DNA from: Candidatus Cloacimonadota bacterium
GTDB lineage: Bacteria; Cloacimonadota; Cloacimonadia; JGIOTU-2
Assembly: GCA_030613025.1 (NCBI GenBank)
Contig: JAUWMT010000027.1
Coordinates: 1-38,241, forward strand
DNA length: 38,241 nt
Direction of reading: 5' to 3'
Shown: one piece after another, positions 1 to 38,241 of the stretch
Layout of the letters: each line of letters begins with the position of its first letter
Position numbering within the stretch: position 1 is the first letter of the stretch
The notes under the pieces: generated by a model
What the model was told of the DNA's origin: nothing
The model's database searches: none
What the model saw: the letters and a program-made list of their open reading frames with translations, nothing else
Program-made: the position numbers and the translations under genes

Positions 1-177
1 TTTTATTTATTATGTGTTTTTTTTTATTCATGAATTAACTCTATTAAAAATCCAGAACACATTTTTTCATATACTTCAAAAAATCGTACACTGAATTGAG
101 TTATTCTTTTCTTCAAAATTATTTACGTCTAACATAATTTGAGTCCACTCTAAAAAGTTCAATTTAAGAAATCGAGA

Positions 178-241
178 AACCGTTGAAACGGTTAATGCGT
201 TTTTTTGTTTTATTAACCACCAACTTAAGTTGGTGGCTAAT
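178..241. repeat. REP-like pair of hairpins
   Basis: Two neighbouring palindromes are visible. At 178-193, AACCGTT and AACGGTT are separated by two bases. At 217-236 there is a perfect 20-base palindrome, CCACCAACTTAAGTTGGTGG, whose pairing extends to about 210-241 with one mismatch. Paired hairpins of this kind are typical of REP elements mobilised by IS200/IS605-like TnpA_REP enzymes; no such transposase gene lies in the window. The remainder of 1-476 shows no supportable gene. Confidence 0.6.
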
Positions 242-476
242 AGGAAGATAGCTAATTGTAACCGATTCACTTGTCCCGTTAAATTTGTATTCATTTAACT
301 GGGATCGGTTTCCAAATATTTGATGCATTTTCCAACATATTTCTAATTACACACTTTTTAGAGTAAACTCATAATTTGCATTAATTTTTCTTCAAATGCT
401 TTCTGTATTTTTATTACATTATCATAAATACTTTTAACCATGAAAGTGGTGTTTAAGAAAAATATTCTTAAAAACT

Positions 477-1601
477 TTATTTAATTTTTCGCGTTTTTCG
501 TGCCTTTTGTGGTTCAAAATATTCTTCTTCCAGCGTACCCAGTATTTTGTCTTCAGAGCCAAGAAGTAGTGTGCAATCACCTTTAAGATCGACAGAGCTC
601 AATTCTACATTCTTTCCGATGATGCTTTCGATGATCTTGCCTTTTACATTCCGAATGATGGTATTTTCCAGGATTATGGAATTTTCAATATTAACATTTT
701 TTATTTCAGAGCCGTTGCCTATGCAGGTATTGGGCAATAGGGTTGCATGCTCGATCTCACATTTATCACCGATGATCACCGGTCCTTTTATAGTGCATTT
801 ATTTATTTTGGAACCTCTTCCAATATACACAGTGCCGTCCAGAATGGAATCTTCATCGAGATCGCTTTCACCTGCAATATGCCAACCGTTGAGCTTGCTG
901 CATAAGTATCTGTTTGCCTCGATTATATCACTCGGTTTGCCGGTATCCAGCCATTTGCCTTGAAGAATTTCACCTTTGACGATCAAATCTTTGTCAATAA
1001 GACCTTGTATAGCGTCTGTGATCTCATATTCATTTCGCCAGGAAGGTTCGAGCTCATCTATCGCCTGAAAGACATCTTTATCAAAAATATACACACCTGC
1101 AAGCGCCAGATTTGACAGAGGTTCTTTTGGTTTTTCTACGACATTGACTATCCTGTCTCCATCAAGAATTGCGACCCCGAAACGCTGCGGATCATCCACT
1201 GCTTTCAGATTTATTATGCATGACGGCTTTTCTTCATTATATCTGCGCACAAGATTGGTGAGGTCATCTTCAAAAATATTATCCCCAAGAAAGACCATAA
1301 AAGAATCATCTCCAACAAAATCCTGTCCCATTTTGACAGCATGGGCGAGCCCTTTTGGTTTATCCTGTACAATGTATGTGATCTTCGCACCGAGTTGGGA
1401 GCCGTCACCAACTGTTTCTCTTATCTGTTCCTGCATATAGCCAACGATCAGTCCGATCTCTGTAATGCCGAGATTTACCAGCTTCTTAATGATATGAAAC
1501 ACAATAGGCACGTTTGCCAAAGGTAAAATATGTTTTGGCATTGAGTATGTAAGTGGCTGCAAGCGCGTTCCTTTTCCTGCACAAAGGACCAATGCTTTCA
1601 T
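477..1601 (-). CDS. Sugar-1-phosphate nucleotidylyltransferase, long RmlA type
   Basis: Cytosolic enzyme joining a hexose-1-phosphate (probably glucose-1-phosphate) to dTTP or UTP to give an NDP-sugar for surface polysaccharide. The N-terminus has the nucleotidyltransferase signature CAGKGTRLQPLT (about residues 7-18), then a conserved PKHILPLANVPI stretch, FLGDN near residue 95, VEKPKEP, and WLDTGKP near 220. Residues 245-350 resemble left-handed beta-helix hexapeptide repeats. At 374 residues it matches the long RmlA form rather than the roughly 290-residue short form. GGAGG sits 7 bases before the ATG. The last dozen residues (about 363-374, rich in Arg and Lys) are encoded by a copy of the dispersed CACGAAA-type repeat, so the tail is probably not ancestral. 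Family is secure; exact sugar and nucleotide are not. Confidence 0.88.
   Translation of the reverse strand: MKALVLCAGKGTRLQPLTYSMPKHILPLANVPIVFHIIKKLVNLGITEIGLIVGYMQEQIRETVGDGSQLGAKITYIVQDKPKGLAHAVKMGQDFVGDDSFMVFLGDNIFEDDLTNLVRRYNEEKPSCIINLKAVDDPQRFGVAILDGDRIVNVVEKPKEPLSNLALAGVYIFDKDVFQAIDELEPSWRNEYEITDAIQGLIDKDLIVKGEILQGKWLDTGKPSDIIEANRYLCSKLNGWHIAGESDLDEDSILDGTVYIGRGSKINKCTIKGPVIIGDKCEIEHATLLPNTCIGNGSEIKNVNIENSIILENTIIRNVKGKIIESIIGKNVELSSVDLKGDCTLLLGSEDKILGTLEEEYFEPQKARKTRKIK
480..514 (-). repeat. CACGAAA-type dispersed repeat forming a gene end
   Basis: On the minus strand this reads CCACAAAAGGCACGAAAAAC followed by GCGAAAAA. It is closely similar to the repeat at 13559-13592 and related to those at 22537-22572, 37420-37436 and 37749-37790. 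It encodes the last dozen residues and stop of the nucleotidylyltransferase. Confidence 0.5.
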
Positions 1602-1634
1602 AGAAAAACCTCCGAAATAAACTTTGTTTTCGAC

Positions 1635-1663
1635 ATTTGAAATAGAGCGATTCTGAGTGTCAA
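1635..1663 (-). promoter_or_regulatory. Putative sigma-70 promoter of the nucleotidylyltransferase
   Basis: On the minus strand a perfect TTGACA (1658-1663) is followed after 17 bases by TCAAAT (1635-1640), four of six matches to TATAAT. It lies about 35 bases upstream of the start codon at 1601. Prediction by eye only. Confidence 0.4.
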
Positions 1664-1717
1664 TGAAATAAAGTTATAATGTTATAAGGTTAAAAGGTTT
1701 TAATGTTTGATCGATGA

Positions 1718-2371
1718 ATGGTGAAGAAAGTTTCAAATTTCAAAAATATTGACGTTAGTTGTGTTGAATCCTATTTGCAACTGTTAGCGAAAAATAATGA
1801 TCCAGAAATAAAAAAACAAGAGAGTATATTAATGTTAGAGAATATTAAAAAATGGTTGATGAATGGAGAGCAAAGTAAGATCACAAAAGATGTGACTGAG
1901 ATCGTTTCTGAATGTAAAGGTAGTGATTTTGAAAAGATCATAAGCATTTTAAATTGGATGAACAAAAACCTGAAAAGATGTACTGATCAGGATAAAGTAT
2001 TGAAAATTTTTGCCACGAGAGACATCTCTGAAGTTTTAAAAGATATGTTGAGTACTGGATGTCATGATGATGCACTCATTTTTACAACATTTTGCAGAGC
2101 AGTGGAAATACCAGCGAAATATGTGGTAGGTATCAATAAACTTAATCCGAAAAACAGAGGTCATTGCGTTGTTGAACTTTATCTGCACGGTAAATGGATA
2201 CTGGTAGATCAGTCGAAAGGAAGTGTGTTCATCGATCCAAAACGAAGCGATTTCTATAGAATGAATTTTATCGTAGGCAAGGGCTTGGATTCGTGGGATG
2301 TTGGCATTAGCTCTTTTAAAACATGGGAAGAGAAAGCTGATAAAATAATGGAGATTATTTCAAAAATATAG
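1718..2371 (+). CDS. Transglutaminase-like domain protein
   Basis: A 217-residue protein whose second half matches the transglutaminase-like (papain-fold) pattern. Cys115 is in TGCHDDALIF, His149 in RGHCVVELYL and Asp164 in WILVDQSKG, giving the Cys-His-Asp triad in the right order and spacing. The N-terminal 100 residues are charged, probably helical, and not recognised. No signal peptide is visible, so it is probably cytosolic. Bacterial members are usually proteases or amide-bond hydrolases rather than crosslinking enzymes; the substrate here cannot be inferred. The start is the ATG at 1718, with no strong ribosome binding site before it. It is transcribed away from the nucleotidylyltransferase, and nothing around it points to a shared pathway. 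Confidence 0.75.
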   Translation: MVKKVSNFKNIDVSCVESYLQLLAKNNDPEIKKQESILMLENIKKWLMNGEQSKITKDVTEIVSECKGSDFEKIISILNWMNKNLKRCTDQDKVLKIFATRDISEVLKDMLSTGCHDDALIFTTFCRAVEIPAKYVVGINKLNPKNRGHCVVELYLHGKWILVDQSKGSVFIDPKRSDFYRMNFIVGKGLDSWDVGISSFKTWEEKADKIMEIISKI

Positions 2372-2479
2372 ATTTATTTGAGCAGTTTAGAAATAAATAC
2401 TGCAATTCCTGTAATAATAGATCCTAATCTGCATTTGTTATTGAAATATTCAAAATTATACTGGAAGAGCAGTAAATAC

Positions 2480-2508
2480 TTGACATCTTTCACGATTGCT
2501 TTCAAATA
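2480..2508 (+). promoter_or_regulatory. Putative promoter of hipBST
   Basis: A perfect TTGACA at 2480-2485 is followed after 17-18 bases by AT-rich CAAATA/AAATAT, a weak -10. It lies about 70 bases upstream of the hipB start at 2554, where an autoregulated toxin-antitoxin promoter would be expected. No convincing inverted-repeat operator was found. Confidence 0.3.
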
Positions 2509-2553
2509 TTGTCCATATTTGACGGAAAAGCGGTAAATTATTGGAGAAATCTC

Positions 2554-2781
2554 ATGTTAAATAAAATTGGCAGGATCGTTCGGTTTCATCGTAAGCAGGC
2601 AGGAATTACGCAGAAGCAGCTTGCGGATTTAGCTGGAATTGGTAAAACAGCTGTCTTTGATATCGAGAATGGTAATAGCAACTTTCGAATAGAAACATTA
2701 ATGAAAATTTGCAAAATATTAAATATTATCTTAGATTTCCAAAGCCCATTAATGGAAGAATGGAGAAAACATGAATCGTAG
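2554..2781 (+). CDS. hipB: HipB-like XRE antitoxin/repressor of a HipBST system
   Basis: Small DNA-binding protein of about 75 residues with a Cro/C1-type helix-turn-helix: IGRIVRFHRKQAGITQKQLA, then GIGKTAVFDIENG and a third helix around TLMKICKIL. I place the start at ATG 2554 because GGAG lies 7 bases upstream; the frame stays open to a TTG at 2509, but that has no ribosome binding site. It is the first gene of a three-gene operon and overlaps hipS by 11 bases, implying translational coupling. In HipBST systems HipB binds the operon promoter and helps neutralise the kinase, while HipS carries the main antitoxin role. Confidence 0.85.
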   Translation: MLNKIGRIVRFHRKQAGITQKQLADLAGIGKTAVFDIENGNSNFRIETLMKICKILNIILDFQSPLMEEWRKHES

Positions 2782-3082
2782 AGCTCTGATTTTGATAAAT
2801 CAAATACCTACTGCTGAATTTGTGGAGACAGAAAGTGGTTATCAAATAAAGTATTTAGATGATTATTCAGGTCCCTCTGTATCCCTAGCACTTCCACTGC
2901 AAAAAGATGAATATGTTTTTTCAAACTTTCCGCCTTTCTTTGATGGTTTACTGCCGGAAGGGATAATGCTGGAAGCACTTTTAAAAAAATTCAAAATCGA
3001 TGCAGATGATTATTTCGGGCAATTATTGATTTTGGGAAATGATCTTGTAGGCGCAGTAACTGTAAGGGAGATATCAAAATGA
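2771..3082 (+). CDS. hipS: HipS-like antitoxin (separate HipA N-terminal subdomain)
   Basis: A 103-residue protein matching only the N-terminal subdomain 1 of HipA kinases. It shows the family pattern FFDGLLPEG (near residues 56-64), a following D-D-Y-F-G-Q-LL segment and GNDLVGAVTV near the end. In ordinary HipA this region is fused to the kinase; here it is its own gene. That is the defining arrangement of HipBST systems, in which HipS binds and inhibits HipT. It overlaps hipB upstream and shares an ATGA stop/start overlap with hipT downstream, so the three proteins are probably made in fixed proportion. Confidence 0.87.
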   Translation: MNRRALILINQIPTAEFVETESGYQIKYLDDYSGPSVSLALPLQKDEYVFSNFPPFFDGLLPEGIMLEALLKKFKIDADDYFGQLLILGNDLVGAVTVREISK

Positions 3083-4005
3083 GATGTCCGATAACCTATG
3101 CAAAGATCAAGTCAGGGAAGTATTCTCGTGATGGTTTACATTCTCTCTCACCAAAATTACATACGCTCATCGATCTGCCGTTAACGCTGTCTGAAATTCG
3201 GCAGGAATATATTCGCAGAGCAGGAAAGATGTCCATTCAGGGTGTTCAGCCAAAATTGAGTATGAAGTTGAGTATCAAAGCTCAGCAATTTGAAATTGTT
3301 GATACCAATGGTAAATATATCCTAAAGCCACAGAATGAAATGTATCCTGAAATTCCTGAAAATGAAGATCTCACCATGAAAATTGCGGCGATATGCAGCA
3401 TTGAAGTTCCCTGGCATAGTCTTATCTACTCAAAAGATAATATTCTGAATTATGTGATCCGGCGGTTTGATCGCAAGGGGCATAAAGATAAACTAGCAAT
3501 AGAGGATTTTGCACAATTATCGCAAGCAACAAGAAGAACAAAATACAGATCAAGTATGGGAAAGGTAATTTCTATTATTGATACTTATACCACTTTCCCG
3601 ATTTTGGAAAAAATCAAACTCTTTAAACGTACCCTTTTCAACTTCCTTATCGGAAATGAAGATATGCACCTGAAAAATTTTTCTCTTATTACAAGAAATT
3701 ACAAAGTAGAATTGAGTCCGGCGTATGATTTTCTGAACACATCAATCATAATTGGAGCGCCAAAAGAAGAAATTGCATTACCAATTGCAGGAAAAAAAAG
3801 AAATCTTAATCGCAAGGATTTCATCGAGAGCTTTGGAAAAGAGCGGATGGAGATTCCTGAAAAAAAGGTAAATGAATTGGTCGATGTATTGTATAATTGC
3901 TTTCCTGAATGGATCGATCTAATCGAAATTAGCTTTCTTTCAGATTCCATGAAGGAAAAATATCTTGAATTATTAAATGAACGGAAAAAGAGAATATTTG
4001 GTTAG
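3079..4005 (+). CDS. hipT: HipT-like serine/threonine kinase toxin
   Basis: A 308-residue HipA-fold kinase lacking the N-terminal subdomain supplied by hipS. Visible elements: the Gly-rich loop segment MSIQGVQPKLS (residues 51-61) with Ser52-Ile53-Gln54; the ATP lysine in YILKP (Lys83); the catalytic loop GNEDMHLKN with Asp195 and Asn200; and the metal-binding Asp217 in SPAYDF. HipA-family toxins phosphorylate aminoacyl-tRNA synthetases and arrest translation; E. coli HipT acts on TrpS. The target here is unknown. The loop has Ser-Ile-Gln where the E. coli O127 HipT loop has Ser-Ile-Ser, so only the first of the two regulatory serines is present. All catalytic residues I checked are intact, so the toxin looks functional. 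Confidence 0.88.
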   Translation: MRCPITYAKIKSGKYSRDGLHSLSPKLHTLIDLPLTLSEIRQEYIRRAGKMSIQGVQPKLSMKLSIKAQQFEIVDTNGKYILKPQNEMYPEIPENEDLTMKIAAICSIEVPWHSLIYSKDNILNYVIRRFDRKGHKDKLAIEDFAQLSQATRRTKYRSSMGKVISIIDTYTTFPILEKIKLFKRTLFNFLIGNEDMHLKNFSLITRNYKVELSPAYDFLNTSIIIGAPKEEIALPIAGKKRNLNRKDFIESFGKERMEIPEKKVNELVDVLYNCFPEWIDLIEISFLSDSMKEKYLELLNERKKRIFG

Positions 4006-4030
4006 GATAATTGAAGATTGACATATCACC

Positions 4031-4097
4031 AATTTCTTGACAACATAGGAAGGAAAATTACAAAAACGAATAAGAAATTGAATTCATGCTGTTTTTA
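4031..4097. repeat. Copy of the hsdR 3' flank upstream of the MmeI-like gene
   Basis: This 67-base stretch is roughly 90% identical by eye to 23281-23345, which is the 3' flank of hsdR plus its last codons. Both read TTCTTGACAACA, then GGAAGGAAAATTAC, then AAGAAATTGAA and TCATGCTGTTTT. On the minus strand the end of this copy would encode the hsdR C-terminal Lys-Thr-Ala-stop. It could be the scar of a lost type I restriction locus or a repeat that marks island edges. Confidence 0.5.
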
Positions 4098-4148
4098 TGA
4101 GGAAGCTGAGCGGAAAGAAAAAATAAGGAAAATTCAAATAATCTAACA

Positions 4149-5612
4149 ATGGCACTTAGCTGGAATGAAATAAAAGATAGGGCACTGCAGTTTACAAAAG
4201 AGTTGGCTGAGGAGGAACGAGAAAGCGCCGAATCAAAATCTTTCTGGGATGCATTCTTTAACGTTTTTGGAATTACAAGAAGAAGGGTAGCATCATTTGA
4301 AGAGCCCGTAAAGAAGTTAAATGAAAATTATGGTTTCATAGATTTATTTTGGAAGGGAACTCTTTTAGTTGAGCATAAATCCAAGGGTAAGAAATTAGAC
4401 AAAGCTTATTCACAAGCAATGGAATATTTCAGCGGATTAAAAGAACATGAGCTACCTAAGTATGTAATTGTTTCCGATTTCGAGAATTTTAGATTGTATG
4501 ATCTAGATGAAGGTACACAGGAAGATTTTAATATAAAGGATTTTTATAAGAAAGTAAAACTCTTTGGTTTTATAGCTGGTTATCAAAAACGGTCATTTAA
4601 AGAAGAAGATCCGGTAAATGTAAAAGCAGCAGAATTACTTGGTAAGTTACATGATAAACTAGAAGAAGATGGTTATGGGGGACATGAGTTAGAGGTATTT
4701 CTTGTAAGGATATTATTCTGTCTTTTTGCTGATGATACAAGTATTTTTGAAAAGGATATCTTTAAAGAATATCTCGAACAAAGAACGAGTGAGGATGGCA
4801 GTGATCTAGGAGACAAACTTGCCCATTTTTTTCAGGTTCTCAATAATCCAAAAGGAATACGTTCAAAAAAGCTCGATGAACACTTAGCTGAATTTCCCTA
4901 TATTAATGGTAAACTATTTGATGAAAAACTTACGATACCTTCATTTGACAAAGAAATGAGAGAAGTGCTTTTACAATGCAGTTCCTTAGATTGGGGAAAA
5001 ATTTCACCTGCAATATTTGGTTCGATGTTCCAAAGTGTTATGAAACCGGAAGAAAGAAGAAACCTTGGTGCGCATTATACATCAGAACAGAATATTTTGA
5101 AATTAATAAAACCGCTATTTTTAGATGATTTATGGGATGAGTTTTCCAAATGTAAAGGGAACACCAGAAAATTAGATGGACTACATGAAAAATTAACTAA
5201 GCTAAAATTTTTAGATCCTGCCTGCGGATGCGGTAATTTCCTCATTATATCATACAGAGAACTAAGAATATTAGAATTGGAAATAATCAAAGAGATACAT
5301 AAAAAATCTCAAGTTATCCATAATGTCGAATCAATAATTGGATTGGATGTTGATCAGTTTTACGGCATTGAATATGAAGAGTGGCCTGCGCGAATTGCAG
5401 AAGTAGCAATGTGGTTAATGGACCATCAGATGAATATGATGGTTTCCGAAAAATTCGGCGAATATTTTACGCGACTACCACTTAGAAAATCAGCTATAAT
5501 TGTAAATGATAATGCCCTAAGAATTGATTGGAATGACATAGTAGCGAAAGATGAATTATCTTATATTTTAGGAAACCCCCCCTTTTTATGGAAAACAATA
5601 TCAAACACCTGA
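4149..5612 (+). CDS. MmeI-like enzyme, N-terminal part (nuclease, spacer, methylase motifs I to IV)
   Basis: This 487-residue frame holds a PD-(D/E)xK nuclease near the N-terminus: Asp65 in YGFIDLFW, then Glu75 and Lys77 in LVEHKSK. The D-x9-E-x-K spacing is the same as in MmeI. A helical spacer follows (about residues 150-290), then the methylase entry GAHYTSEQNI (about 307-316), SAM-binding motif I FLDPACGCGNFL (354-365) and the catalytic GNPPF (475-479). The last eight residues are out of frame. Produced alone it would have the nuclease and SAM site but no target recognition domain. About 140 bases separate it from hipT. Confidence 0.82.
   Translation: MALSWNEIKDRALQFTKELAEEERESAESKSFWDAFFNVFGITRRRVASFEEPVKKLNENYGFIDLFWKGTLLVEHKSKGKKLDKAYSQAMEYFSGLKEHELPKYVIVSDFENFRLYDLDEGTQEDFNIKDFYKKVKLFGFIAGYQKRSFKEEDPVNVKAAELLGKLHDKLEEDGYGGHELEVFLVRILFCLFADDTSIFEKDIFKEYLEQRTSEDGSDLGDKLAHFFQVLNNPKGIRSKKLDEHLAEFPYINGKLFDEKLTIPSFDKEMREVLLQCSSLDWGKISPAIFGSMFQSVMKPEERRNLGAHYTSEQNILKLIKPLFLDDLWDEFSKCKGNTRKLDGLHEKLTKLKFLDPACGCGNFLIISYRELRILELEIIKEIHKKSQVIHNVESIIGLDVDQFYGIEYEEWPARIAEVAMWLMDHQMNMMVSEKFGEYFTRLPLRKSAIIVNDNALRIDWNDIVAKDELSYILGNPPFLWKTISNT
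5576..5582 (+). repeat. C7 homopolymer inside the NPPF codons (frameshift site)
   Basis: GGAAA is followed by seven C and then five T. One C fewer restores a continuous reading frame through the whole MmeI-like gene. Homopolymer C tracts are classic slippage sites for phase-variable restriction-modification genes, but seven is short for that role and sequencing error is also plausible. Confidence 0.75.
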
Positions 5613-5625
5613 GCAGAAAGATGAT

Positions 5626-6867
5626 ATGAAAATAGTATTTCACGGTGTTAAAGGTGCGGGCGTTCTTGATTATGTGACAGCTTGGTATATTAAAGCTGCT
5701 AAATATATACAAAATACAAGAATAAAAGTTGCTTTCGTATCAACGAACTCAATTGCACAGGGAGAACAAACGGGAATTTTATGGAATGAGCTTTTTGATA
5801 TCTACAATATTCATATACATTTTGCTCATAGAACCTTTAAGTGGACTAATGAAGCGAGGGGAAAAGCAGCAGTACATGTTGTTATAATAGGATTTGCGAA
5901 CTTTGATACAAATGATAAGAGAATATTTGAATATGAAGATATTAAAGGTGAATCACACGAGATAAAGGCAAAAAATATTAATCCCTATTTAATGGATGCT
6001 CCAAATGTTGCAATCACAAAAAGAAGGAATCCGATTTGTGACATTCCGCATATAAGTTTTGGGAGTATGCCAAACGATGGGGGAAATTTCCTGTTTTCTG
6101 ATGAAGAAAAAGAGAGATTTATAAAAAATGAACCGGAAGCAAGGCAGTACTTCCGTCCATTGCTTAGTGCATATCAATTTTTGAATGGTGAGAAACGATG
6201 GTGTTTGTGGCTAAAGGGTATATCATCAAAAGAGTTAAGAAATTTACCATTGGTTAAAGAGAGAGTTGAAAGAGTAAAAGAGTTAAGAGCAAAAAGTAAG
6301 AGAAAAACGACAAGAGAATTAGCGGAAACACCAACAGAATTTGGTGAAGAGAGACAACCCAAAGAAAAATTTATATTGATACCTTTAACATCATCAGAAC
6401 ACAGGAAATATATTCCAATGGGAATTTTCACACCAAATTATATTATAAATAATACATGCTCTACAATAAGCAGTATTTCTTGGTATCATTTTGGTGTGCT
6501 GCAATCCATAATGCACATGACATGGGTAAACTTTGTATGCGGGAGATTAGAAGGTAGGTATAGATATTCAAATGAAATAGTTTATAATAATTTTCTATGG
6601 CCGGAAAAACCTATTGAGAAGAATGCAAAAAAAGTTAGTGAAAAAGCGGAGCTTGTTATAAAAATACGAGAAGAATATCCGGATTGCAGTTTAGCAGATT
6701 TATATAATCCGATCGCGATGCCCGGACCACTCGTAAAAGCACATAGGGAACTTGATAAAGCCGTTGATCTATGTTACAGACCACAGCCATTTAAGGATGA
6801 AACAGGGAGAATTGAATATTTATTTAGTCTATATAATAAAATGGTAAATCCACTAAAGGTGGAATGA
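5626..6867 (+). CDS. MmeI-like enzyme, C-terminal part (methylase end and target recognition)
   Basis: The 413-residue continuation begins just after the NPPF motif. It includes the remaining methylase core (GAGVLDYVTAWYIKAAKYI, VAFVSTNSIAQGEQ, HFAHRTFKWTNEA), then a target-recognition region (about residues 120-330) and the C-terminal helical segment with NNFLWPE and YNPIAMPGPLVKAHRELDKAVD, all typical of MmeI-family enzymes. The ATG at 5626 has no good ribosome binding site, supporting the view that this is the second half of one gene. The stop lies 16 bases before the next gene, which has a strong Shine-Dalgarno, so the four downstream-directed frames look like one transcription unit. Confidence 0.82.
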   Translation: MKIVFHGVKGAGVLDYVTAWYIKAAKYIQNTRIKVAFVSTNSIAQGEQTGILWNELFDIYNIHIHFAHRTFKWTNEARGKAAVHVVIIGFANFDTNDKRIFEYEDIKGESHEIKAKNINPYLMDAPNVAITKRRNPICDIPHISFGSMPNDGGNFLFSDEEKERFIKNEPEARQYFRPLLSAYQFLNGEKRWCLWLKGISSKELRNLPLVKERVERVKELRAKSKRKTTRELAETPTEFGEERQPKEKFILIPLTSSEHRKYIPMGIFTPNYIINNTCSTISSISWYHFGVLQSIMHMTWVNFVCGRLEGRYRYSNEIVYNNFLWPEKPIEKNAKKVSEKAELVIKIREEYPDCSLADLYNPIAMPGPLVKAHRELDKAVDLCYRPQPFKDETGRIEYLFSLYNKMVNPLKVE

Positions 6868-6883
6868 AAATAGGAGGAAAAAT

Positions 6884-7453
6884 ATGGATAATGCTATTTG
6901 TCCTGTATGCAAATTACCAAACATAAAAGTCCAAGATATATGGAATAATGATACTAAAAAATATTATTGTAAACAATGTGGAGAATTCAAAATTTCTGAA
7001 ACTGCTGATATCATGCTATCTTCAAAGAAAGCTGACCCTAAATTATCGTTTGCTTTGAGAACTCTATTTGATAAAGGGGAAAAGAAAGTAATAACATCAA
7101 CAAACATAGATGAAATAAAAAATAGTGTTAAATATCCAAAGACATTACAAGAAAGAGTGGATTTAATTTTATTGTATCTGTATGGTCATCCTACTGAAGA
7201 ATCAAGAGGTTTTGATATATCACTTGGAAATATTTATAGGTTTGGAATTGAGGATAGAAACATAATGAGAAGAATATTGGATTATGCAGAAGAAAAAAAT
7301 CTTATTACGATTAAACCAAGATTTGCAGATGGAAGTGGTATTGTAAAGTTAAGTGCTAATGGTTATGATAGAGCAGAATCACTGTTAAATAAAAAAAACT
7401 TATGGAGGAAGATATGCTTGATAGTAAAGAATATTATAAAAAATGTTTCTTAG
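6884..7453 (+). CDS. Zinc-ribbon protein, probable winged-helix C-terminus, defence-associated
   Basis: A 189-residue protein with a four-cysteine zinc ribbon: CPVC (Cys6, Cys9) and CKQC (Cys29, Cys32), then ISETADIMLSS. Residues 90-170 look helical and winged-helix-like (LILLYLYG, IYRFGIEDRNIMRRILDYAEEKNLI, then a strand pair and VKLSANGYDRAESLL). I do not recognise a named family. AGGAGG sits 6 bases before the ATG. It follows the MmeI-like gene by 16 bases and overlaps the TIR gene by 40 bases in another frame, so it is probably a partner, sensor or regulator of the TIR protein. Near its 3' end is A-AAA-AAC (7393-7399), in the correct phase for a -1 ribosomal slip into the TIR frame. Confidence 0.6.
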   Translation: MDNAICPVCKLPNIKVQDIWNNDTKKYYCKQCGEFKISETADIMLSSKKADPKLSFALRTLFDKGEKKVITSTNIDEIKNSVKYPKTLQERVDLILLYLYGHPTEESRGFDISLGNIYRFGIEDRNIMRRILDYAEEKNLITIKPRFADGSGIVKLSANGYDRAESLLNKKNLWRKICLIVKNIIKNVS

Positions 7454-7860
7454 TTCATGGGCATAATGAAGAGATAAAATATGAAGTTGCAAGATTTATT
7501 GAAAAAGAATTAAATATTAATGTAATAATTCTACATGAAAAAGCCAGTAAAAGTAGGACTATTATTGAAAAAATTGAAGCACACTCTGAAGTTGATTTTG
7601 CTGTATGTCTATACACTGCAGATGATTTGGGCTGTGAAAAAAAGGAAGAAATTGAATTAAAAGATTTATCATATCGTGCAAGGCAAAATGTTATATTCGA
7701 AGCAGGTTATTTTATGGGGAAACTAGGAAGAAATAAAGTTTTTATATTGCTTGAAGATACTCTAGAAAAACCTGCAGATATTGATGGGGTAATATATATC
7801 CCTATTAAAGGGGAGTGGAAAGAAGATTTGAGGAGAGAAGTAAATGAAATATACAAGTAA
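7414..7860 (+). CDS. TIR-like nucleotide-binding protein (CAP12/PCTIR type), probable NADase effector
   Basis: A 148-residue protein of the TIR-like family known from CBASS/Pycsar-type defence. Landmarks: FLVHGHNEEIK (residues 12-22), ILHEKASKSRTIIEKIE, DFAVCLYTADDLG, RARQNVIFEAGYFMGKLGR with the candidate catalytic Glu96 after NVIF, and DIDGVIYIPIKGEWK at the end. Relatives cleave NAD+ when activated. The frame is open to an ATG at 7402, but GGAGGA (7404-7409) lies directly downstream of it, so ATG 7414 is the likely start. There is no cyclase, oligomerising sensor or transmembrane domain on the chain, so activation must come from a partner, most simply the zinc-ribbon protein or the small protein that follows. 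Confidence 0.8.
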   Translation: MLDSKEYYKKCFLVHGHNEEIKYEVARFIEKELNINVIILHEKASKSRTIIEKIEAHSEVDFAVCLYTADDLGCEKKEEIELKDLSYRARQNVIFEAGYFMGKLGRNKVFILLEDTLEKPADIDGVIYIPIKGEWKEDLRREVNEIYK

Positions 7861-8131
7861 ACAAATTTTTAAAAATGCTGGTGTTAAAATGAGAGAGGAA
7901 CCATTAATATTTTATATTGTACACAAAGATACAAAAGAAGAGATAATAAAGTTAGAATTGAGTATTTTTAAACAAACACTCGATGTTTATCTTAAATTGA
8001 ATCATGTATGGACGTTTAAAGATTTCAAGATAGTTGATTATGAACAAGCTGACACACCACTACAGATCGCAGAGAGAGCAATTGAATCATTTAATATAAA
8101 AATTGATAGTAATTACGAAATAAAAATTTGA
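7844..8131 (+). CDS. Small protein of unknown function, third gene after the TIR-like gene
   Basis: A 95-residue protein with no family I can name. It looks like a mixed alpha/beta fold: strands around LIFYIVHKD and IIKLELSIF, an aromatic segment VYLKLNHVWTFKDF, and a C-terminal helix LQIAERAIESFN. There are no cysteines and no membrane segment. It overlaps the TIR-like gene by 17 bases and has AGGAG about 9 bases before its ATG, so it is translationally coupled. In that position an antitoxin, immunity or activator role is possible, but nothing in the sequence decides between these. Confidence 0.55.
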   Translation: MKYTSKQIFKNAGVKMREEPLIFYIVHKDTKEEIIKLELSIFKQTLDVYLKLNHVWTFKDFKIVDYEQADTPLQIAERAIESFNIKIDSNYEIKI

Positions 8132-8168
8132 CTATTACAATAAAAAATACAATATACAGTTGATGTAA

Positions 8169-8844
8169 GATCATGAAAAATAAATATTCCGAAACCATGG
8201 AAAAGAAAACCGATGAAAGCAAAGACTAAATGAACCGTTCGATACTTGAATCGCAGTGAGTGAAACGACCCTGTGAAATAAAAAAACAGATTTCACGGGT
8301 TAAAAGTGTGATTCGAGGATTATGGCTGATAAAAATAAGATGTTTATGTTTAATCATTCTCGCTTCATGCTTCGCCACGAAGCAAGTCTGACAATGCAGA
8401 TTTAATTCCCCACTTCACCAATTTCTTGACATCTAAATATGATTCTCTTCACACAATACGTAGATAAAAGATCATGAAAAATGAATGCTGTGAAACCATG
8501 GAAAAGAAAACTTATGAAAGCAAAAACGGAATGAACCGTTCTATACTTGAATCGCAGCGAGTGAAACGACCCTGTGAAATAAAAAAACAGATTTCACGGG
8601 TTAAAAGTGTGATTCGAGGATTATGGCTAATAAAAATGAGATGTTTATGTTTCATCATTCTCGCTTCATGCTTCGCCACGAAGCAAGTCTGACAATGCAG
8701 ATTTAATTCCCCACTTCACCAATTTCTTGACAGCTAAATATAATTCTCTTCACACAATACGTAGATAAAAGATCGTGAAAAATGAATGCTCTGAAAACAT
8801 GGAAAAGAAAACTTATGAAAGCAAAAACGGAATGAACCGTTCGG
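8169..8844 (+). repeat. 301-bp tandem direct repeat, two copies plus a partial third
   Basis: Units start at 8169, 8470 and 8771, each beginning GATC(A/G)TGAAAAAT, exactly 301 bases apart. The first two are nearly identical over their full length; the third is recognisable only to about 8844, where the AllH-like coding sequence takes over. Each unit contains CCACTTCACCAATTTCTTGACA near its end and a short frame starting with Met-Lys-Asn. The third unit supplies the start codon and about 23 residues of the AllH-like protein. The interval 8132-8774 holds no other gene I can support. Confidence 0.85.
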
Positions 8845-9707
8845 GAAAATTGGACCCATACGACCACCAGATCGAGCTGGTCAGTTTCGGTGATAGAATT
8901 CCAAACGGCACTTTTACGATCCATTCAATATTTCGAAGAACTGTAAATTTTCACAACAACTCTGTGCTGATCTCAATTGTGAACGAAGATATCGGCAGCG
9001 GACCTCTAAATATAATTGTAAGAGGACTCGATCTTCAAAAAATACATTCCCTCTCAATCTACAACAATATCCTGACGATCAATAACATACAAATTCTCAT
9101 TAATGAAATCGTGAAGTATAGTTCAAGATTATCTCCGAAAGCAGTTAGTATTTCCAAATTTACTGATAATCTGGCATTTTTGCAAACTGTTCTAACCAAA
9201 TTGAGTGCTCCAAAAAGTCTCTACTTTCTTTTAGATGAAAAGAGAGAAAAGGACTTCATATCGGGCTTTGAAAAGGAATTTGCCAAAAGGATGAAGTTGG
9301 GCGTCGATTTGATATTTAATGGCACGATGGCGAGCTTGGTTGAAGGAGTTTCAAAGATCAAGGGGTGCGGATTCGGGCTCACTCCGAGTGGAGATGACTT
9401 TAATGCCGGTTTGCTGTCAGGTCTCTATCTGAAGCAGGAATTATTCGGAAATGATCTATCTGAAATCAGGAATACGATCTATAAAACTGCGCAGGGCAAC
9501 AATCTGATCTCAAATACATATCTCTATCTCGCAAAAGAGGGGCTGTTTATCGAGAGGTTCAAAAACTTTATCAATTCCCTTTTATATGAAGGGAAGGAAG
9601 AGATACATTCAAATATCCAAAAAATGCTAAATGTTGGAGAAACTTCGGGCGCCGATATGCTTGTGGGTTTCATTTTATCATTTAAGAAAGCGGGTGAGCT
9701 GTGGTAG
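8775..9707 (+). CDS. allH: AllH-like (DUF2877) subunit of oxamate carbamoyltransferase
   Basis: A 310-residue protein with the DUF2877 signature GFGLTPSGDDFNAGLLSGLYL in its second half and an N-terminal HSIFRRTVNF segment typical of the family. In E. coli this family (AllH, formerly YlbF) is one of three subunits of oxamate carbamoyltransferase, acting on oxalurate, oxamate and carbamoyl phosphate in allantoin breakdown. The other two subunits follow directly. The GTG at 8775 and first roughly 23 residues lie in the third copy of a 301-bp tandem repeat; an in-frame ATG at 8832 could be the ancestral start. Its end overlaps fdrA by 7 bases. Confidence 0.82.
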   Translation: MKNECSENMEKKTYESKNGMNRSGKLDPYDHQIELVSFGDRIPNGTFTIHSIFRRTVNFHNNSVLISIVNEDIGSGPLNIIVRGLDLQKIHSLSIYNNILTINNIQILINEIVKYSSRLSPKAVSISKFTDNLAFLQTVLTKLSAPKSLYFLLDEKREKDFISGFEKEFAKRMKLGVDLIFNGTMASLVEGVSKIKGCGFGLTPSGDDFNAGLLSGLYLKQELFGNDLSEIRNTIYKTAQGNNLISNTYLYLAKEGLFIERFKNFINSLLYEGKEEIHSNIQKMLNVGETSGADMLVGFILSFKKAGELW

Positions 9708-11305
9708 TGAAAGGTAAAATAAAACGAGGGGAATATTTTGATTCTGTTACTCTGATGCTCGTTGCGAAACAGATCAATGGGATCGAAGGAATTGCAGATG
9801 CTGCAGTTGTGATGAATACTGAAGAGAACAGATCGATACTGGAATTTTCGGGATTGCTTATTTCCGATTTTGATGAAGCGAAAGCATCCGATCTTTTGAT
9901 ATGCCTGAAAGCAGAAAGTGAAGAGGTCGCAGAAAAAGCAATGCTGCAAGTTGATGAAGTTCTTGAGAAAGTCCGGCACGCGATCAGCGACACTGAGGAT
10001 TTTCTTCCCAAAAGTCTGGAAACTGCACTATGTGCAATGCCGGATGCAAACCTGGCGCTCATTTCCGTTGCCGGCAAGTATGCAGCCAATGAAGCGATGA
10101 AAGCTCTGAAGTTAGGACTTCACGTTATGATCTTTTCGGATAATGTTCCGATTGAAGATGAGATCTGGTTGAAGAAATTTGCGCAGGAAAAAGACCTTCT
10201 TTTGATGGGACCTGATTGCGGGACCGCGATAATAAATGGCGTTCCACTTGCTTTTGCGAATGTAGTGAACAAAGGAAATATCGGCATGGTGGCAGCTTCG
10301 GGAACTGGGTTGCAGGAGATCAGCTCGATCATATCCAACAATGGAGCAGGAATTTCTCAGGCGATCGGAACAGGAGGAAGAGATGTGAAGAAAGAGATCG
10401 GCGGGATCATGTTCCTTGCAGCTCTCGAAGCATTGAACCGTGATAAAAACACAGAAATAATTGTGCTTGTATCCAAGCCACCAGCAAAAGAAGTACTCAA
10501 GAAAATATTGGAAAAAGTAGAAAATATTCATAAGCCGGTTATTACAATATTTCTCGGCGCTGATGAAAAATTATTTGAAGGTTCAAGGGCAATACCAGCA
10601 AAAACCCTCGAGGAAGCTGCACTTATTGCGGTTAGTTTAGCACAGAAGAAGGATATAAATTCATTTCAAGAAATGTTTGAGAAAAGATATAAGGGAGTAA
10701 AAGAAATTGCTCAAAAAGAAGCAAAGACAAAGATCAGGGAGCAGAAATACCTTCGCGGACTTTTTTGCGGAGGCACTCTTTGTGAGGAAGCCCTGATCAT
10801 CTTTAAGGAACAGATAGGGGATGTGTATAGCAACATGTCATCAAAAGAAAAATTTCAATTGAAAGATTCGATGACAAGTTACATGAATACGGTCATCGAT
10901 ATGGGCGGAGATGAATTCACAGTGGGCAGACCGCATCCTATGATAGATTTTTCTTTGCGGAATAGAAGGATATTGAAAGAAGCAGAAGATCCGGAAGTTG
11001 CAGTCATACTTTTTGATGTGGTGCTTGGCTATGGATCGAATATGGAACCGGCACAAGAGCTTGTTCCGGTCATCATGCAAGCTGCAAAATCTGCAGTAAA
11101 AACAGGAAGAGATATTTCTTTTGTGTGCTCAATAACCGGTACAGTTCATGATCCTCAAGATAGGAAAGATGTGGAAAAAAGATTGAAAGAAGCCGGAGTT
11201 CATGTAATGGAATCAAATGCTGCTGCATGTGAGTTATCCGGTTTGGTCATCAAAATGCTTTCGGATGAAAGCTCAAAAATGGAGGATCGTCATGGCAATA
11301 AATGA
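9701..11305 (+). CDS. fdrA: FdrA/AllF subunit of oxamate carbamoyltransferase (acyl-CoA synthetase-like fold)
   Basis: A 534-residue protein related to the succinyl-CoA synthetase alpha subunit. A Rossmann region includes LISVAGKYAANEAMKAL (about residues 120-136), followed by GPDCGTAIINGVPLAFAN (170-187), GNIGMVAASGTGLQE and GTGGRDVKKEIGG (223 onward). The C-terminal half has CGGTLCEEAL, GRPHPMID and the ligase-like VLGYGSNMEPAQELVP. In E. coli FdrA (AllF) is a subunit of the oxamate carbamoyltransferase. The gene starts at GTG 9701 (GTG 9707 is an alternative), overlapping allH by 7 bases, and its end overlaps allG by 14 bases. Confidence 0.88.
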   Translation: MVVKGKIKRGEYFDSVTLMLVAKQINGIEGIADAAVVMNTEENRSILEFSGLLISDFDEAKASDLLICLKAESEEVAEKAMLQVDEVLEKVRHAISDTEDFLPKSLETALCAMPDANLALISVAGKYAANEAMKALKLGLHVMIFSDNVPIEDEIWLKKFAQEKDLLLMGPDCGTAIINGVPLAFANVVNKGNIGMVAASGTGLQEISSIISNNGAGISQAIGTGGRDVKKEIGGIMFLAALEALNRDKNTEIIVLVSKPPAKEVLKKILEKVENIHKPVITIFLGADEKLFEGSRAIPAKTLEEAALIAVSLAQKKDINSFQEMFEKRYKGVKEIAQKEAKTKIREQKYLRGLFCGGTLCEEALIIFKEQIGDVYSNMSSKEKFQLKDSMTSYMNTVIDMGGDEFTVGRPHPMIDFSLRNRRILKEAEDPEVAVILFDVVLGYGSNMEPAQELVPVIMQAAKSAVKTGRDISFVCSITGTVHDPQDRKDVEKRLKEAGVHVMESNAAACELSGLVIKMLSDESSKMEDRHGNK

Positions 11306-12719
11306 CCTCTTTGATAAAGATCTAAAAGTAATAAACATCGGACTCGGCTCTTTCAAAGATAGTTTGGAAGAAGTTAATGCCGGTGTTGTGCAGGTTGATT
11401 GGAAACCCCCTGCAGAAATCGATGAAAAAACTCTTAATATTATTTCGGATAATAGCTCATATATTGAGAAAGAGAATAAAAAATGCCTTAATAAAACCCT
11501 GAGCGGAACTCCTTTTCTAATCGATTTGGATAGAGCAATTAATGTGATACCGGGTATGAAAAAGAACATGATACTTCATGCGGGACCACCAATAACCTGG
11601 GACAGAATGTGCGGACCAATGAGAGGAGCGATCATCGGCGCCCTGATTTACGAAGGAATGGCTGAAAATCCCGAAGAAGCAGAGAAAATTGCAGCTTCCA
11701 ATGAAATTGAATATTCACCCTGCCACGAGCATAGTACAGTCGGACCGATGGCTGGTATTGTGTCATCCTCGATGCCGGTTTTTGTTCTGAAAAATGAAGA
11801 GTATGGAAATCATGCATACTGCACGCTGAACGAAGGACTCGGCAAGGTGCTTCGTTACGGCGCTTTCAGCAAAGAAGTGATCGAAAAACTGAGATGGATG
11901 GAAGCGGTTCTGTATCCTGCGTTGAAAAAAGCAGTGAGAGAACTTGGCAAGATCGATCTGAAAAACATCATTGCTCAAGCTCTGCACATGGGAGATGAAG
12001 TTCATAACAGAAATCGAGCTGCGACCTCCCTGTTTTACCGACAGATCGCGCCGGCTATAATAAAAACGACAAAAGATACAGAGATCGCTGTCAAAGTGCT
12101 CGAATTCATCAACGGCAATGATCATTTTTTCCTAAATCTATCTATGCCTGCCTGCAAAGTAACGCTCGATGCAGCCCGAAATATCAAGGGAAGCAGTGTT
12201 GTCGTGGCAATGACGCGCAATGGAACAGATTTTGGCATACAACTTTCAGGAACAGGTGATCAGTGGTTTGTCGGACCTGCACCAATTCCAGATGCGCTTT
12301 TCTTCCCGGGATATACAAAAAATGATGCAAACAGGGATATCGGAGATAGCTCCATCACGGAAACGAATGGACTTGGCGGATTTGCAATTGCAGCATCACC
12401 GGCAATCGTTCAGTTCGTTGGCGGAGCAGCACAAGATGCCCTGAATTATACTCAGGAAATGTATGAGATCACTGTTGGTGAGAATAATATCTATCAAATC
12501 CCTTCTCTGAATTTCCGCGGAACTCCAACAGGGATCGATGTTATAAAAGTAGTAGAAAAAGGGATATTACCTTTTATCGATACAGGTGTAGCTCATAAAA
12601 ATGCGGGAATCGGACAGGTCGGCGCCGGAGTGTTGAGCGCTCCAATGGAACCATTCACAAAAGCGTTGAAAGGTTTAGCTGAATCATTAGAAAATAAAGA
12701 TACTAATAAAAAAATGTAA
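11292..12719 (+). CDS. allG: YlbE/AllG-like (DUF1116) subunit of oxamate carbamoyltransferase
   Basis: A 475-residue DUF1116/YlbE-family protein, the third member of the trio. Recognisable stretches are HAGPPITWDRMCGPMRGAII, CHEHSTVGPMAGIVSSSMPV, GNDHFFLNLSMPACKVTLDA and VGAGVLSAPMEPF near the end. The frame is open upstream to 11217, but ATG 11292 with GGAGG 6 bases before it is the clear start and gives a family-typical N-terminus. It overlaps fdrA by 14 bases and is followed after 8 bases by the cyclase-family gene, so all four are co-transcribed. Confidence 0.87.
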   Translation: MAINDLFDKDLKVINIGLGSFKDSLEEVNAGVVQVDWKPPAEIDEKTLNIISDNSSYIEKENKKCLNKTLSGTPFLIDLDRAINVIPGMKKNMILHAGPPITWDRMCGPMRGAIIGALIYEGMAENPEEAEKIAASNEIEYSPCHEHSTVGPMAGIVSSSMPVFVLKNEEYGNHAYCTLNEGLGKVLRYGAFSKEVIEKLRWMEAVLYPALKKAVRELGKIDLKNIIAQALHMGDEVHNRNRAATSLFYRQIAPAIIKTTKDTEIAVKVLEFINGNDHFFLNLSMPACKVTLDAARNIKGSSVVVAMTRNGTDFGIQLSGTGDQWFVGPAPIPDALFFPGYTKNDANRDIGDSSITETNGLGGFAIAASPAIVQFVGGAAQDALNYTQEMYEITVGENNIYQIPSLNFRGTPTGIDVIKVVEKGILPFIDTGVAHKNAGIGQVGAGVLSAPMEPFTKALKGLAESLENKDTNKKM

Positions 12720-12727
12720 GGAGTATC

Positions 12728-13546
12728 ATGAATAATAACGAATTTCTGGAATTTATGGATAAGGTGCGAGTGTATGATCTGACACAGCGACTGAGCATTC
12801 ATACACCGCCGTGGCCCAGTTATATGCCGTTGCAGATCCAATATTTTAAAAGACTTGCCGGCGCTCATATGGGTCAAGGGGCGAACGGACAGATCATCAA
12901 AACAAGTAATCATGTAGGAACTCATATTGATGGGCAAATTCATTTCTTTGCCAGCGGTAAAACTATCGGCGAAGTTCCTATTAAAGATTGGATCGGACAG
13001 GGAGTTGTGGTTGATATTTCCGATGAAGTGGAAGATTACTCGCTCTATTCACCGGAAATGCTGATGAAAAAAGCTGAGATCAAAAATGGGGATATTCTCA
13101 TTATCAATACAGGGTATCATAAATATAGCTGGGATCAACCGGAATCTGATGAAGTTCGCTATTTCGTAAAGCATCCAGGTCCTGATCCTGAATTCCACAA
13201 ATGGGCTCTTGAGATGAAATTTAAATGGATCGGTGTTGATTGCGGAAGCGCAGACCATCCAATGAACACGATCATCAGAGACTGGCATCCGAAACCCTTC
13301 ATTGAAGCTGAGAAAAAACTGAAAGCAAAATATCACAAAACCTGGGACGAGATGTTCCCGCTCGAAGAATACTACCAGGTTATGCATTTGAATCTTTTTC
13401 CCAAAGGACTGCTTCATGCAGAAAACCTGGGTGGTGAACTGAATAAAGTAAATAATAAACGTGTTTGGATCGGGTTGTTTCCCTTGCGCGGTATTGAATT
13501 GGAATCATCCATGTGCCGTATAATTGCTCTTGAACCACCGGAATAG
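12728..13546 (+). CDS. Cyclase-family metal-dependent hydrolase
   Basis: A 272-residue member of the cyclase/kynurenine formamidase-like family (PF04199 type) of metal-dependent amide or lactam hydrolases. The metal motif HVGTHIDGQIHF (residues 62-73) supplies His62, His66, Asp68 and His72; a later VDCGSADHPMN holds further active-site residues. Relatives open rings (isatin hydrolase) or cleave N-formyl groups. It starts 8 bases after allG with AAGGAG before the ATG. In this operon a ring-opening or amide-hydrolysis step upstream of oxalurate is the natural guess; the substrate is not determined. Confidence 0.82.
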   Translation: MNNNEFLEFMDKVRVYDLTQRLSIHTPPWPSYMPLQIQYFKRLAGAHMGQGANGQIIKTSNHVGTHIDGQIHFFASGKTIGEVPIKDWIGQGVVVDISDEVEDYSLYSPEMLMKKAEIKNGDILIINTGYHKYSWDQPESDEVRYFVKHPGPDPEFHKWALEMKFKWIGVDCGSADHPMNTIIRDWHPKPFIEAEKKLKAKYHKTWDEMFPLEEYYQVMHLNLFPKGLLHAENLGGELNKVNNKRVWIGLFPLRGIELESSMCRIIALEPPE

Positions 13547-13558
13547 AGAAGAAGTTTA

Positions 13559-13592
13559 ACCACGAAACACACGAAAGACGCGAAAAAAGAAA
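13559..13592 (+). repeat. CACGAAA-type dispersed repeat
   Basis: Reads CCACGAAACACACGAAAGAC followed by GCGAAAAAAG. It lies in the gap between the cyclase-family gene and the methyltransferase gene, and is the same family as 480-514 and 37749-37790. Confidence 0.55.
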
Positions 13593-13638
13593 AAAACTAT
13601 ATAAAAAGTGTTTTAACACTTCATGTTAAGCAAATCGA

Positions 13639-14622
13639 ATGGATCTAAATAAAGCAGAAATACAACTCCTATACTTGATCAATATGGTTGAAAGATCAGT
13701 AAGAAAGGTTAATAAAAAAACTATTAACACAACCGGGAAGAAAGTCTATGATGAGAACTTATTAGAATTATCAGAAGCTTACAAATCACTTATCAAAAAT
13801 GAGTTTGTTGAGGAAGTCAATAAGGAATATTCTTTAACAAATAAAGCTAAGAAATATCTTAAAAGAATAAGAGCCAATAATTTTGGAGAGTTGTTAGTTA
13901 AAATAGAAAAAAGTGAAGTGTATGGAAAATTCTGTGAGCTGGTGTATGGAAAAAATATTACTCAATTCAATATGATGAATATGCATCAACTTAACAAATT
14001 ACTGGAATTAATGAAGTTAAACCGACATCATAGAGTTTTGGATTTAGGCTGTTCATCGGGAACAATTACTGAGTATATTTCTGATTTAACAAACGCACAC
14101 ATCACAGGTATCGATTTCGCAGAAAAAGCAATAGAATGGGCTGAAGAGAGAACAAAATCTAAAAAAGACCGTTTGAAATTCATAACAATGGATATTGATA
14201 CAATTGATTTTCCTGAAAAATCTTTCGATACGATCATCTCAATTGATACACTTTATTTTATGGAAGATTTAAAAGATACTGTTCTACAAATGAAGGGGCT
14301 TTTAAAACAAAATGGAAAAATGGGAATCTTTTATACACAGATGATAAAGCCCGATGATTCTCAAGAATCATTACTTCCTGATAAAACAAAATTAGCTAAG
14401 ATTTTGAAGGAACAAAATTTAAAATATCAAACCTGGAATTTTACAGAAGAAGAGAAACGTCATTGGAGAAAATCAAAAGAAGTTGCCGAAACGTTAAAAG
14501 AGGAATTTGAAAAAGAAGGTAATATTCAAATTTATTTATCCAGAATTCGTGAATCAAATAAAATTCTCGAGTTTGTCGAATCAGATCGACTCAGCCGTTA
14601 TCTTTATTTTGTGGAACTTTAA
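13639..14622 (+). CDS. Class I SAM-dependent methyltransferase with N-terminal helical domain
   Basis: A 327-residue protein. Residues 1-100 look like a winged-helix-type domain (IQLLYLINMV ... ELSEAYKSLIKNEFVEEV ... YSLTNKAKKYL). The Rossmann methyltransferase domain follows with motif I VLDLGCSSGTITEYI (about 133-147), ITGIDFAEKAIEWAEER, the acidic MDIDTIDF and FDTIISIDTLYFMEDL. The substrate is unknown; small-molecule methyltransferases share this layout. It sits within the catabolic operon but has no ribosome binding site as good as its neighbours', looks more AT-rich, and is preceded by a dispersed repeat, so it may be a later insertion. Alternatively it acts on a pathway intermediate. 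Confidence 0.75.
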   Translation: MDLNKAEIQLLYLINMVERSVRKVNKKTINTTGKKVYDENLLELSEAYKSLIKNEFVEEVNKEYSLTNKAKKYLKRIRANNFGELLVKIEKSEVYGKFCELVYGKNITQFNMMNMHQLNKLLELMKLNRHHRVLDLGCSSGTITEYISDLTNAHITGIDFAEKAIEWAEERTKSKKDRLKFITMDIDTIDFPEKSFDTIISIDTLYFMEDLKDTVLQMKGLLKQNGKMGIFYTQMIKPDDSQESLLPDKTKLAKILKEQNLKYQTWNFTEEEKRHWRKSKEVAETLKEEFEKEGNIQIYLSRIRESNKILEFVESDRLSRYLYFVEL

Positions 14623-14641
14623 TTATGAAAGGAAGTTTTTA

Positions 14642-15511
14642 GTGGTCACAATAAATTTTGAATATTTCAAACCCAAAGATATGATCGAAGCAATAAATCT
14701 TCTTTCAAAATTTGAGAAAAAAGCAAAAATCCTTTCGGGAGGTACTGATCTCATCGTACAGATGAAAGAGAATATCGAAGCACCGGAAGCTGTAATCGAC
14801 ATAAAAGGAATAAAAGATCTGCACGAGATTCTATTTGAAGACAATATACTCTTCATCGGCGCATGCGTAACCTTCTCGGAATTGATCGAATCGGAGATCA
14901 TCAAAAAATATTTTCCTCTAATAAAAGAGATGTCAAAGAAAGTTGCTTCGATAGGAATTCGTAACAGAGCCACTATTGTAGGAAATATCTGCTCGGCTGT
15001 CCCTTCTGCAGATTCTGCCCCGATCCTGCTCGTGTATGATGCTGATATTATTGCGAAAAGTTCTTCTGAAGAAAGGATCATTCCGATTACAGACTGGTTC
15101 ACCGGTCCGAAAGAGACTATTCTGCACGCAGATGAACTCGTTACAGGCATTGCAATTCGGTTCCCGGATAAGAAACATGTAGGATGTTATGAAAAACTTA
15201 GAAGATATTCCGGAGAAGATCTTGCTCAAGCAGGAGTGTGTATTTTGGCATTTGAAGACCTTATTTACAAAGTTGCATTTTGTGCTGTGGGACCAGTTCC
15301 AAAGAGAGCTTTCATTGTCGAAGAACTTCTGAATGACAAAGAAATTTCCGATGATCTAATCGAGGAAGCAAAGCATCTTTTACAGGAAGAGATCTCTCCG
15401 ATTTCGGATATCAGAGCATCAGAAGAATATCGGGTTCATATGATGGGTGTGATGTTCGAAAGAGGATTGAAGAAAGCGATCTCTCAGATTCATGGAGGTG
15501 GAAATGTCTGA
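14642..15511 (+). CDS. Molybdenum hydroxylase (xanthine dehydrogenase family), FAD subunit
   Basis: A 289-residue FAD-binding subunit carrying electrons away from the iron-sulfur subunit. Motifs: AKILSGGTDLIVQMKE (FAD pyrophosphate region), FIGACVTFSELIES, and ASIGIRNRATIVGNICSAVPSAD split between flavin contacts, then KLRRYSGEDLAQAGVC and a CO-dehydrogenase-flavoprotein-like C-terminus. The frame is open back to 14507 across the previous gene's end, but GTG 14642 with GGAAG 6 bases upstream gives the usual length for this subunit. It overlaps the iron-sulfur subunit gene by 8 bases. Confidence 0.88.
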   Translation: MVTINFEYFKPKDMIEAINLLSKFEKKAKILSGGTDLIVQMKENIEAPEAVIDIKGIKDLHEILFEDNILFIGACVTFSELIESEIIKKYFPLIKEMSKKVASIGIRNRATIVGNICSAVPSADSAPILLVYDADIIAKSSSEERIIPITDWFTGPKETILHADELVTGIAIRFPDKKHVGCYEKLRRYSGEDLAQAGVCILAFEDLIYKVAFCAVGPVPKRAFIVEELLNDKEISDDLIEEAKHLLQEEISPISDIRASEEYRVHMMGVMFERGLKKAISQIHGGGNV

Positions 15512-16007
15512 AATGCATTTTATGCTGAATCATGAAAATAGAGCTGTTAATGTAGAGCCGAACGAAACTCTCCTTGAAGTATTGCGTGAAAAATTAGGTG
15601 TGAAAAGTCCGAAATGCGGTTGTGATAGAGGAGACTGCGGCGCTTGCAATGTCCTCCTGAATGGACAGAGTGTCAGAAGCTGCCTTATCCTTGCTGTCGA
15701 GGTTGATGGACAGGAAATTATCACAATTGAAGGAATTTCTAAGCACGGCTTGACCAAAGTTCAGAAAGCAATGATAGATAATAATGCTTTCCAGTGCGGA
15801 TTCTGTGCACCAGGTATCATAATTTCTGCTACGGAATTGCTGAATAAAAATCAACATCCGACCCTCCAAGAGATCAAAGAAGCACTTGCAGGAAATTTAT
15901 GCCGCTGTACCGGATACTTGCCGATCCTTGAAGCTGTGTTAAAAGTTTCAAAAGAAGAGGTTCACGCGGAGAACGCAGAGAAGACGCGGAGAACGCAAAG
16001 GAAATAA
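15504..16007 (+). CDS. Molybdenum hydroxylase, [2Fe-2S] subunit
   Basis: A 167-residue electron-transfer subunit with two [2Fe-2S] clusters. The plant-type cluster uses CDRGDCGAC (Cys40, Cys45, Cys48) and Cys60; the second uses CGFC (Cys98, Cys101) and CRC (Cys133, Cys135) in NLCRCTGYLPI. The start is ATG 15504 because GGAGGTGG (15494-15501) lies just before it, inside a longer open frame from 15492. The last 15 residues (153-167, VHAENAEKTRRTQRK) are encoded by one arm of a TTCACGC/GCGTGAA inverted repeat element, so this tail is an acquisition rather than family sequence. Confidence 0.9.
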   Translation: MSEMHFMLNHENRAVNVEPNETLLEVLREKLGVKSPKCGCDRGDCGACNVLLNGQSVRSCLILAVEVDGQEIITIEGISKHGLTKVQKAMIDNNAFQCGFCAPGIIISATELLNKNQHPTLQEIKEALAGNLCRCTGYLPILEAVLKVSKEEVHAENAEKTRRTQRK

Positions 16008-16144
16008 AATTGTTGAAAAATAAGAATTTTCAAGGTGAAGGTCGTTTTGAAGTGAAAAATATACAAAGTGAATATCATATTAAAGAGAATTTTTGTAAAA
16101 TATCTCTGCGAGCTTTGCGTAAACTCAGCGCACTCAGCGTGAAA
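15961..16144. repeat. Inverted-repeat element (TTCACGC...GCGTGAA) in the molybdenum hydroxylase operon
   Basis: The left arm begins TTCACGCGGAGAACGCAGAG (15961 onward); the right arm ends CAGCGCACTCAGCGTGAA (to about 16143), and their outer ends are reverse complements. About 110 AT-rich bases lie between the arms. It resembles small non-coding mobile elements common in environmental genomes. It splits the [2Fe-2S] and molybdopterin subunit genes and supplies the stop codon of the former. Confidence 0.6.
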
Positions 16145-16158
16145 AAATGGAGTGACTA

Positions 16159-18504
16159 ATGGATAATTTAAAATATGTTGGAAAATCAGTTGTCAGAATT
16201 GATGGAAAAGAAAAAGTAAGCGGTGCAACTCGTTTTACCGATGATCTCGAATACGGACCGAATATGCATTATGCTGCTCTTGTGGAAAGCACGGAATCTC
16301 ACGCTATTATCAAAAACATAGATACTTCCGAAGCAGAAAAATATCCGGGCGTGATCGCTGTGTTTGCAGGTAGGGATTTTCCCTATAAATTCGGACTCTA
16401 TATGAAGGACAGGTATATCTTTGCTATGGATAAAGTCCGATTTGTTGGTGAACAGATCGCAGCAGTTGTTTCCCGCGATAAGAGAATTGCAGAACGAGCA
16501 GCAAAACTGGTAAAGGTAGAGTACGAGCCGCTGCCAGCAATTTTTGATCAGATGGAATCGCTCAAAGAGGATGCCTTTCTCATTCATCCCGACCTTGGTA
16601 ACTATATCCATGTTCCCTGGTTTTTCCCCAAAGCAAAGACCAATATTGCCCATTGGCGTAAGACCAGAAGAGGTGATGTGGAAAAGGGCTTTGCAGAAGC
16701 GGATTATATTCTTGAAGACATTTACCGTGTTCCCCGATATGCACATTGTCCGATTGAAACTCACGCTGCAGTAGGTTTGTGCGATCTGTCCGGCAGATTG
16801 ACGGTCTGGGCTTCATCGCAATCACCCCATACGCAAAGAAATTTATTTGTAGAAGCCCTTGCTCCGCTTGGTTTTACTCATAAAGATGTTCGTGTGATAG
16901 CTCCTCCGATCGGTGGGGGATTCGGTGGGAAAGCCGGAGTCTCGATGGAAATCCTCGCTGCTGCAATGGCAACCAAGCTGAAAGGAAACCCCGTGCAGGT
17001 TATCTGGTCACGCGAGAAAGAATTTTATAATACTTCACAACGGCTCGGTGTCATAGCCAAATTGAAGATCGGTGTGAAAAAGGACGGCACTTTCACAGCA
17101 ATCGATCACCGTCTGTACTGGGATGCGGGAGCTTCTGCAGAATACGGAGCAAATGTAGTCAATGCCATCGGATTATCAGCGACCGGACCATACCGCTTCC
17201 CAAATATTCTCATAGATTCGGTTTGCTTGTACACGAATCTTCCTCCATGCGGAGCGTATCGCGGATTTGGATATTCGGAATTCATGTTCGGATTGGAGTC
17301 ACATATAGACAGAATTGCTTCTCATCTCAAGCTGGATCCTGTCGCACTCAGGAGAAAAAACGCGATCAAAGAAGGAGATATACTGGCTTATGGTGTGCCC
17401 ATGAATCCAAGCGGATTGTTGCAAGCTATTGATGCGGTTGCAAAGGAGATCAAGTGGGGGGAAAAGGTGAAATCCGATGATCCGAATAAAGTTATTGGAA
17501 AGGGATTTTCTCTGCTCTGGAAAGCTCCTGCCATGCCGCCCAATGCATCTTCTGCCGCATTCATCAAATTCAGTGAGGATGGAAGTATAAACATTCTGGT
17601 TTCGGGCATGGATATGGGACAGGGATTTCTTACAGTCATGGCTCAGATAGCTGCTGAGATACTCACTGTTCCGGTTTCCAAGATAAGGACGGAAAACCCG
17701 GATACTGATAGGAATCCGTACGAATGGCAGACTGTCGCATCCCACGTAACCTGGTCATGCGGAAATGCAGTGAGGAATGCAGCTCTGGACGCACGGGATC
17801 AGATATTTGATGTCGTTTCCCGAACCTTTGACCATCCAAAAGAGATGCTGTTTTTAGAAGATGAAAAAGTCAAATGCAAAACTAAAAAAAGCTTCGAACT
17901 TCCACTCAAGGATTTTGTTATTAACGGCATTCAGGCAGATGACGGCACGTTCAAGGGCGGACCAATTCTCGGCAGAGGGATTTTCATGCCCGAGTTCACC
18001 TCTGCGAATAGTGATCCCGAAACAAGCCAGGGCGGACATCCAAATGTGCATTACACAGTTGGTGCAGCAGCGATAATTCTTGAAGTCGATAAAGAAACAG
18101 GTAAGATGCATGTCAAAAAAGTGGCGGAAGCGATCGATGCAGGCAAAGCGATAAATCCTGATCTTGTCAACGGGCAGATAACCGGCGGTTTGCTGCAGGG
18201 ACTTTCCACAGTGCTTTATGAAGATATGAGATATGATGAAAAAGGAAAACTTTTGAATCCGAATTTCACTGATTATAAAATTCCGACTTCAAAGGATGTT
18301 CCTGATGAGATCGTACCAATTATTATTGAAGTACCTCAGCCGGACGGACCCTTTGGCGCACGCGGCGTAGGCGAGCACACGATGATACCAGCAGCGCCGA
18401 TGGTCGCAAATGCAGTTCAGGATGCGCTTGGAATAAGGATCAAAACTATGCCGATCACTGCGGAAAAAGTGGCGATGGCAAACTTAAAGAAAAAGGAGAA
18501 ATAG
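16159..18504 (+). CDS. Molybdenum hydroxylase, molybdopterin-binding catalytic subunit
   Basis: A 781-residue large subunit of the xanthine dehydrogenase/CO dehydrogenase family, which hydroxylates N-heterocycles or aldehydes with oxygen from water. Visible: the N-terminal hammerhead domain (VVRIDGKEKVSGATRFTDD), the GGGFGGK loop (252-258), AYRGFG (366-371), GMDMGQGFLTVMAQIAAE and the PFGARGVGEHTMIPAAPM segment with the base Glu739. Its AYRGFG sequence does not match the AYXSFR loop of CO dehydrogenases, arguing against CO as substrate. GGAG precedes the ATG. The CoA-transferase gene begins at the next base after the stop. Substrate assignment to a purine-like ring rests on context only. Confidence 0.88.
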   Translation: MDNLKYVGKSVVRIDGKEKVSGATRFTDDLEYGPNMHYAALVESTESHAIIKNIDTSEAEKYPGVIAVFAGRDFPYKFGLYMKDRYIFAMDKVRFVGEQIAAVVSRDKRIAERAAKLVKVEYEPLPAIFDQMESLKEDAFLIHPDLGNYIHVPWFFPKAKTNIAHWRKTRRGDVEKGFAEADYILEDIYRVPRYAHCPIETHAAVGLCDLSGRLTVWASSQSPHTQRNLFVEALAPLGFTHKDVRVIAPPIGGGFGGKAGVSMEILAAAMATKLKGNPVQVIWSREKEFYNTSQRLGVIAKLKIGVKKDGTFTAIDHRLYWDAGASAEYGANVVNAIGLSATGPYRFPNILIDSVCLYTNLPPCGAYRGFGYSEFMFGLESHIDRIASHLKLDPVALRRKNAIKEGDILAYGVPMNPSGLLQAIDAVAKEIKWGEKVKSDDPNKVIGKGFSLLWKAPAMPPNASSAAFIKFSEDGSINILVSGMDMGQGFLTVMAQIAAEILTVPVSKIRTENPDTDRNPYEWQTVASHVTWSCGNAVRNAALDARDQIFDVVSRTFDHPKEMLFLEDEKVKCKTKKSFELPLKDFVINGIQADDGTFKGGPILGRGIFMPEFTSANSDPETSQGGHPNVHYTVGAAAIILEVDKETGKMHVKKVAEAIDAGKAINPDLVNGQITGGLLQGLSTVLYEDMRYDEKGKLLNPNFTDYKIPTSKDVPDEIVPIIIEVPQPDGPFGARGVGEHTMIPAAPMVANAVQDALGIRIKTMPITAEKVAMANLKKKEK

Positions 18505-19695
18505 ATGGCTAAACCATTAGAAGGTGTTAAAGTTCTTGATCTCACCCGTGTTCTTGCGGGTCCTTATTGCACGCTAATTTTATGTGATCTCGGAGCTGAA
18601 GTTGTAAAGGTTGAAATCCCCCAAAGTGGTGATGATGCCAGGCATTACGGTCCTTTCAAAAACAAGCAAAGTCTATATTTTTTGAGTTTGAACAGAGCAA
18701 AGAAAAGTATTACTTTGAATCTTAAAACTGAAGAAGGAAAAGCAATTTTGAAAGATCTGGTCAAAGATTTTGATGTCCTTGTAGAAAATTTTCGCCCCGG
18801 AACCATGGAAAAATTGGGTTTGGGTTATGATATATTGGAGAAAATCAATCCAAAATTGATCTATGCAGCTTGTTCCGGTTTTGGACATACAGGACCGGAT
18901 TCCAAAAAACCGTCTTATGATCTTCTTGCTCAGGCAAGAGGAGGAATTATGAGCATTACTGGCTGGCCTGATAGTCTTCCAACACGAGTGGGCATATCGA
19001 TCGGTGACATTACAGCGGGATTATTCACAGCAATTGGGATAAGTTCTGCTCTCTATCAAAGAGAAAAAACAGGGAAAGGACAAATGATCGATGTGGCTAT
19101 GCTGGATTGTCAGGTTGCAATTTTGGAAAATGCACTTGCTCGTTTTCAAGTGGAAGGCAGATCGCCCACACCGATCGGCAATCGTCATCCCACGGTCAGT
19201 CCCTTCCAGGTATTCATGGCAAAAGATGACTACTTCGTACTTCCTATTGGGAACGACAAACTCTGGATGAAATTTTGTAATGCAATTGGTAAAGAAGAAT
19301 GGATCAAGGATAGTAAATTTGCTACAAATAAAGCTAGAAATAATAATCTGGAAATCCTGATACCATTGCTTGAAGAACTTTTCTTAACCAAAAAAGCTTC
19401 AGAGTGGATTGAACTTATAGAAGAAGGGGGAATCCCCTGTGGTCCGATCAATACAATTGAAAAAGTTATGAATGATAAGCAGGTTCATGCGAGAAATATG
19501 ATCGTTGAAGTGGAAGATGAAAAAGCCGGAACTATCAAAATTGCAGGCAATCCTATAAAGATGACGTCGATTCCTGAAGAGAGAAAACGCAAACCTGCGC
19601 CAAAACTCGGTATGCATACAAAAGATGTGCTTGTAAAGTACCTCGGTTTTGATGAGAATAAGATAAAACAATTGAAAGAAGATGGTGTGATTTAA
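18505..19695 (+). CDS. Class III CoA-transferase (CaiB/BaiF family)
   Basis: A 396-residue CoA-transferase. It opens with LEGVKVLDLTRVLAGPYCTLILCDLGAEVVKVE split by the usual small-residue turn, followed by RAKKSITLNLKTEEGK, LVENFRPGTMEKLGLGY and ISIGDITAGLFTAIGISSAL containing the predicted catalytic Asp168. GGIPCGPINTIEKV and LGMHTKDVLVKYLG complete the family pattern. The family includes formyl-CoA:oxalate CoA-transferase; here a role in activating a carboxylate end product such as oxalate is attractive but unproven. AAGGAG is placed just before the ATG, inside the end of the previous gene. Confidence 0.87.
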   Translation: MAKPLEGVKVLDLTRVLAGPYCTLILCDLGAEVVKVEIPQSGDDARHYGPFKNKQSLYFLSLNRAKKSITLNLKTEEGKAILKDLVKDFDVLVENFRPGTMEKLGLGYDILEKINPKLIYAACSGFGHTGPDSKKPSYDLLAQARGGIMSITGWPDSLPTRVGISIGDITAGLFTAIGISSALYQREKTGKGQMIDVAMLDCQVAILENALARFQVEGRSPTPIGNRHPTVSPFQVFMAKDDYFVLPIGNDKLWMKFCNAIGKEEWIKDSKFATNKARNNNLEILIPLLEELFLTKKASEWIELIEEGGIPCGPINTIEKVMNDKQVHARNMIVEVEDEKAGTIKIAGNPIKMTSIPEERKRKPAPKLGMHTKDVLVKYLGFDENKIKQLKEDGVI

Positions 19696-21012
19696 TTGAT
19701 GTTTATTTCTGAATGTTCGTTGTCCAAGATAATCTCCCAGTTACAGAAAATGGAACTAACACCGGAAAATTTAGTTGATGAACTTTGTGACAAAATAGAC
19801 AGATGGGATGCAAATATCCAAGCTTTCATTCCTGAACTCGATAGAAGAGAACGCCTGCATAAAGATGTGAAAGAGTTGTACAAGCAATTTCCAAACCCTG
19901 ATTCAAGACCTGTAATGTTTGGAATTCCTGTTGGAATTAAGGAAATTTTTCATGTCGATGGATTTCCGACAAAAGCCGGTTCAGATCTGCCTTCGGAAGT
20001 TCTCAAAGGAAAAGAGGCAACTGTTGTTTCGAAGTTGAAAAAAGCCGGTGCTTTGATCTTAGGTAAAACCGTTACAACCGAATTTGCATATTTTCATCCC
20101 GGAGCTACCTGTAATCCGAATAATTTTGAACATACTCCAGGCGGATCGAGCAGCGGGTCTGCTGCTGCGGTGGCATCCGGATTTTGCCCTTTGGCATTGG
20201 GTACTCAGACTATTGGTTCTATTTCACGTCCCGCAGCATATTGTGGTGTAATCGGCTTCAAACCAAGTTTTGGTAGGATTCCGACTTCTGGCGTCATCCC
20301 GTTTTCTCCATCGGCTGATCATGTTGGTTTTTTTACTCAGGATATAAAAGGAAGTCAGATAATTTCTTCCGTTTTGTGTGATAACTGGAATGCTGAAGCT
20401 TCGATTTCAGAAAAACTTCCTATATTGGGAATTCCGAGTGGGAACTATCTGAAGCAAGCTTCAATAGATATCTTAATAAGTTTTGATAAAACGATCAATA
20501 AATTAAAAAATGCAGGTTTTCAAGTTAAAACAACATCGGCTTTTACAAATATAGATGAGATCAATTTTCTGCATCGGGAGATGATTTCGTATGAATTTAC
20601 ACAAGTTCATGAAAGCTGGTATAGTTCGTTTAAAACAAAATATAGCCAAGCTTCAATCGATCTTATCAAAAAAGGAAGAGTTGTTTCTCCTGACAAATTT
20701 ATGAAGACAAAAAGCGGAAGAGAAGTACTCCGAAATAAATTAAAAAAGCTGAGCTCTGAAAATGAAATTGATCTCTGGATATCACCTTCTGCCACATCCA
20801 CTGCTCCCAAGGGATTGAAATCTACCGGTGATCCCGCTATGAACTTGCCATGGACTTATGCCGGAGTACCAACTCTGTCTATTCCTTTTGGAATGTTGGA
20901 TGGGATGCCTTACGGAATACAGTTTGCCAGGAACTTTGGAGAAGATGAAAGTTTGTTTTATCTAGTAAATCAGATATTAAAAAAATGTGGAATAAGAAAT
21001 ATTAATTCATAA
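19696..21012 (+). CDS. Amidase-signature hydrolase
   Basis: A 438-residue amidase of the Ser-cisSer-Lys family. The catalytic set is complete: Lys82 in FGIPVGIKEIFHVDG, cis-Ser151 in PGGSSSGSAAAVASG and nucleophile Ser175 in LGTQTIGSISRPAAYCG; the 24-residue spacing between the two serines fits the family. It starts at TTG 19696 or, more likely, the adjacent ATG 19699, immediately after the CoA-transferase stop, and is the last gene of the operon. Candidate substrates are an amide or ureide from the ring-opened compound, or oxamate itself. Confidence 0.87.
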   Translation: MMFISECSLSKIISQLQKMELTPENLVDELCDKIDRWDANIQAFIPELDRRERLHKDVKELYKQFPNPDSRPVMFGIPVGIKEIFHVDGFPTKAGSDLPSEVLKGKEATVVSKLKKAGALILGKTVTTEFAYFHPGATCNPNNFEHTPGGSSSGSAAAVASGFCPLALGTQTIGSISRPAAYCGVIGFKPSFGRIPTSGVIPFSPSADHVGFFTQDIKGSQIISSVLCDNWNAEASISEKLPILGIPSGNYLKQASIDILISFDKTINKLKNAGFQVKTTSAFTNIDEINFLHREMISYEFTQVHESWYSSFKTKYSQASIDLIKKGRVVSPDKFMKTKSGREVLRNKLKKLSSENEIDLWISPSATSTAPKGLKSTGDPAMNLPWTYAGVPTLSIPFGMLDGMPYGIQFARNFGEDESLFYLVNQILKKCGIRNINS

Positions 21013-21285
21013 TGCAGACTGCAAGATGTAAACAGGAAACGTAAAGTTCTGAGTATTCACGAGCAACAAACTCAAAGATAATAAACACGAATTTTTCCCA
21101 TCTATTCCGTCTTCGCTATGCTTCGACGCGACAAGTAAGAGGGGTGGATTCCAACTTGCCGGTCCCGTGAAATCTCATCTTTATGTATTTCACTTGGATT
21201 GGAAGACGGGGTGTGTTTATTTAATAGACTTTCCTCAAGATTACACACTTTATCCGGATTACACTCTCAAGAGAAGAATTTTCCT

Positions 21286-21310
21286 CGTGCCTAAGTTGTA
21301 CTTGGGCACG
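21286..21310. repeat. REP-like hairpin in the amidase-rho gap
   Basis: The arms CGTGCCTAAG and CTTGGGCACG flank a five-base loop and pair completely with one G-U wobble. It lies in 21013-21337, a spacer without a gene I can support. That spacer also has TCTTCGCTATGCTTCGACGC (21110-21129), similar to the repeats at 37494 and 37683, a GTGAAAT/ATTTCAC dyad (21167-21193), and AATTCCCCAATTCACTAATT, shared with the 301-bp repeat upstream of allH. Confidence 0.6.
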
Positions 21311-21337
21311 CAAGAATTAATTCCCCAATTCACTAAT

Positions 21338-22417
21338 TTACAGATTGTTTATCAGCTCATCGTTGTCTTTATAATTCCTCACCAATTCCTTCAATTTCAA
21401 AATCGCATCCACCTTACCAAGCTGTAATAGTGATTTCCTCAACTTGTTGATCTTCACGAGTTGCTCAGCCGGTACTAGCAATTCTTCCTTCCTTGTTCCA
21501 CTTTCCAGAATATTGATCGCAGGATACATTCGCTGATCAGCGATTTCTCTATCGAGGATGATCTCACAATTGCCTGTGCCTTTGAATTCCTGAAAGATTA
21601 TCTCATCCATACGCGAGCCCGTGTCAGTGAGAATGGTAGCCAGGATCGTGCACGAGCCGCCATCCTGAATATTTCGCGCCAGTCCGAACAATTTGCGAGG
21701 TAACTCGAGTGCGGACGAGCCCAATCCGCCGGACATCGTTCTGCTTTGGGGATTCCGCTCACTGCTGTTGTATGCCCGTCCCATACGCGTCAAACTGTCC
21801 AGCAAAATGACTGTATCATGTCCGCATTCCAGTTCCACTTTGATGTGATCGATCAGGAAATTGGAAAGCAGTACATGGGAATTCAGTCCCTGATCAAAGG
21901 AACTGTGAAAGACCTGCACATTAGTATTTTGTTTGAAGGAAGTAACTTCCTCAGGGCGTTCGTCTATGAGAAGCACGATTGCACGTATATTTGGATCGAT
22001 ATGTACCAATGTATTTGCCATCTGCTCGAGAAGGACTGTTTTGCCTGCCCTAGGAGGAGAAACGATCAAACCGCGTGTACCTTTGCCGATCGGTATCATC
22101 AGGTCGATGATGCGCAGAGAATCATACTCGGAAGCTCCGAAATCGAATTTCTCATCGGGGTTGATAGGCAGCAGTTCAGCAAAGGGTGTGCGGTTACGGA
22201 ACTCATCCGGTTCCATGTCGCAGATCTTTATGACCTTTTCAATTCTTCGTCCTCTTACTTCGCAGGTGAGCCGTACGCCGTTTACCAGCTTGTATTGAGA
22301 AATGAGCCGATAGGGGAAATCGTAATATGCCATGTTCTTATCAAAAGGGCATTCCCACAAAATGGGCTTATGATTATGAGGAATATTTAATAATCCGTGA
22401 AAGGTTTTTGTTGTCAT
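21338..22417 (-). CDS. rho: Transcription termination factor Rho, short form
   Basis: A 359-residue RecA-fold helicase clearly of the Rho family. P-loop PPRAGKT (121-127), DERPEEV (152-158), Walker B DTVILLDSLTR (201-211), SGGLGSSALELPRKLFG, and EFKGTGNCEIILDR with the R-loop and arginine-finger region. E. coli Rho is 419 residues; this one lacks the N-terminal helical Rho_N domain. The RNA-binding cold-shock part is poorly conserved: HNHKPILW stands where GFGFLR is usual, and the strand that normally reads like DIYVS is YYDFPYRLIS. A stop codon four codons upstream of ATG 22417 rules out a longer start. No good ribosome binding site is seen. It could be the main Rho or a divergent paralogue. 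Confidence 0.9.
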   Translation of the reverse strand: MTTKTFHGLLNIPHNHKPILWECPFDKNMAYYDFPYRLISQYKLVNGVRLTCEVRGRRIEKVIKICDMEPDEFRNRTPFAELLPINPDEKFDFGASEYDSLRIIDLMIPIGKGTRGLIVSPPRAGKTVLLEQMANTLVHIDPNIRAIVLLIDERPEEVTSFKQNTNVQVFHSSFDQGLNSHVLLSNFLIDHIKVELECGHDTVILLDSLTRMGRAYNSSERNPQSRTMSGGLGSSALELPRKLFGLARNIQDGGSCTILATILTDTGSRMDEIIFQEFKGTGNCEIILDREIADQRMYPAINILESGTRKEELLVPAEQLVKINKLRKSLLQLGKVDAILKLKELVRNYKDNDELINNL

Positions 22418-22529
22418 TGAGCCGACTCAGAACGAGAAGGGATTACTGTCAAGAAAGGAAGAAATATGAAGAGCGAGGAGCGAAGAGAGAGGAGAGAAGA
22501 ATTTACCACCCGACTACATTACATTACGC

Positions 22530-22600
22530 CGAGGCAGGCGAAATACACGAAAAATACGAAAAGAAGGAATAAGAAAAAGGGCTAAGAAATAATTTAAACA
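22530..22600 (+). repeat. CACGAAA-type dispersed repeat upstream of the RRM gene
   Basis: GGCAGGCGAAATACACGAAA starts a stretch whose 3' extension, with AATTAATTAAAAATTGA and AGGGGAAGGAATTA, is matched at 37748-37870. The surrounding spacer 22418-22864 also has a purine-rich GAGGAGCGAAGAGAG stretch (22478-22492) like the one at 35471, and TTCTTGACG at 22710-22718 that may be a -35 for the RRM gene. No gene is supported in it. Confidence 0.5.
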
Positions 22601-22864
22601 ATTAATTAAAAATTGATATTAGGGGAAGGAATTATATAAATAATTAAGCAAAATTAAATTGGATTTTTATGTGGCTGTGGAAGTAAAACATTAATTTTAT
22701 TATCAGAATTCTTGACGACATTAATTTTTAATTTTTTTTTATACCTTAATTACAAAGTAAGTTAAGGAAAATAAGTTCAGAATATTTAAGATTGAAAGTA
22801 GATTTTTTTACGTCTATTCTTCATGATAAGTATGAGAACAAGAAAAAATAGGAGAATAGAAAGA

Positions 22865-23134
22865 ATGCAAGGTAAAAAACTCTATGTGGGTAATCTTGAT
22901 TATTCAGTTACAAAAGACGATCTCTCAGAATTATTTGCTGAGTGCGGCGAAGTTACTGAAGTTATTGTCATTGACGGAAAAGGTTTTGGATTTGTAGAAA
23001 TGAAAGAACCTGCTGAAGCTGAAAAAGCAATTGCTGACTTGGATGGAAAAGACCTTAAAGGTCGTTCCTTAAAAGTCAATGAAGCACGTCCGAAAAGAGA
23101 TAATCGCAGAGACTTTGGTAGAAGATCTTATTAG
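22865..23134 (+). CDS. RRM-domain RNA-binding protein
   Basis: An 89-residue single RNA-recognition-motif protein of the bacterial/cyanobacterial RbpG-like type. RNP2 is LYVGNL (residues 6-11) and RNP1 is KGFGFVEM (39-46), with the aromatic pair in place for RNA stacking. A short basic tail rich in Arg (75-89) follows. The frame is open from 22823, but ATG 22865 with GGAG 10 bases upstream gives the normal N-terminus. Such proteins are often cold- or stress-induced and may act as RNA chaperones. It is a single gene with its own terminator. Confidence 0.9.
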   Translation: MQGKKLYVGNLDYSVTKDDLSELFAECGEVTEVIVIDGKGFGFVEMKEPAEAEKAIADLDGKDLKGRSLKVNEARPKRDNRRDFGRRSY

Positions 23135-23160
23135 AGAATCAAGTATTGTCACTTAAGAAT

Positions 23161-23194
23161 GGCATGATCATTAATTTGGTCATGCCTTTTTTTT
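23161..23194 (+). terminator. Rho-independent terminator of the RRM gene
   Basis: The hairpin GGCATGATC / GGTCATGCC (one G-U pair, 8-base loop) is followed by eight T at 23187-23194. It lies 26 bases after the RRM stop codon. Confidence 0.88.
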
Positions 23195-23280
23195 GATAAC
23201 TGATCTGAGAGATAAGGGCATTCCGACAATGACAAATTGCTAATTACAAATTTACCAATTCACTAACTCACCATTTTAAA

Positions 23281-23345
23281 AATTCTTGACAACAATGGAA
23301 GGAAAATTACGAAAATGAGTAAGAAATTGAAATCATGCTGTTTTC
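23281..23345. repeat. hsdR 3' flank, second copy of the 4031-4097 repeat
   Basis: About 90% identical by eye to 4031-4097. It covers the last codons of hsdR (Lys-Thr-Ala-stop, 23333-23344) and about 50 bases beyond. Confidence 0.5.
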
Positions 23346-26026
23346 TTAATGTATAGATATTTCTGGAAAGCAATGAAGGTATTTCTGATTATATCAACAC
23401 AACCAAGTTCTTCGATTGCATCAGGGATTGATTTATATTTCAATTCAAGAAGACTTGGTAATTTATCCTGATCAAGTTCATCTACACCGGTTTCAATGTA
23501 TTTGGACAGAACAAATTCAAGAAACTCTTTCTGTTTGTAATCCAAACCTGAGAAAATATTGGATTGTGCATTTGCAACTCTTTCTTCACGTGTAATTGGT
23601 TGAATTGCAAAAGACACATATTCGAGAACATCGTATAAATCACTTTTCTCAGCATTTATCAACTTCTGTAGGTTCAACAATTCATTTTTGCCATATCCGG
23701 CTTCCTCAAGCTTTTCAAGAAATGATTTTCTTGTAGAAGGAACAGACCATATTTCGCGCAATTCATTTTCATCTTCGAAAAATTCAGGCAATTTACCATA
23801 TAAACTTTGTAAAAATTCTTCTGCTGAAATTGGCTTACCGTCAGCGCTCCAAAAAGAAGTATTAATCATATGTTGGATTTCTCTTTCTTTACCATCCCGC
23901 AATTTAATTTTTAGCTTTTTTCGTCTTTCATTTTCTTCTGTTCCATATTCGCTATCGCCATCTTCTACTACTGACGGTTCTTTTGGATCTTGTGGTTTAT
24001 GCTCCGGTGGTTCCAGCGGTTCTCCATCCCAGTCAGGGTCAGAAAAGTGATGATAGGCGTTTACAAAGTCATATATAGTGAAAAATTCTTTCCCGTCAAA
24101 CAAACGAGTTCCCCGACCTATAATTTGTTTAAATTCAATCATTGAATTTATCGGTCGAAGAAACACGATATTCCTGATATTCCGTGCATCGACTCCGGTT
24201 GAAAGTTTCTGCGAAGTGGTTAATATTGTTGGGATCGTTTTATCATTATCCTGGAAATTTCTTAAATGCAGCTCACCCAAAGCACCATCATTTGCAGTTA
24301 CACGCTGGCAGTAATTCGGATCACTGCTTTCTTTATTTTGATTTATTAAATTTCGAATAGCCAAAGCATGGTCCTGAGTTGCACAGAATATAATAGTTTT
24401 TTCTTTCTGATTTATTTCAGAAAGTATGATTTGGACACGCTTTCTCTCACGTGCTTTTATTTCAATAATCTTATTGAAATCTGCTTCTTCATAAATTCTG
24501 CCCACTTCAACTTCGCCTTCGATAATAGTGTCATCTGATGTGTAAATATATTCATCGAGTGTTGTCTGTATCCGTTTAACTTTGAATGGTGTTAAAAAAC
24601 CATCATTTATGCCTTCCTTCAGTGAATAGATATAAACCGGTTCACCGAAATATCTATAAGTATCGATATTGTTTTTTCTTTTTGGTGTAGCGGTCAAGCC
24701 AAGCTGAACTGCTGGTGAAAAATATTCCATAATTCCACGCCAGTTACTCTCATCATTCGCACCCCCACGATGACATTCATCAATAACTATGAAATCGAAA
24801 TAATCCGCAGGATATTCGCCGAAATATGCTTCGACAGGCTCAGCAACCTTATGCTCAGTGATTTCTGGTAATTGTTCAGATTTATTTTTTGAGAGTTTTT
24901 TGAGTAATGCAATATCTCTTTTGATTAAAGCAATTTTCTTTGCTCTACTCCAATTTTGAACCTGCTTCTCTCTATCAAAAGCATTATCAATTCTATCAAA
25001 TTCTTCATAATAAATTAGTTTTACCGGCAAATGCTGCTTTGTATGGACAGCGCCTTTTCCATTATTATGTTCTTCTAAGCGATTTTTTAAATTTTTTGTA
25101 CTTCCTGTATAAAAACTACCATCTGCACATTGCAAAATATACATATACGCATAAGCATCATTGATTTGCATAACTTCTTTAAATAAAGAATTTCCATGCT
25201 CTGAGGGTGAGCTTGCCGAATCCCCGCACATAAAGGTCTGGAAGATAGTGAAAAAGATGCTGCCGTTTGTCGGCACTCTGCCGTGATTGCGTATTTCAGA
25301 AGGTTTTATCCTTATAAGAGCATCTTCCGGAAAAGCGCTGAACGCATTAAACGCCTGGTCTGCTAATATATTTCTATCTGCAAGAAATAGTATTCTTGGG
25401 CGTCTCGATCCATCTCGCTGTAAATTCCAACGGGAATAAAATAGTTTCCAGGCAATTTGGAAAGCTATAAATGTTTTACCTGTTCCTGTTGCAAGAGTAA
25501 GGAGAATTCTATCCTTTCCATCTGCCATAGCGGATAGAGCTTTGTTTACTGCAATTTCCTGATAAAACCGAGACGGTCGTGTGCCTCCAACATCCTCAAA
25601 AGGAATTTGATTGAATTTATCCCACCATTCATTTTGCTTTTTATAAACTTTGTTCCACAATTCATCAGGATCATGAAAGCTGTCTATTAGACCCTCTTTT
25701 CCGGTTTCCATATTGATCCTGTAGATTTCTTTACCGTTTGCGGCATATGTATAGATGAGATTTAATTTGTCTGCATAATTTTTCGCTTGGGCAACACCTT
25801 CACCTACTTTCTGCTCATCACTTTTAGCTTCAATGACAGCAAGCTTCTGACCTTTATAGGTAAGGATATAATCAGCTATTAAAGGATTTCTTTTGCCACC
25901 GCCAATTTTAATTTTACCGATAGTTATTTGGTATTCACGAAGAACTTTTGTTCCTTCTACAACACCCCAACCTTTTTCTTTTAAGGCAGGATCGATTAGT
26001 TCTGCTCTGGTTTCTGATTCATTCAT
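23333..26026 (-). CDS. hsdR: Type I restriction endonuclease subunit R with an inserted GIY-YIG nuclease domain
   Basis: An 897-residue motor and nuclease subunit. The N-terminal PD-(D/E)xK domain has Asp52 and Glu66-x-Lys68 (VIEAKSD). Helicase motifs follow: Walker A TGTGKT (180-185), DECH (416-419), GLTATP (443-448) and QIIGRGTRL. Between motif I and DECH, at residues 269-400, is a 132-residue insert holding a complete GIY-YIG domain (about 293-381). Without it the protein is about 765 residues and joins FQTFMCG to YFGEYPADYFDFIVIDECH, as expected for the family. The insert is a whole number of codons, so the frame is kept. The gene ends the hsd operon; its ATG lies 2 bases after the BRO-N gene stop. 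Whether the motor tolerates the insert is unknown. Confidence 0.92.
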   Translation of the reverse strand: MNESETRAELIDPALKEKGWGVVEGTKVLREYQITIGKIKIGGGKRNPLIADYILTYKGQKLAVIEAKSDEQKVGEGVAQAKNYADKLNLIYTYAANGKEIYRINMETGKEGLIDSFHDPDELWNKVYKKQNEWWDKFNQIPFEDVGGTRPSRFYQEIAVNKALSAMADGKDRILLTLATGTGKTFIAFQIAWKLFYSRWNLQRDGSRRPRILFLADRNILADQAFNAFSAFPEDALIRIKPSEIRNHGRVPTNGSIFFTIFQTFMCGDSASSPSEHGNSLFKEVMQINDAYAYMYILQCADGSFYTGSTKNLKNRLEEHNNGKGAVHTKQHLPVKLIYYEEFDRIDNAFDREKQVQNWSRAKKIALIKRDIALLKKLSKNKSEQLPEITEHKVAEPVEAYFGEYPADYFDFIVIDECHRGGANDESNWRGIMEYFSPAVQLGLTATPKRKNNIDTYRYFGEPVYIYSLKEGINDGFLTPFKVKRIQTTLDEYIYTSDDTIIEGEVEVGRIYEEADFNKIIEIKARERKRVQIILSEINQKEKTIIFCATQDHALAIRNLINQNKESSDPNYCQRVTANDGALGELHLRNFQDNDKTIPTILTTSQKLSTGVDARNIRNIVFLRPINSMIEFKQIIGRGTRLFDGKEFFTIYDFVNAYHHFSDPDWDGEPLEPPEHKPQDPKEPSVVEDGDSEYGTEENERRKKLKIKLRDGKEREIQHMINTSFWSADGKPISAEEFLQSLYGKLPEFFEDENELREIWSVPSTRKSFLEKLEEAGYGKNELLNLQKLINAEKSDLYDVLEYVSFAIQPITREERVANAQSNIFSGLDYKQKEFLEFVLSKYIETGVDELDQDKLPSLLELKYKSIPDAIEELGCVDIIRNTFIAFQKYLYIKKTA
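24827..25222 (-). mobile_element. In-frame GIY-YIG element inside hsdR, with inverted-repeat ends
   Basis: The 396-base insert encodes YMYILQCADGSFYTGSTKNL, NRLEEHNNGKG and FDREKQVQNWSRAKKIALI, the pattern of stand-alone UPF0213-type GIY-YIG nucleases, with Arg316 and Glu353 (HsdR numbering) as the catalytic pair. The ends are imperfect inverted repeats: TTCGACAGGCTCA at 24830-24842 and TGAGCTTGCCGAA at 25208-25220, matching at 11 of 13 positions when one is reversed and complemented. These ends belong to the same family as a repeat inside hsdM (31190-31210). The layout suggests a small mobile nuclease cassette; no transposase is present. Confidence 0.72.
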
Positions 26027-26028
26027 TG

Positions 26029-26883
26029 TTATTCTTCCAGTTCTAATTTATCATCTTTATTTAGATAGTTCTGTTTTGAAATAACGCTTCTGTTCAACTC
26101 TTTTTCGGTCTCTTTTCTGGCATTTCCGGCAACTTTACCACCACGCTTTGCAACATTTTTATTATGAGTAAATGTATCAGGTTTCTCTTTTTGGGAAATC
26201 TCTGTTGTAACACGCTCGCCCAGCATAGTAAAAATCAGTTCCAGATCATCCATGTGGTCGCGCAAATTGGCTTTTGATTTCTCAGGTAAATTTTTATGCT
26301 TCTTATATTCACCAGGCGTCATTCCAAATGTTGCCTTGGAAATCTCGGCAGTTAAAATAGCATAGTCTTTTTGTTCCTCAATTCCGCGCTCTTTCCATTC
26401 ATCGGTCAGATCCTGCCTGATGGCAATGCCTCTTAATCTTTTGTCAATCCAGTCTTTCGGATAACCTTTTTTCTCATAAATTTCTTTCATCCGCTTTTGG
26501 GCAAGTTCGGGATTCTCTATTTCTTCAATTCTTTCATATCCAACCTTTGCAAGCCATCTTTTAAATGGTTCAGCTTTAGGTGATGGGACAGACTGAATGA
26601 TGCGGAGGATCCCTTCGGTATTCGCACAATCTGTCGCTCTCATTTTATCGTCTGGAGCTTCCATTTTCAACTGTCGACAAAATGTCGACGGTTCAAACCC
26701 ATCTTCATCTTTGACTCGAACTTTCATCCTGTACCAATAATCACGAGGGTTTATTGAATCACTCAATGCTCCGACAACATCCACCACAGAGTAATACCAT
26801 TCATCTTCATTCCATATTCTGCGGATTTTTTTACTCTGGAAGATGACAAGTTTATTGGGTTGATCATTATGTTTAGTTTCCAT
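26029..26883 (-). CDS. BRO-N domain protein (phage antirepressor-like) in the type I locus
   Basis: A 284-residue protein with an N-terminal BRO/antirepressor-like domain: KKIRRIWNEDEWYYSVVDVV, INPRDYWYRMKVR, FKRWLAKVGYERIEE. The middle resembles DinD-like proteins (RQDLTDEWKERGIEEQKDYAILTAEISKATFGMTP). The tail is basic and rich in Lys and Asn. A longer frame starts at 26898, but GGGGAG before ATG 26883 marks the start. The gene is often found beside hsd genes in related bacteria; a role in regulating the system, or as a phage-derived passenger, is plausible. Its start lies immediately after the hsdS tail remnant and its stop 2 bases before hsdR. Confidence 0.75.
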   Translation of the reverse strand: METKHNDQPNKLVIFQSKKIRRIWNEDEWYYSVVDVVGALSDSINPRDYWYRMKVRVKDEDGFEPSTFCRQLKMEAPDDKMRATDCANTEGILRIIQSVPSPKAEPFKRWLAKVGYERIEEIENPELAQKRMKEIYEKKGYPKDWIDKRLRGIAIRQDLTDEWKERGIEEQKDYAILTAEISKATFGMTPGEYKKHKNLPEKSKANLRDHMDDLELIFTMLGERVTTEISQKEKPDTFTHNKNVAKRGGKVAGNARKETEKELNRSVISKQNYLNKDDKLELEE

Positions 26884-26884
26884 T

Positions 26885-26995
26885 TTATAACTCCCCATTA
26901 AATGCTTTGTGCAGGATTGATTGTTTTAGTTCTTCGAGGTTGGTTATTTTTTGTTTAAATATTGATAATTTTGCTTTGGTTTCAGCTTCGTTCAT
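26885..26995 (-). pseudogene. hsdS 3' end remnant (36 codons)
   Basis: On the minus strand ATG at 26995 opens 36 codons ending LKQSILHKAFNGEL-stop, homologous to the last 34 residues of the intact HsdS (SAETKRL ... LKELKQSILQKAFNGEL). A stop codon lies two codons upstream of the ATG, so nothing longer remains. The final 46 bases are 44/46 identical to the hsdS end at 28750-28795, but further upstream the match is only at protein level. This shows the remnant comes from a different hsdS allele and not from a recent duplication of the present one. It abuts the BRO-N gene, as an intact hsdS would. Confidence 0.8.
26889..26934. repeat. Direct repeat flanking the toxin-antitoxin cassette, copy 1
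   Basis: Begins AACTCCCCATTAAATGCTTT and is 44/46 identical by eye to 28750-28795. It is the 3' end of hsdS coding sequence; the two copies are 1861 bp apart and bracket the ImmA/DUF4411 pair. Confidence 0.85.
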
Positions 26996-27038
26996 ATATC
27001 ATTCACAAATGTAATTTTAAGGTAACATATTAACGATT

Positions 27039-27515
27039 TTAGTGATCTCTATTGAGCAAAGCGGTAAAATTTATACAATCAACATTAACTTCAAGTAAGT
27101 TACAAACAGCTGGAATTTTGTAACTTGAATTGTTTCTTGGTAACTTAAATCTAACTTGTATTTTTTCTTCAGTAACTAATATTGAGTTAATTCTCTTAGC
27201 AATAACTATAATAAATAGATCATTCTCGTCTACACCTTTACCATAACTATCTTCTTCAATTTCGAGCAAATCTTTAATTTTTTGGACATTAGATAAGTCT
27301 TCAGTTGTATCGTTTATGACAGTAATACCCTTAAACCATTCAAAAAACTCATCTGATGTTTTTTCTTTTATTTGTTTATAAGCTCTTTTGGAAACAACAA
27401 ATTCCTGAGTATTTATTTTATCTTCAAACCAATCCCACAACATTTTCAAATTTGGATTATCCATTGGATAATTATCATAGAAATGTATTACTGTAGATGC
27501 ATCAAAGCTATACAA
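27039..27515 (-). CDS. DUF4411 PIN-like toxin
   Basis: A 158-residue PIN-fold protein of the DUF4411 type. It begins MYSFDASTVIHFYDNYP with acidic Asp5, continues with MLWDWFEDKI and VVSKRAYKQI, and has the acidic cluster VDENDLFIIVIAKRINSILVTEE (Asp96, Asp99, Glu116) expected to bind metal. PIN toxins are ribonucleases. It overlaps the HTH/metalloprotease gene by 8 bases, a pairing seen repeatedly for DUF4411 proteins, so the two form a toxin-antitoxin module. They lie within the hsd operon, between hsdS and its remnant. Confidence 0.78.
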   Translation of the reverse strand: MYSFDASTVIHFYDNYPMDNPNLKMLWDWFEDKINTQEFVVSKRAYKQIKEKTSDEFFEWFKGITVINDTTEDLSNVQKIKDLLEIEEDSYGKGVDENDLFIIVIAKRINSILVTEEKIQVRFKLPRNNSSYKIPAVCNLLEVNVDCINFTALLNRDH

Positions 27516-28668
27516 TGTATTCCACCAATCTATGAACGTCTTTTATCTTTAGATTATCTAAATATGTACTGGTTTTTGCCAAAGTAATATGTTTATTGTG
27601 AAATGCATCCAATACTGTACTTACAAAAGGTAAACCAAAAATGTTAATTGGCTCACGGAATCTATATGTTCGTGGAATTGTTTTTTTTTCTACCTCACTT
27701 TCTTTCTGCATCAGAATTGCAACTCGATATTTTTTATATTCTTCATAAAAATAATAATCTATTAAATCTTCTTTAACTAGTCTAACTAAAATTGCTTCAT
27801 TACTAACACACCACTTATTAGAGTATTCATTCAAATAATTATCATATTCTTGGATTTGTAAGCTCAATAATTCTTCAACATCAATTTGGTTAAGATATTC
27901 TGTTGGAATCAATATATTTCCAGCAATTTCATTTGCTTCTTTTTCCTGACCACGATTAAAAGAAAAATCTTCTTCATAATCGATTATACTATTTTTATGT
28001 AATAATAAATGAACTAATTCGTGTATTAATGTGAAAGCTTGTGCTCCTTTGGATTGTTTCTTGATTACGATTATTGGCATTTGATCATAATATTGAGAAA
28101 ATCCTCTAACAGGATTTTGCTTAGGTATTTGCCATTTTCCATTAAAAGGATTGGTAACAATGACCATAATGCCTTTAGTTTCCACAGCTTCTCTTAACTC
28201 ATTAAAGTTTGCATTTGGTCTTAACTCAAGCCACTTTCTGATATTGTTTGCTGTCTCTTTTATATTTTTATTATCCAATTGTAAATTGTACGGATACCAA
28301 GCAGGATGAATATTTTCATCTAAGTCCTCCATAAGACCCAGATATATCTTTCGTTGTCTCTCAACATGCTCAATTAATATACGTACCTTTGGGGAATGTA
28401 TCGGCTTCTTATCATTCATTGTACGAAATTGAGGAGATAAAATTTTATCTTCCTCTACATTATTAGGATTTATAAAGAAAAGCATTGTTCGATTAAAATA
28501 ATCAGCTAACTTTTTCAACTGATTAATACTTATAACGGCTTCATTTTTCATAGCTGCTTGAAGTGTTTTTATGGAAATGTGGACATGTTCAGACAACTCT
28601 GGGATATCAATTCCAAATGTCTGACAACACCACATCAATCTTTCAGGATTAACAGCTATTTTTTCCAT
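27508..28668 (-). CDS. XRE-type HTH/ImmA-IrrE metalloprotease, probable antitoxin of the DUF4411 toxin
   Basis: A 386-residue two-domain protein. Residues 1-70 form a helix-turn-helix (ELSEHVHISIKTLQAAM ... INQLKKLADYF). Residues 190-260 hold the ImmA/IrrE zinc protease with HELVH (His216, Glu217, His220) and the downstream Glu in GQEKEANEIAGNILIP. The C-terminal 100 residues are unassigned. Such proteins commonly repress their own operon and act as antitoxin to the following DUF4411 protein; the protease may switch the pair on under stress. ATG 28668 lies about 77 bases after the hsdS stop, room for a cassette-specific promoter. Confidence 0.85.
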   Translation of the reverse strand: MEKIAVNPERLMWCCQTFGIDIPELSEHVHISIKTLQAAMKNEAVISINQLKKLADYFNRTMLFFINPNNVEEDKILSPQFRTMNDKKPIHSPKVRILIEHVERQRKIYLGLMEDLDENIHPAWYPYNLQLDNKNIKETANNIRKWLELRPNANFNELREAVETKGIMVIVTNPFNGKWQIPKQNPVRGFSQYYDQMPIIVIKKQSKGAQAFTLIHELVHLLLHKNSIIDYEEDFSFNRGQEKEANEIAGNILIPTEYLNQIDVEELLSLQIQEYDNYLNEYSNKWCVSNEAILVRLVKEDLIDYYFYEEYKKYRVAILMQKESEVEKKTIPRTYRFREPINIFGLPFVSTVLDAFHNKHITLAKTSTYLDNLKIKDVHRLVEYIV

Positions 28669-28745
28669 GTTTCTTCTCTACCTTATTGATAATTTATCTT
28701 TAATCCAATTTTTTAACACATAAATTTTAATGTCTATTAATTTTT

Positions 28746-29957
28746 CTACAACTCCCCATTAAATGCTTTTTGCAGGATTGATTGTTTTAGCTCTTTTAAA
28801 TTATTTAATTTTAGTTGATATTTGGATTCAAGACGCTTTGTTTCAGCTGAAAGAGAATCAAGTTTTGTAACAATTTGTTTTTGTTTGTTTTTATTATTAA
28901 GAATGTTGATATTTAGTTTTCCCCATTTTGATTTATTAATTATTGGCAAAGTTGCCTGTGCACTTCTTCCCTGTAGCATTACTTGTCTTTGCACAAAAGG
29001 AGAAATTAAAGCATAATACAAAAATTTAGATTCATAAAATTTTGATGGCGTTAGGGCGTTTATTTGTTGATTTGAGCTCACAGGAATTTTTGAAAAACCC
29101 GTTTTCCCAATCGTTGCACCTATACAAACCATCAAAACTGAATTCGCAGCAAAAAGTCTACCCTTTTTTAATCCCTTTTCACTTAGCATACTTCTACCTG
29201 AATCTATAGAACCATCTGGAGAAAAATGAGCTGGTTTAACAAAAGGAATAAAATCACCATAGTTCGATTTATCATTTGTAGGAGGTGTTGTTCCTGTTTG
29301 TACAGTACCAATTTCTTCCAGTTTCTTCTCTTCCCAATCAACCCCAGGATTGGAAAAGATTTCGTTTAGATAGGAATCAAAGAGCTCTTTGGTGTTTTGC
29401 AGGTTCTTTTCTGTATTGGTAATGGCTTTATCGATTGCAGCAAAGGTTTTATCGAGGATGGCAACAATGCGTTTTTGTTCGGGAAGGGGAGGAAGTGGAA
29501 TGTTAATGTTTTTATATTCATCAAATTTTAAATTCCGTATTCCTGTTGAATGACTTTGCATAGTTTCCGTAGCACCTGAAATATAAGCGAAAAATAAAAA
29601 TCTATGTAAAAAAGTAAAATCTACTTCATTAAAATCCTTAATCCTAACCACAGAAGTAAAATTACTAAATGAAAAATCTCCTTCTGTTTTATCAAAAACA
29701 ATAACTCTTCCTACTGGCTGTTTTGTACCACCACCTGATTTTTCAAGTATAATATCACCATACTGAAGTTTGCGTTTTGCAAATTGTGATTGTTCAACTT
29801 CCAAATAGACAATATTAGTATCGTTTAACTTCCCATCTTTAGTAAAGTTTGTATTTCTAATTACACCAACATTTTGGAATGGTGGCTTTTTTCCCTTCCA
29901 AAGACCGTTGCTAAAATTACATAAATCGTTTAATTTTTGGGATTTCCACATTATCAT
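28746..29957 (-). CDS. hsdS: Type I restriction-modification specificity subunit S
   Basis: A 403-residue DNA recognition subunit with two target recognition domains and two conserved helical spacers. TRD1 covers about residues 1-150 and ends in IPLPPLPEQKRIVAILDKTF, followed by the first coiled-coil spacer (FAAIDKAITNTEKNLQNTKELF). TRD2 (about 210-355) starts VDWEEKKLEEIGTVQTGTTPP and is followed by the second spacer ending LKQSILQKAFNGEL. The start overlaps the hsdM stop as ATGA. The two half-site recognitions cannot be read from sequence. Its 3' end is duplicated 1.86 kb downstream around the toxin-antitoxin cassette. Confidence 0.92.
   Translation of the reverse strand: MIMWKSQKLNDLCNFSNGLWKGKKPPFQNVGVIRNTNFTKDGKLNDTNIVYLEVEQSQFAKRKLQYGDIILEKSGGGTKQPVGRVIVFDKTEGDFSFSNFTSVVRIKDFNEVDFTFLHRFLFFAYISGATETMQSHSTGIRNLKFDEYKNINIPLPPLPEQKRIVAILDKTFAAIDKAITNTEKNLQNTKELFDSYLNEIFSNPGVDWEEKKLEEIGTVQTGTTPPTNDKSNYGDFIPFVKPAHFSPDGSIDSGRSMLSEKGLKKGRLFAANSVLMVCIGATIGKTGFSKIPVSSNQQINALTPSKFYESKFLYYALISPFVQRQVMLQGRSAQATLPIINKSKWGKLNINILNNKNKQKQIVTKLDSLSAETKRLESKYQLKLNNLKELKQSILQKAFNGEL
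28750..28795. repeat. Direct repeat flanking the toxin-antitoxin cassette, copy 2 (3' end of hsdS)
   Basis: The functional hsdS end, 44/46 identical to 26889-26934. Confidence 0.85.
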
Positions 29958-31432
29958 ATCAGTTCCAAAATTGAGTTCAAAATATCGGCACTTTCTTCGT
30001 CCAAGCCCTTCATTTCTTCCAGAATTTCTTTAGGGACTCGTAGAATAGTTTCATCTTTCTTGTTGGGATTCTTAGCTGATAGATCGTAAGTTTCTTCATT
30101 AATATTGGCTACATCAACCGACCAGGAATTTTCGCTGTCTCCCTTAAATGAACTTAGGGTGACAAATTCTGCTAAATCTTTTTCGTTGAGAGGATTGGTT
30201 TTACCGAGGTTGCGATCGAGATTGAGCTGATAAAACCAGACATTCTTTGTTGGCTTGCCTTTTTCGAAGAACAGAACAACAGTTTTGACACCGGCACCGG
30301 AAAAAACACCACCGGGGAGATCGAGCACTGTGTGGAGATCGCAGCTTTGAAGCAGTTCTTTTCGGAGAGAAATAGAGGCGTTATCGGTGTTTGAAAGAAA
30401 AGTATTTTTAATAACAATCCCAGCTCGTCCTCCGGCTTTCAACTTTTTAATAAAATGCTGAAGAAAAAGAAAAGCTGTCTCACCTGTTTTGATCGGAAAG
30501 TTTTGTTGTACTTCCTTTCGCTCCTTTCCGCCAAAAGGTGGATTCGCAAGAATAATATCGAATCGGTCTTTCTCCTGAATGTCGAAAATATTTTCCGCAA
30601 GTGTATTTGTATGAACAATATTGGGTGCTTCCACACCATGCAGGATCATATTCATAGTTCCAATGATGTAGGCGAGAGATTTCTTTTCTTTACCGAAAAA
30701 TGTATTTTTCTGCAGAGTTTCAATATCGGATGTGGTGAGTTTGTTGTGTTTTTTGATATAATCGAAAGCTTCAACAAGGAAGCCGGCAGAACCAACGGCA
30801 CCGTCATAGATTTTGTTTCCGATTTCCGGAGCAACTACTTTTACAATGGTTTTAATAAGCGGACGTGGCGTGTAGTATTCTCCGCCGTTTCTTCCGGCAT
30901 TTCCCATATTTTTAATCTTAGATTCATAAAGGTGAGACATCTCGTGTTTTTCTTTATGGGTTCTGAATTTCAGTTCGTCAACAAGGTTTATTACTTCGCG
31001 TAAATTATACCCGCTTTGCACTTTGTTTTTTAATTCGCTGAATATCTCACCGATTTTGTATTCAATTGTATCCAGGCTTTCCGCACTTATTTTAAACTTT
31101 TTGAGATATGGAAATAATTGTAAATCGACAAAATCTCTTAGATCATCACCGCTAAGAGCTTTGTGGTGGTCAAGCTTGCCATCAGACGTCCCTTCGACAC
31201 CGCTCAGGGCAAGTTTTGGAGCTGCCCAAACATTCCATTTGAATTTGCTATCAATTATTTCGGAATGATGTTGACCTGATAATTCTGCTGCCGCTTTCTT
31301 ATCCTGTTCTAAATCATCAAGATATTTGAGGAATAATATCCATGAGGTTTGTTCTACATAATCTAATTCGCTGCTGCATCCGGCGTCTTTGTGCAGTATG
31401 TCATCAATGTTCTTAAATGTCTGTTCAAACAT
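29954..31432 (-). CDS. hsdM: Type I restriction-modification DNA methyltransferase subunit M
   Basis: A 492-residue adenine-N6 methylase subunit. The N-terminal helical domain (FKNIDDILHKDAGCSSELDY) is followed by GGEYYTPRPLIKTIVKVV, the SAM-binding motif I IYDGAVGSAGFLVEAF and the catalytic NPPFGGKE. The frame is open from 31450, but AAGGAA 7 bases before ATG 31432 marks the start. It carries an in-frame repeat-derived insert, ALSGVEG, inside AAPKL...TSDGKLDHHKAL, which lies in the N-terminal domain away from the active site. It is the first gene of the minus-strand hsd operon; TTCTTGACG about 80 bases upstream on the minus strand could be its -35 box. Confidence 0.93.
   Translation of the reverse strand: MFEQTFKNIDDILHKDAGCSSELDYVEQTSWILFLKYLDDLEQDKKAAAELSGQHHSEIIDSKFKWNVWAAPKLALSGVEGTSDGKLDHHKALSGDDLRDFVDLQLFPYLKKFKISAESLDTIEYKIGEIFSELKNKVQSGYNLREVINLVDELKFRTHKEKHEMSHLYESKIKNMGNAGRNGGEYYTPRPLIKTIVKVVAPEIGNKIYDGAVGSAGFLVEAFDYIKKHNKLTTSDIETLQKNTFFGKEKKSLAYIIGTMNMILHGVEAPNIVHTNTLAENIFDIQEKDRFDIILANPPFGGKERKEVQQNFPIKTGETAFLFLQHFIKKLKAGGRAGIVIKNTFLSNTDNASISLRKELLQSCDLHTVLDLPGGVFSGAGVKTVVLFFEKGKPTKNVWFYQLNLDRNLGKTNPLNEKDLAEFVTLSSFKGDSENSWSVDVANINEETYDLSAKNPNKKDETILRVPKEILEEMKGLDEESADILNSILELI
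31190..31210 (-). repeat. In-frame palindromic repeat inside hsdM
   Basis: The 21 bases (plus strand CCCTTCGACACCGCTCAGGG plus C) encode the seven residues ALSGVEG. The TTCGACA...GCTCA core is the same family as the ends of the GIY-YIG insert in hsdR and TGAGCTTGCGAA at 37611. Seven codons were gained without shifting the frame. Confidence 0.65.
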
Positions 31433-31697
31433 TTTATATTCCTTTAACAAGCAAATGATCTATTCATATTAATTGATTTCTTTTTTCATTTGTTTATCTA
31501 TTCTTACGTCAAGAAATTTAACTGTATTTCATACATATTAAGATTATTTTTTCCAAGTTTAGCAAAAATATCATTCTCATTAACACTTTATTCTTGGTTA
31601 GGTACTTCCAGTTTAATTCACTTTATCCCGACAAATCTGGAGAATTGGTAAAGAGTTGCGGGATGTGGAAATTGTTAAGGAGGGTGGAGGAAAGTAA

Positions 31698-31748
31698 CGC
31701 AAGATTCCAATCTTACGCATCTTCCAGACACAACATTGGAATGTTGTG
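31698..31748. repeat. Pair of REP-like hairpins upstream of the HI0933-family gene
   Basis: AAGATTCCAATCTT (31701-31714) and CACAACATTGGAATGTTGTG (31729-31748) are adjacent dyads with two-base CC and GG loops. The divergent spacer 31433-31986 holds these, the upstream region of hsdM, and TTTGACA at 31879-31885 as a possible -35 for the oxidoreductase; I see no gene in it. Confidence 0.55.
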
Positions 31749-31986
31749 CTACTCTCAGAATTTACTAATCAACGTTCATCAGTATAAGCTTGTCCGCCCA
31801 CTGGTGGATCTGTGCCAATAGGTGTTCCATATCTTCCATCCTCCCTTCTCCCTTTTCCTTCCTTCATTTTTCGCATTCTTTGACAAAATATCCTGCCCAA
31901 CAAAATTTCAACTTTCATGTTTCTGTACTGTACAATATTCTTTTGGGAGTTTTGTCAGTATATTCAGGCATGCAAGGAGTTCTATC

Positions 31987-33246
31987 ATGAAAGAATATGA
32001 TGTGATAATTATCGGCGGTGGTGCTTCCGGACTGATTGCTGCGATCTCTTCATCCCGAAAAGGGGCAAAAACAGCGGTCGTCGAGCGTTTGCAGCGAGTG
32101 GGCAAAAAGTTACTCGTGACCGGAAACGGGCGCTGTAACTTCTCAAATGCATCCCTGCAGAGAAACAAATATCATGGAACTGATCCTGTGTTTATAGAAA
32201 ATGTGTTCGAACAGTTCAATGGTTCACAAATTCTTGATTTTTTTCATGAACTCGGAATTCTATCAAAAGAGGAAGACGATGGACGGATCTTTCCGAGATG
32301 TGACCAGGCAGGTGCTGTACTCGATGTGCTCAGGTATGAATGCAATCGGCTGGGAGTTGATGAACTGAGTTCAAGAGAAATTTCAGAGATCATACAAAAA
32401 AAAGATAAGTTCATCCTCAAAACTGCTGAAAATGAAGAATTTCATTCTAAAAAAGTGATCATCACAACAGGCGGAAAAGCAAGTCCACAGTTTGGATCGA
32501 ATGGTTCGGGTTTTGCTCTTGCACAGAAATTGAGGCATACGATCATTGATCCATATCCTTCACTTGTGCAGATCAAATTGGATGATGAATATCTTAATCA
32601 CCTCAAAGGCATACGCAGTGATGCACGTGCATCTTTGTATTCAAATGAAAGTCTTATCGATACGCAGGAAGGGGAGATACTTTTTACCGAATATGGCATT
32701 TCGGGCATACCGATCCTGCAGCTCAGCCGATACATCCATCATCCGAAATTGAAAGATACTTCGATGGAACTGCATGTCGATCTGTTTCCGGAAATATCAT
32801 TTCACGATCTGAAAAAGATGCTGGTAGAACGCTTCCAAAAATTATCTTACAAATCTGTGGAAGATGCAATGGTCGGTTTGATAAACAAGAGAATGATCCA
32901 TCCAACTCTTACATTGGCAAGAATCAATAAAGCAAAGATAAGCTCCGAATTAAATAACACTGAAATAGAGAAGATCGCCCATCAAATTAAAGATAGAAGA
33001 TTCGCTGTCACAGGAACACTTTCGTGGAAGGATGCTCAGGTAACAGCAGGCGGAGTTTCAACTGCTGATGTGAATGATCAAACACTGGAATCCAAAATTG
33101 TGCCCGGTCTCTTTTTCGCAGGAGAAGTGCTGGATATTCACGGCGACTCGGGTGGTTACAATCTGGCATGGGCATGGGCTTCTGGTTATGTGGCTGGAAT
33201 GCATGCAGCGAATTCTATTAATGGGAAGAAAAAGATTAAGAAGTAA
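31987..33246 (+). CDS. HI0933/YhiN-family FAD-dependent oxidoreductase
   Basis: A 419-residue flavoprotein. The dinucleotide-binding fold is VIIIGGGASGLIAAISSSRKG (GGGASG at 10-15), followed by the family signature GKKLLVTGNGRCNFSN (RCNFSN 49-54), KVIITTGGKASPQFGSNGSG, and at the C-terminus AQVTAGGVSTADV and GLFFAGEVLDIHGDSGGYNLAWAWASG split over the FAD contacts. AGGAG lies 7 bases before ATG 31987, so the longer upstream frame to 31822 is not coding. The reaction is not settled for most members; BaiN-type bile acid reductases belong here. Cytosolic, single gene. Confidence 0.88.
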   Translation: MKEYDVIIIGGGASGLIAAISSSRKGAKTAVVERLQRVGKKLLVTGNGRCNFSNASLQRNKYHGTDPVFIENVFEQFNGSQILDFFHELGILSKEEDDGRIFPRCDQAGAVLDVLRYECNRLGVDELSSREISEIIQKKDKFILKTAENEEFHSKKVIITTGGKASPQFGSNGSGFALAQKLRHTIIDPYPSLVQIKLDDEYLNHLKGIRSDARASLYSNESLIDTQEGEILFTEYGISGIPILQLSRYIHHPKLKDTSMELHVDLFPEISFHDLKKMLVERFQKLSYKSVEDAMVGLINKRMIHPTLTLARINKAKISSELNNTEIEKIAHQIKDRRFAVTGTLSWKDAQVTAGGVSTADVNDQTLESKIVPGLFFAGEVLDIHGDSGGYNLAWAWASGYVAGMHAANSINGKKKIKK

Positions 33247-33253
33247 AATGCAA

Positions 33254-33741
33254 GAAAATATCCAATATCCAACCAGCCGTCGCTTAGGCTATGGCTCGGC
33301 AGGCACGGAATGTCCAATGATGAAGGGGGCAGAATAAATGCTTGAGAAAATTAAGAATGTAAAAGAGACTTACAATAAATTCGTTTTACAGAATCGATTG
33401 TTTTTTGACATCGAAGAACTTGGATGTTGGTAATTCCGTGTTCAGTATTGGATGTTCAGAATAATACTTTGCTGTGCTCTCATACTATGATTAAAAAAAT
33501 ATCCAATATCCAACCAGCCGTCGCTTAGGCTATGGCTCGGCAGGCACGGAATGTCCAATGATGAAGTATAAAAATGTAAAAAAGACTCAAAAGGAGTTCG
33601 ATTTGCAGGATCGTTTTTTTATAAGACATCGGAGAACTTGGATGTTGGTGATTCCGTGTTCAATATTGGATGTTCAGAATAATACTTTGCTGTGCTCTCA
33701 TACTATGATTAAAAAAATATCCAATGTCCAACAAAGAATAT
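33254..33741. repeat. Tandem copies of an ATATCCAATATCC element
   Basis: ATATCCAATATCCAACCAGC recurs at 33258 and 33499 (241-base period), and a diverged ATATCCAATGTCCAAC follows at 33717. Each unit has a left arm ending CACGGAATGTCCAATGATGA and a right arm reading TTGGATGTTGG(T)AATTCCGTGTTC, partly reverse complementary to the left. This looks like a palindromic non-autonomous element that has duplicated in tandem. It fills the spacer 33247-33763 and no gene is supported there. Confidence 0.7.
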
Positions 33742-33763
33742 CCAATGATGAAGGAAAGAAAAG

Positions 33764-35398
33764 ATGATCCGAATCGAAGAAATAAAACTTCCAATTAACT
33801 CCTCCCGAACTCGATTGAAAGAGGAAATTTACAGAATACTGCAGGTCGAAGCTGAGGGTGTTGAATATTACAAATTGATTAAAAAAGCGATCGATGCACG
33901 AAAGAAAAATAATATTCAGTTTGTCTATACTGTTGATGTGATATTTTCTGATGATTTAGTTGAGGAAAATCTCTTAAGAAGCTTGCAGGAAGATAAATAT
34001 GCTAAAGTGGTCAAACGGCATCGTATCAGAGAGATCGAGCCATATAGCTATGATGTACCAAGAGCAAATTATACAAAACATGACCAGAGACCGATAATTA
34101 TTGGCAGTGGACCAGCCGGATTGTTTGCAGGATTACTACTTTCCAAAGCAGGTTTGGAACCTCTAATTATTGAGAAGGGAAAAAAGGTTGGAGATCGTGT
34201 GAAGGACGTTAGGGAATTTTTCAATACAGGTGAATTGAATACTAAATCGAATATCCATTTTGGAGAAGGCGGGGCAGGTACATTTTCTGATGGAAAACTC
34301 TACACACTGATCAATGACCATCGCACAAAATATATTTTTGATGAGCTTATCGCAGCAGGCGCTCCCACAGAAATTGCCTACAGTGCGCGCCCTCATATTG
34401 GTACTGATAATCTGCGTAAAGTTGTAAAAACTCTTCGGGAAAAGATAGAACATCTTGGAGGAGAATTTTTATTTGAGCATGAGTTGCAGGATGTTATAAT
34501 TGAAAATGGAAAACTAAAAAAAATTCAGGTCAATGATACTTTTTATGAAACTTCATATTTAATGCTGGCAATTGGCAATGCTGCAAGAGATACATTTGAA
34601 ATGCTTCACGATCGAAATGTACGCATGGAAGCTAAGCCCTTTTCTATGGGTGTGCGTATCGAACATCCGCGGGAATATATAAACAAACTTCAATATGGAG
34701 AAAGCTACAAAAATCCGAAGCTGCCCAGTGCGAACTACAAGCTGGCAGTGCATCTGAAAAATGGCAGAGGAGTCTATACTTTCTGCATGTGTCCGGGTGG
34801 GTGGGTCGTGCCGGCTGCTACAGAGCTGGATGGTGTCGTGACTAATGGAATGAGTACTTTTGCTCAGGATAATATAAACTCGAATGCAGCGCTTCTTGTG
34901 AATGTCACTCAGGAAGATTTCCCTTCTAATGATCCGCTTGCAGGTATTGAATTCCAGAGAGTATGGGAACAAAAGGCATTTGCATGTGGTGGTGGAGACT
35001 TCTATGCTCCTGTTCAACTATTGGGAGATTTTCTTGAAGATAACCCCTCAACATCTTATAAAAGCGTAATTCCAAGTTACAAACCCGGAAGGACACCTGG
35101 AAGTATCAAGGAATGCCTACCTGATTTTGTGTATGAAAGCTTGAAAGAAGCGATCCCGCTTTTAAATCAAAAACTCCCCGGTTTTGCATATCCCTCAGCC
35201 GCTCTGACAGCAATTGAGACCCGGAGTTCGTCACCTGTTCGCATTGTACGTGGAGAAGATCTTCAATCAAATATAAAAGGGTTGTATCCAGCAGGTGAGG
35301 GAGCCGGATATGCTGGTGGCATCGTATCTTCGGCAGTTGACGGGATGAAGGTAGCTGAAAAGATCATAGAAAAATACACTACAAAGAAGGATCGATGA
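33764..35398 (+). CDS. Uncharacterised FAD-dependent dehydrogenase (COG2509 type)
   Basis: A 544-residue flavoprotein with an N-terminal roughly 95-residue domain that begins IRIEEIKLPINSS, then the FAD-binding PIIIGSGPAGLFAGLLLSKAG (110-130), IHFGEGGAGTFSDGKLYT, SMGVRIEHPREYIN, YTFCMCPGGWVVPAA and, at the end, IKGLYPAGEGAGYAGGIVSSAVDGM. The pattern is that of a widely conserved but functionally uncharacterised FAD-dependent protein family. The ATG follows GAAGGAAAGAAAAG directly after the tandem repeats. Its stop overlaps a 44-codon frame as ATGA. Confidence 0.88.
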   Translation: MIRIEEIKLPINSSRTRLKEEIYRILQVEAEGVEYYKLIKKAIDARKKNNIQFVYTVDVIFSDDLVEENLLRSLQEDKYAKVVKRHRIREIEPYSYDVPRANYTKHDQRPIIIGSGPAGLFAGLLLSKAGLEPLIIEKGKKVGDRVKDVREFFNTGELNTKSNIHFGEGGAGTFSDGKLYTLINDHRTKYIFDELIAAGAPTEIAYSARPHIGTDNLRKVVKTLREKIEHLGGEFLFEHELQDVIIENGKLKKIQVNDTFYETSYLMLAIGNAARDTFEMLHDRNVRMEAKPFSMGVRIEHPREYINKLQYGESYKNPKLPSANYKLAVHLKNGRGVYTFCMCPGGWVVPAATELDGVVTNGMSTFAQDNINSNAALLVNVTQEDFPSNDPLAGIEFQRVWEQKAFACGGGDFYAPVQLLGDFLEDNPSTSYKSVIPSYKPGRTPGSIKECLPDFVYESLKEAIPLLNQKLPGFAYPSAALTAIETRSSSPVRIVRGEDLQSNIKGLYPAGEGAGYAGGIVSSAVDGMKVAEKIIEKYTTKKDR

Positions 35399-35529
35399 AT
35401 GTCTTTTTTCTGATTGCCAGTATTCTTTTGTTTATGCTCTCGATCGCTCATGTGATGTGGGGAGAGAAAAGCGAGGAGCGTAGAGCGAAGAGAGGAGTGA
35501 TCGGGTTTCGGGTTGCGGGTTGCGGGTAA
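35395..35529 (+). CDS. Possible 44-residue single-pass membrane peptide
   Basis: An ATGA overlap with the preceding stop opens 44 codons. The first 20 residues form one hydrophobic helix (NVFFLIASILLFMLSIAHV), followed by a basic tail. The tail codons are repeat-like (GCGAGGAGCGTAGAGCGAAG, then GGGTTGC repeats), so the gene may be the truncated front of a longer membrane protein. No homologue is recognised. Translation by coupling is plausible but unproven. Confidence 0.35.
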   Translation: MNVFFLIASILLFMLSIAHVMWGEKSEERRAKRGVIGFRVAGCG

Positions 35530-35572
35530 GAAATTGTTGAGTAGTTGAGTAGTTGAGTGGTTGAGTGGGGGG
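35505..35572. repeat. Short tandem repeats (7-mer and 8-mer)
   Basis: GGGTTTCGGGTTGCGGGTTG is followed after a short gap by four units of TTGAGTAG/TTGAGTGG (35536 onward). They lie between the FAD-dependent gene and the convergent beta-barrel gene, with no hairpin terminator visible. Confidence 0.6.
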
Positions 35573-35625
35573 AGTGAGGAAGGAAAGTTTAAAAATTGAA
35601 TAAATTATCTAACTCGTTTGAAATT

Positions 35626-36214
35626 TTAAAACTGCAATCCTCCTGAGATTTGAAACACGTAATTTTTCATATTACTATCATCACTTGGAAAATTTGTGAA
35701 TCCAAAGGAAGCACGAGCATCAACAAAGAATTTCCCAATAGAATACATGCCGCCGAATACTGCACCGAAATCAAAGAGGGTCATTTCTCCTGCAGGAATA
35801 TCCAAAGAAATATCAATTCCCCAAATATTTAACGTTATTGATCCGTTCAGAAAAACACTTATATGGTCCTGCAAACAGACCAAAATTTGTTTTAGGAATT
35901 GTATAAATGAAGAGTAACGGTACTTCTAGATAATTGAGAGAATACCGTGCTTCGCTTGAAAGACTGTCACTCGGTGTAATGTATCCCTTTTGAGAGTAAT
36001 AAACTTCCGGCTGAATGGAAAAATTATTACTCAAGGGTTTGCGAAAAAATGCACCAACCGCAAGACCTGTCGTGGATTCTGTGCTATCAAGTTCACCATA
36101 TACATTTGCAATATTCAATCCAAGCTTAAAACCTTTTGTTGGTATATTGTCTGCGAATAAATACAGTGGAGAAATAATCAGAAGTAAAACAATTAAAACC
36201 CATACTTTTTTCAT
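35626..36214 (-). pseudogene. Outer-membrane beta-barrel protein gene with a frameshift
   Basis: The N-terminal 133-residue frame (36214-35813) has a signal peptide (MKKVWVLIVLLLIISPLYLFA, cleavage before DNIPTKG) and alternating strands typical of a PF13568-like outer-membrane barrel (FKLGLNIANVYGE, SIQPEVYYSQKGY, YLEVPLLFIYTI). The barrel continues in another frame (35883-35626), which ends properly with YVFQISGGLQF. The frames can be joined at GLFAGPY/ISVFLNG by restoring one TA pair in TATA near 35858-35866, so a 2-base deletion in a TA run is the simplest cause. About 195 residues when repaired. Could be a real null allele or a sequence error. Confidence 0.75.
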
Positions 36215-36250
36215 GGTGTCAATGCCCTTCGTTTAAAATTCTATTTTTTT

Positions 36251-36299
36251 TTAAAAAAAAACCTCAAAACAAATGTCAATTATTTTAATAATTTTGACA
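36251..36299. promoter_or_regulatory. Divergent promoter region with TTGACA dyad
   Basis: TGTCAA (36274-36279) and TTGACA (36294-36299) face apart, one for the minus-strand barrel gene and one for rlmN on the plus strand, and with ATTATT/AATAAT they form a dyad. The -10 elements are poor by eye, so this is tentative. Confidence 0.3.
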
Positions 36300-36342
36300 A
36301 TAATTCACTGCAAAACAGTAGTACTCATATAAAAAAATCAAA

Positions 36343-37437
36343 ATGAATATGATCGATTTAAAATCTTACACATTAGAAGAATTAGAGAGCGTGATAAATT
36401 CGCTTGGTGAAAAGAAGTACCGGGCAGTGCAACTATTCGAGTGGATCCATCAACAGAATATTGATGCAATTGACGGCATACCAGTACTTCCAAAACAGCT
36501 TAGAAATAAGCTTTCCCAGAATTTTTTTATAGATACTCTCAAAATCGAAAAACGGTTCGATTCCAGGATTGATGAAACGAAGAAATATCTTTTCCGTTTG
36601 CATGATGATCATCTTATCGAGAGTGTGCTGATGAAATATAAGCACGGTTACAGTGCATGCCTTTCTATACAGGTCGGATGCCGAATGGGATGTCTTTTTT
36701 GTGCATCGACAAAAGGCGGTCTTGTCAGAGATCTCAGTGCCGGTGAGATGGTTGATCAGGTGTACCGAATGCAGAAAGACAGCGGAGTGAGAATATCGAA
36801 TATTGTGCTCATGGGGAGCGGCGAACCGCTGGAAAATTTTGAGAATGTAATGAAATTCTTTTCCATAATTCATGATGAGCACGGGCAAAATATCGGGTAT
36901 CGGCATATTGCGCTTTCTACAGTTGGCATTCCGGAAAGAATTAGGCAGCTTGCGGATAAAGGTTTGCAGCTCACACTTTCAATCTCTCTTCATGCCCCTA
37001 ATGATGAAATAAGAAAGAAAATAGTCCCTGTTGCTAGGAAGTTTTCTCTGCGAGCCATTCTGAATGCCTGCACATATTACCTTGAAAAGACGCATCGCAG
37101 AATTACTTTTGAATATGCACTGATAAATGGATTGAATGATTCCGCAGACAATGCACGTGAACTTGCAGGTTTGCTAAAGGGAATGCTCTGCCATGTGAAT
37201 TTGATACCAATGAACCCGATCAAGGAATCTGAATTACAACCTTCATCCAAAAAGAACATTTCGCAGTTTTATGATATACTTGTTTCAAAAGGTAGAAATG
37301 TAACGATCCGAAGAGAATTGGGGCAGGATATTAATGCAGCATGCGGGCAGTTGAGACGGGATTATGGAAGAGAGCTTAACCATCCGTCTTCATTACATTA
37401 CGCCGTGACAGGCGAAAGACACGAAAAAATAAAATAA
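36343..37437 (+). CDS. rlmN: 23S rRNA (adenine-2503-C2)-methyltransferase RlmN
   Basis: A 364-residue radical SAM enzyme that methylates A2503 of 23S rRNA and also A37 of some tRNAs. The radical SAM cluster motif is CRMGCLFC (Cys113, Cys117, Cys120), followed by IVLMGSGEPLENFENV, ISLHAPNDEIR, LIPMNPI and the methyl-carrier cysteine Cys334 in INAACGQLRRDYG. The last 19 residues after GREL (346-364) are encoded by a dispersed repeat (CATCCGTCTTCATTACATTA and the CACGAAA block) and are not part of the family. The start at 36343 has a weak ribosome binding site; the second Met (36349) is an alternative. Confidence 0.93.
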   Translation: MNMIDLKSYTLEELESVINSLGEKKYRAVQLFEWIHQQNIDAIDGIPVLPKQLRNKLSQNFFIDTLKIEKRFDSRIDETKKYLFRLHDDHLIESVLMKYKHGYSACLSIQVGCRMGCLFCASTKGGLVRDLSAGEMVDQVYRMQKDSGVRISNIVLMGSGEPLENFENVMKFFSIIHDEHGQNIGYRHIALSTVGIPERIRQLADKGLQLTLSISLHAPNDEIRKKIVPVARKFSLRAILNACTYYLEKTHRRITFEYALINGLNDSADNARELAGLLKGMLCHVNLIPMNPIKESELQPSSKKNISQFYDILVSKGRNVTIRRELGQDINAACGQLRRDYGRELNHPSSLHYAVTGERHEKIK

Positions 37438-37800
37438 AACAACCATCCGTCTTCATTGCATTACGCCGCGACAGGTCCGTCTTCATTGCATTTCAGTCTT
37501 CGCTACGCTTCCGTCTCCGTTACACTACGCCGAGACAAGACGCCCAGACAGGACGCCGCGACAGGCGAAAAGAAAGAAATTACACAGAAAAAAAAATACA
37601 CTTGTCACTCTGAGCTTGCGAAGAGTCTCCCTGCTCGTTGATCTAAACGTTTTGCGAGATTCTTCCCATCTTCATTACAGGTCAGTCTTCGCTACGCTTC
37701 CGTCTCCGTTACACTACGCCGAGACAAGACGCACAGATAGGGCGACGTGGCAGGCGAAAGGCACGAAAAAACACGAAAATAAATAAGAAGAAAAAAAAGA
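37420..37800. repeat. Dense array of dispersed repeats downstream of rlmN
   Basis: CAGTCTTCGCTACGCTTCCG runs on through TCTCCGTTACACTACGCCGA at both 37494 and 37683, 189 bases apart. Around these are CCGTCTTCATTGCATT copies (37447 and 37477), TGAGCTTGCGAAGAG (37611-37625) and a CACGAAA block at 37749-37790 that matches the spacer upstream of the RRM gene. The interval 37438-38006 has no gene I can support; all its open frames are repeat translations. Confidence 0.7.
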
Positions 37801-38006
37801 GGGAAAAGAGTATTAATTAAACAAATAATTAAAAAATTGACAGGAAGGGAAGGGGAATGAAATAAACGATTAAGAAAAAAATTGAACCTCAATATGTGAT
37901 TGATGAATGTGATGTTTTCGTTAAGAATTTGGATGATAATAACATCTAGCAATGTGCATCTGATAAAAATTGATTAGGCAACATAAATAAAGAAAGGGGT
38001 GTTAGC

Positions 38007-38126
38007 ATGGCGAGAAAAGACAGAAGTGACCAGAAAGTCGGAACCCACGAGAAGAAACACGGGCTTCCTCCTGGAACAATAAGAAACAAAGATGGACGTG
38101 ACACTAGTATTTCATTCTCTAAATAG
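38007..38126 (+). CDS. 39-residue basic protein with RSDxKVGTHEKKHG
   Basis: A short frame, MARKDRSDQKVGTHEKKHG followed by LPPGTIRNKDGRDTSISFSK, with AGGGGT 8 bases before the ATG. It is strongly charged, without cysteines or hydrophobic segments. The RSD-K-(V/I)-GT-EK pattern resembles small uncharacterised bacterial proteins I have seen named only as hypothetical. The good ribosome binding site, the clean stop and the surrounding repeats (which it does not resemble) support a real gene. The remaining bases to 38241 show no gene. Confidence 0.55.
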   Translation: MARKDRSDQKVGTHEKKHGLPPGTIRNKDGRDTSISFSK

Positions 38127-38241
38127 GTGCACAAATTAGATTGATATTTCATCCATTTTATATTTCCATCTAAATCTTACGGGAATTTTATTTATTCCAT
38201 TCAAATAATTGCATATTCTTTCTTTCAGTTCCTGTTTGCTA

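Follow-up and report, generated by a model that had tools for sequence, protein, structure and literature searches.

Within the window, by which we mean the whole 38,241-nucleotide stretch that was analysed, positions 8775-21012 carry a ten-gene operon that joins an AllFGH-type transcarbamylase to a molybdenum hydroxylase, a ring hydrolase, an amidase and a CoA-transferase, and nine of these genes form a unit conserved across Cloacimonadota. Our best reading, which we consider probable, is that the operon would serve an anaerobic oxidative uracil route that uses AllFGH and is possibly energy-conserving; we infer all of its substrates, its step order and its energy yield from sequence. A literature search for this anaerobic oxidative uracil pathway found nothing. 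If the reading is true, it would give an anaerobic pyrimidine route with ATP recovered via carbamoyl phosphate, would bear on nucleic-acid turnover in the anoxic habitats of Cloacimonadota, and would extend the role of AllFGH from allantoin to pyrimidines.

Operon structure and conservation

The ten genes lie on one strand, tightly packed or overlapping, as established from the open reading frames of the window and from Pfam and NCBIfam searches (Table 1). The Pfam families found were AllH, CoA_binding/Ligase_CoA (the gene that NCBIfam names FdrA), AllG, Cyclase, methyltransferase, FAD, [2Fe-2S], MoCoBD, CoA_transf_3 and Amidase. The AllF, AllG and AllH subunits are contiguous, and the link of the transcarbamylase to the four other functions, claimed in the first-pass annotation, was thereby borne out. 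The allH reading frame opens at 8775; because this start lies inside a 301-bp tandem repeat and the closest orthologues are 291 residues long, the true start is probably the one tabulated. The allG frame opens at 11217 and that of the FAD subunit at 14507; the corrected starts given for both are approximate, the latter being a GTG that follows AGGAAG.

Table 1. Genes of the operon, with positions in the window and the evidence for each.
Gene or product	Position	Strand	Evidence
allH (DUF2877), third AllFGH-type transcarbamylase subunit	8832..9707	+	Pfam AllH 83 bits; 24% to E. coli AllH
allF/fdrA	9701..11305	+	NCBIfam FdrA 515 bits, cut-off 433; 40% to E. coli AllF
allG (DUF1116)	11292..12719	+	Pfam AllG 338 bits; 44% to E. 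coli AllG; solved relative 3clq
PF04199 cyclase-family metal hydrolase; proposed barbiturate ring opener	12728..13546	+	Pfam Cyclase 118 bits
SAM-dependent methyltransferase; sporadic insertion outside the conserved operon	13639..14622	+	Pfam; mostly missing in relatives; low dS
Mo-hydroxylase FAD subunit	14642..15511	+	Pfam FAD_binding_5 166 bits
Mo-hydroxylase [2Fe-2S] subunit	15492..16007	+	Pfam Fer2_2 and Fer2
Mo/molybdopterin-binding subunit; proposed uracil to barbiturate hydroxylase	16159..18504	+	Pfam MoCoBD_1 253, MoCoBD_2 230 bits
CaiB/BaiF (type III) CoA-transferase; proposed malonate to malonyl-CoA	18505..19695	+	Pfam 442 bits
Amidase-signature hydrolase; proposed malonamate amidohydrolase	19696..21012	+	best solved match malonamidase E2

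The order allH-allF-allG-cyclase-FAD-FeS-Mo-CaiB-amidase is repeated in many Cloacimonadota genomes, which answers the question of operon conservation that the first-pass annotation had raised. A cyclase profile picked out 35 genomes among 125 in the phylum, the E-values showing a clean gap, and the recurrence of the nine-gene order together with this distribution is therefore far beyond chance. One carrier (G001) is a single contig of 2,246,820 bp. The cyclase/Mo core, whole or partial, also occurs in Elusimicrobia, Verrucomicrobia, Eisenbacteria, KSB1 and Bacteroidota-side loci, several of them with AllFGH; in the Bacteroidota-side phylum only 3 of 396 genomes were carriers. The operon stood with the extent first proposed, but its tenth gene, the methyltransferase, is not part of the core. 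This gene is missing from most relatives' operons, and its dS to a relative that has it (L002) is 0.13, whereas the remaining operon genes shared with that relative have values of 0.40-0.85. It is an insertion that was acquired recently and occurs sporadically.

Carbamate kinase, already noted as absent at the locus, was not found in the window by profile searches and is present elsewhere in the same genome (G000:C35), so that this check, set by the first-pass annotation, did not go against its reading. Among 22 genomes searched, 16 had a carbamate kinase that scored above cut-off. Since it was found also in genomes that lack the operon, this evidence is permissive only. We dropped a YgeW identity for the carbamoyltransferases near carbamate kinase, as the models describe them as N-acetylornithine carbamoyltransferase-like. 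E. coli AllFGH acts on oxalurate, an N-acylurea, to yield oxamate (PMC11326118), and on Klebsiella and Aminobacter plasmids AllFGH and carbamate kinase adjoin cyclic-ureide ring openers of the cyanuric acid hydrolase type (AtzD family). We infer that AllFGH is a module for recovering carbamoyl phosphate from ring-opened N-acylureas.

Substrate class and the proposed uracil route

Many of the orthologous operons are followed on their 3' side by a UraA-like NCS2 permease. This operon-linked permease is 36-40% identical to UraA or RutG, as against 24-28% to XanQ or UacT; it has the pyrimidine-type TTYxEN in TM10, matches the solved structure of UraA with 252 bits versus 67 for the uric acid-xanthine permease, and scores 358 bits with the uracil-permease model versus 221 with pbuX. 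A high-scoring NCS2 permease occurred in 17 of the 35 cyclase-bearing genomes and in 6 of the 90 others in the phylum (Fisher p = 4e-7, with kinship ignored). At the position of UraA His245 the operon-linked permease has Asp. In the window's own genome no NCS2 permease was found, nor was one present in 16 other cyclase-bearing genomes.

The first-pass annotation had proposed a purine, hydantoin or related substrate. This is now less supported, since UraA-like permeases accompany many orthologous operons and the molybdenum subunit falls below curated xanthine-dehydrogenase cut-offs; together with a malonamidase E2-like amidase, these observations suggest that a pyrimidine substrate, and thus a version of the chemistry one carbon longer, is favoured over purine or hydantoin. 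If the operon served purine catabolism, the molybdenum enzyme would be a xanthine dehydrogenase, the cyclase would open a purine-derived ring and AllFGH would remove its ureido group. The subunits do belong to the xanthine dehydrogenase family, xanthine-type NCS2 permeases lie near haloarchaeal cyclases, and two annotated xanthine permeases lie near a Peptoclostridium AllHFG-arcC cluster. However, the molybdenum subunit stays under every curated equivalog cut-off, including those for xanthine dehydrogenase (XdhABC/PucABCDE; 500 of 780 and 480 of 916 bits), and the permease behind the operons is of the pyrimidine type. Every operon row also has Ala at the alignment position that we equate with bovine XDH Glu802, where E. 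coli XdhA has Gln; because E. coli XdhA too is without that Glu, Glu802/Arg880 was dropped as a decisive test of xanthine activity. We regard xanthine or urate as an improbable substrate.

Malonamate had been set down as the expected intermediate ahead of any comparison of the amidase with solved structures. The best solved match proved to be malonamidase E2, at 180 bits versus 156 for the next molecule, and the orthologue in the single-contig genome (46% identical) gave the same best match. The catalytic triad of Lys, Ser and Ser and the Arg at the position of Arg158, which in malonamidase E2 binds the malonamate carboxylate, are retained in 25 rows. Malonamate is a substrate that malonamidase E2 hydrolyses (PMC8393822). 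In a divergent operon (G478; molybdenum subunit 44% identical), which has a dihydropyrimidinase at its start, GatA, the T. thermophilus amidase and malonamidase E2 were equally close to the amidase.

The CoA-transferase has YfdE, an oxalate CoA-transferase, as its best solved match, retains the GD motif in Cloacimonadota rows, and comes closest to the model for YfdE-type acetyl-CoA:oxalate CoA-transferase, with 384 bits against a curated cut-off of 522. The earlier suggestion of a path from oxamate through oxalate to oxalyl-CoA thus keeps the CoA-transferase match on its side and loses the amidase to malonamidase E2. In such a two-carbon version, a hydantoin- or purine-derived compound would give oxalurate, AllFGH would yield oxamate and carbamoyl phosphate, the amidase oxalate, and the CoA-transferase oxalyl-CoA. 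The known oxalurate reaction of E. coli AllFGH, the closeness of the CoA-transferase to YfdE and to the oxalate CoA-transferase model, and the dihydropyrimidinase of the divergent operon speak for it; the UraA/RutG-like permease, the likeness of the amidase and the failure to find allantoin genes in the window speak against it, and we think it unlikely.

The cyclase keeps the metal-site motif HxxxHxDxxxH of PF04199 intact in A1 and also in G478, L083 and L085, with dN/dS of 0.02-0.035. It scores 48 bits against a KynB (arylformamidase) cut-off of 223, and in the operon tested the ring opener is of PF04199 and not a barbiturase of the AtzD family (TIGR02714-type). An AlphaFold prediction for this protein was of poor quality (pLDDT 41) and went unused. 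The nearest cyclases in a plasmid collection are on haloarchaeal plasmids (42-48% identity), adjoining Mo-hydroxylase genes in 5 of 8 contexts read and, at one locus, also a cytosine deaminase and a cytosine permease. The Mo-hydroxylase there shares only about 25% identity with that of the window, and the NCS2 neighbours score as xanthine permeases.

In the uracil route that we favour, uracil would be imported by the UraA-like permease in relatives and would come from internal nucleic-acid turnover in the permease-free genome of the window. The three-subunit Mo-hydroxylase would oxidise it at C6 to barbiturate, and ring opening by the PF04199 hydrolase would yield ureidomalonate (N-carbamoylmalonamate), which like oxalurate is an N-acylurea. 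With phosphate, AllFGH would convert this to malonamate and carbamoyl phosphate, from which carbamate kinase, encoded elsewhere in the genome, could generate ATP, CO2 and ammonia. The amidase would release malonate and ammonia from malonamate, and CaiB would turn malonate into malonyl-CoA. The uracil-type permease, the haloarchaeal pyrimidine-gene context, the amidase likeness and the carbamate kinase in the genome favour this model, as do the N-acylurea substrate of E. coli AllFGH and the ring openers beside AllFGH on plasmids. It is weakened by the Asp at the His245 position and the missing permease in the window's genome, by the distant haloarchaeal hydroxylase with its xanthine-type neighbours, by the amidase tie and dihydropyrimidinase of the divergent operon, by operon-independent carbamate kinase, and by the moaA, moaC and moeA result given below.

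Its main weakness is a replacement that the malonamate scheme leaves unexplained, in which some genomes have GNAT, thiolase and DUF35 genes in place of amidase and CaiB. Among 14 operon-type genomes tested for both, 6 had the amidase without GNAT, 6 had GNAT without the amidase, 2 had neither and none had both (Fisher p = 0.01, kinship ignored); the amidase orthologue was scored absent at 1e-30, so that partial matches of 34-35% in GNAT genomes were disregarded. The 231-residue protein was termed GNAT-like from its own sequence, Pfam models giving no match. It adjoins a thiolase in four loci (L002, L003, L022 and L067), all but L003 with a DUF35-type protein beside the pair.

Gene content fixes the class of ring and not the ring itself, and the same chemistry might take in a different cyclic ureide or imide (thymine, orotate-derived or xenobiotic), as the divergent operon with its dihydropyrimidinase could indicate. 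The narrow conservation of cyclase and molybdenum subunit suggests a single common natural substrate, and we judge such an alternative quite unlikely.

Molybdenum hydroxylase and cofactor supply

The hydroxylase is of the XO family, with FAD, 2x[2Fe-2S] and MoCoBD subunits, and its molybdenum subunit has intact GGGFGGK, YRGFG, GQG and GVGE motifs. Nevertheless, searches of the 35 cyclase-bearing Cloacimonadota genomes turned up none of moaA, moaC and moeA, at thresholds of E 1e-40 only for moaA and 1e-6 for moaC and moeA and with positive controls. Of these genomes, 21 are listed as at least 90% complete. By these three genes, which were the ones searched, cofactor synthesis is not seen in the hosts. 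The Cloacimonadota that do bear moaC are all without the cyclase, and moaC is present in 7 of 13 carriers searched outside the phylum. Between five moaC-bearing orthologues and 12 from Cloacimonadota the molybdenum subunit has zero fixed differences, and its dN/dS of 0.03-0.04 indicates strong purifying selection.

An imported cofactor or intermediate, a new route or a Mo-free form may explain this. We hold as doubtful the further proposal that an XO-family hydroxylase is active in Cloacimonadota with a cofactor that the known MoaA/MoaC/MoeA route does not supply, and that it forms the first step of a uracil fermentation which conserves energy. A literature search combining Cloacimonas and molybdopterin found nothing. 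The operon offers a clean, testable orphan-molybdoprotein case, one enzyme family with and without moaC and no fixed residue difference between the two.

Comparison with known systems

Orphan molybdoproteins have been described as an unresolved puzzle (Peng 2018, PMC6147048). As in those cases, the XO-family molybdoprotein occurs here without a full set of Moco genes; the present case differs in that it is embedded in an operon, that purifying selection was measured and that moaC-bearing orthologues are available for comparison. The amidase has in common with malonamidase E2 (PDB 1ock and others; Shin et al. 2002, cited in PMC8393822) the amidase-signature fold, Lys-Ser-Ser and an Arg at nucleophile +3; the window's enzyme, whose activity is predicted, is placed in a catabolic operon. 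The HxxxHxDxxxH motif is common to the operon cyclase and to PF04199 members such as KynB and isatin hydrolase.

With the E. coli allFGHK operon for oxamic transcarbamylase (PMC11326118) the window shares three contiguous orthologous subunits. In contrast to that operon, it is without carbamate kinase and allantoin genes, and its AllFGH genes stand with those for Mo-hydroxylase, cyclase, amidase and CaiB; the first-pass annotation too had set it apart from the standard allantoin operon. The purine-type ygeW-hyuA-xdhD-ssnA region of E. coli likewise combines a Mo-hydroxylase, a carbamoyltransferase and a kinase gene, but its carbamoyltransferase is of the YgeW type and its ring opener of the hydantoinase type, neither family being in the window's operon.

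The known oxidative uracil pathway proceeds by uracil/thymine dehydrogenase, barbiturase and ureidomalonase. The proposed route would follow the same logic of uracil, barbiturate and ureidomalonate, with an oxidoreductase first. Whereas the ring opener there belongs to the AtzD/barbiturase family and hydrolysis gives urea, the window has a PF04199 hydrolase, and the proposed phosphorolysis would give carbamoyl phosphate.

Cofactor genes and Mo-hydroxylase subunits

In the 35 Cloacimonadota genomes bearing the operon-type cyclase, among them the window's own and G001, neither moaA (E 1e-40) nor moaC or moeA (both E 1e-6) was detected, even though these same 35 genomes encode an intact XO-family Mo subunit. 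An additional XDH-type [2Fe-2S] subunit (L092:1053-1517) lies on the contig of the window's genome that carries carbamate kinase.

Operon variation and flanking genes

The slot held by CaiB and amidase in other loci is occupied in L002 and L067 by GNAT-like, thiolase and DUF35-type genes, and no co-occurrence of the GNAT protein with an amidase orthologue was found in the 14 operon-type genomes tested for both. Against L002, dS was far lower for the methyltransferase (0.13) than for the other operon genes in common (0.40-0.85). The opening codons of allH's ORF overlap a tandem repeat. Upstream, the break between the two MmeI-type ORFs falls inside the methyltransferase domain, and the TIR gene adjoins them. 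In the Type I R subunit, residues 293-364, which lie between helicase motifs, match a GIY-YIG domain.

Features of the window and of compared loci
Feature	Position	Detail
MmeI-type restriction-modification gene	4149-6867	two ORFs
Small CAP12/Pycsar-type TIR domain protein	7402-7860	
Tandem repeat	8159-8843	301-bp unit, 2.2 copies
Methyltransferase insertion	13639-14622	dS comparison with L002
Type I restriction R subunit	23333-26026	
GNAT-like protein, thiolase, DUF35-type protein	L002:12395-14615	within operon
GNAT-like protein, thiolase, DUF35-type protein	L067:14805-17078	within operon
G478 operon	L071:11196-12578, L068:582-11403	dihydropyrimidinase, then divergent CaiB, Mo-hydroxylase, AllHFG, cyclase, amidase

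AllFGH genes in other settings

The dihydropyrimidinase of G478, another genome searched, matches TIGR02033 at 594 bits. DUF1116 matches were found on 193 plasmids; on plasmids of Aminobacter and Klebsiella (L081, L082), cyanuric-acid-hydrolase-type ring openers adjoin fdrA, DUF1116, DUF2877 and carbamate kinase.
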